In this document: piece by piece, positions 1-64,000 of the stretch
How the letters are laid out: each line of letters starts with the position of its first letter
How positions within the stretch are numbered: the stretch's first letter is position 1
Source of the DNA: Sialis fuliginosa
Taxonomy: Eukaryota > Arthropoda > Insecta > Megaloptera > Sialidae
Length of the DNA: 64,000 bases
Assembly: GCA_961205875.1 (NCBI GenBank)
Contig: OY540822.1
Location: 4,466,501-4,530,500, forward strand
Reading direction: 5' to 3'
Notes under the pieces: model-generated
What the model saw: the letters and a program-made list of their open reading frames with translations, nothing else
The model's database searches: none
Told to the model about the DNA's origin: nothing
Program-made: the position numbers and the translations under genes

Positions 1-2
1 CG

Positions 3-440
3 TATATACCTATTTTATCTGAAAAAATGAAAAGAGTTGTTTCTGGACATAATATAAAAATGATAAACAAAAATAAGTATACTACAAAAATTTTTTTTTC
101 TAAATTAAAAAATAAAACTGATAAGATGAAATGTTCTAACGTTATTTATAAACTTAAATGTTCTTGTGATTATTCTTACTTAGGGCAATCTAAACAATAC
201 TTGCAAAAGAGAATCAACAGTCATAAATATGCTAAAAATGAAGTTACTGCACTTCGTACCCATATACAACAGACTGGTCACGAAGTTGAATATGGTGATG
301 TTGAAATTTTAGATTTTCAGCCTATTTTAAAAAAAAGATTACTTAGTGAATCGTTACATATCTTAAAAGAACCTAAATGTCTTAACTCTAGAGAAAATCT
401 TAATCACCTCAAAGAATCATATCTAAATTTAATTAAATAA
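3..440 (+). CDS. Penelope-like element, C-terminal GIY-YIG endonuclease (partial)
   Basis: The frame is open from the window edge, so this is the C-terminal part of a longer protein. It begins with a YIP.LSEKMKR stretch that matches the linker between reverse transcriptase and endonuclease in Penelope-like elements. Next comes a GIY-YIG nuclease core: VIYKLKC, a CSC pair, YLGQSKQYLQKRINSH and a closing LKEPKCLN stretch. In this family the endonuclease nicks target DNA so that the RT can prime on it. No stop or frameshift lies inside the visible part, so this end of the copy is fairly well kept. The stop is followed by an AT-rich 3' tail. Family assignment is confident; activity cannot be judged because the RT domain is outside the window. 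Confidence 0.85.
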   Translation, partial: YIPILSEKMKRVVSGHNIKMINKNKYTTKIFFSKLKNKTDKMKCSNVIYKLKCSCDYSYLGQSKQYLQKRINSHKYAKNEVTALRTHIQQTGHEVEYGDVEILDFQPILKKRLLSESLHILKEPKCLNSRENLNHLKESYLNLIK

Positions 441-1260
441 ATTTTCTTTTTTCCTCTTTCTTCTTCTTTCCACGTTTCTTTTTGCTTGTATTGTATGCCA
501 TTTTTTGGTTTTTCTATTAATTTTAACTTTTTTCATTTTTGTTTGATTAGGTATATGTTTTAGTTTGATTTTGTTGGTTTTTGTTCCCTTTTTTTCTCTC
601 TTTTTAAAATTTTTAAAAAATTCTTTCTAGGTTACCTTGTACTTAAAATTGACATTTAACATAGATAAGATTTTTGTTTTCCATAGATGTAATAAATATA
701 ATTAAGTTTGTAATACTAGTGCTTTTCTTTCATTGAAACACTAGTAATTTTATTTCTTTTTTCATGTTTGTATAATAAATTTGTAACTAGTTTTAAGTAA
801 AAACAATTGATGGTTCTTGTTTAATTAAGTTTTATCTTAGTATAAATACTTTTCAACATGTGATACAATGTGATACGAATTTTATTTATTTTTAACGTTT
901 TTAAACTAAATTTTTAAGTTTTAATGTTTTAAAGAAATTGTTTTTATATATTGTTTTATCTGTTGGATATCACATTTACATATTTTTAGTCTTTTGTACA
1001 AGAATGGGTACTTTTTAATATTTAAAAAAAATTTTTTTGATGTAATATGCATCTTTTACTACATACATATGGTCACACTAATTACTGTTTAAATTGTAAG
1101 TAAAAAAAATATGTTTATATCTATGAATATCTTGTTCATTTGCTTATGTTACTTACTTATGTTTATGATTTCTTATAGGGATAATTATTAATTTCTGATG
1201 AAGACAAAAATGTTGAAAATTAAAATAAGCGCTATTAATTAAAATGATTTGAACATTGGT
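441..1260 (+). other. 3' untranslated tail of the Penelope-like element, no gene
   Basis: AT-rich sequence with long T runs and no coding potential. Near its end, at 1196-1220, lies CTGATGA, a purine, GAC, a short loop, GTT and GAAA. This resembles the hammerhead core that Penelope-like elements carry near their ends, but helices I and II are only about 3 bp. I treat it as a weak candidate. Confidence 0.4.
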
Positions 1261-1349
1261 TTAGTTCTTTAATTAATATTTTGACCTAAAAAAAACCCCT
1301 ACAAAATAGGTATATTTAAATAATATCAAGATGGTCATATATATGAATA

Positions 1350-1350
<1 letters not shown>

Positions 1351-1385
<35 letters not shown>
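1351..1385. repeat. (TA)n microsatellite
   Basis: About 17 uninterrupted TA dinucleotides, preceded by the related imperfect run ATATATGAATACTAATA. Confidence 0.95.
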
Positions 1386-2217
1386 CCGATAATTTTAATA
1401 CTTTGTTATATATACGCGTAGAGGATAGAGAAGTTACGGCTATGACAGTTTTATTTAATTTCGTGGGGAAAGGTTAAATGTAGTTAATAGATTATTCGAG
1501 AAAGATCAGATTGAAAATAGATACGCGATAGCGTAGAACGCAAAAAATGTTTTTGAAGATCGTGGCCAACAAAGTGACCACAAAGATAACATTTCCACAC
1601 AAGTGCTGGTTGCCGAGGCTGGAAATACGCGAATTAGTGGATCTACGTGGCAAAATTGATACGAGGGAACTTGGTAAATGGTGGTCCGAGATCCATGCTC
1701 CCACGTTCTTAATTGACGGAACCCAGGACCCCGGAACTGCGTCCACGACTCAGCTAAACAATTTATATATTTATTTACTTTCATCATTTACTCGAACTAT
1801 AACTGTCGTGTAGTCCCCGACACGACAGAATATTATTCTACGTTCCCAAGATAACCAACATTATATGACTATTATTAGATATAGAATTATTTGATATATA
1901 GAATTTTATTTAGATTTTTTTTGTATTCTCCATTAATATGTTTATTTTCATTGTATAATTATTGTGTAAATATATGTTTAAGTTAGTAAAAAATGTCTCT
2001 TAGTACAACCGCCCCTTTTTTATAATTTCGTGATTTTATTATTATTATTATTGATAAGGTAGTTTGAAATCACGTGGCGCCCAAAAAGAAAAAAAGTCTA
2101 TTATTGTTTTGTTTTAATTATATTTTACCCCGCCCGTCTCCACTAGAGCTAGGGCACCCTACCTTTTATCACCTTCTTAATTAGGTATGTGACATCACAA
2201 CGAAACGACAGCAGTCA
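1386..2217 (+). other. Unassigned stretch, possibly BEL/Pao LTR and leader with a primer-binding-like site
   Basis: No gene is supported. TGGCGCCCAAAAAG at 2075-2088 looks like a retrotransposon primer-binding site. It lies upstream of the BEL/Pao protease remnant in the same orientation, so this stretch may hold the LTR and leader, with gag deleted. LTR ends could not be placed. An 88-codon open frame at 1547-1813 has no recognisable motif and an antisense frame of similar length, so it is not called as a gene. Confidence 0.3.
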
Positions 2218-5181
2218 ATAGCGGTCATTCTTTTGGTACTTCGAATGTAGTATTAGCCACAGCATTAATAAATGTTTTAGACTGTCATGGCAATGTTCAA
2301 GTAGTTCAAGCATTACTAGATTCAGGGTCTCAGTCGTGTTTCATGACTGAAGCTTTATGTCAACGTTTGCAACTTAAACGTACTCAAGTTAATATACCAC
2401 TTTGCGGTATCAATCAGTCATTCTCTGTCATCAATCATTCTGCAAGCATCCATATAGTCACGATTTAATAAAAATTATCATTCTGTAATCCAATGTTACA
2501 TTTTACGTAAAATTACGAACGATTTGCCAAGCAGTAAATTAAACTTACAAACTCTCAATATACCAAATGATATTCAACTAGCACATCCTACTTTTCATAT
2601 ACCAGATAAAATTTAAATTCTACTGGGTGCTGAAATATTTTGGAAAGTACTAGAAGGGTAATTTAGAGGATTAAATAATAAATCTTCCAATCTATACTTG
2701 CGCGAATCCAAACTAGGATGGATCATATCAGGGAGGGCTTCGTGTGAGTCATCTTCAATAAGTTCTCAAGTAAATAATCTAGCTATGTTATCTCTTGACA
2801 ATAGTGAGAATTTAGATTATCAACTTTCGCGATTTTGGCAAGTAGAAGATTGTTCGAGTGTACCTGCGTTAGGTTACGAACAATCGTTTTGCGAACAGCA
2901 TTTTATCGATAATACTTCTAAAGATATTACCGGTAAATTTGTTGTCAAACTACCATTTTATAAGGAATTAGATCTAAGAAATTCCTTACAAGTAGCAATA
3001 AGGCGTTTTCACAGTCTCGAGAAACGTCTAGACAATAATAGTCCGTTGAAAGATCAATATTTCAATTTCATTAATGAATATCTAGCTCTTGGTCATATGG
3101 AATATGTATTTAAATTAGAAGATACATTGCCGCAAAACAATCATTTTTATTTACCACATCATGCCGTCATAAAAGAGACTAGCTCCACGACTAAATTACG
3201 AGTTGTTTTTGATGGTTCAGTTCAATCCAGTACTGGCATATCATTAAATGAAACCTTAGCGGTAGGACCAACTATTCAGGCAGAATTATTCACACTATTA
3301 GTTAGATTCAGATTTCATTGGTATGTTTTGACAGCCGATATCGAAAAAATGTATCGGCAAATAAAAATTGATTCTCCTGATTCTGATTACCAACGTATTT
3401 TATGGAGACCAAAGCGCGATGAGTCAATCAATGTTTACCGCCTCTCTACTGTTACATACGGAACATCATGTGCTCCTTTCTTAGCAATTCGGTGTTTACA
3501 ACAACTAGCTCATGAAGAACAGTTTCAGTATCCTATTGGATCAAACATCATTCTGAATGATTTCTATGTATGTAGATGATCTGTTGACTGGTTCTGACAG
3601 TATTCATGATGGTATTGAATTAAGAAATCAAGTAATGTCAATTTTGCAAAAGGGTGGTTTTCATTTGCGTAAGTGGTGTAGGAATGATCCAAAACTATGA
3701 GAAGATCTCTTACCCGATCAGGTAGAAATTAATTAATTCATTCAGATTCAATTGTAAAGACATTAGGTTTATGGTGGAATCCACTCAAAGATATCTTTCA
3801 ATATAAGGTATCAACTAGTACAAATCCAACAACAATTACCAAACGATATATCATTTATGAGATTTCAAAAATATTTGACCCTCTCGGACTTGTTGGTCCA
3901 TTGATAGTTACTTTAAAGATATGTTTACAGCAACTCTGGAAACACAACCTATCTTGGGACGAGGTGTTGCCATATAAGCTCATTTAAAAGTGAAATTCGT
4001 ATCATACTAGTTTACCATTAATTACACAGTTTTTATCTTCAATAATTCAGAAGGTTCTATGTTTCAAGTACATGGCTTTTGCGATGCTAGTGAACATGCT
4101 TACGCAACTTGTATCTATATCAGAAATAAGTGCAATGATCGAGTCAACACTTATCTAGTTTGCTTTAAATCTAGAGTCGCTCCAATCAAAAAACTCACTC
4201 TACCGCGACTAGAATTATGCGGTGCGGTGTTATTGTCCACTTTAATGAAGAAATTTCTGAGTTCAATAAACATGTCAGTAAACAATGATATTTATTGCTG
4301 GAATGATTCCAGAATTGTCATAGCCTGGCTAAATGCTCCGTCAAGTAAATGGAAAACATTCGTAGCCAACCGCGTTGCTGAGATTCATGATGTTTCGCAC
4401 GATTGGTGTTGGAAACATGTCAGTTCAAAGGATAATCCTGCGGACATACTCTCGCGAGGTTTATCGCCCAAGCGTCTTATAACGTCTTCATTGCGGTGGT
4501 CAGGGCCCGATTGGCTTCAAGAGCCTAATATACCTGTACTAAATAACAATTCTTTCCCGGACGATCAAATTCCCGAGCAAAGAATTACTACCACATTGAC
4601 TGCTAACGTCCACGATTTTAACATTTTTAATAGATATTCATATTTTAAAAGGTAACAGCGAGTAACAGCGTACATTTTTAGGTTCGTTCATAATGTGAAA
4701 AACAAATTACGTCGCAATTATAATCAATGGCCTATAGAAGAACTCGATCACGCAACCGAGGTTCTCATCAAGCTTGCACAGTTACAATGTTTCAATTCAG
4801 AATTCCATGCATTACAACAAAGAGGCAATATCGATAACAAGAGTAGTTTACTTAATTTACAACCTCTTTTTAATGATAATGGTTTATTGAGAGTGGGAGG
4901 TAGACTGACTTATTCCGATTTACCACACAATCAAAAACATCCAATCATATTACCGGGAAAACACATTTTTACAGAATTAATGATTCGAAATGAACACAAA
5001 TAAATGCGTTCCGTGCTTTAAATCTAAGGTAAAATATAATAAACCCATGATGGGCAATTTACATTTCAGAATATGGGTATCGACTTCTTTGATCCACTCT
5101 ATATTTTACAAAACAATAATCGTATTAAACGTTCTGTTAAGGCTTACGCCGCGATCTTTGTTTGTCTAGTGACAAAGGCAG
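2218..5181 (+). pseudogene. BEL/Pao retrotransposon pol, copy 1 (broken)
   Basis: Domains appear in normal Pao order with stops and frameshifts between them. The aspartic protease has its LLDSGSQS motif near 2308-2335. The reverse transcriptase runs 2698-3579. RNase H is at 4059-4655, with the GFCDAS and NPADILSRG motifs. The integrase zinc domain and core start at 4695-5181. The RT ends at its YVDD active site because a 4-bp direct duplication (TATGTATGTA, about 3565-3575) shifts the frame; the next frame reads MYVDDLLTGSDS. The integrase core breaks off at 5181, where a hAT-type element has inserted, and resumes at 7960. Assignment to BEL/Pao is confident from the RT/RNase H style and order. 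The copy cannot encode a working polyprotein. Confidence 0.85.
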
Positions 5182-7959
5182 TAGGGCATACAAAAACCCG
5201 AAAAAATTACAAAACCCGGTTTTCGGTTTTTCATAATGTGAAAAACCGGTTAACCGGTTTTTAGTCGGGTTTTTCAATTAAGTTTAAAAAATGTTTTAAA
5301 CTATTTAAATAAAATAATAAATTAATATTAAAAAAATTCAACTTATTTAACTATACCTTTTCAAGTTCAAATTGAGACTATTCAATATTAAATTGAGAAT
5401 AATCAATTTCAAAATTAAGACTATTCAATTTCAAACTGTTAATAATCAATTTCAAATTGGGAACTATTAATTTGTAAAGTTAGTTTAAAAGTGATCTATA
5501 GATGAAGACAGTAAATATGACTCAAACTAAGTTTCGATTTCAGTTATTGTTAATTATATCCGATATGTCATTCATGATATATAATATATATGATACATTA
5601 ATTATGATTTGTTAATTTGGACAATAGTAAATAATTGAGGGCCTAATTTTAAATAAAATTAAGAAATTAATTTTTTTTAATATATGTTAACTTAATTAAT
5701 TAATATTCGTAACAATAATAAGTTAAATAACAATTGCAACATTGGCCCCTATATGAGTTCGTTGCTATAGCAAATATATTTTGTATTATAATACATTATA
5801 TTATATTGAAATAAATTATTTATTTATTTTCATCTCAAATGTGGAATTTACAATTCCCAATCTGAAATTGATTAGTCTAAATTTGAACTTGAAATGGTAT
5901 AATCTCCTTTATTAACATATTATTATACACTTCACGAATAACCCTCAAATTCCATTTACTCCGCTATAATATTTTTATTTACACATTGCGCGTTAGTTTA
6001 TATGTCACCCTTTTTTAATTTAAATAAATTCACAACAGAAATATTTCATGAATAACAGTAAAAAAATAAAATTATTTGTCATTTAAAGAAACAAAAAATA
6101 TATATGAGCATTTCCAGTAGTTTTTTTAAAAAACAGGGCGCACGTATGTCACCGATTTTGCTCTTATTTTTTTTTTCTCAAAGTACATATCAAAAAAACA
6201 CGTTTCCCAAAATCTTTTCTCCCCGCCCCCTTTTTTGGCCGAATTACGATTTTTTAAACTTTTGAAATCGAGCGAAATTAGACTTTTTTCGATAGTACCT
6301 TATTTTTCAAAATGTCCCTTATTATGCATGTTATAGGGCTCATTTTCTTCGTTTTTTGTTGATCTTTCATTTGAAATCGGTTTCAGACCCGAATATTTAA
6401 TTTTGGCCGAATGCGGTACCAAAACATTTAGTTTGATTTTTTGTAAAAATAGTCGATTTTGAAATTGCCGCCAAATATTTTGGTTTCAACCAAAATACTT
6501 CCGGTATAGGTCATTTTATTCAACTTTTAAAGTTACACTTGTTTTTAGATGTCTTATTTTCCAAAAAACGCTATATTCACACCATTAAAACTTTTTTCTC
6601 TATACTCCAAATTGCACCAAATTTTGGCAAAAGTTTCCTTTTTTTATCCTTAAAACAACCCTCAAAAAACATTTTTTCATATTGAGCTCCTAAGTGAGAT
6701 ATAATTTTTATAAAACACCTAATTACTCGTGTATTAAAGTTAAGAATTTACAGGAATTTTCAGTGTTTCTGAAATATCGGGGCTCCTGATAATCGAATGA
6801 AAAATATACCACTTAATTCGTTATGAAATTCCCTACAAATCTACATATGTTTATCTTTTTTAGATTAATTACAAAACCTACAAATAAATAAAAACTTTGT
6901 ACATCGATTTCGTATTTATTTAATAACAACTTTCAATGTAATGAATAGTGTCTCATAACTTCGTTGATTCATGTGTACTGATTTTTAAGACTGGCTCGCT
7001 TGCGCTCGCTCGGTTTTTATTTTTTTATAGGTTTTTTAATAAATATAAAAAAATTAAACTTATGTAGATTTGTAAGGAATTTCATAACGAATTAAGTGAT
7101 ATATTTTTTATTCGATTATCAGGAGCCCCGATATTTCAGAAACACTGAAAATTCCTGTAAATTCTTAACTTTAATACACGAGTAATTAGGTGTTTTATAA
7201 AAATTATATCTCACTTAGGAGCTCAATATGAAAAAATGTTTTTTGAGAGTTGTTTTAAGGATAAAAAAAGGAAACTTTTGCCAAAATTTGGTGCAATTTG
7301 GAGTATAGAGAAAAAAGTTTTAATGGTGTGAGTATAGTGTTTTTTGGAAAATAAGACATCTAAAAACAAGTGTAACTTTAAAAGTTTTTGACCAAATTAA
7401 AAAATGTATAAATATTTGGAAACTACATAAAAAATTGAATAAAATGACCTATACCGGAAGTATTTTGGTTGAAACCAAAATATTTGGCGGCAATTTCAAA
7501 ATTGACTATTTTTACAAAAAATCAAACTAAATGTTTTGGTACCGCATTCGGCCAAAATTGAATATTCGGGTCTGAAACCGATTTCAAATGAAAGATCAAC
7601 AAAAAACGAAGAAAATGAGCCCTATAACATGCATAATAAGGGACATTTTGAAAAATAAGGTACTATCGAAAAAAGTCTAATTTCGCTTGATTTCAAAAGT
7701 TTAAAAAATCGTAATTCGGCCAAAAAAGGGGGCCGCAGAAAAGATTTTGGGAAACGTGTTTTTTTTATATGTACTTTGAGAAAAAAAAATAGGAGCAAAA
7801 TCGGTGACATACGTGCGCCCTGTTTTTTAAAAAACTACTGGAAATGCTCATATATAATTGACTTTCGGTTTTTCAGGAAAAACCCGGTTTTACGGTTTTG
7901 GTAAATTTTAACAAAAAACCGGTTAACCGGTTTCGGTTAAAACCGGTTTGTATGCCCTA
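5182..7959. mobile_element. Non-autonomous hAT-type DNA transposon inserted in BEL/Pao integrase
   Basis: The ends are the inverted repeats TAGGGCATACAAA and TTTGTATGCCCTA. They are flanked by an 8-bp target duplication with one mismatch, AAAGGCAG at 5174-5181 and AAAGGTAG at 7960-7967. TAGGG ends with 8-bp duplications are the hAT signature. The subterminal sequence is dense in CCGGTTTT/AAAACCGG blocks, possible transposase-binding repeats. No transposase frame is present; the middle is AT-rich and mostly taken up by a foldback element. Removing the element and one target copy rejoins the integrase frame (VTKAV then VHIELVSD), which fixes the boundaries. Confidence 0.85.
6099..7856. mobile_element. 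Foldback element with about 750-800-bp inverted arms
   Basis: The left arm (6099 to about 6853) returns as its reverse complement at about 7057-7856. The outer ends read ATATATGAGCATTTCCAG and CTGGAAATGCTCATATAT. The right arm carries an extra block of about 45 bp near 7388-7432 (AAATTAAAAAATGTATAAAT) absent from the left. The 200-bp spacer includes the odd direct pair GCTCGCTTGCGCTCGCTCGG near 6991. No protein is encoded; a 62-codon frame on the minus strand at 7622-7810 is arm sequence. Superfamily unknown. It is nested in the hAT-type element, so it is the later insertion or that element's own core. Confidence 0.8.
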
Positions 7960-8016
7960 AAAGGTAGTACACATCGAGTTGGTGAGTGATCTCACTACAC
8001 AATCCTTCATTATTTT
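7960..8016 (+). pseudogene. BEL/Pao copy 1, integrase core resumed then lost
   Basis: After the hAT-type insertion the integrase frame reads VVHIELVSDLTTQSFI, the second strand of the catalytic core, for about 19 codons. It then runs into unrelated AT-rich sequence, so the rest of pol and the 3' LTR are missing. Confidence 0.8.
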
Positions 8017-8291
8017 TTATTTTTTATTTTCATACATATATGGGTAGTTCTACACACGAAGGAAGAAAATGGAGTTAATTCCGGCACGAAATTTTTTTCA
8101 TGCATGAGCTTTGGCAAGTAGTTTTATTTCAAGTTGATGACATTTTTCACACTATTTGAAAGTGGCCAGTCAAAAAATTAAAAATTAAAAATTTTATGGC
8201 CATTAAAAATAGATATATCCAGGAAAGTGAAAAAATGAGTAAAAAACTAAGATTAACACAAGAGAATTTCTTATATTAATTTTTATTATTA
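8017..8291. other. No gene recognised
   Basis: AT-rich sequence between the truncated BEL/Pao copy and a dispersed repeat. No open frame or paired repeat is evident. Confidence 0.5.
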
Positions 8292-8950
8292 GAGTTCCGA
8301 AGAAACCCTATTAATCTCACTTTGTCGTCCGTCCGTCCGTCCGTCCATCCTTCTCACTCAAAGCTAAATAGCTCTTAGGTAAAAAATATATTTTTTTATA
8401 CCAAGGCATGTGACACGTTAAAATGTATAACCAAACAAGCGGAATTTGACTCTTTTTCTATTTTTTTCTAAATAAAAAATGGTGCCTGTAGGGGTTTTAA
8501 AGCAAATCCAAAAAACAAAAAAATTGTATACCATGTCAAAATGTACATCTCAATTAGTAGAATTTGACTCTATTTTTTATTTTATTTTTCTAACTTAAAA
8601 ATGGCGTCTGTAGGGGGCTAAAAGCAGTATTTTATTTTACCCCCCCCCCCTCTAACTTTGTAACTACCGGCTCAAAAAATCTGAAGAAAATTTGATAATG
8701 AGGTTTTGGTGGGACTACCAACGACAAATACTAAAGTCGACAATATAATTTTAAATTTTGGAATTATAGGGAGGGGCGTCATAGAATTTTTTATTTTGAT
8801 ATATAGGCAAGTGGGGTGTCAAAATCTAGATCTCAATTAGTAGAACTTGCCACTTTTTTATATTTTTTTCTAACTTAAAAATGCACCTGTAAGTGGTTCC
8901 AAACATTCCACGTAGTACGTACTTCAGAACCCTTATGTCATACACTCGTG
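8292..8950. repeat. Dispersed repeat copy A with (CCGT)n start and CGGAACCC-type end
   Basis: It starts with GAGTTCCGAAGAAACCC and a CCGT run (about 8326-8346) and ends with a stretch ending GAACCCTTATGTCATACA, so the ends are roughly inverted (GTTCCG versus CGGAACCC in the second copy). Inside are three related segments of about 130-200 bp, each with a 'TCTAACTTAAAAATGGCG' block followed by a poly-C run. A partial second copy lies at 19028-19455. It is probably a non-autonomous element; the superfamily is not clear. Confidence 0.7.
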
Positions 8951-9411
8951 ATTACATTAATTAACCATAAATCATAAAATAAATTTTTAGTAATACAAGA
9001 TATGTAATAAAAATGATATTTTTGGAAAAATAGTAGTTGTTCCCCATTTATGGGTAACATTTTAGATATATTTTTATTATTTTTATTTCTAAATATCTGA
9101 TTTACCACCTACGATTTTATCCTTTTATAATTTATAATCGAAAAGAACGTATGATAAACATTTTATTAGAAACAACAATTTTGTAGAATGTACCTTATTC
9201 CTATACTATTTAAAATAATTAATTGTATTGATATAAAACGTAACCTATGTATAAAACATTTTTATTTATATTCTTTATTTGTTAATATTTACATATTTAA
9301 TATTTACAGAATTTTTTTGAAAAAAATCCGGTTCTGGCCGGAATTATTTCTTGAATTCCGGTAATTCCGGTTCCGGTCGGAACTCAAAATTTCAGTTCCG
9401 GTACACCCCTA
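8951..9411. mobile_element. Right end of a hAT-like MITE (left end not found)
   Basis: Position 9328-9411 is packed with CCGGAATT/TTCCGG blocks and ends in GTACACCCCTA, which read on the minus strand is TAGGGGTGTACCGG, a hAT-type terminus. No matching left terminus was found upstream, so the copy is truncated or more diverged than I can see. The sequence before 9328 is AT-rich without features. Confidence 0.5.
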
Positions 9412-9469
9412 CTTAGAGCTAATCTTTTATTCTTGTCGCGTATAGGTGTATTTATTTTCTGAGTCCTCT

Positions 9470-12131
9470 TCAACTTTTTATTTTTATTTTTTTATTACTT
9501 TCTGATTTTTTATTCTGTAACGAGTCGCTTTCATTCATTTTTCTCTTTCGAGATTGCATTTTTGCTGAATTATTATTTTTATTAATAAGAACAGCCGAAT
9601 AAATTTCTATGTTAGATTTATCAACTATATCTTCTAAATTTGCTTCATCTAGCGAAATATTACTCATACTATTCATAAGATCAGAATGACTGTTTAGCAA
9701 ATCCGATTCAGGTAATACATTTTTCATATCAACAATATCTAGATTTCCAGTTACAGTTTCATTAAAGTGATCATCTCCAAAGACTTCATCGATACTTAGA
9801 TGTGATGTCAAAGTATATTGCAAAATACCCAATCGATAATGTAAACAAGCATCTATATCGCAAAAACAACTGAGAGATTTCATTACAAGTTTTCTTGGTA
9901 AAAATACATTACCTTCAACTTGATGAACTTTTAAAGTTCCTTTAAAAGGAATTAATTTTGGTTGATCTTTCAAAATGAATTGTGACATGTTATCTATTTC
10001 ATTATCAGTCACAATAAAAAGCTTTACTTTAGAACATCGAGTTTGAATTGCTGCACAAAATTCTTTCAGGTTAGTTATATCACCTCCACAAACCACAACA
10101 TTATCTGCAGTTCTCTTACAAACTGCACCTATGCCATCAGGTGCTCCTTTGCCATGCCCCGCTTCATTATAATTCCAGGTCCATTTCATTATTTCAAGAC
10201 ATAGATTTGGAATTTTGCAAGCCAAAACATAAAACATGAGTTTATTCCTATATTGAGTAACAGGTCCATCACTTATAAAATTTATATTTTCAATGTTTGC
10301 TGGTAATTCTTCTAAAACTGGCTTTAAATGGGCCCAAATAGCTGGCACATTATGAGATAAGTTTGATGAAATAGTACAATATGATCTTATGGAACCTTTT
10401 AAATATACTACCACTGTATGAAGTGATAACTGAGTTCGGGAACCCCCAAAATGGAAATCTTGAATTTCTTTACTGTATTTAGTGCTATAATTTTCTGAAA
10501 AATCCATATATACTATTGTTACGGCAAAATCATTAAATGTATTTAGTTTATAAATCTGTTTATAAGTTAGAAGTTATCGATTAGTTATATAAGTTGCATA
10601 AGTAATTTTAATCATTATTATGTAAGTTATGTAAGTTTTATTTGCTATAAAAGCCGATGAAATTTCCAAATAAAGATAGTACAAAATCAGTAGTTGTTGA
10701 GTGTTGTTCTTCTATCAATCACCAAGTATCCAATCAATATCAAGAAAATCATCAGTATCAAGAAAATCATCAATCATCAAGAAATTCTCAATACAACTAT
10801 AGCATCCTTTTCAGTTAAGGACTCTTTCAAATTTTTGATTGACTGATATTGATGAATAATATTCACTTCATGTTTAAAAACTTTAGCCAAATCATTCTCC
10901 AGCTTTACTATAAGATCCCCAGCCGTTGTTTCAAAAGCCTCTTTCTTTTGCTTGGTTACAGTTTTTTTCTTTTCTGTTTTAGGGTCTGTGAATGTTTCTT
11001 TTGATGATACCCACTGCTTGTATTTAATTGGAGCTGTTTTATCAAACTCTTCAGAAAATGCAATAATTTTTGTAAAACAATTAATGCAGGTTCTTTTTAA
11101 ACATTCTTCTTGTACCTATCACAACACAACGAAAACAGTAAATTTTGGTAGCTGGATACTTTCAGAATTTTCCCTTTATTTAAAACATCAACAATTAATT
11201 CAATATTACTATGTGTAGCACACATACATGTATCTCGGTCAGTTATTTTTGGAGTAACTATCCAAAAAGGTCTTAATCTTGCAAATAAAGAGTAACTAAT
11301 GACATTACCTATTTTCAAAAATTCTTTATGTAAATTTCGCATAGTGTCAACCAGATATCGTTTTTGTTTTTTTATTTTATTCTTTTTAATAAATTCTTTT
11401 TTACCAGAACACAATCTACTATATTTGTCATCTTCCAAAAATTGCTGTACTATATTCTTCATATTTTTGAGGTTTTTCTTGGTTATTTTTCTTGATTTTT
11501 GTTGTTTCTGTAAGTGCCAAATTTTCTTATAAGTAATAATTATGTTTTTACATTTCCAAACTTTGTTTGGCAATTTTTTTTTCATTCATAGTTTCTAAGT
11601 TTTTAATGTTCTCTCTGATTTGTTGTTCAAGAGTCTCACCGAATACAGCTTTTTTTTACTACATCTTCAGCTAATTTTGCTATTTTAGTGTTAGGTGAAA
11701 TCTCTTGCAATAACTGTTCTTGTTGTATTTTCAATCTCTCGTTTCTTTTCTTGTACTTACTGACTCTTGATTTTAACTTTGCTATAGTTTTATCTTTTTC
11801 CTTTAATTCAGAATTTCGTTTACGACGCTGTCTATTTGACCGTTTTCGTACCGCGGATAATCTTGGGGTTTCAATTAGTCGTGTAGGTTGTTTCACATAC
11901 TGTGTTGGTTCAACGTTTACAACGATATTATTCGAAGTGCCTACTAAGAAAATCCACTGTCATTTCTTCTATTATTTTTTGTTTTGAATAATATGAATTC
12001 GAGTAATTCCTCCATTTTTTTCGAGTTCGTCGTTTTTCACGTTCTGTCATTTCAGATACAATTTTTCGTTGGCCTTTTTCTTTTCTATTCAAAATTACGC
12101 ACGGATAAAAAAACGGTGTAATCACTAACAA
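9470..12131 (-). pseudogene. Transposase-like protein, unassigned 'family A', copy 1 (frameshifted, split by a solo LTR)
   Basis: Read from 12131 down to 9470 the pieces form one protein. A very basic start (EREKRRTRKKW, 12050) leads to a lysine/arginine-rich coiled coil (11896-11636), then to FARLRPFWIV with a D-T-CMCATH cysteine/histidine stretch (11585-11097). A linker is followed by a 345-codon C-terminal block (10507-9470). That block carries MDFSENYS, FISDGPVTQYRNK and EAGHGKGAPDGIGAVCKR, which look like acidic and histidine catalytic positions of an RNase H-like nuclease. At least three frameshifts separate the pieces. I know this arrangement as a recurrent uncharacterised insect protein family but cannot give it a superfamily name. 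A second copy lies at 55063-56706. Transposase function is inferred. Confidence 0.65.
10517..10795. mobile_element. Solo LTR with perfect 5-bp target duplication
   Basis: A 279-bp TG...CA unit starting TGTTACGGC and ending CAATACA, flanked on both sides by ACTAT (10512-10516 and 10796-10800). It contains a TATA-like GCTATAAAAG (about 10647) and an AATAAAG signal downstream, fitting a + strand LTR. The 3' part has CAAGAAAATCATC tandem blocks. It splits family A copy 1 between the codons for DAIV and YMDFSENY; removing it with one target copy restores that frame. Confidence 0.85.
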
Positions 12132-12144
12132 CCATAATCTACTA

Positions 12145-12283
12145 GGTAGAAAATATTTTTATTTGTTTATAACAAATTAAATTTGTTATAAACAATACAA
12201 ATTGCTAAAAGACATAGGTAGTCATTTAAAACAACAATTCGTTGATATTAAAACAATCTATTCACAACATTAATTATTGAGTA
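12145..12283. repeat. 138-bp tandem array, unit 1
   Basis: First unit of a tandem array that continues at 15196. Each unit carries a 33-bp near-perfect palindrome, TTGTTTATAACAAATT, A, AATTTGTTATAAACAA (here 12163-12195), then AGGTAGTCATTTAAAACAAC and a tail ending TTATTGAGTA. The pogo element sits exactly at the TA at the end of this unit. Confidence 0.9.
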
Positions 12284-15195
12284 GGGGAGATTGGGGCACG
12301 GTGGGTCAAGGGGTACAGTGGATCGTTGGTTATTACTACACTAGTATTAGTTCTACCTACAACATTTTAAAAATATATACTTATTGTTGGTATTCCTATC
12401 TGTCAAACCAGTAACCGGCACGCTGGCAGTGAGAGTGGATGTGTAGCAGAGACATTGTTGTAAAGTAAGTACTGAACTTTTTTTTCAATAATGTGTTTAT
12501 TCTGTATCTTTTCAATATTTTCACGTAAATTCTAATGTAATTTAGCATTATTTGTGTCTTTATTGATTTATTTACGAGTATGTATGGGTGAATTCATTAT
12601 ATATTTAATATATTTTTTGTATTTTAATTTTTATGTTACATATGTACTAATGGGGCACAATTGATCAACGGACGATGGGGCTCAGTGAATCACGATCCAA
12701 TGTGCCCCACATATTTTTGTCAGTTTAGTATTAAAATGAATATATATATTTCTTACTTTTTAGGATAAAGATGCCGCGGAACAGGATTAGAAAAACCAAC
12801 ATTGGGTTACATACAGAGCAAAATATGAAAAACGCAATAAATTTAATTATTCATGAAAAAAAATCTATAAGGTCAGTTTCAAAACTGACAAAAATTCCAT
12901 TCACAACACTGAGAAGATATTACAAAAAATATACAAAATTTAATGATATCCCAGTAAGACTGACTCCAAATTATGCTGTCAGAAAAATATTTTCAAGTGG
13001 TCAAGAAGATGAATTAGAAAAATATATTATTAACTGTTGTCAGATGTTCTATGGTCTCACACTACTTGAAATTCGAAAATTAGCATATGAAATGGCGATT
13101 TTCAACAAACTAGAAAATATCCCAGCAAATTGGCATGAAAAAAAATTAGCGGGTATCGATTGGTTATACTACTTTAGAAAACGACATCCTACATTAAGCC
13201 TGAGATCTCCCGAGGGTTGCAGTTTAGCAAGAGCAACTTCTTTTAATCGCCATAATGTAAAAATATTTTACAAAAATTTAAAGGATATTATGCAACGTAA
13301 TAACTGCTTTGCAAATGGAACAAGAATTTTTAATCTGGATGAAACTGGAACCACGACTGTGCAAAAGTCCCAAAAAGTCCTTGGTGTTAAGGGACAGAAG
13401 CAGGTTAGCAAGGTGAAAAGTGGTGAGAGGGGGGTACTCGTAACAACATGTTATATTGTTTGCGCCACAGGTAATACTCTCCCACCTGTTATGATTTTCC
13501 CAAGAATTCGTTTTAAACAGCACATGCTGAATGGAGCACCGCCAGGCACTCTGGGTTTAGCCACACAAACTGGATGGATGAACACAGAGTTGTTTATTAA
13601 AACAATTGAACACTTCATAAAAAATTCAAATAGCAGCCAGGATAATCCAAGCTTACTCATAATGGATAATTATGAATCTCATATTTCTATAGAAGTCCTT
13701 AATTTGGCAAAGGCAAACGGAGTAACAATACTGACAATACCCCCGCACAGCTCAGGAAAACTTCAACCGTTGGACGTGGGAATATTTAAATCTTTTAAAA
13801 CTGCTTACAATGCTGCGATCGATAGCTGGATGCTGAGAAATCCTGGATCTCCTATTACAATATATGAAATAGCTGCTTGTGTTGGAGAGGCACACTTGAA
13901 ATCAATGACACCCCTTAATATTTGCAACGCATTCAAAAAGACCGGAATTTTCCCTTACGACAATAATATTTTTACTGATATTGATTTCTTACCATCTGCA
14001 GTAACAGACAGAGCTATTGAAACATCATCTACGTTTCATAACCTAGATCTTACCAATTCAAAGGAAACCGAAGAAACACTAATTGAAGATCCAGATGAAA
14101 GAACTGAGTCTCGTAAAGATATTGCTCAAAGTCAACAAACATCTTATGAAGAGCCCAGAACAACTACATCCTCTGAGATACAAAATAATTCTTCGCAACC
14201 GATTGTAAGCCCTTTAACTTTTAGAGGACTTCCAAAAGCTGGGCCAAGAAAAATGAGTAAACCAAGGCGTAGAGGTAAATCTATTATTGCAACTGACACA
14301 CCTGAAAAATTAGAAATAGAAAAACGAAGTTACGAAAAGGCAAGAAAAAAGGTCGCGTCTAAGAAAATAAAGAAAATTGTACTAGAATCTGAAGAAGAAA
14401 ACGATGATAGCTTTAGTGTTTATTCAGATGATGATTTATCCATTGATGATGTGACTGATGAAAATATCATTACTCCAAAATCTCTGGCAGCATTGAACAA
14501 TATCCCTGAGGAAGGTCAATTTGTGTTGGTTGAATTTAATGCCAAAAATCGGAAAATTTATTACATCGCAAAGACATTGAGTATCAAAGAACAAGAAGTG
14601 AGTGTCAGTTTTCTAAGAAAATATTTAAAAATGCACAAAACATTCCGCATGCCGGATATACCGGATTTATCTACAATTCTATTAAGTGATATAAAGTTAA
14701 TTTTGCCTCAACATTTCATTTAAAGATTTTGATTTACGTTGATCCTTTTTTATATTTTTTATTTATATTATGTTTATAGAAAAGATATTTTGTTTCAAGT
14801 AACTAATTAAAGTGCCATACAGTGGCTGTGATTAATATTTAATTAATAATGAAATATACTGTTAACTACATATAATTATTAATAAAACTTTTTTTTATTA
14901 AAACGAATTTATCTTTATTTAAAATCCCAAAAGTAACTGTACCCCATAATGATTCACTGTGACCCTTGATGTGAACCAATGTGACCCATATGGGGGGTAC
15001 AATGGATCAATCAACATAGTTTTAAAAAAATATTTTTAGTAAGAAATGGTCTATTGATATTTATTTTTAAGCTTCAAAATATATTACTTTAAACAATAAA
15101 CTAATGAAAAATAATAAAGATGTTTATAAATGCTACACAACTCTGCAGATATATTCACTGGAAAAAAAAATGACCCACTGTACCCCAATCTCCCC
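12284..15195 (+). mobile_element. Complete pogo-type DNA transposon
   Basis: The 2,912-bp element has 25-bp terminal inverted repeats with two mismatches. They begin GGGGAGATTGGGG and continue YACRGTGGGTCA. A TA duplication (12282-12283 and 15196-15197) flanks it, as in Tc1/mariner-pogo elements. Both subterminal regions repeat short blocks of the type GGTACAGTGGATC and GATCCAATGTGCCCC (12309-12330, 12650-12712, 14938-15010), probable extra transposase-binding sites. The single gene is intact and the repeats are nearly identical, so the insertion looks young. It lies inside a 138-bp tandem array whose phase is unbroken once the element is removed. Confidence 0.95.
12771..14723 (+). CDS. Pogo/Tigger-type transposase, CENP-B-like, intact
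   Basis: The 650-aa open frame has no stop or frameshift. The N-terminus (about 15-55) is a psq-like helix-turn-helix (KSIRSVSKLTKIPFTTLRRY). Residues about 75-145 match the CENP-B-type second DNA-binding domain (WLYYFRKRHP). The DDE_1 catalytic core shows FNLDETG (D190), LLIMDNYESH (D299) and LQPLDVGIF (D335), a DD35D arrangement with all three acids present. A basic stretch (about 490-550, PRKMSKPRRRGKS) and an acidic one follow; the tail has an EEGQFVLVEF segment seen at the C-terminus of many insect transposase-like proteins. The start is the first ATG, in AAGATGC, just past the left subterminal repeats. The protein would cut and paste its own element. It could be a domesticated jerky-like gene, but flanking terminal repeats and the TA duplication argue for a mobile copy. 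Confidence 0.95.
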   Translation: MPRNRIRKTNIGLHTEQNMKNAINLIIHEKKSIRSVSKLTKIPFTTLRRYYKKYTKFNDIPVRLTPNYAVRKIFSSGQEDELEKYIINCCQMFYGLTLLEIRKLAYEMAIFNKLENIPANWHEKKLAGIDWLYYFRKRHPTLSLRSPEGCSLARATSFNRHNVKIFYKNLKDIMQRNNCFANGTRIFNLDETGTTTVQKSQKVLGVKGQKQVSKVKSGERGVLVTTCYIVCATGNTLPPVMIFPRIRFKQHMLNGAPPGTLGLATQTGWMNTELFIKTIEHFIKNSNSSQDNPSLLIMDNYESHISIEVLNLAKANGVTILTIPPHSSGKLQPLDVGIFKSFKTAYNAAIDSWMLRNPGSPITIYEIAACVGEAHLKSMTPLNICNAFKKTGIFPYDNNIFTDIDFLPSAVTDRAIETSSTFHNLDLTNSKETEETLIEDPDERTESRKDIAQSQQTSYEEPRTTTSSEIQNNSSQPIVSPLTFRGLPKAGPRKMSKPRRRGKSIIATDTPEKLEIEKRSYEKARKKVASKKIKKIVLESEEENDDSFSVYSDDDLSIDDVTDENIITPKSLAALNNIPEEGQFVLVEFNAKNRKIYYIAKTLSIKEQEVSVSFLRKYLKMHKTFRMPDIPDLSTILLSDIKLILPQHFI

Positions 15196-15544
15196 TAGGG
15201 ATAAATTTTTTTATTTGTTTATAACAAATTAAATTTGTTATAAACAATACAAATTGTTAAAAGACATAGGTAGTCATTTAAAACAACAATTCGTTGATAT
15301 TAAAACAATATATTAACAATATTAATTATTGAGTAAGGAGAAAATATTTTTATTTGTTTATAACAAATTAAATTTGTTATAAACAATACAAATTGTTAAA
15401 AGACATAGGTAGTCATTTAAAACAACAATTCGTTGATATTAAAACAATCTATTCACAACATTATTTATTGAGTAGGGATACATTTTTTTATTTGTTTATA
15501 ACAAATTAAATTTGTTATAAACAATACAAATTGTTAAAAGACAG
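15196..15544. repeat. 138-bp tandem array, units 2 to 4 (last partial)
   Basis: Palindromes start at 15215, 15354 and 15492, giving periods of 139 and 138 bp. Counting across the pogo insertion, the spacing from unit 1 to unit 2 is also 138 bp. Unit 4 stops after AAAAGACA at 15544, where unrelated sequence starts. No coding frame. Confidence 0.9.
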
Positions 15545-16208
15545 GCGAGGTCCGTATTCTAATGATATTTACCTAATTTATTTATATTATTTCAGTCCAA
15601 TCCCGTTTTTAGAGCTGCCAGGAGATTGAGAATTCTTTACATATTCCTTAAAAATCGGCAAAATAACGTTTTATATAAAAAAAACAAGTCCTCTATCACA
15701 AGAAAACATACGAGTATGTACAACTCATACAACTAAAAAATTACTTATATCCACATTATTTTTCACGAAAATGCTGACCAGGAGACTGAGAAATTGACTG
15801 GACAAAGTACGATCTTGCTTACAACGTTGAACCTGAAAACCCATTAAGGTGACCTTTTCAAGGTCAATCCATATTGTCAGTATTGAGCCCCCTCGAAACT
15901 ATGAAACTTTTATATGAAACATTTTTTCTGAAAATTCGTTATTTTGGAAATAATCCGCTGGAAAGTCTTTAAAAAAACACCCGGTATATACATATGTATG
16001 AAAATAAAGTTTTCCTAAACATCACATTTTTGTTATTAGATATAATACCACCATGCTGCTCCCTCCTCTTTGGTTAATAATAACCCCACTCTCTCTTGTT
16101 GATAAACAACCACTGTAACCACTCAAATATTTGGTCTGTTTTCATCGTTCCAAATAGTTCGTTGCTCGAAATAACCGCATAAGAAAATTGTTTAAGTAAG
16201 TGAGAAAT
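15545..16208. other. No gene recognised; possible left flank of the hAT element
   Basis: Two related short blocks, CCAGGAGATTGAGAATTC (15619) and CCAGGAGACTGAGAAATT (15779), are the only structure noted. No open frame or terminal repeat was found. Confidence 0.4.
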
Positions 16209-18303
16209 ATGGCGAATAAATCAACAGTCTTAAAAGGTGGACGTCCAAAGAGCAATATCCACAAGTTATTTGAATATAATGATGCTGATAAAAAAAACTT
16301 ATTGCAAAGTACTTTATGGTACTTATTCTTCGGTAAATTTACTCATTTAACTGTAAAACTGAAAACTTTTAAATAACGTTTACGATTAAATTTTGTTTAC
16401 TGGCTTTATAATGACATATTTTATTTTTTAACAATTTTGGTAACTGTACAGAAGTGGGACTTATTTTTGGCTCTATAATTTTTTTGGAAAAAGATAAAAT
16501 ATGAAATAAAAAATATATATATTTGTTGTTACGGCGGTGGATTGTTAAAAAAATGTTCCAAGTCTATAAGTTTAAACATTGAGTCCATTTTGACAAATCA
16601 TACTTTTTTAAGTCATTTTTGTTAAAAATTTTTTTTTGAAGGGGCCCGGGGTATAATTGACCATTTAAAAAGCGTAATATATATTTGTTTTCTGTTTTTA
16701 TTATTGTTGAATCACATGATCAGCAACTGGCAAAATTAGACAGAAATCAAATACATAACCTTCAAAACGATTAAATCTTCGCCTTGATATAATTTTTAAT
16801 ATCTTTTTGCAATTTTCGGAAAAAAATCAGCAACAAACAACCGTTCTATGTAGTGGTTCTTCGGCACTATGCATTGTAAAAATTAGAAGTTCAAAAATCG
16901 ATATCTTAAAAACTAATTAAGATATTCAATATTTCCTTGCAGCGTTGTTTTTAACAATCTGCCGTAACAATTAACATTTTAAAAATCCATATAAATATCA
17001 TGTTTGTTGATTTTTAAAGCCAAAAATACTCAATTAAATAGATTTTCGAATTCAAATAATCCGAAAATCTTATTTATAATTTATTTTTGTAGACACCACA
17101 TGCAAGGAATCAGTTGCGACACTTAGAAGCTAAACATAGAGCTATCTATGAACAATTCATAATAGATCAAGTGAGCTCTCAATTCTCTTCGGAATCTGAT
17201 GAGAAATGTCAGAAAGCATCGTCATATTCTTTGAGTCATATAAATTTGACTTAAGATATCATTTTAAATGCAATTCTACAATAGGTAACGATTGATGGAA
17301 GACCACTTGAAATTATCAACGATTTTGAGTTCAAGACAATTATGGACCCCATATTGGCACGATTACCAAAAGAAGTAAAAATAAAAATAACACCCAAATT
17401 AGCAAAAAATTGTGTTCGTGGCGAAGCTCAACGGATGAGATAACTTATTATAAATGAAGTGCGTGAAGTGAAATTGATAAGCTTAAAAATTGATATTGCT
17501 ACCAGACAAGACAGATCTTTCTTAGGTGTGAACATTCAGTTTATTAAAAATGATGTTAAAAATTGTTGTAAGAACTGTAGCTGTCAAAGTATTAAATGAA
17601 CGACACACAAGTGAAAATTTACAACCAGCATTAATGGAAATTTTAACCGATTTTGGCATAAGTATAGAAAATATATATTCTTTCACATCTGATAATGCTA
17701 GCAACATGGTTAAATTAGATAATTTATTAACAAAATAATTATCAAACACAAATGAGTATCAAGTTGACCTTATAACAAATGGATTAGATAATGAAAATGA
17801 TAATTTATTGGATAAAAACGATGAAAAACAAGTAGATGATGACAAAAAAGAATACGATGACGATGAAGATGAAGAGATGAAGAAGCAGATGAAAATGCAG
17901 ATGATAAAGATGATGATGTAGATAATGGGGGTGATAATAAAGACTACGAAGATGATTGTGCCGGTGATAAGGAAGAAGGTGATATAGATGTACAATTCGC
18001 AAACATCAGTGATACAGATTTGTTGTTAACATTAAAAAGCAACAACAATCAATTTCTAATATTCGTTGCGCCGCACATACTCTACAATTAGCGATAGAGG
18101 ATTCTATAAAAAAAATAAACAAATTTCTATGTAAAGTTCGAAAACTCGTTGTATACTTTCGAAAAAAATCCAATATTACTAGTATCAGGAAAGTACGTCC
18201 TGGTTTACCGAGGCCAAAACTAGACGTAGTGACTCGATGGAGCTCTACATACGATATGCTAGTTTCTACCTTTCAAGATTTTTCTAATCAAGTGAAAAAA
18301 TTT
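16209..18303 (+). pseudogene. hAT-type (ZBED-like) transposase, broken and truncated
   Basis: An ATG at 16209 opens MANKSTVLKGGRPKSNIHKLFEY, of which GGRPKSN is the basic lead-in seen before BED fingers. A GT donor at 16319 and an AG acceptor before 17091 bound a likely intron, after which NQLRHLEAKHRAIYEQF gives the second half of a BED finger. The body then reads with stops and frameshifts. Recognisable pieces are FEFKTIMDPILARLP, SFTSDNASNMVK (hAT catalytic D region, near 17685), an acidic insert, CAAHTLQLAIEDSI and LDVVTRWSSTYDML (18220-18256). These are standard hAT blocks in the standard order. The C-terminal dimerisation region is missing because Penelope-like sequence begins at about 18304. 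Not functional. Confidence 0.8.
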
Positions 18304-18811
18304 AAACTAAAAATATACACCTTAACCACAATAAAACAATGTCACTCGACACGTGTTTCGACTTCACAAGAAGTCCTCATCAGGAGTCTAACAGTTCCAG
18401 ACTGATACAGTCTTGGTCAAACCTAATATATATACTAAAAGGGCTTATCTCGCTTCAATGATTCTGACCAATCAACTGCAAGGTCTAGAAGGACTGAAGC
18501 TGGGATAGGTCCGGTACCACTATTAAAAATATATATTTAAAAGCCATTCGGCCGTTAAATCAATAGAAACCGCGAAAAAGAAATGGCTAAATCTTGAAAT
18601 TAAAAATTTATACAGTAAACTATCTAATCTTGAAATAGAAGCTTATAAACTATACATTTTTGCTGTATTTGACACTAAAAATAACAATTTAAAAGATTTC
18701 CTAAATACAATAAACACACAATTTAAAAACATTAAATTTACATGTGAAATAGAAAAAGATGGGCAACTAGCTTTTCTTGACACATTAATAATAAGAAACA
18801 ATAATAAATAA
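18304..18811 (+). pseudogene. Penelope-like element fragment (RT palm piece plus terminal region)
   Basis: The frame ending at 18811 reads IKNLYSKLSNLEIEAYKLY and later FKNIKFTCEIEKDGQLAFLD, TLIIRNNN. The last part is the conserved block just downstream of the catalytic residues in Penelope-like reverse transcriptases. Upstream (18304-18480) is terminal-region sequence holding a hammerhead motif on the opposite strand, so the two parts are in inverted arrangement. Such partial inverted copies are common for this class. The copy lacks the rest of the RT and the endonuclease. Confidence 0.75.
18341..18390 (-). ncRNA. Hammerhead ribozyme motif (Penelope-type, minimal helix III)
   Basis: On the minus strand the motif reads ACTC (helix I, 5' strand), CTGATGA, an unpaired G, GACTTC-TTGT-GAAGTC (6-bp helix II), GAAA, then CACGTGTC and GAGT (helix I, 3' strand). 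The GTC cleavage triplet maps to 18350-18348, with cleavage expected between 18348 and 18347. Helix III is only the self-complementary ACACGTGT block, the very short form known from Penelope-like elements and retrozymes, which usually works as a dimer. All invariant core positions are present. A decayed relative is at 46610-46653. Confidence 0.75.
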
Positions 18812-19027
18812 ATTCCAGTTGGGAAGTTAAAAAGACTCCAACACGCCATAGAAGAAAATAACCTAAACCGAGAAGAACAATTCGGATTCAGAGCAAGACA
18901 CTCAACCATCCATCAACATTCCACTATATCTGACAAAAACAGTTCAGAGCTATTTAAAGCAACGAAAATTCAGAGTCCAAGTTGGCGACACTAAATCTGT
19001 GATCAGAAACATCTCAGCAGGAGTCCC
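18812..19027 (+). pseudogene. Jockey-type non-LTR reverse transcriptase fragment
   Basis: Frames read REEQFGFRARHSTIHQ, a Jockey/LINE RT block 3, then after a small deletion the ISAGVPQ block. About 70 codons remain. There is no start, active-site motif or 3' tail. It is sandwiched between a Penelope piece and dispersed repeat copy B. Confidence 0.8.
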
Positions 19028-19455
19028 GCAACTTAAAAATGGCGCCTTTAGGGGGCTAAAAGCAGTATTTTATTCCCCCCCCCCTCTTACTCTGTAACTA
19101 TCGGCTCAAGAAATCTGAACAAAATTTGGTAAACAGGTTTTGGTGGGACTACCAACGACAAATACTAAAGTCAACAATATAATTTTAAATTTTGGAATAA
19201 TAGGGAGGGGTGTAATAGAATTTTTAATTTTTATTTTCATATCTAGGCATGTGGTATGTCAAAATGTACATCTCAATTTATAGAATTTGACCATATTTTT
19301 TATTTTTTTTCTAACTAAAAAATGTCGCTTGTAGGGGGCTAAAAGCATTTATTTTGTCCACCCTACCTCTAGCTCGGTAACTACTGACTCAAAAAATCTG
19401 AAAAAAAACATTCCACGTAGTACGTACTACGGAACCCTTATGGCATACACTCGTG
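19028..19455. repeat. Dispersed repeat copy B (partial)
   Basis: Matches copy A from about 8593 onward, including TTTTGGTGGGACTACCAACG, the poly-C tract and the end CGTAGTACGTACTACGGAAC. The CCGT-run half is absent. Confidence 0.8.
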
Positions 19456-19589
19456 TATGTCTTGCCCGAATTATTTAGAAATTTGATAGTGGTTCATTAG
19501 TTCGCTTGAAACACGCTATTATAGTTTAGTGGTGTTTTATATTGGTTGGATGGGTTAGTTGTGTTGTATTTCATGATCCCCAACTTAAT

Positions 19590-22500
19590 ATCTTGTGTTT
19601 TTTTTACAAAAAGATAGGTTAGAAAATACATTATATTTCACAGAAAAGAGGAATTATGAACTAAAGAAAAGGAAACAAGAAATAAGAAGGTGCCAAAAGA
19701 TGACTTATTATTTAAAAAGAAAATTGAAGATAAGAAGAAAATCAGACGAGATATTCAAGAGAATTAATAATTTACCAGATGAAGGTCAAATTTTAATATT
19801 CCCGGGAAAAAATTTCAGATCAACACAGATCAAAACAGATCAACACAGATCTGCGTAGATCTGTGTTGATCTGCGTAGATCAACACAGATCAAAACAGAT
19901 CTGCGTAGATCGGGGATTTTATTATGTTTTTGTACACAACTTGACTTCCCACAGTAACTGGGTTCGAAGAGCAATCCTGGAGAAGAGAACCACCATATAT
20001 GTATTGTATTACCTTATTACTAACTGATCCGACTTGGCTTATATACGAATGAAAGTGAAAATACTGTGTTGGCGAGAGCTATGTTGCGATATTTATATAT
20101 TATACATACATTATAATATGTACCTACTTATTCATAAATAAACTTTTGTCTTCCTTAAATAACAAATACACATATACTGAAACCTTGTTTATAATTTAAT
20201 CAATTAAAAAAAAATTGTACAGAAACGTACTGAATGATATTTGAGGCCCGTGTATTAAATTAATAAATAAATTCACAACCCACCCCCTGTCACAGATGAA
20301 GGGTTGTAATTAGTCTCATTCGATCCAGCGGGAAAAATACTTCGGGATACCAGGGGTATGGTGGGCAAAACAACCCTCTATCTAGCACAGGAGTCGAGAT
20401 ATTTACGATTTTCTATAATGAATACCATAAGTAGCGAAACAGAGAAAAATTCAATATTTACTGTTAATACAGCATAGAAACATAAGATATTATTATTAAA
20501 TTTAATAAAATGAAAAAAAAGTCCAGACACGTATTAAGTGATATTTAAGGCCCGTATTGTTAAAATAACAAATACACATATTTTTTTAAATTGATTAAAA
20601 TACAAACAATACGTTTCAATCTCACGATCTACGACGATCTGCAATGATGTACAACGATCTACAAAGATCAACAACGATCTGTAAAGATTTACAACGATCT
20701 GCAAAGATCTACAACGATCTATAAAGATCACGATCTGCAAAGATCTGCAACGATTTACAAAGATCAATAGCGATCTACAAAGATCTGCAACGACCTACAA
20801 CGACCTACAACTATCTGCAAAGATCAACAACGATCTATTAAGATCACGATCTGCAAATATCTATAACGATCTGCAAATATCTACAACTATCTGCAAAGAC
20901 CTACAACGATCTGCAAAAATCACGATCTACAAAGATCTACAGAGACCTACAACTATCTGCAAAGACCTACAACGATCTACAAAGATCTAAAAAGATCTGA
21001 TTTGTTCCAAAATGAAGATCAACCGAGATCACTTCAGATCTGAAATTTTTTCCCGGGTTGTCTCAATTTAAAAAACCAGCCAAAAAATATAATTGGTCAT
21101 TAAAAGAAAAGGCTTTGTATCTGGCATTGTATAAAAAAAGTCTAAGATGTTATCGTTTCTTAACAAAAATATTAAAAGTTCCATCGCGCAGAACTTTATT
21201 AAGAACATTGGCAAACTTTGACATACAAACAGGCATTAATAAGAACCTATTTATTCATTTAAAATCAGTTTCTGAAAAACTACCCGATTTGGACAGATAT
21301 TGTATTTTATTGTTTGATGAAATTGCACTGAAACCTAATTTAGAATTTAGAAAAAATAATGGTGTGATCGGGCTCGTTGATTTTGGGATAAACTCATCTA
21401 GTTATATTGCAGACCATGCACTTTGTTTTATGCTTCGAGGAATTAATAAATACTGGAAGCAACCTATATAATTTTTTTTTCTCGGTCGACCACTCCCACC
21501 GAACAGTTGAAATCTTTAATCGTTGAAAATATTGAAGCCGTACACAAACACACTAATTTTATCATTTTATGTTCAGTTAGTGACCAGGCAGCTACTAATT
21601 GCTCGGCAATTAGAAAGCTTAGTAAAAATAATGATTATATTTATAAAGTTAATGAACACGAAATAATACATACATATCTTTGATCCTTCCCATTTGTTAA
21701 AATGTATTCGAAATAATTTCATGAAAATAAATATTATTTTCAATAATAAAATAGCCAAGTGGGATGATATCAGATCACTTTACGAGTTAGACGCTTTAAG
21801 CCCCGATACAAGAACTTGTTCGAAATTAACTGAAAATCACATTAATCCAGAGGGAAAATCTAAAATGAAGGTAAAATATGCAGTCGAAGTATTTAGCTAT
21901 TCTGTAGCTGCTTTAATTAAATTACTAACAAGTGTAAATGTAATCGATTCTATGGGAACCGGAGAGTTTGTTTTATTCATAGACCAAGTTTTTGATTCAT
22001 TGAATAGCATTTTAAAATCAAATAAACCTTTGAAAGGCCCCATAACCGATACATCACAACATTTAGAATTTTGGAAAAATACAAAAAATCTATTTTTTAA
22101 TACAAAATTTATTCAAAACGATGTGGCTGTTCCTTCTCCCCCTTCAGTTAAAAATTTTTTTGTAACAATAAGTAATGTAGAAAAACTTTGGGGTGTCTTT
22201 AAAAGATTAGGTTTCAAATATCTGTTAACTAGGACACTGAATCAAGATCCAATTGAAAATTTATTTGGCATAATTAGAGGCTTGTCTGGTCAAAATCTCA
22301 ATCCCACTTGTTCGCAATTCATTGCATCGTTTAAAACATCAATGTTAAATAACTTATCCTGTGTCGTAAAAGGAAATTGTCAAAATGATGACGCTGTTTT
22401 CTTAACATCCCTAACTTCGCTTTTATCCACTAATGAACCTCTGAACATTTCAACTTCTACTTCTAGTCATAACATATCAGTACGTAACATTTCGTCAATT

Positions 22501-22710
22501 ACACAAACAGCTTTTATGGAATTAGATAAATTTGCAAAAGTAGCACGCTTACAAACTAATGCATATATAGCAGGCTTTTTAATTAGGAAAATTTTAAATA
22601 ACAAGTGTGATACATGTAAAAATTTCTTATCCACTGATTGTGAGAGTATTGATGACAACATACACTTTTTTATAAAATCAAAACATTACAGAAACAAACT
22701 ATGCTACTAG
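19590..22710 (+). pseudogene. P-element-type transposase, nearly complete but split and frameshifted
   Basis: The first visible exon (from about 19610, after a TTTTTACAAAAAG acceptor-like site) gives a coiled-coil segment and NNLPDEGQILI. The frame is cut at 19801 by a GATC-array element and resumes at 21058 with SQFKKPAKKYNWSLKEKALY. The catalytic blocks of P transposases follow: LLFDEIALKPN, then ATNCSAIRKL, FDPSHLLKCIRNN, LEFWKNTKNL and QDPIENLFGIIRG, ending with AYIAGFLIRKIL and a CDTC pair. Two small frameshifts are visible, one in a poly-T run at about 21471-21481 and one near 21680. The THAP DNA-binding domain expected at the N-terminus was not seen. Function is lost, but decay is modest. 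Confidence 0.85.
19801..21057. mobile_element. GATC-array DNA element, copy 1 (1.26 kb, internally deleted)
   Basis: The ends are inverted repeats beginning CCCGGGAAAAAATTTCAG. A TT dinucleotide lies on both sides (19799-19800 and 21058-21059); removing the element and one TT restores the P-transposase frame as ILI-L-SQF. The left end has a short GATC array (19816-19912), the right end a long one (about 20622-21042) of units such as GATCTGCAAA and GATCTACAAC. Between them is AT-rich sequence shared with copy 2. Copy 2 has about 1.6 kb more in the middle, so copy 1 is a deletion derivative. No protein is encoded. Confidence 0.85.
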
Positions 22711-23249
22711 TACGTCTGGTTCGTGGCAAATAAAGCCAAAACGCTGCACTTTTTGATTGGGGTATGCCACTTTCGGTGGTCATATATAAGGTCAAAAGAA
22801 ACATTTTCAGATAGGGAGCTACTTTAAAATCTGTGTAGAACACCATTATATCGGCTATTAAAGATGGCCCTCACGGTTTTTATTAAATTGGCTGTATCTC
22901 AGCTCCTAATCATCTGATTTCAATTTCCTTTTGTTTATTTTAAAGTTCTTATTAAAAAAATAAATAGTTTTTAACATTATTCATTTTTAAATAAAAACTA
23001 ATTTTGAATAAAATCTTTGGAGGGCTGTAGCCCCCTTACGAAAAATTTCCGGACACATGTTCATATAATGTATTTTGCTTAAAATATGTCTCTTAATTTA
23101 CTGTTAAAGTTTGGCACGACAGTGCTGAATCACCCTGTATATTGAAATAAGATATATCAACAGAATGTATATTGCTGTACTGTTATTGTAATATAAGTTG
23201 TGAACGCAAGGCGTATAAGGTCCTTCGAGGAAATAAAATTATATATTGC
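22711..23249. other. No gene; possible mariner-like MITE end
   Basis: GAATCACCCTGTATA at 23130-23144 is the kind of end seen in TA-flanked insect MITEs. No partner end was found. The rest is AT-rich. Confidence 0.35.
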
Positions 23250-23617
23250 TAAGAGTTGTTGTTTCAGTTTATCCTTAAAGAAGTAACAAAAATACATGGT
23301 CCTTCGAACCGGATGGAAATTAAGAAGGTTATAAGGATTAATGAAAACGTGGTCAACACAAGGTCAGTGAAGGCAGTGAAGTTGGATGTGGATCTGACGT
23401 CACGCAACCTCAGATCGCTTCAGAGTACATCGTGGTGCGCAACATCAGATTACTTAGTGGAGCGCTGCTACGACCGCTACATGAACGAGAGTTGTAGCGC
23501 CATATTGGATTGGAAACGTCAAAAGTCAAGTGACACGTGAATTGTGCAGTGTAGTTATAAGATTTTGTAGTCTATAAGATATTTAACTGTTTACAGTTCT
23601 AAATTTTTGACTTTACA
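23250..23617 (+). other. BEL/Pao copy 2 leader
   Basis: A GC-richer stretch just upstream of gag. TGGTCCTTCGAACCGGAT at 23299 is a leader sequence I associate with BEL/Pao elements, and a related GGTCCTTCGAGG lies at 23219. LTR boundaries could not be fixed. A 94-codon frame at 23256-23540 has no gag motif and is treated as leader. Confidence 0.5.
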
Positions 23618-24788
23618 ATGGCAACCAATGATTCAGCCACGCTTATTTCAACGAGAGAAATAATTATAAACGAAATAGATTATTTATTGGAGTACGCTGA
23701 CACGTCAGCTGATTTAAGCACTGATGTAACACATTTAGAGGTTAGATTAGAGTCATTGGAGAAACACTTCAGTGATTTTGTAGCAATACAGAATACGATA
23801 GAGGTTAATTGTAAAGTCAAAGATGAGGAAGGTGTACGCAGTAGGGTACGTAATACATATTGGGATGCTAAAGCTATAATAATTGCCAAGATTCGCAGTT
23901 TATTTAGCGAACAAAGTAACATGAAACCTGCTGAGAGTGGTCAGACATGTACGAAAATAAATAATTTGAAATTACCTAAAATAATTATACCTAGTTTTAA
24001 CGGTAACTTATTAAACTGGCGTTCGTTCAAAGATTTATTTGATAAGCTTGTACACGAAAACACATCACTGTCCGATACTGAAAAATTATTTTATTTAAAA
24101 AGTTGTTTAAAAGGGGAAGCACATCAAACTATAGATTCTTTAGATTCTACAGCGGAAAATTATGTAAGAGCTTATAATATATTAGAAAAAAGATATGATA
24201 ATAGGTTAATTATGATCAATAATCATATTAAGCATATTGTAGAATTAAATGCAGTTAATAAAAATAATGCGGTTCAGATGAGAACGTTTATTAATGAATT
24301 AAATCAGCATGTTAACGCGTTGAAAGCACTCAATGTACCGATTGAACATTGGGATTTGATTCTGTTATATACATATGTTAGTTCGTAAGATGGACACAGA
24401 TGCGATACGGCTGTATGAAACAGCACGTAAAGTAAATGAATTACCTACGCTTAATGAATTTATTGAATTTAAAGAACAAAGATGTAAAATTTTAGAGTCG
24501 ATTGGTTCAAGTAGTGATTAAAAAAATCGACATGTAATAGTTTCGAACACGGTTACTGGTAAAGGGAAACATATAAATAATTGTACTTTGTGTAAGCAAC
24601 AACACATGTTGATAAAATGTGATAAATTCCTAGATTTTTCGCTAGCTCAACGACGAGATTGGGTAAGAAAGCGTAATCTATGTTATTGCTGTTTAATAGG
24701 TTCACATAGAGCAAACACATGTTCGTACGACAATGGGTGTACAAAATGTGGACAAAAGCATAATGTTTTGTTACATTTTGTTTAAATT
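23618..24788 (+). pseudogene. BEL/Pao gag, copy 2 (one frameshift and a stop)
   Basis: The frame starts at ATG 23618 with a helical N-terminus and contains LPKIIIPSFNGNLLNWRSFK, DLFDKLVHENTSLSDTEKL and FYLKSCLKGEAHQTI, the hallmark of Pao-type gag (DUF1759-like). A frameshift near 24385 moves the reading frame to VRKMDTDAIRLYET. After a stop at about 24520 a zinc-knuckle region follows (CTLCKQQHMLIKCDKF, then CYCCLIGSHRANTC and CTKCGQKHNVLLH). The sequence is cut at about 24788 by Jockey sequence. It would have formed the capsid-like shell of the retrotransposon. Confidence 0.85.
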
Positions 24789-25600
24789 TTAATTCTCTTG
24801 ACAACACCTACTATTCACATAAATTCTTAGGCATAACATACACATCGACTCTAACATTAACTGGGACACACACGTCATAAATTTAGCTAAAAAATTGAGT
24901 CAAGTCACCTTTGCGTTAAAAAAAACATCCACTATATTAACCACCGAGGCCTTAGTCATGGCTTATTATGGAATGTTTCATTCCATCTTAAATTATGGTA
25001 TTATCACTTGGGGTAACGATAAATATGCAAATACAATTTTTTTACTTAAAAAAAAGTCGTACGTATCATATCACATGCACAATTTAGAGATCACACAAAG
25101 CCACTTTTTTTTAAAACATAAGATCATGCCAGTGCCATCCCTCTACATCTACAACTGTTTACTTCATGCTAAAAAAAATAACTCATAACATAATACATGC
25201 TGACCTACACAATTATAACACAAGAAATAATTTCAAAATTGTTTTACCTCTTCATAAGAAGAGTAAAACTCAGTTCAATCATGAGTACCAATCTCTAAAA
25301 CTATACAATTGCATTCCTTTGCATATCAAAACACTAGGTTATAAAAAATTCCAAAGGTCCATTAAATATATTTTACTTGAAAACTACTTCTATTCTGTAG
25401 ATGAATTTTTCCAGTTCATGACTATTTGAAATAATTTGAATATGTATTTTAATTACTTTTATATCTCTTTTAATATACATACTTTTATATGTCTTTAATT
25501 ACTTTTATAATATTTTGTAAATTTCTTATACGTGACAATGTTACACATTGTTATTTAATGTATTAAACTGCTTATAAATAAATAAATATATCATTCCTAA
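24789..25600 (+). pseudogene. Jockey-type non-LTR retrotransposon, 3' end with tail
   Basis: Frames across this stretch read KFLGI, a thumb-region block, then LKKTSTILTTEALVMAYYG, SILNYGIITWGN and later NYNTRNNFKIVLPLHKKS, typical of the Jockey ORF2 C-terminus. The frame shifts at about 25166. After the stop at 25429 a short AT-rich 3' UTR ends in AATAAATAAATA (25577-25590). It is 5'-truncated, as usual for LINEs, and lies between BEL gag and gypsy RT. Confidence 0.8.
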
Positions 25601-26639
25601 AGGGAATACTCCTATTTTGGGTTGGAAGTGGATTGAAGAGTTAAAAATTAATTTATTCGATAAGTCAATTAATTTTGTTGATAGCAAAGAATCTATCATA
25701 CAGGAATACAAAGAAGTATTTAAATTAAGTAGTTACACAAAGGGAAAATTTTAAATAATTTTAAAAGATAACTACAAACCTATATTTTTCAGGCCTAGAC
25801 CGTTACCATATGCTTTAAAGGAGAAAGTATCCAAGGAAATTGATCGGTTAATTAAGGAAGGTATATTGAAACCTGAAGCTAGTTCAGAGTTCGGAACACC
25901 AATAGTTCCGATAATTAAAAAATATGGTTCGGTACGATTATGTAGTGATTACAAGGTAACATTGAATCCACAAATCGAAACAGATCGTTATCCAATTCCG
26001 AGAGTATCTGATTTATTAGCAACGCAACATTAAGTGGTGGTAAATTTTTTAGTAAATTAGATTTATCTCAGGCGTATCAGCAAGTGGAATTGGATGATGA
26101 GTCAAAGAAGTTGGTGAGCATCTCTACGTACAGAGGCATTTTTTCATACAATCGTCTTCCGTATGGAGTTTCCAGTGGTTATTTCAACGAGAAATAGAAA
26201 AGATATTATGTGATTTAGAAGGGGTAGTATGTTTTTATGATGATATACTGGTCACTGAAGATAAAATACAACATGAAGTGCGATTGCGGCAAGTTTTAAC
26301 AAGGTTAAAAGAAGCCGGATTGACGGTTAAATTAGAAAAATGTAAATGACAATTTTGAGGCAAATGTAAATGTTGAACCAAATGTTCAAATTGGGGAATT
26401 GTCAGAATCAAATGTGAGTATGGAAAGAGTACAGCCAGAGGATAGAGAAGGGGAAAGAAAGATTTCGGAGTCGAGTGTTGCGAATGATCTAAGTGCTACA
26501 GAACATGTTGAGTCTAACTTGGTATTGCAGAGATCACAACGGACTCGGAAAAAGCCAATCCGTTTAGATCTTTAATTTAAGTTAATTTAAAATGTTAAAA
26601 TTGAATTTTGTATATGATTTATTTTTAAGGGGAAGATGC
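25601..26639 (+). pseudogene. Ty3/gypsy pol remnant (RT plus pol C-terminal tail)
   Basis: The RT starts with RPLPYALKEKVSKEIDRLIK and continues with GILKPEASSEFGTPIVPI, KLDLSQAYQQVELD and VVCFYDDILVT, where the catalytic YDD is present. Stops and small frameshifts occur at about 25755, 26034 and 26190. At about 26350 the RT jumps to an acidic stretch ending RSQRTRKKPIRLDL, the usual last residues of gypsy pol, so RNase H and integrase have been deleted. A polypurine tract (AAGGGGAAGATGC, about 26627) precedes the LTR. Confidence 0.85.
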
Positions 26640-26832
26640 TGTAATGAATATATATATAATCTATGATAACACATCTTCTATCTATGGCGTTTAATGTAAT
26701 ATGTATTAATGTAATATGTATTCAGAACGGTACAGTACACATGAAGAAGTGTAAGTGTGCACATGTACTGACAATGTTAATGTGACAATAAAGGAAAATA
26801 AATAAAATACCAACGTGTTTTTATTCATTACA
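26640..26832 (+). mobile_element. 3' LTR of the gypsy remnant
   Basis: A 193-bp unit running TGTAATGAATA...TATTCATTACA, directly after the polypurine tract. It holds AATAAA-type signals at about 26785-26806. BEL/Pao coding sequence starts within a few bases after it, so the gypsy element was inserted in BEL pol. Confidence 0.8.
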
Positions 26833-29800
26833 GTTATTATGGATCAAGCTCCCACACTTTCAAATATAGAGCTAACTCAAACGTTTTGTTCACTAACACA
26901 ACCCGCATGAGAAACAGTAGTTCAGAATTTCTGGCAAGTTGAAGAAATTCCTGCACCCGCTGTGTTGAATCAAGAAGATGAAGAGTGTGAATGCTTATAC
27001 ACATCGACAACGTCTCGGGATACGAATGGTAGATATACGGTTTCATTACCATTTAAAAATTCCTCATCAACGTTAGGTTCTTCTTTTGAAATCGCTCTCA
27101 AACGTTTTTACATTTTGGAAAAAAAGTTATCTATTCCAGAAGAATACAGACGTCAATACAATCAGGTGATGAGCGATTATTTGGTACAAGGTCACATGAC
27201 ATTAGTTCCCAGAAGCGAAATCGAAAATAGTAAGTATTTCATTCCGCACCTCCCAGTCTTCAAGGAAAGTGAAAGTACTCCCATTAGGATAGTTTTTGAT
27301 TGTAGCATGAAAACGTCAAATACTATATCATTAAACGATAATTTGTATAGTGGCCCTAAACTGCAGACAGATGTCTTGAAAATATTGCTTAGTTTTAGAT
27401 TATTTAAATATGCATTTATTGTCGATTGCAACCAAATGTATAGAAATATTTTATTCGAAAAAAATCATAGAAAATATCAACGTATATTTTGGCGATTCTT
27501 TACAGATCAACCAGTATCTGTTTATGAATTAAATACCGCAACTTTTGGTTTAACCCCCGCACCGTATTTAGCATTACGTACGGTGAAACAACTCGCACAG
27601 GATGAAGCTACAAAATTCCCTTTAGCCTCAAAATTAGTGGTAACTGACATTTATATGGACGATGTGGTATCTAGCGTACCATCGACCAATCAAGCAATAG
27701 AATTATATCAGCAATTAGTTGGGTTGTTTAAATCTGGTTATCTTGATTTGGTTAAATGGTCAGAGAACTCTTGGATATTATCCCAAGTAATATAAAATTG
27801 TTAGACAGCGTCAAAATTGAAAACAATTCTGAAACTCATAGTTCGTTGAAGGTTTTAGGTCTACAATGAGACCCTGTTGCAGAAAACTTTTATTTCGTAG
27901 TCAATATATACAATGATGAATGTACTAAACGTAATATGCTTTCAATGATTGCTAGAATATAGGACCCCCTTGGTTATTTAGCGTTTATGGTTATTTATTT
28001 ATGGTAAGCGCAGTTGGATTGGGATCAAACGCCCCCATACAATATTCAAAAACAACGGGCGGAATTTCGTTGAGAGATTTATTTATTAGGCAATATAAAA
28101 ATTTCTCGGTATTTGGGTTTAGTGGAAAATTGTCATGTGTCAGGGTTTAGAGACACTTCACAATTGGGCTACGTAGCTGTTATTTACATAAAAGTCGAAC
28201 ATCCCTGTGGAAATGATTTTATCAATTTAGTTTGCTCAAAGTCAAAAGTAGCACCTCTAAAAACAATTTCAATCGCACGTTTAGAGTTATTAGCCACCTT
28301 GTTGTTAGCAAAGTTGATTAATTTCACCATAGACAGTTTGTTACATCGCACAAAAATAGATAGAATAGTAGCCTTAACCGATTCAACAGTACTGCTAGAC
28401 TGGATTTGTTCTTCTCCGCACACGAGAGAAGTATTTGTTGCCAACCGCATTGCAAAAATACAATCGCTTATACCGAGTGATAAGTGGTTTCACGTAGATA
28501 GTGGTAACAATATGGCAGACATAGCATCACGTGGACTAAAGCCTTCGCAATTAGTGGAAAATAGTAAATGGTTTTCTGGTTCACAATAGTTAAAAGATAA
28601 CATAGCGAACTGGCCGATAAAACTGATCGCTTCTAAAACAATCGTTTCGTTAGTTTGTGTAGAGACTAAACACGACAATGTTATTCGAGATTTAATGCAC
28701 CGAATATCATCATGGCCAAGATTGTGTAGAGTTATTATGAGGGTACTTAATTTTCAGTAAAATTATTAGCGCGCAAAATTTAGAAACAGCTGAGCTTAAA
28801 ATAATTCAATTATTGCAACAAATTCATTTTGCAGCAGAATTCACTTTGTTAGAAAAAGGTGAGCCATCTTCAGCAGCTCTGCGTCAATTGTCTTCGTTTT
28901 TAGATAACGAACTTATAAGAGTAGGTGGTCGTTTGCGAAATGCAAATCTTGAATTTGATCAACAGCACCCGCTGTTGTTACCCAAAAAGGATCATGTAGT
29001 AGATATAATAATTGATCATTTTCACAGAGTCAATTTACATACTGGCCCTCATTTACTTCACGCACTTCTTCGGCAAAAGTATTGGACCTTAGCAGCCCGG
29101 AGTGTAGTGAGACAAGGCATTCGAAAATGCAATTATTGTTTTAGGTTCCGACCAAAGCCCACCTACCCTTTAATGAGTGACTTGCCAGCAGCTAGAGTGA
29201 CAGGTATAAAACCTTTCGCATTTACTGGTGTAGATTATGGAGGTCCATTTTTTATCACACTATCAGGACATCGAGGCGTCAAATCGCAGAAGGCCTATGT
29301 ATGTTTATTTGTTTGTCAAACAACTAGAGCTTTACATTTAGAACTCGCTTCAGATTTGTCGACAGATATGTTTATAAACTGTTTTAAGCGATTTATAGCT
29401 CGATGTGGTACTATAAACACAATTTACAGTGATTGTGGTACAAACTTTGTAGGCGGTAAATCCGAATTAGACGAAATTTTTAGATTTACTCAGTCAAACC
29501 AATATCAAGATAAGTTTAGTCGTGAATTTGCCAGTCGTGGTATAAAATGGCAATTTAATCCCCCTGGGGCACCGCATGTAGGAGGTTCTTGGGAATCTCA
29601 AATCAAATGTGTCAAAACACATTTGGCAAAAGTGATTGGCTCACAAATACTGGCATTTGAAGAGTTTTCGGCCGTACTTGCACAAATAGAAGCGCTATTA
29701 CAAAATTGTCTGCTTTTTTGGATGAGTGCGTTAGATGTAAGTGAGCAATCGCAAAATAGATTAACCCACAAACAATTACTAGATCAAATGATACAAACCT

Positions 29801-29968
29801 TTTTGAAACGTTGGCACACAGAGTACCTCAATACTCTCCAAGCGCGCCAGAAATGGAATACGCCATCTTGCCAAGTTAAAGTTAGAATGTTGGTTTTAGT
29901 TTTGATTTGGCTAGGGTTAAAAATAATCCTTCATGGGCGGGGTAAATGGTTGCGCCACTTGAGATGAA
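26833..29968 (+). pseudogene. BEL/Pao pol, copy 2 (RT, RNase H, integrase)
   Basis: After LTNLTQ-like lead-in sequence and a stop at about 26910, the RT reads FWQVEEIPAP and on to 27795, with an intact YMDD active site at about 27655 (DIYMDDVV). A stop-rich joint (27796-28112) leads to RNase H at 28113-28589 (ARLELLATLLLAK, NNMADIASRGLKP). The integrase at 28813-29967 is one open frame of about 385 codons. It has the zinc domain (CNYCFRFRPKP) and core acids in FTGVDYGGPF, IYSDCGTNF and GGSWESQIK. The end drifts out of frame after LTHKQLLDQ. The RT and integrase keep their catalytic residues, so this copy is younger than copy 1, but the stops and the insertions upstream make it non-autonomous. 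It belongs with gag at 23618. Confidence 0.85.
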
Positions 29969-30416
29969 GGAAGGGTTAGGGTTTTGTTGTTTCCCTAAAT
30001 TTGGCAAAACTGCCTTATCCGGTGTACGATGCGAGTGACAGAGAGAGAAGGGACAGAGTAAGTAGATACGTGGTAGTGAGAGTGCGTATAAAAAATAATA
30101 GATAAGTGATCAACAACTTAGTGGAGTCGATTCTAGAAACATAGTGGAGTCCACAAAACATAGTCTGTCAACAACATTAATGGTGTCGAATATATGGTGG
30201 AGTCGACAGAAAATTGTGGTTGACAGAATCGCATTTCGAGTGGATAAATCAATTGACAGGATTTCGCAAAGGTTAGTGTAGTGTTAACAGTTGATTTGTT
30301 GCTATCGAACATAAAAAACTATATTACAGTCCGCTGCCTCTGCACAAATTAATACGATTTAAAATTTACAAAATTTATAATGAAATTTTTCATATTAATT
30401 AAAAATATTTTAAATA
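29969..30416. other. No gene; GTGGAGTCGA blocks
   Basis: Several related blocks (GTGGAGTCGATTC, GTGGAGTCCACA, GTGGAGTCGACAG; 30120-30215) occur in a GC-richer stretch that may be BEL/Pao 3' LTR sequence. No LTR boundary could be proved. Confidence 0.35.
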
Positions 30417-30653
30417 CAGGGTTTCTAAATACTAGGGGACAGTATGGGGATTTCGGAAACTATAAGAGATAGAGATTCGGTTAAATGAGAGAAAAGTTAC
30501 CTTTAAGAGGGGACAGTTCAATGGTGTATTTACATTACACAAAAATTTCATAGCCTACTAGATATTAGCCAAAAACCATTTTAGTCCGAATTTTTTCATC
30601 GTGAATATTTCTTAAGCGACTTGACATTTAAAAAAAATGTTTCAAATAAATGC

Positions 30654-31044
30654 TGTATGGTTTAGTATTGTCTATTAAGAAATATTTTTTTAATTTTCAG
30701 AGATCTCATAGTTTTTGAGATATGAGACTAACTTATGTTTTCTTAAATAGAAGCAATATGAAATTTTGTAATTTTTGAACAGAAGATTTTATTATATTTT
30801 CATTGATATGCAACTTGATGAACTTACCTTTCAAAATATCTCAAAAAATGATCAAAAAGTATTTTTTATTTATTTAATACACTGATCCAAATATGGCTAT
30901 GACAATCAACAATAAGATTTTAAAACAACTAAAAATTTATATATAAGCTAACATAGCATTAATTAACTATTGTATTAATAAAAAAAGACATATTTTATTT
31001 ATTTAATACACAATAAGAGCCAAAGATGGCTATGGCTATCAACA
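30654..31044 (+). mobile_element. 5' LTR of gypsy element (3' end of LTR eroded)
   Basis: Starts TGTATGGTTTAG and matches the downstream LTR from 34906 over CTCATAGTTTTTGAGATATG, CAAAATATCTCAAAAAATG and two AAGATGGCTATG blocks. Its end is shorter than the downstream LTR, and gag-side sequence (TTAGCACGGAGAACACCG) follows at once, so the LTR end and primer-binding site seem deleted. Confidence 0.75.
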
Positions 31045-31072
31045 ATTAGTTAGCACGGAGAACACCGAGTGG

Positions 31073-31690
31073 ATGGATGTATGTGAACGCTCCCTTTGTA
31101 TTAGCTATATTGTGTTAATAAATAGTATCAAGAACAAGCTAACCGACCATTTCAAGCCGAAAGTTAATACCAGTTTTGAAATTTTCAATTTTAGAAAAGC
31201 TAAACAAGAGGAGAACGAGAGCAAATACCAGTTTTATATCCGTTTAATAAAACTAAGCGCCAACTGCAAATTCGTAAACAGGGACGATGAAATAAAAGCT
31301 CAGATAATCAGTAACACCAGATCAACAAATCTGCGGCGTTTCGGATTAAGAGAAGAACCCAAGCTAGAAGTTTTATTGGAACTGGGACGACTCCTGGAAA
31401 CAATACAATTACAACTCGACGCAATCGAACAAGATAACAATGAACCAGGCCGCACAAATCGAGTCGATTTTAAAACGTTTAAGAAAAAACAAGCTGATCA
31501 TAACAAACAAAAAAACTTTTTAAATGTGCCTAACAAAACACAACGATGCAAAAACTGCGGAAATATGTGGCATCAAAAAGGCAGACAAATATGCCCAGCA
31601 TTTAATGTTACTTGCTTAACGTGCGAAAAACGTGGTCATTTTTGAAGGTGTGCCTAAGCAAACAATCAAACAAAAGAAAATAAACCACGC
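31073..31690 (+). pseudogene. Ty3/gypsy gag
   Basis: An open frame 31073-31645 holds a capsid-like segment (FNFRKAKQEENESKYQFYIR, then LIKLSANCKF) and two zinc knuckles (CKNCGNMWHQKGRQIC and CLTCEKRGHF). A stop interrupts the second knuckle just before RCA. In this element type gag makes the virus-like particle and binds RNA. A related gag piece lies at 38960-39260. Confidence 0.8.
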
Positions 31691-31773
31691 GCAAATTTCA
31701 CCAAAGTGCTGAAACGGCTAAAACAATTAGTTCGGACTCCGATAACTCTTTTAAACTCACGACAAACAGTTTA

Positions 31774-32289
31774 GTGAAAACACCTAAAACTTCACTTACG
31801 TTAAATGACAATTATATGAGTTTCATTATAGACACCGGTAGCAGTGTGAATATCATCAGTTCCTCATGTTTAAAACACATGATTAACAAACCAAGTGTCA
31901 TGTGTGTATACACAAAAATTTATCCATATAATTCTAACGAAGCGCTACCAATAGCGGGGAGTTTTAGGGGTGTTTTTAAATATAAACATCAAGTTACTAC
32001 AGACGAAGTGTTCATCTTAGAAGACGAAGCTGAACCTTTGCTGAGTTTCAAACAAGCAAGTGCGTTAAACATAGTTCACATAACACAAGTTTTGGACACA
32101 TTACCAACAATCATAAACATTGAATGGGTGAAAAATAACATTCCAGCTTTAACAAACGGTATCGGAAATTTAACGAATTTTGAAGTGCATTTACTCATTA
32201 ACAAAGAGATGCGTAGCTCAAAAACACAGACGGATTCTCTTTCATCTACGAGCAAGAGTCGAGGCAGAATTAAAACGTTTGGAAGATGA
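31774..32289 (+). CDS. Ty3/gypsy protease region (partial pol)
   Basis: The open frame has a retropepsin motif, FIIDTGSSVNIIS, near its start, and a downstream strand with ALPIAGSFRGVF. It ends 110 bp inside the RT frame that starts at about 32180, so the two overlap in different frames. Either this marks a small frameshift or pol reading depends on it. It would process Gag-Pol. Confidence 0.75.
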   Translation: MKTPKTSLTLNDNYMSFIIDTGSSVNIISSSCLKHMINKPSVMCVYTKIYPYNSNEALPIAGSFRGVFKYKHQVTTDEVFILEDEAEPLLSFKQASALNIVHITQVLDTLPTIINIEWVKNNIPALTNGIGNLTNFEVHLLINKEMRSSKTQTDSLSSTSKSRGRIKTFGR

Positions 32290-33335
32290 AAATATAATAG
32301 AAATGGCAAACGGGGCAACTCTTTGGGTTTCACCAATCGTCATCGTACCTAAACCTCACAACCTTGAAGTAATTCAGATGTGTGTAGATATGCGCGTTCC
32401 AAACAAAGCAATCAAACGAGAAAGACATGTCACGCCAACAATCGACGATATCATTTTGCAATTAAACGGTGCGGTCTTATTTAGCAAAATAGATCTTAAA
32501 GATGGATATCATCAGTTGACACTGGATAAGGATTCACGTTTCATAACAACCTTTTCAACTCATTGCGGTTTGTATCGTTACAAACTTTTAAATTTCGGTG
32601 TGAATACAGCAGCTGAAATTTTCCAAGACACAATTCGTCAAGTACTAGCTAACATACCAGGTGTCCTAAATATGGTTGACGATATTCTCGTTTTTGGAAA
32701 ATCAAAACAAGAACATGATGAAGCTCTATTAGCAGTGTTAAAACGACTCAGTTAACGTAACCTAACAGTTAACGGAAACAAGTGTGCGTTCAGTCAGAAC
32801 GAAGTAACATTTTTCGGTTTCGTGGGATAAAACCAGATCCCAAGAAAGTAGAAGTTTTCAAAAAATTGGAACCTCCTACAAACGCATCAGAAGTAAGAAG
32901 TCTTTTAGGATTGCTAAATTACGTTGGAAAATTTCTTCCAAATCTGGCATCAGCAACAAAACCGTTGCGAGAGTTGATACTTAAAAACGCGGAATGGAAC
33001 TGGAAACAAGTCCTAGAATCGAAAGATTAATTCTCAAAATTCAGCAACATAACTATGTGGTAGTACATCAAAAAGGAGCCACGAATCCATCAGATTATTT
33101 CTCAAGACATCCTTTACAAACCAATCAGAAACAAGATTGCAAAATCGAGAATTTTGTGAATTTTATAATTCAAAACAGCATACCAAATGCAATGTCAGTG
33201 AACGAAGTTCGAGCAGAAACCGTGACTGACAGAACATTAGCAGAACTGTTGGAAGTAATCCAAGAGAATCACCCAAGTTTATGGAACAACCCGAACTTAA
33301 AATCATTTAACTCATCAAAAATGAACTGTCAGTAA
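32180..33335 (+). pseudogene. Ty3/gypsy reverse transcriptase and RNase H remnant
   Basis: RT blocks are RVEAELKRLEDENIIEMANG, WVSPIVIVPKP, KIDLKDGYHQLTLDKDSR, and an active site reading NMVDDILVFGK, where methionine stands in place of the usual tyrosine or phenylalanine. A stop at 32755 is followed by the connection segment (KCAFSQNEVTFFGF, PDPKKVEVFKKLEPPTNASE). At about 33000 the RNase H domain is largely deleted: the sequence jumps to VVHQKGATNPSDYFSRHP, its C-terminal motif. The frame then changes again at 33335. RT could have been functional once, but this copy cannot complete replication. Confidence 0.85.
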
Positions 33336-34731
33336 AAGATAGCGTTATTCTACGAGGCAGTAGACTGATTTTACCGTCCAAGCTACAACAGAGAGCAGTC
33401 GATTTAACTCACAAAGGACATCAAGGTATTGTCAAAACAAAACAATTAATACGAACTGTAAGATACCTAAGCTAGAGATTTTTAAATGTTAGGGTTTGGG
33501 GATAACAATGAAGAGTGTGACAAGATTATATGTATTTGAAATATGTGGTTGTTGACAAGTTATAAAAAGAAATGTAATAATGAGAATTAGAAGATAAGAG
33601 AATAAAGGTTTCTATTAAACATATAAGAGTTATTATTCAACCTTAATATGTTACACGAACAAAACTTTGGTTCCCAAATATCGATAAAATTGTAGAGGAC
33701 ACCATCAAAAACTATCTTGCTTGTCAATCGGTAACACAAACGCATAATCGTGATCCTATTATGCTAGGGAAAACGGCAACAGAACCTTTTGAGAGAGCAG
33801 CGATCGATTTCGCTGGTCCATTCCCAAATAACAAGTATATCTTGGTTTGAGTCGATGAATACACAAAATACCCAAGTGTGGAAGTTATTAACTCAACAAA
33901 TTTTTAAAATATATATAATGTTTTGTAAAAGATATTCAGAACGTTTGGCATCATTAAAAAAAATTAAATCTGACAGCGGCCCTCCTTTCAACGGTAGAGA
34001 TTTTGAACAGTTCGCGAAGAACTACAATTTCAAACATCACAAGGTAACACCCTATTGGCCAGAAGCAAACGGTCAAGCAGAACGATTTGTTGAAACACTA
34101 AGCAAATCCCTGTGTTGCAGTAATCTAGAAGACAACAACTTTACAGCACAGCTAAATTTGTTGTTAATGAATTATGTATCGACACCACATCCAGCAACAA
34201 AACAGTCACCATACGAGTTGCTGTTTAATCACAAAATGAATAATATTCTACCAAGTCTTGAATCAACAGAAGAAAAAAAGGAAAGTCATTTCAAACAACA
34301 ACGCCAAACTTCAAAATAAACAGTACGCTGATAAACGAAGACACACAAGAACTCATACTCTGAAAGTAGGTGATCTAGTTTTATGCAAACAAAATAAAAC
34401 TAACAAACTAACGACAGCTTTCGATTCACCACCTTACATAATAACCAAGATCAGAGGCACCAAAATATTTGCAAAGAGAGGAAATGAAGTCAAAATAAGG
34501 AACGCATCATTTTTCAAGAAGATAAGTGAACATTGCAAATTTTCAGGAAATGCTCGAAGTCCATCAACACACAGCGAAGGTGATGTCCTACAGCACGGTC
34601 GAGCACTTTTAACTGAAACCGCTGAGAATGACCTCACGCCGAACAACACCCTTGATACACCAGTGTCACGTCCAAGACGTGAAAGAAAAACACCTGCACA
34701 TCTCGAAGACTACGTAATGTACAAAGTGTGA
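33336..34731 (+). pseudogene. Ty3/gypsy integrase and pol C-terminus
   Basis: The zinc domain reads HKGHQGIVKTKQLIR before the solo LTR and WFPNIDKIVEDTIKNYLACQ after it. The core carries FERAAIDFAGPFP (first acid), IKSDSGPPFNG (second acid) and YWPEANGQAERFVE (glutamate), so the catalytic triad is visible. A stop lies in YILV-VDEYTKYP at about 33850, with frame changes near 33910 and 34260. The last piece (34258-34731) holds HTLKVGDLVLCKQNK and ends PRRERKTPAHLEDYV, the usual basic end of gypsy pol. A polypurine-like GGGAGGAATG (about 34898) precedes the 3' LTR. Confidence 0.85.
33457..33655. mobile_element. Solo LTR inside gypsy integrase, perfect 5-bp target duplication
   Basis: A 199-bp unit TGTAAGATACC...AATATGTTACA flanked by CGAAC on both sides (33452-33456, 33656-33660). 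Removing it and one CGAAC restores the integrase N-terminal frame (QLIRTKLWFPN). It is a different LTR family from the host gypsy element. Confidence 0.9.
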
Positions 34732-34905
34732 GCGTGTAAGTGAAAACCTATGGCCTGTAATATATTTAAAGCAAAGTGTTAATTTAAAATAATTAGGCTA
34801 AGCACATTATTACTCATATCTTAAGTTGTTTTGTTAAAAAAAAATCAATGTAAATTATGAACAAACATTTATGTAATGTATTCTAACTTTAAAGTATGGG
34901 AGGAA

Positions 34906-35384
34906 TGTAGTGTCCAGTAATTGTCTATTTAGAAATATTTTTTTAATTTTCAGATATCTCATAGTTTTTGAGATATGATACTAACTTATGTTTTCTTAAT
35001 ATAAATAAAAGCAATATGAAATTTTGTAATTTTTGAACAGAAGATTTATTTACCTTATCAATGATATGCAACTTGATGAACTTACTTTTCAAAATATCTC
35101 AAAAAATGATCAAAAAGTATTTTTTATTTATTTAATACACTGTATGATCCAAAGATGGCTATGACAATCAACAATAAGATTTTAAAACAACTAAAAATTT
35201 ACTTATAAGCTAACATAGCATGAATTAACTATTGTATTAATACATATTTTATTTATTAAATACACAATACCAGCCAAAGATGGCTATGGCTATCAGCAAT
35301 AAGATATTAAATTAACTTATAAAAAACGTGATTAGTAATTAATTGTATTCATAAAAATAATTAAAATTTCAGTTGTTTTTAAAT
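34906..35384 (+). mobile_element. 3' LTR of gypsy element
   Basis: Starts TGTAGTGTCCAG and matches the 5' LTR at 30654 onward. It contains two tandem blocks of about 120-130 bp, each with AAGATGGCTATG. The right boundary is placed only roughly, before the MITE arm sequence starts at about 35385. Confidence 0.7.
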
Positions 35385-35522
35385 CCTGAAACATTTTTTT
35401 AAAAGTAATATTCACGATGGAAAAATTCGGACTAAAATGGTTTTTGGCTAATATCTAGTAGGCTATGAAATTTTTGTGTAATGTAAATACACCATTGAAC
35501 TGTCCCCTCTTAAAGGTAACTT

Positions 35523-38466
35523 CCCGGGAAAAAATTTCAGATCTGAAGTGATCTCGGTTGATCTTCATTTTGGAACAAATCAGATCTTTTTAGATCTTTG
35601 TAGATCGTTGTAGGTCTTTGCAGATAGTTGTAGGTCTCTGTAGATCTTTGAAGATCGTGATCTTTGCAGATCGTTGTAGATCGTTGTAGGTCTTTGCAGA
35701 TAGTTGTAGATATTTGCAGATCGTTATAGATCTTTGCAGATCGTGATCTTAATAGATTGTTGTAGATCTTTGCAGATAGTTGTAGGTCGTTGTAGGTCGT
35801 TGCAGATCTTTGTAGATCGCTATTGATCTTTGTAGATCGTTGCAGATCTTTGCAGATCGTGATCTTTATAGATCGTTGTAGATCTATGCAGATCGTTGTA
35901 AATCTTTACAGATCGTTGTTGATCTTTGTAGATCGTTGTACATCTTTGCAGATCGTCGTAGATCGTGAGATTGAAACGTATTGTTTGTATTTTAAACAAT
36001 TTAAAAAAATATGTGTATTTGTTATTTTAACAATACGGGCCTTAAATATCACTTAATACGTGTCTGGACTTTTTTTTCATTTTATTAAATTTAATAATAA
36101 TATCTTATGTTTCTATGCTGTATTAACAGTAAATATTGAATTTTTCTCTGTTTCGCTACTTATGGTATTCATTATAGAAAATCGTAAATATCTCGACTCC
36201 TGTGCTAGATAGAGGGTTGTTTTGCCCCCCACACCCCTAGTATCCCGAAGTATTTTTCCCGCTGGATCGAATGAGACCAATTACAACCCTTCATCTATGA
36301 CAGAGGGTGAGTTGTGAATTTATTTATTAATTTAATACACGGGCCTCAAATATCATTCAATATGTTTCTGTACAATTTTTTTTTAATTGATTAAATTATA
36401 AACAAGGTTTCTATATAGTATATGTGTATTTGTTATTTAAGGTAGACAAAAGTTTATTTATGAATAAGTACATATTATTATGTATCTATAATATATGAAT
36501 ATCGCAACATAGCTCTCGCCAACACAGTATTTTCACTTTCATTCGTATATATAAGCCAAGTCGGATCAGTTAGTAATAAGGTAATACAATACATATATGG
36601 TGGTTCTCTTCTCCAGGATTGCTCTTCGAACCCAGTTACTGCGGGAAGTCAAGCTGTGTGTTGTGAGAGGTCAAATAGGTACACCCCTCAGAATTCAATT
36701 TAAATATAAATAAGGACTTAGATTCTTCTTAAAAGGAAAAAGTTTGTTTAAATACCACTGAATATTTGTAACACACAAAAAAAACAATCCAGATATATTA
36801 GTGGGGATAGACTTGTGAAGGTGTCGGGGAGAAAGGGGTGAAGTGCAAAAACTGAGTAAGAACGCGTTTGGTTTAGTCGTTTTGAGGGAGTCGTATTAAG
36901 GGAGTCGTCGTTTGTAAGGAGTTGTTGGGGAGAGTTGATGAAAGATTGATATATGAAGTTCGTTATAGTTTGATAATGGGAGTTTGAATATTTAAAACAA
37001 AGGTATAGAAAAAAGTATATTGAAAAAGTGAATTAAAGTGTTAAAAATAATAGTTATGATAAGATAAAAAAGAAGCAACGCAGCGAATTTAAGAATAGAA
37101 GAGATATACCAAAGTTTAAAACGGCATAAAGAATAAATAAAGTATTTAGTGTATGAAGAAAGTGAAAATAAGAAATAGTGAATAAAGTAAATGTTAAACA
37201 AAAAGGAAATCGACGAGGAGAGATTAATAAATAAATAAATTTAAACAATAAAATAGCATCGATAAAAAGTAGTGGGAAAGAAAGAGAAGATCTGAAATGT
37301 AAATGAGTGCAACAGAAATAAACAATATAAAAAAGTATAACGAATAAAATATATGACAATAGAAAAAGTTATTTAAAACAATAAAACTACGTAAAGTGGG
37401 AAAACATGAAATAACATTGAAATAAAGAAGTTTTAAAATAAATAATAACAAATAAAAGATTAAATTATCCATCATCAACAAATTTAAACAGTTAAACAAA
37501 TAATATAAATAAATAAAAATAAAGACTAACCAATTATATGTTAATAAATAATATTACAGTGAATTTAAATAAAATCATCGAAATTATTTAACAAGAAGCA
37601 TAAAATAAAACAACGAAAGACAATAAATAAAATAAATAAAAGACAATTGTTACAAATAAAAGAAGTTATTTGAATATGTGTGAGAGAGGTGAACAGTGAC
37701 AGTACGCAAAGTATAAGTTAGACAAAGATAGACATATAGCGAAGGCGGAACAGTGGTCCAGTACCAGAATTTCAATTTACAATTAATTCTACATAATAAT
37801 GAAAAATTTGGAAAAATGAAAATAAAGGTTAACTTCTGAAATTAAGATAAGTGGTTTTAGATTTAAGAATTTAGTTTTAAGATTTTGTATTGAAAAAGAA
37901 AGATTTTGTTTAAAAAAAAAAAAAAGAAAAGAAATAATAAATATAAAGTAAAGGTTGTGAAAGGATTTGAATGAAAGATTTAGATTTTAGATACAAAAGG
38001 ATTTAGTATAAGGATATTATTTTTATATGTGTATTTTTTTGAGTTTATGAAATTTTTCAACAATAAAATAAATTCAGTTCATGAAATATTCTCACTTTTT
38101 TATTTCACAAATCCACAAACTTTAATAATAATTCTTATTCTAATAATTTATTTTGTAATTGCGGGAAATCTAGATTTTGAGTTGACATCAATGATTATTA
38201 TATCATACCCTAGGAATAGGAACATTACAGTGTGTATGTACAAAAACATAATAAAATCCCCGATCTACGCAGATCTGTTTTGATCTGTGTTGATCTACGC
38301 AGATCAAAACAGATCTACGTAGATCTGTATTGATCTGTGTTGATCTACACAGATCAATACAGATCTGTGTTGATCTGCGTTGATATGTTCCAAAATGGAG
38401 ATCAAAACAGATCTGTAAAAATGCAGATCTGATTTGATCACTTTAGATCTGAAATTTTTTCCCGGG
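35523..38466. mobile_element. GATC-array DNA element, copy 2 (2.94 kb, longest copy)
   Basis: Same termini as copy 1 (CCCGGGAAAAAATTTCAG inverted) and the same TT target duplication: the uninterrupted target at 30490-30515 has four T where the insertion flanks together have six. The orientation is opposite to copy 1. The left array (about 35540-35970) is built of units such as AGATCTTTGC and AGATCGTTGT. The right array (about 38258-38460) is built of GATCTGTGTT and GATCTACGCA types. Both have a period of about 10 bp. The middle has 600 bp shared with copy 1, then a segment of about 1.6 kb (36650-38240) absent from copy 1, purine-rich on the + strand and without a convincing gene. Confidence 0.85.
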
Positions 38467-38545
38467 TTTTCTCTCATTTAACCGAATCTCTATCTCTTAG
38501 TTTCCGAAATCCCCATATTGTCCCCTGGTATTTAGACACCCTGTA

Positions 38546-38959
38546 TAAAAAAACTACATGGTTTGGCCGTAAAATGCACACCTCTTAAACTTTTAAAAAT
38601 GTATAAGGTTGTCTACTTTGACAATTAATATTTTACAAACAGTTTGGCGAAACTATCGTTTTTTTAAGGATGTTTAAAAAAATGGTTGTCTTCTTATCTT
38701 TACTCGCATTTTTGTAAAAAAATAGATATTAATAGTAATACTAGTGGTTATATGTATAAGTTCATTTGAAAACATAATCTCACTTTCGAGAATATATTTT
38801 CTTAAAATAATTTGTCACAAAAGAATAAATAAATACTGAAATTGAAAAACATATTCAACAAATAGTAAGTAATACATTTTAATTTATCATTGTAGTTTCC
38901 AGCATGTGTAGTACCAACATAGAAAAATGTATGTATGATGGTGGCACTAACGTGAAGTG
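38546..38959. other. No gene recognised
   Basis: AT-rich sequence between the MITE end and a gypsy gag piece. No repeat or open frame is evident. Confidence 0.5.
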
Positions 38960-39260
38960 AGTTAATTAGCACGGAGAACACCGAGTGGATGGATGAAACA
39001 AGCTAACCGGCCATTTCAAGCCGAAAGTTAATACCAGTTTTGAAATTTTCAATTTTAGAAAAGCTAAACAAGAGGAGAACGAGAGCAAATACCAGTTTTA
39101 TATCCGTTTAATAAAACTAAGCGCCAACTGTAAACAGGGACGATGAAATAAAAGCTCAGATAATCAGTAACACCAGATCAACAAATCTGCGGTGTTTCGG
39201 ATTACGAGAAGAACCCAAGCTAAAAGTTTTATTGGAACAGGGACGATTCCTAAATAGTTT
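38960..39260 (+). pseudogene. Ty3/gypsy gag fragment
   Basis: Matches the gag start at 31051 (TTAGCACGGAGAACACCGAG onward) with a 60-bp internal deletion after GGATGGATG and a second one near 39130. It ends in CTAAATAG. Same family as the gypsy at 30654. Confidence 0.85.
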
Positions 39261-39887
39261 TGGAAAAAGTTGTGGTTTATTTAAAGAACAGTAGAATCAT
39301 ATTACGTTAATTCTACAATTATAATTTTTCGGAATTAACATTAAATTTCAACACACAATTCAAACACAGAACAATATCCAGATGTTTATTACTGTCGTAT
39401 ATTTTCATAGGAAAATGTATCATACAATAAGTGACAATAACATAATTTAATACAATACAAAATTTAACAATACATTTTTTTACTAATAACAGATGTAGAT
39501 GTATGTCAGATATAAATTTAAAAAAATGTGCTCCACATTTTTAATGCAAACTTACCAAATTTTATCTTGGTTAAAGATGTAACGTTATGAAACAGAACTC
39601 AATCATTGTATTATAATTTGCAAATAAGTTATACCATTGAATAAAAAAATTAAAATACAGAAAAAGTTTAAGATGTAATGCTCATTTTATCAATTTTCAT
39701 AGGAAAACAATTTTAGAGCAAGAGTAGAACACACTTCCAAACAATGCCTGCTTGGAGTGTGTAAATGAAGACCCTTTTTTTACTCATCAAATATTTTCTT
39801 AGGTAATGCCACTACAATTATATAAATAATTTTTTTAAACATACCGTTATTAACATACAATATTATTTATTGCTGCCATCACATTAT
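39261..39887 (-). other. 3' flank of zinc-finger gene 1
   Basis: AT-rich. AATAAA on the minus strand at 39871-39866 lies about 17 bp past the stop codon and is the nearest poly(A) signal candidate; further ones lie deeper. No other gene. Confidence 0.4.
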
Positions 39888-40802
39888 TCATATTAAACAA
39901 GGTCTGTCAATAACAGCATGTGTTAATTTATGTTTTACTAACGAATATTTATGTTTACAGCTATATTCACAATGTTCACAATGAAAAGGTCTTTCATCAG
40001 TATGTGTTAATTTATGGCTTGCTAACTGATCACTCCTTATACAACTATATTCACATTGTTCACATTTAAAAGGTCTTTCATCAGCATGTATTAATTTATG
40101 TTTAACTAAGGAATGTTTATGTTTACAGCTATATTCACATTGATCGCATTTAAAAAATCGCTCATCAGTATGCGTTAATTTATGGCTAGACAAATGATGT
40201 TTTTGTACACAGCTAAATTCACACTGGTCGCATTTAAAAGGTAGATCATTAGTATGTCTTAATTTATGGCTTGCTAATTTATCACTCCGTACACAACTAT
40301 ATTCACATTGATCGCATTTAAAAGGTCGCTCGCTAGAATGTGTTAATTTATGTCGTGCCAAATACTGTTTTCGTACACAGCTGTATTCACAATGATCGCA
40401 TTTAAAAGGTCTTTCATTAGTATGTGTTAATTTATGACTTGCTAATTTATCTCTCTGTATAAAGCTGTATTCACATCGGTCGCATTTAAAAGGTCTTTCT
40501 TTAGTATGAGTTAATTTATGGCTGGTTAATTTATCCTTACGTATAAAACTATGCTCACATTGGTCACATTTAAAAGGTTTTTCATTTGTATGTGTTAGTT
40601 TATGTCTTGCTAAGCAATGTTTATATTTACTACTATACTCGCATTGGTCACATTTATGTTTTTCAAATTTTTCACCAGATTTATTAGTAAAACTGAAATC
40701 TTTAATTATTTCATTATCACAATCTGTTTCCAAAAAATCGTTATTTTCTTCTTGCTTGTTTCTTGTTTCGGGTAAGCTTTCTTCTTTTACAACCAAGTCT
40801 TC
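39888..40802 (-). CDS. C2H2 zinc-finger protein 1, exon 2 (nine fingers)
   Basis: Exon 2 opens after the acceptor TTTCAG (40808-40803) with E-D-L-VVKEE, in phase 0 with exon 1 at 43971-44081. An acidic leader is followed by nine C2H2 fingers of the form CDQCEYS...L..HK..H, joined by H-T-N-E-R-P-F-K linkers, the TGEKP-like linker that favours tandem DNA binding. The last finger is followed by HAVIDRPCLI and a stop, so a former tenth finger appears lost. Together with exon 1 the product would be about 341 aa with no other domain. Probable nuclear DNA-binding protein of the insect KEE-leader type. It is the inverted paralogue of the gene at 47236-50833. Target and role are unknown. Confidence 0.85.
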   Translation of the reverse strand, partial: EDLVVKEESLPETRNKQEENNDFLETDCDNEIIKDFSFTNKSGEKFEKHKCDQCEYSSKYKHCLARHKLTHTNEKPFKCDQCEHSFIRKDKLTSHKLTHTKERPFKCDRCEYSFIQRDKLASHKLTHTNERPFKCDHCEYSCVRKQYLARHKLTHSSERPFKCDQCEYSCVRSDKLASHKLRHTNDLPFKCDQCEFSCVQKHHLSSHKLTHTDERFFKCDQCEYSCKHKHSLVKHKLIHADERPFKCEQCEYSCIRSDQLASHKLTHTDERPFHCEHCEYSCKHKYSLVKHKLTHAVIDRPCLI

Positions 40803-41421
40803 CTGAAATACATTGAATCTGAGATTAAATATCGTTTTAGTGCTTCAAATTATTTTATGAAAAATCTGTTTTGTTTTAATGTCTAAAGCTTAGACATTAA
40901 AATGCTCCACGAGTCATTGGTGTATCATTCGGATTTTAAAATAAATATCAATTGTTTTGAATTATAAAATTAATTAATAATTCATGTTTTATTTTGTCTT
41001 TAAAAGAATTTCAGTAATAATTGATTAACAGAGAAACTGTCATCTCTCATACATACCAAATTCAATTGTAATTTAAAGCATATTTGTATATTATAAATTT
41101 TTAACTGACGCCTCTGGGATTTATTCACAGAAATGACGAAAATGACATATAAAAAAATGGCTGCCGTAAAGTGTTGATAACAGTTTTATATACCGACTAG
41201 CATTGGTTGTTATTATCCATAATCTTTCCTAATTTAAGGTCCAAAGTTATTACTATTATCTATGGATATTAAAAAGAAGTATTGAAATAGATCTGATTAA
41301 AAAGTATTTTTTTTTAAATATTATAACAATAAAAAAAAAGATTGCAGTTTTGTTTGATTAAAATTGTATATCACTTTTATCATAAATATTAAAAATAAAT
41401 CGTTTTTGTCAATAAATAATA

Positions 41422-43442
41422 CACTAAACTCCAAAATTAAGGAATGACTATTTTTTTCAATATTTTTAGGTATTTTTGAATGGCTGTATCTGCGCGAAAA
41501 ATAGTCGTAGAACAGTTTTAAAAAAACATTTTTAAAGCTTGAACGTTCCAGTTTTTGAATCTTTTGTTGAAAATTTTATTATCCTTAAGGATAATATCTT
41601 TTTTTGAAGATGTAACACCGAAAAAAAAATTTCAAAAACGTATATCAATTTTGAGAGGCTCTACAGGACTTGAGAAATTTTTATGGTCAAATCAAATAAA
41701 GGATGTTTGTAGATCAGACTTTTTTCTTTAATTTACTTTTTTTTCTATTGCTGTACGATTTTTTTGACCAAGTTATTTGCAATCAAAGAAAAAATCATAC
41801 TTTTCACTTTGAGCATATATAACTAGGAAACAAAAAATCGTAAAAAAAATTCTAGGACAGATTTGGAAAGCTAAAAGTTTTTTCTTAAACGCACTTTAGT
41901 TGTTCATTTGATAAAAAAATTCTTTCATTCTAAAAAATCCACTTGAAAGTAACCTAAAAATTTGCATATTTTTCATAAAACATGGGGTAACTTTGGGGGA
42001 AATTATGGGATCATCAAAGTGTCCATGTTTTTCCTAAGTTGAAAGTATCCCTAAAATATCTGTGAAACCCTGAATTGCTCAGATTTTTTTTACTTTGTAA
42101 CCTAAGCGATCAAACATGCCATATTGCTCTGAAAGAGTTAAAGGATCACTTAAATTTACCAACTTTTTAAAGGTATTTTTGAATGGCTGTTTCTCCGCGA
42201 GAAATTTTCAGAAAACAGTTTTCAAAAAAAGGTTTTGAAGCTTAACTGTTCTTGTTTTTCAATCGTTAGTTGAAATGTTTTTGTCCTGATAAACACTTTT
42301 TTTGATGAAGCGTCGAAAAAAAATTGCAAAATTTCAAAACAAATTTGAGAGCCTCCATGCGGGCCGTGGTACATTTTTTTGATCAAATCAAAAGAATTAT
42401 TTTTGTAAATCAAACTTTTCTTTCCAATTTAATTTAATTTTTTATTACTTCACGACCATTTTTGATCGACTTATTTGCGTCCAAACATTTGTTGTTGCTT
42501 TCTCATTATTCTGCATTGAAACACATTATTTTATCAGAAGGAAACATTGACATTTTTAAAAAAATTATTAAAATTTGTAAAAAGTATAAAAACAAAGTTT
42601 GGAATCTTTTTTTTTTTTTAATTAACGATTGAAATCAAACACAGAAAGAAACTCATTTAAAAGTATTTTTCGAACTGAAAAATATAAATGTCAAAAAAAT
42701 GTTTAAAGAAAAGATATTTTTTTATTATTTTTTTGTAAATTTAAACATTTGTTTTTTTGAAAATGACAATGCCTCTCTGATAAAAAATTTAAGTGATCCT
42801 TTAACTCATAGCAATATGGCATGTTTGATCGCTTAGGTTACAAAGTAAAAAAATCTGAGCAATTCAGGGTTTCACAGATATGTTAAGGATACTTTCAACA
42901 TAAGAAAAACATAGACACTTTGATGATCCCATAATTTCCCCCAAAGTTCCCCCATGTTTTATGAAAAATGAAAAATATGCAATTTTTTAGGTCACTTTCA
43001 AGTGGATTTTTTAGTATGAAAGAATTTTTTTTTACGATTTTTTGTTTCCTAGTTATAGGTGCTCAAAGTGAAATGTATGATTTTTTCTTTGATTGCAAAA
43101 ACTTGGTCAAAAAAAACGTACAGCAATAGAAAAAAAGTAAATTAAAGAAAAAAGTCTGATCTACAAACATCCTTTATTTGATTTGGGCAAAAAAATTCTC
43201 AAGTCCTGTAGAGCCTCTCAAAATTGATATACGTTTTTGAAATTTTTTTTTTCGGCGTTTCATCTTCAAAAAAATATATTATCTTTAAGGATAATAAAAT
43301 TTTCAACAAAAGATTCAAAAACTGGAACGTTCAAGCTTTCAAAGTGTTTTTTTAAAACTGTTCTACGACCATTTTTCGCGGAGATACAGCCATTCAAAAA
43401 TACCTAAAAATAATAGTGATCCCTTAATTTTGGAGTTTAGTG
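41422..43442. mobile_element. 2.0 kb inverted-repeat element in intron 1 of zinc-finger gene 1
   Basis: The ends read CACTAAACTCCAAAATTAAG and its reverse complement, with TA on both sides (41420-41421, 43443-43444), as for Tc1/mariner-type elements. The arms are about 736 bp (41422-42157) and 658 bp (42785-43442). The spacer 42158-42784 holds a third, direct, diverged copy of the arm start (AAGGTATTTTTGAATGGCTG at 42170, matching 41467). No transposase. Confidence 0.85.
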
Positions 43443-43970
43443 TACTTAAAAACTCGAAATATAAAATTATTTTTATTTTAATTTTAATGAAACGACTTTT
43501 TGAGTATCTTTATAGAAACTGTTTAACACATTTGTTTATATTTTATTCATAGATAAGAACACTTAGAACACATTTAGATATTAAAACAAAATAGATAGCG
43601 GACATCACGTTACAAATTTCAAAAATTACGTATTGATGTGTTAGAATAGAGTATTCTAACTAGAAGACCCTTTGTTTCGAATTTGCTGATCTTTTTTCAT
43701 TTTTTATAGTTGCTACCTCAACCTTAATAAACTACCGCTCGGGGCAAATTCACCCCCTTTGCCCCCTCCTCCCACCGTACGCTACTGTACCTAACTAATC
43801 TAACAGAAACTAACAAATTTAACAAGGACAGTTAACTTGTATACATATTATTAGAGCATGAATACTTGAAGTACCAAAAAGTACTTTGAAAATTAAGAAC
43901 CTCTGTTTTACATTTGTGCATCTGTCAAACTTACTACAGAATGCAACCTAACCTGCATACTATTACTTAC

Positions 43971-44081
43971 CTCATTTTCTTGTTTGTAGAATTTCGAATA
44001 TTCACCATAGGTTTCAATATCCGGAACACAATCGATGTTTTCTATTTCTTCTTTTATATCTTCCTGTTTAACGTGAAACAT
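43971..44081 (-). CDS. C2H2 zinc-finger protein 1, exon 1
   Basis: ATG at 44081 gives MFHVKQEDIKEEIE and an acidic stretch ending KQENE, 37 codons. A consensus donor GAG|GTAAGT follows on the minus strand. Exon length and phase match exon 1 of the neighbouring paralogue (47236-47346), which supports the start. The leader is rich in lysine-glutamate pairs. Confidence 0.8.
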
Positions 44082-44250
44082 TTTAACGGAGTAACTTAAC
44101 AAACGTAATATTATTATACAATACAAACGATAAAATCTACAATATGAATGTACCGCGCATGCGCGTTCTCTCCATTATGTGACTGCTTGTGTAAACTAAA
44201 GCAGTGATACTCAAGGTTTTTAAATCGTTACATTTCATTTTTAATTTGTC
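44082..44250 (-). promoter_or_regulatory. Probable promoter/5' region of zinc-finger gene 1 (inverted duplicate)
   Basis: Read on the minus strand, TTGAGTATCACTGCT, TTACACAAGCAG and GCGCATGCGCGG precede the ATG by about 60-140 bp. The same order (TTGAGTATCACTGCT, TTCACACAAGCAG, ACATACGCGG) precedes the paralogue at 47003-47076. Such conservation in non-coding DNA suggests a shared promoter carried along in the duplication. GCGCATGCGC is an NRF-1-like palindrome, noted only as a resemblance. No TATA box was fixed. Confidence 0.55.
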
Positions 44251-44670
44251 CGATTGATTTTACTTTAATGTTCCGAAGGAAATGGAAGTTTTGTCATATC
44301 GTCAAGAAAACTTTAAACTGGAGATTACGAGTACATGACGTCACAATTGTCAAAACTCACGTAAGGTACTGGCATCAGTCAGTATTCTTACTTAATTAAA
44401 TGTACTTAATTAGAAATATTTTGTTGATATTTAATTACTGCCATTACTGAATCATAATTTATATACACTTAACTGTAAAACAACTTAATTTGATGACATT
44501 TCGCCAATGGGTGTCAAATGGAGGACATTTAAACTAATTATTAGTGCAATTTATTTATTAATTATTATATTATCATAGAAATTGCTTTACATTGTTTCAA
44601 ATTTGACGATTCTTTCTTTTCTATAAATATATTTTTTGTGAGCAATAACTCTGAACTGGAAACGCTAATA
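44251..44670. other. Spacer between divergent zinc-finger genes, no gene
   Basis: AT-rich, with no repeat pair recognised before the MITE at 44671. Confidence 0.4.
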
Positions 44671-45952
44671 CAGTCGGGTCTCGTTTATTGTAACGCTCGT
44701 TTATTTTCAACGCTCGTTTATCGTAAATGCCGACATTCGTTTATTGTAAATTTTTTCTCCTCCTTCACCTCCCACCATTCTCTAAATACCAAGGTCTACA
44801 TACATATAGGGTTGCCAGAAGCTCAAGATGAAAAAAGAGAACTAGTTCATTAAAAAAGAGGACAAAAAGAGGACAAATTGAAAAAATCAAAAAAATTATA
44901 TTGTGGTTTACGGAAATCGATAAAATTGGTCAAATATATAAACATATTATATTTTTATTAAATAAATCTTTATTTTTCTGATTTTAAATACTTTACATAT
45001 TCAATTGTTAAACACATTTTGAAGTTATTTTATTTATTATTTATTATGTTATCTATAAAACCCTGTGTCCACGATACAAGAACTTGATACTAAATTTCGG
45101 ACCAAGTTATTGGATCATGGCTTAACTTACAGTTACAAATTTATAATCTTACTTTATTATTTAAAATAATATTTAAATTAATAAAATTAAATTGTTTTAA
45201 AATTTTCCACAATAAATGTAATGTATTCACTATTCACCAAAATCCAAAAATTATAGTACATAATAGTACCTACATATGACATTCAAATTGGAATTCGTCT
45301 ACAATTGAATTTGTATCACGACATTTATGACCTGATATTAGTTAGTAAATACAGTTTAGGTACCTTGAAGTTTTATAAGTACAAAAATTTAAATTAAAAT
45401 ATGCCCAATTAAAAAAAGAGAACAAAAGAGGACATTTCAATATAAAAAAAGAAAAAGAAAGATCCAAGCTAAAAAAGAGAACATGTTCTCTTTAAAAGAG
45501 ACATTCTGGCAACCCTACATACATAGTCTCTATAGCTCCTTGACCAATCAGCGTTGGCGCGGGATTTCAAGTCACCACGAAGATGTATTCAAATGTTTAA
45601 CATCACTGAACGTATTGCCAACTTAAGAATAGTAAAAATGACACTTCCCGAATAGATAAAATTGTCTGTGATAGCTTTTTCATGATTTTGCAATGTCGAA
45701 TTTGTACTTCTTTGATTGTATATGTTGTTAAAATATCAAAAAATACGAAGACAAGAATAAATAAAGGATTTCTTGTATTTGATATTCTATTATACATTTA
45801 TAACATTTGAATACATCTTCGTGGTGATGTCAATTCCCGCGCCAACGCTGATTGGTCAAGGATCTACACATAACTTGGTGGGAGCCCCTCTCGACTTAAC
45901 ATAAACGCGAGTCATATGATTCAGAAGGTTTAAAATAAATGAGTCCCGACTG
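44671..45952. mobile_element. Pogo-like MITE (CAGTCGGG ends, TA target)
   Basis: The ends read CAGTCGGGTCTCGTTTAT and, inverted, CAGTCGGGACTCATTTAT, with TA on each side (44669-44670, 45953-45954). The left end has four blocks of the form CTCGTTTATTGTAACG in a row, a probable binding array. A second inverted pair with arms of about 60 bp (45539-45600 and 45802-45862, containing CAATCAGCGTTGGCGCGGG) lies in the right half. A hAT-type MITE is inserted in the left half. No protein. Confidence 0.85.
44807..45517. mobile_element. hAT-type MITE nested in the pogo-like MITE
   Basis: 711 bp with inverted ends TAGGGTTGCCAGAA and a perfect 8-bp target duplication CATACATA (44799-44806, 45518-45525). 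AAAAAAGAGAAC/GTTCTCTTTT blocks are repeated near both ends. The interior is AT-rich and non-coding. Confidence 0.95.
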
Positions 45953-45954
45953 TA

Positions 45955-46600
45955 CTGAAAAATACGTTAGTTAATTACCTATGAAACTGACTCATTGTGG
46001 TTGCTCTAGTTACGTTACTTTGGAAGTTATGAGATAATCTTTGTTTGTAAATACTACTCTGAAGGAAGTTTTTAAACATCCTGTAACTCAGAGGGTGTTG
46101 AAGATAGACCCCACCTTCCCGTACAATTTTTTACTCACAATGAGTCAAGGAATCAGCTCTTAAAATATCTGTATCCCAAACCGGACCACCCTGTATATTA
46201 GATTCTATTTAAATAAAAATAATCAATTATTAATTTAACGTGATTTATGTTTATTTTTTAACGAAAAGTGTTAAACTGAGTAACTGTTGTCTGATAAGTT
46301 TTTCTGTAAGCAGTTCAATTTTCGAAATATAAATTAGTAACGTTTTTTTTTTAACTGATTAAGGACCTTTAATCAGTGTAAATATTACTATAATGATTTA
46401 ATTTAAAAAAAAAAACATAGAATAGACAAGTATTTTTATAATATTGAATTCGTATGTTGATTTCTTACAAACCTATGTAATATGTACCTAGTTATAAGAA
46501 TATATTTATTAGGAATAGTTATAAGTTATATTACAATTACAAAATGTGTACACAAATAATTACATCAATAAACTTTCTACTGAAAAAACGGAGAAACTGG
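45955..46600. other. No gene; possible mariner-like MITE end
   Basis: GGACCACCCTGTATA at 46182-46196 resembles a TA-flanked MITE terminus; its partner was not found. The remainder is AT-rich. Confidence 0.35.
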
Positions 46601-46735
46601 AACTGTTAGGCTCCTGATAAAGACTTATTGTGAAGTCGAAACATGTGTCGAGTGACATTGTTTTATTGTGGTTAAGGTTTAGTTTAAGTCAATAAATTTT
46701 ATATAATTTATTTTTAGTTATTTTTTTCACAAGTA
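46601..46735 (+). ncRNA. Decayed hammerhead motif in a Penelope-type terminal fragment
   Basis: The + strand reads GCTC, CTGATAA, A, GACTT-ATTGTG-AAGTC, GAAA, CATGTGTC, GAGT. This matches the motif at 18341-18390 base for base in most places and continues into the same flank (ACATTGTTTTATTGTGG). The invariant CTGATGA has become CTGATAA, which should abolish cleavage. No protein part of the element is present. Confidence 0.65.
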
Positions 46736-46798
46736 GATTAATTAATAAAGTATTGCATCAATTTACTCAATCCCAAAAGGGAAGGAGTACTCCGGTTC

Positions 46799-46815
46799 GA
46801 CCCCCCCCCCCCCCT
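46799..46815. repeat. Poly-C tract
   Basis: A run of about 14 C follows CGGTTCGA. The surrounding sequence is AT-rich, and no gene is supported between 46736 and 46985. Confidence 0.8.
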
Positions 46816-46984
46816 TTCCTTCCTTTCTGTCTGCGGACACCCATGTCCATATCCATCTTTGGAGGTATAATATTGTAAAAATAGATAAAAATACTAAAAT
46901 TAAAATAAACATAATTAAGTGTTGTTATTTCACTTATCCTGCACCAAATTTTTAAAGAATAATTAAATATTAATATAAAACAAA

Positions 46985-47235
46985 TGAAACGATATAAAAA
47001 TGTTGAGTATCACTGCTCTATACAGTTCACACAAGCAGCCATAGAACGGTGGGCAGTACATACGCGGAATAAGTATTAATTGTGTCATAAAATATATTAT
47101 TTTATATTAAACATATAATTATTACATGATTGTGTCATATATTTATATAGATTAATATATGATTGAATGGTTATTTATGTTTTGTGTGCTATTATAATTA
47201 TAAACAAGTTTGTATTGTAATATTACTGTGTTGAA
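46985..47235 (+). promoter_or_regulatory. Probable promoter/5' region of zinc-finger gene 2 (inverted duplicate)
   Basis: Carries TTGAGTATCACTGCT, TTCACACAAGCAG and ACATACGCGG in the same order and strand sense as the minus-strand 5' region of gene 1. It lies about 160-230 bp upstream of the ATG because of an AT-rich insertion (47085-47215) not seen in gene 1. Confidence 0.5.
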
Positions 47236-47346
47236 ATGTTTCACGTTAAACAGGAATTTATAAAAGAAGAAATAGAATACGTCGAATGTCTACAGGATAT
47301 TGAAACCTATGATGAATATTCCAAACACTACAAACTGGAATATGAG
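47236..47346 (+). CDS. C2H2 zinc-finger protein 2, exon 1
   Basis: ATG at 47236 gives MFHVKQEFIKEEIEYVE, ending YKLEYE, 37 codons. The donor GAG|GTAAGA follows. Length, phase and sequence match exon 1 of gene 1, and the first bases of the two introns also share CAGGTTAGGTTGCAT. Confidence 0.8.
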
Positions 47347-47737
47347 GTAAGAAATACAAAGTTAGAATTGAATCACATATATACGTAAATACAGGTTAGG
47401 TTGCATATAGTTTGACAAATGCTCAAATGGAAAACAGAGGTTCCGAAACAATAAAATTGTTTTATAAACTGTAATATAATTACATTATTTATAATAATAT
47501 AGTTAACGTTACATTTTTAGGTATTTTTGAGATTAAACTTATTAACATGATTATAATTTATTAAAATATTAAAATTTAAAACTTGGTAAAAATAAAGAAA
47601 AAAAAAGTAATTTTTCGCTTATAATTTAGAAACGAAGTGCAATTGAAGAATGAGTTTCAAACAAAAGTTTTAGTAACTAATATTTTACAGAAAAAAGTAC
47701 CAAACCATTTTTCGTTTATTGCACTTCGATACCAGAG

Positions 47738-49580
47738 CACTATGGGCCAGGAGACCCTGTTCTATGGCCAAAAGTCCAGAAGTTATCCGTTTTGATTAAA
47801 ATTCATTTTATAAGGTTTTTTTTGGACGCTGATTTCAAATTTTTAATAAAAATTAAAAAATTCAAAATGGCGGAACCAATATGGCGACTAATATATTTCA
47901 AAAGTTCTCCAATTTAATTAAAATTTATTTTGTAAGGTTTTATTGGGACGCTAATTTCAAATTTTTGATGAAAATTTAAAAATTCAAAATGGCGGATCCA
48001 ATATGGCGACCAAGATATTTCAAAAGTTATCCGATTTTAATAAAATTCATTTTATAAGGTTATATTGGGACGCTGATTTCAATTTTTTTATAAAATTTAA
48101 AAATTCAAAATGGCGGATCCAATATGGCGACCAAGATATTTCAAAAGTTATCCAATTTAAATAAAATTAATTTTATAAGGGTAAGCACGCGGTGTAAAAA
48201 AATAAGAATCTAAATACAAGTAATCTCCTTACAACAATCCATAACAAAGTTTCGCTGTAACACTATGAATGAAACTAATTGCAACCCTTCATCCGTGACA
48301 AGGGATGAAATATTAAATTTTTTTTTATTACCTATAAATAATTGTAAATATCTTGGATCTTAGTTAAAAATTGCATAAACCCACCCCCTGACTACCCCGG
48401 CTATTAGGGGTTGAATGTCCATTTTTTTTTATTGAAGACTATTTTGTCCAAATTCACCTGTATAACTAAAGAAACTATGCAGATAAACATATCAAAAACC
48501 CACCCTCGTCCACCTTTTACGCTATTAGGGGTTGAAATTTTTATTTTAATTGAATATTATTTTGTCCGAATTTACCTTAACATCGTAAAAAAATATGTAA
48601 ATAAATATATCATAATTTTGAAAATTAAACACCAATAACCCCCCCCCCCCTTTCCCATCTCTTAGGGGTTGAATTTTCGAAAATGCTATTTGTCTTGTAC
48701 AATATGTGTGCAATGTTTCATTCGAGTGAATACAAACAAATTTTTTTCGACAACTTTTCCACCCCCTTGCACCCGTTTAATTTTGGGAAATACTTATGTA
48801 AATACTAGTTTCATTATTTGTATTGTAGAGTATTCATTTTAAGTTTCAAGTAAATCCAACCAAAAAATATTTTCCCATACAAAATTTTACACCCCTTTTT
48901 ACCCCCGTAGGGGTTGAATTTAGAAAAATATTTTCTTAATGGGTGCTTAGATCATAAAAGGAAGACACCCCTCAAATTTCACGGTCCAGAGAAAGTTTGT
49001 ACACTCGTAGTACTATATTCGTTTATACAATGTGAAATAAATATGTACATTGTACGTATCTTTCTTCTACGTTTAGAAGAGTTTCACAGTCAAGCAAATG
49101 AAAACGGGCAAAAAGGGGCAGATCTAGGCTGAAGTGCACATCCTAGAGAAGACATTCGTGGGTCTCATTACTTAATACAAGGCGGTATCTTTCGGTATTC
49201 GCAATCGGCAGCAGGTGCTTTGCTGAAAAATCTTGTTTTTTTATACTAAAAATGTGGTTTTACTTCAGTAAAACTGAAAATAACGCATTCATATGACATT
49301 TAAAATAATTTTTGAACTTCCACGAATGAAATAATCCAAATATACGGCTTGAAATTTATGACTTTACAATAAATATTACATTTTACAAGCGACAGTAACA
49401 TAATTTTTTTTTATACATTTTTCAACTTTGCGCCCCTGTCATTTGAACAGGAATTGATTAATCAACATGTAATTGCCATCATAACTACTTCAATTAATAC
49501 CGAATGCAGTGGTCTAATTCGTTTTCTCAAATTCAAAAGTAGACTTTTGGCCACAGAACAGGGTCTCCTGGCCCATAGTG
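47738..49580. mobile_element. 1.84 kb inverted-repeat element in intron 1 of zinc-finger gene 2 (CACTA-like ends)
   Basis: The ends read CACTATGGGCCAGGAGACCC and its reverse complement, with inverted similarity of about 40 bp. Both sides have CAGAG (47733-47737, 49581-49585), a 5-bp target duplication. CACTA...TAGTG ends suggest the CACTA group, but that group usually makes 2-4-bp duplications, so the superfamily is left open. A 121-122-bp tandem repeat fills the left third. No transposase. Confidence 0.8.
47787..48185. repeat. 121-122-bp tandem repeat, about 3.3 units
   Basis: TTCAAAATGGCGGA starts at 47861, 47983 and 48104. Each unit also has ACCAATATGGCGAC-type and AAAAGTTATCC blocks. It lies within the element at 47738-49580. 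Confidence 0.9.
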
Positions 49581-49792
49581 CAGAGGGGTAAAAAAAATAA
49601 AGCTAATTAAATAGGGGGAGGGGGATAAACATCATTAATTAATATGTGTTAAGTATGTAACATTAATAAAATAATTTAGTTTTAAAAAGAGCAGCTGACC
49701 AAAAGTTAGTTTTATAATCTTTTTAGCATTATCTGTAAAACATTACATCAAATTCAATTTATTACTGTTACTGAGTTACGTTTGTTTTTCAG

Positions 49793-50833
49793 GAAGAGTT
49801 GGTTGTTAAAGAAGAAAACGTACCAGAAACTAGAAACGAACAACAAGAAAACGAAGATCCTTTAAAAACAAATTGTGATAGTAAAATAGTGATCGGTTTT
49901 CAAAGAGACTTAGTTATTAAAGATGAAAATGTACCAGAAATTAAAAACGAACAAGTAGAGAATGAAGATCTTATTATTACTACATATTATAATAATGAAA
50001 TAATTAACAACGAGTTCAGTTTAACTAAACAACGTTCTCATAAAACTGGTGTAAAATTAGAAAAACATAAATGTGATCAATGCAAGTATAGTAGTAAAAA
50101 GAAACAAAATTTGTTAACACATAAATTAACACATACTAATAAAAGACCTTTTAAATGTGACCGATGTGCATATAGCGGTAAACATAAATCAAATTTATTA
50201 GCACATAAATTAACACATTCTAATGAAAGACCCTTTAAATGCGACGGATGTGAATATAGCTGTAAACAAAAGCATGATTTATTAAAGCATAAATTTATAC
50301 GACATTCTAATGAAAGACCTTTTAAATGCAACCGATGTGAATATAGCGGTAAACTTAAATCAAATTTATTAAAACATAAATTAAAACATTCTAATGAAAA
50401 ACCATTTAAGTGCAACCATTGTGAATATAGTTGTAAACAAAAGTCACATTTATTTAATCATAATTTAAAACATACTAACAAAAGACCTTTTAAATGTGAC
50501 AGTTGCGATTACAAATCTAAAACGAGAACTCTTTTAGCAAGGCATAAATTAACACATACTAATGAAAGACCTTTTAAATGCGACCGATGTGAGTATAGCT
50601 GTAGACAAAAAGCAAATTTATTAACCCATAGACTGCAACATACTAAAGAAAGACCTTTTAAATGCGACCAATGTGAATATAGTAGTAAACTGAAACAACA
50701 TTTATCAACACATAAATTAAGACATACTAATGAAAAACCTTTAAAATGCGATCAATGTGAACATAGTTGTAAACATAAAAATTCCTTAGTAAGACATAAA
50801 TTATTAATACATACCAATAAACGGCCATTATAA
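49793..50833 (+). CDS. C2H2 zinc-finger protein 2, exon 2 (nine fingers, tenth cut off by a stop)
   Basis: The acceptor TTTTTCAG precedes 49793; exon 2 opens E-E-L-VVKEEN in phase 0 with exon 1. The acidic leader is duplicated: VVKEENVPETRNEQ is followed by a second copy, VIKDENVPEIKNEQ, absent from gene 1. Nine C2H2 fingers follow with H-T-N-E-R-P-F-K linkers. The protein would be about 383 aa. The stop sits in the linker after finger 9, where the usual F-K codons read as L-stop. Just past it the frame goes on with CDQCEYS, the start of another finger, which soon ends. So the gene was recently shortened or the finger array was already decaying. Likely nuclear DNA-binding protein; targets unknown. 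Fingers differ from gene 1 in their helix residues, so specificity should differ. Confidence 0.85.
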   Translation, partial: EELVVKEENVPETRNEQQENEDPLKTNCDSKIVIGFQRDLVIKDENVPEIKNEQVENEDLIITTYYNNEIINNEFSLTKQRSHKTGVKLEKHKCDQCKYSSKKKQNLLTHKLTHTNKRPFKCDRCAYSGKHKSNLLAHKLTHSNERPFKCDGCEYSCKQKHDLLKHKFIRHSNERPFKCNRCEYSGKLKSNLLKHKLKHSNEKPFKCNHCEYSCKQKSHLFNHNLKHTNKRPFKCDSCDYKSKTRTLLARHKLTHTNERPFKCDRCEYSCRQKANLLTHRLQHTKERPFKCDQCEYSSKLKQHLSTHKLRHTNEKPLKCDQCEHSCKHKNSLVRHKLLIHTNKRPL

Positions 50834-51166
50834 TGTGACCAATGTGAATACAGCAAAATAACATTGTATTTTAGTTAAACGCACAGAACATATAATAATA
50901 TAGAAGTAGCATAAGCACGGCAACTTGTGTCACCAAAATTCGATATGAGACGTGCGGGCGGAAACGCACGGTCATTCGCAAAATGTTAAAAGTTGAGATA
51001 GTATTAAGTTGTAAATAATTTCGATTCTTATATTATAAAAGACTTTATTAATTTCTTTAAAATGATTAAATTACAATAAATTTAAATACATATAAATTTG
51101 AACATATCACATTATCACCTGAATATTTGTTTGTTACAAGTTTGTTGAAAGTTATGAAGTATATTA
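50834..51166 (+). other. 3' flank of zinc-finger gene 2
   Basis: Starts with a remnant of a tenth finger. AATAAA at 51075-51080 is a poly(A) signal candidate. No other gene. Confidence 0.4.
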
Positions 51167-51174
51167 CTTTTAGG

Positions 51175-51475
51175 CAGGGCTTCGAACCGTTATTTTTTTC
51201 GTTTCGGTTTTCGTTTCGGTTCGGTTCCGGTTTTCGTTCCGAAAAAAATAACGGTTTTTCCGGTTTTTTTTTGTCTACCATAATTTAGAACATTTTATGA
51301 TACTATCAAGTCCGAGCGACAATTGAAATGGGAAATAAGCTATGTAAACGCATGTAATTTAACATGTACAGAATCGTAAAAACCGATATTTTTATTTCGG
51401 TTCTGTTCCGGTTTTCGTTCCGGCAAAAAATAACGGTTTTTCCGGTTTTCGGTTCAGTTCCGGTTCGAAGCCCTG
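51175..51475. mobile_element. 301-bp hAT-type MITE
   Basis: Inverted ends CAGGGCTTCGAACCG, perfect 8-bp target duplication CTTTTAGG (51167-51174, 51476-51483). The ends are packed with CGGTTTTCG/GGTTCCGG blocks. Non-coding. Confidence 0.95.
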
Positions 51476-51689
51476 CTTTTAGGTGTGATTTGAATAGTGA
51501 AAATTGTTTTTTTGTTAATTAAAAATTAATTATTACAAACTATTATTTCTGTTTATCTCAATATTTAATTTCAAAAGTGGACTTACAAATATTGTAACAA
51601 ACAAATATTCAGGTAGCAACAAAGTTTTGACTAAAAATAAATAAAATAAAAACTAAACAAATTCTTTATTTTTCTATTGTCCTTTAAAT

Positions 51690-53130
51690 AAAGTTATTTT
51701 ATTCAGCATATGGCGCTTGTTATCTTTAATATTAAATTTTTTACCTAAGTAATGTAGCCTTGTGTCAATGTATTTTTCGGCCACAGCTTTAATAAGGTGT
51801 ATCGTATGATTTTCTCGGAACTGATCTTGTGCATGATTTTCCAACGAAGAAAATATATCAGTTCCCAGAAACGATTTTAATATTTTTGATGTGAAAATTT
51901 TTTTCTTACTTTAGGTGATACACCTCCACTTACATTACAAGTTTTTTTTAATATATCCTCAGTTTTCCTACATATTTTTATAACTGATTCTGACGGGTAC
52001 ATCAAACCACCCTTGTTTTTGAATGCTGTAAAATTGTACTGAAAACTATTATGTGCATTGGCACAAAGAACATCCGCACAAGGTCTACATTTAATTTTTT
52101 TTAAGATGCTGGATACAACGTATCCAGCTATATAACACACAATTTGATTATTTAATTCAGTAAGTTCTAATGAATGAAACTTAACATACTTATTAAACAC
52201 CGAAAAATATTAAATACGTGTTTTTTTGTTTCGGCTAAATACGCTTTTTAGGGGTAGAAATCACCCCTCAACCACTGGAGGTGGAAACAGTTATGGCTAA
52301 TTATTTCTGAAACGATACATTTTCTGAAAAAAGTGCTTAGGACCAAAGTTGTAGAGTTCAAAGTGATGCACTTGATGGCGACCTTGAGGTCGATTTTCAA
52401 GGTGAATGAAACATGAAATGATTTTCAAATGACCTTGAAAATCGACCTCAAGGTCGCCATCAAGTGCATCACTTTGAACTCTACAACTTTGGTCCTAAGC
52501 ACTTTCTTCAGAAAATGTATCGTTTCAGAAATAATTAGCCATAACTGTTTCCACCTCCAGTTGTTGAGGGGTGATTTCTACCCCTAAAAAGCGTATTTAG
52601 CCGAAACAAAAAAACACTTATTTAATATTTTTCTGTGTTTAATAAGTATGTTAAGTTTCATTCAAATCGGTGAGTTACAGTTGGGTAGTGTTACTTGTTA
52701 GAGAGCAAAACCTAACTGCTGTTATTTATTTTTTCAAGCGATGAAACGCAATTCAGTAAAGTAATGCTCTCTAGAGGTATGGCGTTTCCTGTGAATGATT
52801 TACTTAATTCTATATGACCTAACAGCTTTCTATATATTCCCTTAAATTGGTGAGCTGTAGGATTGTTGTTGCACCCACCATTCAATCGTATATTGCCAAA
52901 AAACAATTCTAAATGATCCTGGCTAGTTTTGTACAATGGAAAATAAATTAAAACTTTTTCTTCTATCACTAACTTTTAAACAATAATTTAGTGCTTTCTA
53001 TGCAAGCAATAAATCCAAGAAAACCCATTTTTGTTCTGCTATTTATAATATATTTGCCATCAACCATCTTAAGAGTTTTTAAGTAATTTGATGAACAATT
53101 TTAAGATGTTATAACCTGTTCAGAATTTGC
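51690..53130 (-). pseudogene. P-element-type transposase, C-terminal half (decayed)
   Basis: Read downward, about 53110-53000 gives KMVDGKYIINSRTKMGFLGF. Then 52969-52712 gives LYKTSQDHLELFFGNIRLNG and GGCNNNPTAHQFKGIYRKLL, the P-transposase block with its catalytic glutamate region. After a foldback insertion, 52160-51877 gives YIAGYVVSSILKKIKC and GGLMYPSESVIKIC. Further C-terminal pieces (HAQDQFREN, KKFNIKDNKRHMLNK) follow to about 51690 in another frame. It is more THAP9-like in these blocks than the copy at 19590, so it is a different P family. Stops are present; no function. Confidence 0.8.
52172..52662. mobile_element. Foldback/palindromic element of about 490 bp inside P-element relic
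   Basis: Two arms of about 240 bp meet near 52417. The inner part has GCACTTGATGGCGACCTTGA with its reverse complement across a short loop, the outer part TGAATGAAACTTAACATAC with its reverse complement. The few mismatches include CAACCACTGG versus CCAGTTGTTG. It splits the P coding block between LEKINNSS and LELTELNNQ. Target duplication not resolved. Confidence 0.8.
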
Positions 53131-54059
53131 CTCACCGATAGGTTTCTTATAGCCATACTGGCTTTGGCTTCTTGAATTTTAGAGGTCAAATATGTTATTA
53201 ATAATTCTTAAAAAGTTACTGGTTGCTGCAACATTTTGAAATTGTTTTAAATTTAAATCATTTGCAGCAAAAAGTAAAAATACAATACTTTTTTAATATA
53301 ACATTTTTTTCCCTGATTTTTTACCGTTTTGTTATAAAGTTATTTAATTTTAAAAAACGTAATTTTAACATGGAAGATATAGCGAATTAGTTCGATCGGC
53401 GCTTTCTATTGAAGATTTTATCTGTTTATTAGAAGATTATTGAATAAATTTAGTTTTTTTCGATAAAAGTATTATTTTTTAATCATTTAAAAAAATTTTT
53501 AAATTTTTTCACCGTTTCGTTAATGTTTAATTTACATTTGTTTGCAATAATTGGCAATAATTAGAATAAAATTTAATGTCGTAAGTATATAATTGGCAAC
53601 ATCGTAACGGTTATATAACCAATAACAAGTAGGTTGGCTTTGATTGGTTCGAATATACAGTAGTAGCGGGAAATACAAACTATCTCGTAGATTTAAATTT
53701 TCATCACCCAAATGTAGTTTATTTATATATTAAACTACATTCGATCAATTAATAGCGGTTCATATAATGTAATAATTATTATTATTACTTTCTACTGATT
53801 ATACAATATAATTGAATAATTTAATGTTTTATGCCTTCAAAAAATTAACATATCTGCTTTTTCAATAATTACAAAAAAGTATTCAGTATAAAAGGAATAA
53901 GGATAGGTTAATTAAAATAAAACAGCCAAGTACATGATAATGTTCCGTAACCTTTCAAATTTTTTTTTCAAAAATCTAATTTTTTATGTTTTTGGGTTAT
54001 CAACCTACGTCCATATACCAAATTGCATCTTAATAGGGTCGATCCAGACTATCGAGGTG
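53131..54059. other. No gene recognised
   Basis: AT-rich. One short perfect hairpin, AATGTAGTTTA...TAAACTACATT (53711-53741), is the only structure noted. Confidence 0.4.
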
Positions 54060-54065
54060 TTGCTT

Positions 54066-54180
54066 CAATCAAATCTTATGATATTTACATTGACGAACCG
54101 GCCTCGCTCCAACCAAATCTTATGATATTTACATTAACGAGCCGATCTCGGTCCATCAAATCTTATGATATTTATAGTAT
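54066..54180. repeat. 43-44-bp tandem repeat, about 2.6 units
   Basis: AAATCTTATGATATTTA starts at 54071, 54115 and 54158. The spacer (GACGAACCGGCCTCGCTCC) is less conserved. Confidence 0.85.
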
Positions 54181-54489
54181 TGTACAAGTTTAGATCACAC
54201 TTTACTCGGTGATCAGTACTAGAATGATCGAAGACGAACTGAAGTTCTTATTCACATTATGGGTACAATCCATCCTAGGTTCGATCACGCTCAGGTAAAA
54301 TATTCATAGATACTATGGGTCATTCTACTTTTTACTGCAGGTTTTTGGCACTAGTAGTAACAGGTTTCAAAAAATTATTGGTTAAAGATAAATGAAGTTA
54401 TTTCATTGTATGTATGCGTAATTATACCTAAACAATTGCAATACACTGCCAGCAGCGAATTTTGTACATATATTTTTCTGGAAATAAAG

Positions 54490-57105
54490 GTTTTGTCGAC
54501 CAAGGTAGAAAAATCATACCACTTTGTTACCAATAAAAATATTTTTATTGAGCAGCTTTAGTTACTCATTACAACAAAAAATCTTAACAAAACGTATTTT
54601 AAGAACGTAAATCTTTCTTTCTCATTACTTTAATTAGAAATTATCATTTATTAAGTCTTATAAATCACATTTAAAAGACAACTGTGTTACTGTTAATCAC
54701 TTTTGTTTCAAAATATTTGACATAACATGTATATGTGTAAAAATATCTTAGCAAGGTATTGAACATTGATAAAAATATATATTATCTTGCATCTGATATA
54801 CTTGTAATATAATTTATAAACCAATTGTACAACTGAAATCGAAAAACCTCTACGTAGAAATAGGGACATAATGGTAACACAGTTGTTCAACAGTAACAAA
54901 GTTGTTTCAATAGAACATTCTCTTTTACAAAAAATTGCTAATCAGTCTCTTAGTTACAACAAAGTTTGAAGATAATAATTTAATTATTATTACTATAATC
55001 TTTTTGCTAAATCACAGTACTTACACAGGCAAGTTTTCTTAAATATTAATTAATAATTGCAATTATTGTTCGAACACTTCCAGAGGATTCGGAAATTCGT
55101 AGTATTCGCGTTTTCCTCTAAAAATCTTTTTTGGTGCAGGAACTACTTCAACAATGTTATCATAATGCTCACAACTATTGTCTGTTTCGACGGCTTTAAA
55201 TAGTTTGCCAGTATCATTCGCACCTCTATAAAACACGACTTTTACGTATCCATCTTCATCAACGTCACTCAATGCAGAAGCCAAGTATGTATAAATTCGT
55301 TTTCTACCTTGTATCTTCAATAACACATAAGTTCGGGGAATGATTTTACTGGGATGCAGATTTTCTTTCTGAAGCAGTTCGTCGCTTTGTTTTGAAGTAC
55401 TGGGAAAATTGTGCTCGTTAATGTTGGAAATATCTTAAAACGCAAAAAGAGGTATATCGTCACTGCTGTCGGAGGAGTAAATGTGATGGAATACAGATTG
55501 GCGTGGTTTATTTATCATATCAACAGTCAGCTCATCAAGTGGTACAGTAACAGCTTAAATCACGATACATAACTGATGGGGTAAGCACAAAAAATGGCTT
55601 GAGTCTGGCAAAGTAACTGTAGGAGCATTTCAGATTGGGATTTTCTTTTTTAAAAGACTTATAGAGGTTTTTCATGGATTCTAGTAGGTATCTTCTTTGT
55701 ACTTTTTCTTGTTTAACTGTAATCGTTTCTTTTTTCCTGCAGTGGCTCTAGAGACGTCGTCCCGTTTGAAAAATTCAATTACTTTTGCTCGTAATGTCGT
55801 CGTTTTTGGAATCATTGTGCTTTTTCTAAAATATCCCTGTTGCAGGTCGAGGGCTTCTCGAAGTATATCACGTTTCTTCCTGGATGCCACTATCGACTGG
55901 TCTTCAAATATTTTCATGAAAATTCTTCTCTCTTTTCGACTCTTTATTTTCTTGTACCGTTCTTTTATTGCATTCGCCAAAATTTTGTACTTGTCCGTTT
56001 CTTTTTTTGTGTTTCTTTACTTTGGTTTAATCTATGGCATAATGGCATTTGGTTTAATCTTATACTTTTGGTATTTTCGCTCAGTTGCTTTTAGTTTTTC
56101 TTTTAGATCTACGTTTTCTCTGTAGACCTTAGTTCTGTCCCTTCTCACTTGTTTTCGCCCATACTTCTTCGCAGAAACTGCTGATGTCGATAAAGTCACC
56201 GCTGATGTAGATCGTTCCGTAGCCGAACGAGATGGACTTAGTGATTGTCTAGGCGTCTGTTGTCGAGTATTTTTTTGAGTGGCATTCTGGTGCGAAGAAA
56301 ATGGAGATGGAGACAAAGAAGGTGTCCACAATCTGCGAGAATGTGGTGTCGGATGATTTTCAGGAATAATATATGCATTTTGTCCTGGTGGTGGTGTGTT
56401 CACATGAGGTACATCTGGTTCAGGAGTCAATTCAGGAGTATTTCTGTAATAGATTGCAGAGCACGAATGCGGTCCCTTTTTTTGCTGTTAGCGACCCGCC
56501 ATTTTCTTTTGGTTTGGCGATGTTCACGGTCCGTTAAGTCTTTGACAAGGCGTTTTGTTTTGTGGTACCTTTCCAAAGTCTTTTTTTTGCTTGCTCTTCT
56601 CTATCAGGGTCTAATTTTCGTTTGTCTCGGTACCGACGTTGTTTTTCGGCTGGAGTTAGCGGCAAGATGTTCTGTAAAAGATAAAAACATCGCATTATTA
56701 TACTAATTTTACCTTCAGTAATTATAGTAAGCCAGTAAATAAATATGAAATTGATAAACTATAAAAAACACAGGTCGATACGAACAAATTAAGTTACATA
56801 AGATTGTAATAAATTAGCGACAGGGTATATGTACAACTGTATTACCATCTTTACAACTGCGTTACCACAGCGGAGTAACGAAGTTGTCCGGTAACACAGT
56901 TGTAAAATAACATGATGCTACCTGATATTTACGAAATTACCTTGTGATTTGCAAATCTTACAATAGAACACAATTGTGTGACATAAATGCCACGTCTCAA
57001 TATTTAAAACGTAAAGTAAAAGTTCAAAAACTTACCTTTTTGCCGAGTAACAAAGTGCACACCAAATAAACACACGCGACTCGATTCACAAGATGGCGGC
57101 AACTG
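54490..57105. mobile_element. Probable element carrying family A copy 2, with GTAACAAAGTTGT subterminal blocks
   Basis: Blocks related to GTAACA(A/C)AGTTGT recur on both sides of the gene. On the left they include 54518-54530 (inverted), 54681-54693 (inverted), 54873-54886 and 54892-54905; on the right about 56830-56850 (inverted), 56853-56864, 56876-56890, 56891-56905 and 57044-57055. They are absent from the coding part. Two-sided clustering around one gene is what transposase-binding repeats look like. Exact ends and target duplication were not found, so the boundaries are rough. Confidence 0.45.
55063..56706 (-). pseudogene. Transposase-like family A, copy 2 (central domain deleted, frameshifted)
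   Basis: Read downward from about 56680 the N-terminus is LTPAEKQRRYRDKRK, a basic region like that of copy 1. Then KRKWRVANSKKRDRIRAL, a proline/serine-rich linker (56430-56170) and a coiled coil (YRENVDLKEKLKATERKY) follow. The shared block with EFFKRDDVSRATAGKKKR (55720 region) then leads into RYLLESMKNLYKSF and YSYFARLKPFFVLTPS, matching FARLRPFWIV of copy 1. After about 55560 the part equivalent to MDFSENY...GHGKG is missing, and the sequence passes to a C-terminal segment (VKVVFYRGANDTGKLF, FRGKREYYEF, ending 55063). Several frameshifts. This copy adds a C-terminal domain not readable in copy 1. Confidence 0.65.
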
Positions 57106-57130
57106 AGTGGCGTCGCGCGGTTTGCAGCAC

Positions 57131-60061
57131 TAGGGCGTTCCTTATTTCCCAAACTGCAATATCCAAGGCGGTCCCCCCCTGAATCATCTCTAAATACCTC
57201 AAAAATAAGAAAGCCACGTTCATACCCATGAAAAGTAGGGTCTAAGAGGTTCCACTCGAGGCCTGAATTTCAATGCATTTTAAATAGGGAGAAATTGTTT
57301 ATTTTTTGTAGAGCTCAAAATGAGCTCGAAAAATCTGAAAAAAATTGAGGTGATTCAACACTAGAAAATACACCTCCTTGAATTTTTTCAGATTTTTTGA
57401 AGCATTAGAACGCTCAAATAAAAATAATAATTGACTTTTTTTTTAATTCGTAATTTTTTAAATATTTTTTGTAGAGCTCAAAATGAGCTCGAAAAATCTG
57501 AAAAAATTCAAGGAGGTGTATTTTTTAGTGTTAAATCATTTAGAATTTTTTCAGTTTTTTTAAAGCATTGGATCACACACAATAAAATAAATAACTGGTT
57601 TTTTTTTTTAATAAATACATTATTTTTTCTTATAAATACATGATTTATTATCAAAGTATGGAATAAATAATTCCTTTTAATATTTTAATAATGAATGTTT
57701 TGACAAATAAATCATGGACGGTTTTTTTCTAAAACGCATTCAGTTTTTAATCTCTTCACTAAACTTTTTTTAGTTCCATCACTTGAATCAAGTATTGATA
57801 TTGGTCTTCATCTTTTGTAAGAGGCATATATTCCTCTAAATAACCTACGGCTCTTTCTGCTGCATCATTAACAACTTCTTCTCGACTTTCTATGTATCTT
57901 TCATTTACTTCCCAAGTCTCAGGATCACTACTTAAAAACTCGGTGCTGATTTTAAATCTTGAAAATAATTTCAAAGAACCATTATTAATGAAAAAATCGA
58001 TTTCTTTATCTTGTAATTCTTCGAAAGAATGTACCAAAAATCGTTTTCTTTCTACAATGTCTTCGTCTGCTTCAAGCTCCAACGCTGCAACCATATTACG
58101 TTTGATTTCAACTGATATGTCTTTATTAAAAAATGATAGAGCGCTACATTCTGGACTCAAGTACCATAAATGATTTTTAATTTTTTTTAAAGCAGTCTGT
58201 GATATTTCTAAATCAATACTTTTATATAGATTTAGATTTTTGATTAGTTGGAGGTCGAGTATTGGTGCTTGTATGGCAAGTGTTGCATTATACCAAGCTT
58301 CCAAGTAAACAAAAACTATAAATTGGCATAATTTGAAGAACTTCTCCTTTTCACCAAGCTCAAGATTTAATTGATCTCTAAATAAATACATTTTAATTGT
58401 ATAGATGGCTTTGGACATCCATCGAGCGTGGTGATAAGCCCCTGGCTTATAGAAATTCACATTTTCAGATTTGCCTAAGAAAATTAATGATATTTCCAGT
58501 AATTCTCTATAATCACTTCTCGGCAAAAATGTTTGTAAATAATATTTTATGAAATTGACCTTGTCTGCAATTTTATTTTTCAAGTCTGCATGAAAATCTT
58601 GTTCACCACTTCTATAGTTATTCTGATTAATGTTTGTCCAATTATTCTGAAAAGTTTTGAACATTTCAACATTTGGCCCACTTGATCCTGGAAACAACTA
58701 CTAAAATTATCTCGAGAATATGATGTCAACAGGGTAAATACATATATTCTTTCTCTAAATATTGTTCTAAAAAAACTGCTGCTCCAGATCTGATACCTAG
58801 ATTTGAGTCCGTTGTATCACAAGATAAAGCTTCAACCTTGTCAAGTAAGCCCCATTCATTTAATGCTTTATAAATAGCATCTGCTTGAGTTACTCCTTCT
58901 CCATCTTCTAACGCTGCGACGTGTGGTGGTTATTGCTTTGCCACCGACACAAGTTAGTGTTAAAAGGTTGTTCTCTGCTCTTAAAATAATTAGATAAGAT
59001 TTGAGAGCATCTATGAAGGAGGATCTACATAGTTGAAGCAATTCTTTTTCTGAGGACGAATTCTTAGATTTATTAATTCAAAGTATTGAACTATATCAGA
59101 AACAACTATGTTAAAACCAAAAATAATGCTTACAAGAATGATGGGATGTAAATTTTTCTATTCCGAAATATCCAATTTTGGATGATTACCCTCTCTGTAT
59201 AGTTGTCGTCGGATAGTTAAATTATAAATGCAAATTATAATATCGTAAAGAACGTGCAGATTGTAACCGACTACAGGAGTAATACGAATGATTTGGAAAT
59301 ATAATAATATATAGCTGATCGTATTTTCATCTACGATCAAATGGAACTACTGTTTATTACAGAAATGACAACAAATGTCGAGAAAGTGTTACGAAACTAA
59401 CGTTATAATTAATAAGAACACGAGCGCCTTTTCAATAACACCGTTACATCTTATTCAAAAATATACATTATTTAAAATATTTATGTTTAAAAATGTTTAC
59501 TTTGATGTCCAAAGCAATACATTTTTTTATTTGATGAATTAGAGTAAAATATTATGTATTTATAAGAAAAAATAATGTATTTATTAAAAAAAAACAGTTA
59601 TTTATTTTATTGTGTGTGATCCAATGCTTTAAAAAATCTGAAAAAATTCTAGATGATTTAACACTAAAAAATACACCTCCTTGAATTTTTTCAGATTTTC
59701 GAGCTCATTTTGAGCTCTACAAAATTTATTTAAAAAATTACGAATTAAAAAAAAAGTCAATTATTATTTTTATTTGAGCGTTCTAATGCTTCAAAAAATC
59801 TGAAAAAAATGCAAGGAGGTGTATTTTCTAGTGTTGAATCACCTCAATTTTTTCAGATTTGTCGAGCTCATTTTGAGCTCTACAAAAAATAAACAATTTC
59901 TCCCCATTTAAAATGCATTGAAATTCAGGCCTCGAGTGGAACCTCTTAGACCCTACTTTTCATTGGTATGAACATGGCTTTCTTATTTTTGAGGTATTTA
60001 GAGATGATTCAGGGGGGGGAACGTCTTGGATATTGCAGTTTGGGAAATAAGGAACGCCCTA
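57131..60061 (-). mobile_element. 2.9 kb DNA element with about 500-bp terminal inverted repeats
   Basis: The left end TAGGGCGTTCCTTATTTCCC (57131) returns inverted at 60061. The arms run to about 57650 and from about 59540, and each contains a diverged internal duplication around TAGAGCTCAAAATGAGCTCG. Flanks TGCAGCAC and ATGAGCAC agree at the five bases nearest the right side of the 8, a weak hint of an 8-bp target duplication. It carries the family C gene on the minus strand. The arms differ at scattered bases, so the copy is not fresh. Confidence 0.8.
57759..59100 (-). pseudogene. Unassigned 'family C' transposase-like protein
   Basis: The main frame 58697-57759 (about 312 codons) reads MFPGSSGPNVEMFKTFQNNW, then GAYHHARWMSKAIYTIKMYL, FVYLEAWYNATLAIQAPILD, HLWYLSPECSALSFFN and a C-terminus ending near 57759. 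Upstream, in other frames (58990-58700), are [20 protein letters not shown] and YMYLPC-HHILEI. These look like an acid-bearing strand and a C/H-H motif of an RNase H-like transposase. So the true protein starts further upstream and is broken. I recognise the motifs as a recurrent uncharacterised animal protein family, but I cannot name its superfamily. Its place between long inverted repeats supports a transposase role. Confidence 0.6.
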
Positions 60062-61076
60062 ATGAGCACATACATCCTCTTTGTTGTGTATGGTCAAACA
60101 AAATTCTAAGCGTGGACTGTATTTCTTTGTGTTTTTTGGTTGATAAAAATATAAATAAAAAAATGGGACTTACCAAAATCTCGCAATCTCGTGGTCTCGA
60201 TGTAGGCGGAAAGTTAAAGGGAGAAAAGGATAATTCAGGACGCTTATTCTTAACTCCATTAGGTCCCTTTGTAGTATATATTCTCATCAACACAAAAAAA
60301 ACTTTATCACAAAAAACTAAATATAAAATATATGCGGTTTTGCTAATTAAAGAAACTAAAATGTGTTAGTCTTGGCGACTTGTTTCAAACTGTTATATTT
60401 TTGATGCACAAACATGTTATCTTAATTAAACTGTGTATTTAATATTTAAAGATGCATATTTATGCCATCTATTGGTTTTATTGTAAATTTTAATTTGATT
60501 TACAAACCAAAAGAAAAACTTGGCGTTAACACTCTTGGAGTAAATTTTAGATGCCTTTCTCATAATCGTTGTTATAGGCTCGCTGAAGATAATTATTTTT
60601 ATAGGTGACATTTACTATTTTAGGTTATGTGCGTAAAAAATAAACACTAGATTCTTAACAACGTATACCAACGTTTGACATCGAAATTTTGTGAGTAAGC
60701 AACGTTACTTTATTTATCATCATTTGAGTAGAGGCATAAAAGTCAGTTTTTAATAAATTATAAAATAAATATTATATATTTCGGGATAGTTTACATATAC
60801 TTGAGTGTAGATAAAAATATTCATCTTGATGATTTAAATTTTTTTGAATTGGCAATTTAATCAAATCAGCGACTATAAACTATTTCATTTATATTTTAAA
60901 AATATTAATTAATGTTTATACTGTTGTTAATTGATCTAATGTATTAAGTTACAATATAATCTATTTTCTGAAAAGATTATATTATTTGTTATTGGTATTT
61001 ATGTAGAAGAACATTCCAATAGATGGTCAACAGCTAGAGATTACTGCTACTGACTCCTTAAAAACAATCAACTAAT
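60062..61076. other. No gene recognised
   Basis: AT-rich sequence between the family C element and an LTR. No paired repeat or coding frame with a motif. Confidence 0.5.
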
Positions 61077-61559
61077 TGTAATGTTCGTTTGTTGATGAAG
61101 GTATTCACAATTATTACACTTGGATATTTTCATATATATATTTGTTTATTCTTGTAACTTATTATTACATATACTTTTAACAATTAATATTAAAATATAA
61201 AGATACTTGAAATTGGATTTAGCAACGTATCAGGTTTACTGTTTATTACTGTGTCTTATGACTGTCCTTGGTATGATTGTCCCTTGTATGATTGTCTCAG
61301 TCCCCTTTATATATTTCTTTATCAGTTAACAATTGCCAAAGTTCGGACATACAGTAGTCATGTGTTGAACATTGGTATTGTTAGTCACGAGCTACTCTGG
61401 ATTTGTAAACAGTAAATAATACACGAGTGACAAACATTATTATTATACAAATAGATGATTGAGTTTGTCAATATCAAATATCTTATTTTTGTAAATACAT
61501 AGTTAACACTATATTAGATATATACTTATAATTAAAATTATAGAGGTAAGTACATTACA
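61077..61559 (-). mobile_element. 3' LTR of an errantivirus-like retroelement
   Basis: 483 bp with TGTAATG...CATTACA ends, directly downstream (minus strand) of a polypurine tract, AAGGGGGAAGG (61570-61560). The same terminal heptamer pair bounds the gypsy LTR at 26640-26832. The 5' LTR lies outside the window, so LTR divergence cannot be used. Confidence 0.8.
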
Positions 61560-61590
61560 CCTTCCCCCTTAGAGAAAATTAAAAGTGAAA

Positions 61591-62658
61591 TTATATATTT
61601 TCTTTTAATTTTGCGATTCTACTGCTTCTTCGCAGAGAATTTGCATTACTAGGAGCTTCTTCTATTCCCTCCTGTAAATTTATTTGAACCTCAGTTGGTT
61701 CTATTTTGTTGGTAGCTTTGAAAATATTAAGAGTTAAACAGTTAACAAGTTTGTTACATTCTGTATTATTACAGTTATTCTTACATTTATTTCTTAAGTG
61801 TCTAATTAGTTTATATACTATATAACATACAATAAGTTTTATTATGGTTAAAATGAAATAACTAAAATAATTATTATTTAATAACCTTGTAGTGAAAGAA
61901 TCTTCCAAATTATCGGCTAATTTATTAATATAGTCTAATTTGTGACTTGCTAATTGCAAATCTTCCAAGTTCAAGTTATTATTGTGCATGTGATGTAAAT
62001 GTAACTCAGAAATATTCTTATGTTTTATATTCACGCAACAATCATCATTGATTAAATCGTACTGTGGCAATATAGAAATGAAATTACTATTATATTCAGT
62101 ATTCAATGTAGATAATATGGCATTATTTGTAAAACCCTTACATCCTGGTGACAATGATAAAATACCAGTCTTTTTTAATCGAATATCAGTTGGCGATTTA
62201 TATTTACATGTTATTGTAATAGTTGTTAGTTTTGATAAAATATAAATCCAATTATTGCTATCCGTTAATCTATAAAATATTTCATTTTGAAATTTAGAGG
62301 CTCTGGTATCGCAATCCTTAGGTATTGAAGAATGAGTGAAAATTAACTCTGTTTCACATATCGGTTTACTTTGAATAGAATATAAAGGATTGTCCAGTTT
62401 GCAAATATAATTGATGTTGCCTAATTTAACGCAATTGTCTATTCTCTTTATTAAATTGTATTGAAATTTATTTTGTGATATTGCTATATATTCTGTCTTA
62501 GGTAATATAAACAAATAATCATCATTAGAAAATTGAATTGGTAAAGGATTTAAATTATATAAATCGAAATATAGATCATTAACTAATGGGTTATTAGCTA
62601 CGAATATTAATTTAAAATCTTTATAGAATACATCATTATGCATCTGTAATGAATGCAT
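61591..62658 (-). CDS. Errantivirus-like envelope protein (env), N-terminally short
   Basis: The 355-codon open frame follows pol and its ATG overlaps the end of pol by a few codons. A cysteine-containing ectodomain has features of insect gypsy-type Env (related to baculovirus F proteins), including a SLSPGCKG segment. A single hydrophobic membrane anchor is at about residues 268-290, followed by a basic lysine/arginine stretch and a tail ending RRSSRIAK. No signal peptide and no furin-type site are visible, so the N-terminal part of a typical Env (about 450-500 aa) seems absent. Env could instead be made from a spliced RNA with an upstream exon. In this group Env is meant to mediate membrane fusion; here it is probably non-functional or vestigial. 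Confidence 0.75.
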   Translation of the reverse strand: MHSLQMHNDVFYKDFKLIFVANNPLVNDLYFDLYNLNPLPIQFSNDDYLFILPKTEYIAISQNKFQYNLIKRIDNCVKLGNINYICKLDNPLYSIQSKPICETELIFTHSSIPKDCDTRASKFQNEIFYRLTDSNNWIYILSKLTTITITCKYKSPTDIRLKKTGILSLSPGCKGFTNNAILSTLNTEYNSNFISILPQYDLINDDCCVNIKHKNISELHLHHMHNNNLNLEDLQLASHKLDYINKLADNLEDSFTTRLLNNNYFSYFILTIIKLIVCYIVYKLIRHLRNKCKNNCNNTECNKLVNCLTLNIFKATNKIEPTEVQINLQEGIEEAPSNANSLRRSSRIAKLKENI

Positions 62659-64000
62659 GTTTTAATCTATCAACATGTACTTTTACCTTTCGTTTGTTAA
62701 TTTTTATGGTGACATTTGTGTTAGAATCTTTCTCAATAATCGAGTATGGACCGTGATATTTAGCGCTTCATTTCTTTGAATGATTTAGTTTAGTAGCTTC
62801 GTTTAATAAGTAAACCTTGTCTCCTACGTTATAATTTATAATTTTTGAATTTTTGTCATAATATTTTTTATTTGTTAATTTTGAGTTAATTATATTATTT
62901 TTCGCGATTCCGTGACATTTATTTAGTTTAAGTTTTAGTTCTTCTAAATAATCGTCGTAACTATATTTAAATTCGGCTTTTTGAGTGATTGATGTTGGTA
63001 GTTCAGGTTTCTTTCCGAATATTAGTTCGTATGGAGTGAATGAAGTGGAAGTATGAGGTGTAGTGTTATAGGAAAACATGGCGAACTGAATCCATTCATC
63101 CCAATCTGTTTGATTATTACTAATATAGTGTTTTAAGTATTCAGCTAGGGTTGAATGACTTCTTTCTAAACTTCCATTGGTTTGTGGTCTATACGCGGTT
63201 GTTTGGATATTTTTGATTCTAAATAATTTTGAAACATTTTTAAATAAATTGGATGTAAAGTCTTTTCCTTGATCAGTTAAAATAGTTTTTGGGATTCCAA
63301 ATTTACAGATAAAGTTGGTAACAAATTTTCTCGATATTGTCTCAGCATCGTGAGATGGTATAGGGTAAGCTAGAGAATATTTGCTTAGATCATCCTGTAA
63401 TGTGAGTATATATTTATTACCGTTCTCCGTTAATGGAAGAGGTCCTACAATATCTAAAGAAATTTTTTCAAAAGGCTCATTAGCTGTAGTTGTTAATTCC
63501 ATTGGTTTCCTAGACTTATTCCGAACAAGTTTATTTTTTGACACGACGTACAGTTTTTTATAAAATTCGCGATGTCTTGCTTCATTCCATCCCATTTATA
63601 GTTACATTTTATTCTTTTATGTGTTCTGTGAAACCCTGAATGCCCTGCGAGTGGACTTGAATGATTTTCATGCAATATTGTTTTTATTTCCTCGAAAGTA
63701 GGTTTAACTATTTTATTATGGTATATATTTAAATTTATGTTCGAATCCTTAAATATATATCTAAACATTGACCTAATTTTATGCCATTTTAACCTTACAT
63801 GGTCATCAAATTTGCTTAAAGAAATAGTTTCTATTTTATGTAATATTAGTTGATCTTTTAATTTTACTATCATCTCAAATAAATTTTCATATGATACGTT
63901 ATCCCAGTAATTTTCTTTAAAAATTAAATAGAAAAAATAATAATTGCCTTCTTGAACAAGTTGAATATCGTTAACATTAAGATTTAAGTTCTTTAATTGA
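62640..64000 (-). pseudogene. Errantivirus-like pol, integrase part (runs off the window)
   Basis: Open sequence continues beyond 64000. The integrase zinc domain (63700-63530) has HENHSSPLAGHSG and NCTSCQK. A frameshift near 63530 separates it from the core (63595-62768), which shows SLDIVGPLP, ILTDQGKDF and NGSLERSH, so the catalytic acids are present. After an in-frame stop at 62768 a GPY/F-like module follows (YHGPYSIIEK to HVDRLKHAF, ending near 62640). Env starts at its end. Two lesions, so the copy is inactive as it stands. Confidence 0.85.

What the first reader, a model, noticed from the sequence alone, without database searches (positions are those of the whole stretch)
19801..38466. 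A DNA element family with CCCGGG termini and TT target duplication, proved twice in one window
Copies at 19801-21057 and 35523-38466 share inverted ends CCCGGGAAAAAATTTCAG. For copy 1, removing the element plus one TT restores a P-transposase frame. For copy 2, the other arm of the same MITE (30490-30515) shows the empty site with two fewer T. A TT dinucleotide duplication and SmaI-site ends do not fit any superfamily I know well (TA for mariner, TTAA for piggyBac, 8 bp for hAT and P). It may be a new group of non-autonomous elements.
Basis: partly seen in the sequence, partly recalled or inferred. Interest (0 to 1): 0.8.

Follow-up and report, generated by a model that had tools for sequence, protein, structure and literature searches.

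The report
Non-autonomous CACTA-type transposons, CCCGGG ends
The two copies belong to a young, high-copy family of insect-genome DNA transposons that duplicate two target bases of varying sequence (not specifically TT), and they fit the known animal branch of the CACTA transposons rather than a new superfamily.

Summary
The two elements are real: exact 18-bp inverted ends at 19801-21057 and 35523-38466, each flanked by TT; an empty site confirms a 2-base duplication for copy 2. TT as a rule fails. In the source genome (392 Mb), 42 of 47 distinct copies with both ends have a 2-bp duplication, of nine dinucleotides (TA 15, AT 8, TT 8, others 11), in a palindromic target TNTAAC|TA|GTTANA. A second, long family starts with the same 13 bases (CCCGGGAAAAAAT) and also duplicates 2 bp (39 of 43 pairs). 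One member, 15.9 kb, flanked by CA/CA, encloses the only full-length match in this genome to an intact Transposase_21 (CACTA) transposase. CCC-initial ends, 2-bp repeats and Transposase_21 are what DeMarco et al. 2006 reported for animal CACTA relatives (TRC). So: new families of non-autonomous TRC-type CACTA elements, a known kind. Not settled: no window-family copy with a transposase was found; its link to the enzyme rests on 13 shared bases, duplication length and architecture, and a nested insertion in the 15.9-kb copy is not excluded.

The parts
19801..21057 (.). Copy 1, 1257 bp, no transposase frame
   Evidence: ends exact; TT on both sides; frames listed
19799..19800 (.). target duplication TT, left of copy 1
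21058..21059 (.). target duplication TT, right of copy 1
19816..19901 (.). Copy 1, short subterminal array, 10/20-bp units holding GATC
   Evidence: Tandem Repeats Finder
20624..20999 (.). Copy 1, long subterminal array, 38.7 units of 10 bp
   Evidence: Tandem Repeats Finder
35523..38466 (.). Copy 2, 2944 bp; its first 1137 bp match copy 1 in reverse at 96%
   Evidence: ends exact; TT on both sides
35521..35522 (.). target duplication TT, left of copy 2
38467..38468 (.). target duplication TT, right of copy 2
35582..35968 (.). Copy 2, long subterminal array, 39.5 units of 10 bp
38262..38388 (.). Copy 2, short subterminal array
30480..30519 (-). Empty site of copy 2 in another arm of the same host repeat
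   Evidence: flanks joined minus 2 bases match; 0, 1, 3, 4 do not
19652..19800 (+). 5' part of the P-type transposase frame that copy 1 interrupts (where I began reading; it may start earlier)
21060..21468 (+). continuation of the P-type transposase frame behind copy 1, to the first stop

Best explanation
The window copies are non-autonomous DNA transposons of the animal branch of the CACTA (En/Spm) superfamily, the TRC type with CCC-initial ends. A Transposase_21 enzyme supplied in trans binds the subterminal 10-20 bp repeats and the ends, cuts the element out and inserts it at cuts staggered by 2 bp, preferring the palindrome TNTAAC|TA|GTTANA; gap repair gives the 2-bp duplication. Shown: the ends, the 2-bp duplication, the target preference, the copy number, and a transposase between ends with the same first 13 bases in the same genome. 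Inferred: that this or a sister enzyme moves the window family, and that the repeats are its binding sites.
For: Family size: 720+763 ends with up to 2 mismatches, reversed-pattern control 7+8; the 41-bp A end has 406+422 matches with up to 3 mismatches, and the first 100 listed are exact, so it looks young. Duplication: 42 of 47 distinct copies at 2 bp; 1 of 47 at 3, 1 at 4, 0 at 5 or 8. Target palindrome: summed information 2.00 (n = 42) against a maximum of 0.45 in 1000 offset controls. Subterminal 10/20-bp arrays, as described for CACTA in PMC8978399 (passages). Second family: 96 ends, 39 of 43 pairs with identical flanking dinucleotides, against 215 of 1806 (11.9%) when mispaired. Its 15,896-bp copy C14:1728185-1744080, CA/CA, encloses P0001, which matches PF02992 Transposase_21, E 1.6e-09, is open over 826 codons, and has D281, D369, C388, C391, H466 and E526 invariant among 9 aligned proteins; it is the only full-length match among 13. 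A tandem array of an 86-bp unit lies inside that end. Animal TRC elements: CCC-initial ends, 2-bp repeats, Transposase_21 (PMC1636069, passages).
Against: No window-family copy with a transposase was found: nine CACTA transposases matched only L069 and L070 among the window and all loci fetched, and these loci are a sample of contig C1. The window family and the 15.9-kb element share 13 bp plus architecture. The long family shares only its first part with L070: of 39 other places scored, 36 start at base 1 and stop at 693-976 (40 of 4218 candidates scored). None of the 41 pairs holds a P0001 match; 15,896 minus about 5,780 leaves about 10.1 kb, so the gene could sit in a nested insertion. The part of that copy beyond C14:1737400 was not read. 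5 of 47 and 4 of 43 pairs lack a matching 2-bp duplication. In PMC1636069 the 2-bp repeat was seen in 7 of 14 Schistosoma copies, and CMCT elements mostly end CA..TG (PMC12730594, passages).
Confidence: 0.82

Rival explanations
1. PHIS superfamily (ISL2EU or a relative), which also includes 2-bp duplications.
For: ISL2EU has a 2-bp duplication (PMC4482050, passages); PF13359 transposases are common here, 146 matches.
Against: ISL2EU duplicates AT in A|AT|T and its ends usually start GG; here AT is 8 of 42 and the start is CCC. On C1 up to 36.7 Mb, 0 of 10 PF13359 matches lie within 9 kb of a listed exact end (distances by eye). 0 of 146 lie inside the 41 long-family pairs or the 15.9-kb copy. 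Only 150 of 189 candidates were scored, and ends beyond C1 36.7 Mb were not listed.
Confidence: 0.07
2. The CCCGGG families are a separate lineage with an unrecognised transposase carried by the elements of about 5.78 kb; the CACTA gene at C14:1.73 Mb is a passenger or nested element.
For: 41 left-right pairs, 15 of them at 5.70-5.86 kb and only one shorter (3.77 kb), look like an intact family; none holds a P0001 match, and PF02992 has only two matches in the genome.
Against: CCC start, 2-bp duplication, subterminal arrays and the enclosed Transposase_21 gene all agree with animal CACTA; that non-autonomous CACTA copies may share only their ends is recalled knowledge.
Confidence: 0.1
3. Tc1/mariner-type element with TA duplication and mutated flanks.
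For: TA is the commonest dinucleotide, 15 of 42.
Against: 27 of 42 exact duplications are not TA although both sides agree; 27 of 39 in the long family likewise.
Confidence: 0.01

Closest known systems
Animal TRC elements (SmTRC1 of Schistosoma mansoni; elements of Aedes aegypti and Tribolium castaneum), DeMarco et al. 2006, PMC1636069 (passages read)
   Same: CCC-initial ends, 2-bp direct repeats at the ends, Transposase_21, a region of tandem repeats in SmTRC1
   Different: ends continue differently (CCCTAGTAGC... in Tribolium, CCCAGTCAAC in Aedes, against CCCGGGAAAAAAT); the window copies carry no transposase
CMC-NA MITEs of polydnaviruses and wasps, PMC6004678 (passages read)
   Same: non-autonomous, 2-bp duplication, found in wasps
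   Different: those end CAC..GTG
Plant CACTA (Jozin), PMC8978399 (passages read)
   Same: subterminal 10-20 bp repeats, Transposase_21
   Different: CACTA core motif and 3-bp duplication
ISL2EU (PHIS), PMC4482050 (passages read)
   Same: 2-bp duplication
   Different: AT only, ends usually GG-initial, DDE with THAP

Membership tests
Animal CACTA / TRC (CMC) | ends begin CCC | tested here: met
Animal CACTA / TRC (CMC) | 2-bp target duplication of variable sequence | tested here: met
   42 of 47 distinct copies; long family 39 of 43
Animal CACTA / TRC (CMC) | Transposase_21 transposase between the ends | tested here: inconclusive
   absent from the window-family copies fetched; present between ends with the same first 13 bp at C14:1728185-1744080
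Animal CACTA / TRC (CMC) | subterminal short repeats | tested here: met
Plant CACTA proper | CACTA core motif and 3-bp duplication | tested here: not met
ISL2EU (PHIS) | AT duplication | tested here: not met
   AT 8 of 42
ISL2EU (PHIS) | DDE_Tnp_4 transposase between the ends | tested here: inconclusive
   0 of 10 PF13359 matches on C1 up to 36.7 Mb near a listed end, 0 of 146 inside the long-family pairs; interiors not read
Tc1/mariner | TA duplication | tested here: not met
   TA 15 of 42
Named Repbase family | match to a named consensus | not testable with these tools
   Repbase not held; a text search for CCCGGGAAAAAA listed 9 papers, none on transposons by title (listing only)

The most novel reading that the evidence does not exclude
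The CCCGGG families form their own transposon lineage: the roughly 40 long copies, many of near-constant 5.78 kb, encode an unrecognised transposase that makes 2-bp duplications in a palindromic 14-bp target, and the CACTA gene is only a passenger.
Probability: 0.1. Interest if true: 0.6.

Novelty: new member of a known kind. Interest (0 to 1): 0.3.

Why it matters
It gives a large, young data set for a 2006 suggestion made on three species, that animal CACTA relatives start with CCC and duplicate 2 bp, and adds a target-site preference measured on 42 insertions. For annotators it means that a CCC..GGG end pair with a 2-bp duplication in an insect should be tried as CACTA/EnSpm before being called new. 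The families look recent (many exact 31- and 41-bp ends), and one open 826-codon transposase frame is a concrete candidate for the active enzyme.

Tried and rejected
Rejected: TT as the rule. PHIS/ISL2EU by duplication, ends and positions. Plavaka: PF18759 found nothing in the genome, but no control genome rang either, so this says little. Long window-family copies as autonomous elements: L025 and L048 hold a nested 2.3-kb palindrome, L028 a nested element with a 196-aa frame without a significant Pfam match, L041 LTR-retrotransposon-like frames (type recalled). 20 ends that looked unpaired in the exact listing, with about 8 kb on the inner side: 10 of 20 turned out paired with up to 2 mismatches; frames of 150 codons or more were seen in 3 of 20 (L050, L061, L067), none CACTA-like. 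L069, the other PF02992 locus, has no CCCGGG in 9 kb. A candidate right end of L070 at 8225 (2 mismatches) was dropped because its flank did not match; the matching one appeared. Ends CCCGGGAAAAAAT followed by A or C: 41, scattered over 14 contigs, control 1+4, none near a P0001 match by eye. Viral contigs: nothing for P0001 or for the end pattern. The target logo was out of register by two bases and was redone. The protein step failed and was repeated. Searches scored 40 of 4218 and 40 of 4108 candidates; one search found, apart from L070 itself, only a repeat of about 170 bp, so 'interior not shared' holds for the scored candidates only. The search for the L028 protein and for a long B end did not complete.
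Full report
Observation. The window lies in a 392-Mb genome of 20 contigs (G000:C14:4466501-4530500). Copy 1 (1257 bp) and copy 2 (2944 bp) are each flanked by TT. For copy 2, joining the flanks reproduces the empty arm only if exactly two bases are removed; 0, 1, 3 and 4 fail. For copy 1, removing two bases of the right flank keeps a frame open for 186 residues (five bases, the same frame, 185), while 0, 1, 3, 4 and 6 stop at 52-64; the 186 residues hold a P-type RNase H domain, PF21787, E 1.3e-20.

Is TT the rule? No. The end occurs 720+763 times with up to two mismatches, the reversed control 7+8 times; ends preceded by TT, without mismatch, number 61+63. I fetched 60 stretches of contig C1 around exact ends listed, so the sample is one contig plus the window and leans to intact copies. 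Of 49 pairs, 47 have distinct flanks; 42 of 47 carry an exact 2-bp duplication: TA 15, AT 8, TT 8, AA 3, TG 3, TC 2, CA, CT and AG one each. The five without are L025, L028, L035, L041 and L058; L025, L028 and L041 contain other elements. In an earlier subset of 39 pairs, mispaired flanks agreed in 287 of 1482 comparisons (19%) against 35 of 39 true pairs. The target is palindromic, TNTAAC|TA|GTTANA, with summed information 2.00 against at most 0.45 in 1000 offset controls.

Anatomy. The largest length class is about 700 bp (19 of 47 copies at 673-704 bp), followed by 1257-1406 bp (11 of 47). The one 700-bp copy examined is nearly palindromic, its two 300-bp halves 95% alike (L010). Longer copies such as those of the window have subterminal arrays of 10/20-bp units holding GATC, about 39 units on one side and fewer on the other. 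The 41-bp A end has 406+422 matches with up to 3 mismatches, and the first 100 listed are exact, so the family looks young. I saw no transposase frame in the fetched window-family copies that is not part of another element nested in them; frames were judged by eye except for CACTA, which was searched.

Which superfamily? PF13359 transposases (PHIS) are common (146 matches), but 0 of the 10 on C1 up to 36.7 Mb lie within 9 kb of a listed exact end (distances by eye; the nearest is 9.4 kb from an end that points away). PF02992 (Transposase_21, CACTA) has two matches only. One of them, L070, has CCCGGGAAAAAAT 1.6 kb from an 826-codon open frame (P0001), which Pfam assigns to Transposase_21 (E 1.6e-09). 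Among its 66 relatives the named ones are mostly from parasitoid wasps (Cotesia, Microplitis, Chelonus), ants and thrips, with one rotifer. Aligned with seven of these and the L069 frame, invariant residues include D281, D369, a C-x2-C pair at 388/391, H466 and E526; which of them are catalytic is inferred from the motifs described for this group (PMC12730594, passages).

The long family. A pattern search with the L070 end gave 92 ends, of which 41 pairs lie in left-right order, 3.8 to 12.9 kb apart, 15 of them at 5.70-5.86 kb. A second search that prints the two flanking bases gave 96 ends and 43 pairs; in 39 of 43 the dinucleotides agree, against 215 of 1806 when mispaired. One pair is C14:1728185-1744080, 15,896 bp, CA on both sides; it encloses P0001 at C14:1729833-1732310, the only full-length match of P0001 in the genome (13 matches in all; the other 12 lie outside every pair). 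A tandem array of an 86-bp unit lies inside its left end. So ends that begin CCCGGGAAAAAAT, with a 2-bp duplication and subterminal repeats, enclose a CACTA transposase. The window family has the same 13 bases, the same duplication length and the same plan.

Limits. Outside L070 itself, one search scored 39 places: 36 begin at L070's first base and stop at 693-976. The L070 stretch from there to C14:1736000 is single-copy apart from a repeat of about 170 bp, among the 40 of 4108 candidates scored. This fits one autonomous element with non-autonomous families that share its ends, but it would also fit a CACTA insertion of about 10 kb nested in a 5.78-kb copy. I could not read the right part of that element or any 5.78-kb copy. 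P0001 may not be the enzyme that moves the window family.

Known or new? DeMarco et al. 2006 (PMC1636069, passages read) describe animal CACTA relatives (TRC) with CCC-initial ends in Schistosoma, Aedes and Tribolium, 2-bp direct repeats at their ends (7 of 14 copies in Schistosoma) and Transposase_21, and suggest a CCC core for animals. CMC MITEs of wasps and polydnaviruses have a 2-bp duplication but CAC ends (PMC6004678, passages). The present families are therefore new members of a known kind. A text search for CCCGGGAAAAAA listed 9 papers, none on transposons by title (listing only); Repbase itself could not be searched.

Noticed in passing
L028:4009-5900 (C1 about 31.656 Mb): A nested palindromic element with ends GCCCGGTCAAA..TTTGACCGGGC between TA and TA, holding a 196-aa frame with no significant Pfam match.
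   Followed up: partly
L025 (element coordinates 957-3281) and L048 (element coordinates 577-2900): A 2.3-kb nearly perfect palindrome starting CACTCACGGAAAAAATTAAAGGACC sits in two window-family copies at different places.
   Followed up: partly
G000:C11:617202-617768 and C11:624918-626792: A fragment of the long family's left-end block (96% over L070 query 95-659) lies about 7 kb from another CACTA-like open frame (933 codons, 31% to P0001), but in an orientation that points away from it.
   Followed up: no
L063, L064, L065 (C1 31.03, 31.12, 31.16 Mb): Three copies within 130 kb have the same end flanks, which points to duplication of the stretch after insertion.
   Followed up: no
L070:6029-6197: An interspersed repeat of about 170 bp, with 39 other places among the scored candidates, lies inside the 15.9-kb element.
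   Followed up: no
window 12735-14723: A 662-codon open frame that looks like a pogo/Tigger-type transposase (type recalled, not tested).
   Followed up: no
window 2662-4655, 23603-29967, 31007-32289, 61591-63595: Retrotransposon-like frames of BEL/Pao and Gypsy kinds (types recalled, not tested).
   Followed up: no
window 36690-38200: Copy 2 carries about 1.5 kb of A+T-rich DNA between its short subterminal array and its core that copy 1 lacks; origin not tested.
   Followed up: no
G000:C12:91309-92421: Two left ends of the long family with the variant CCCGGGAATTAATGATAA, 1.1 kb apart in the same orientation: a variant lineage or a tandem duplication.
   Followed up: no
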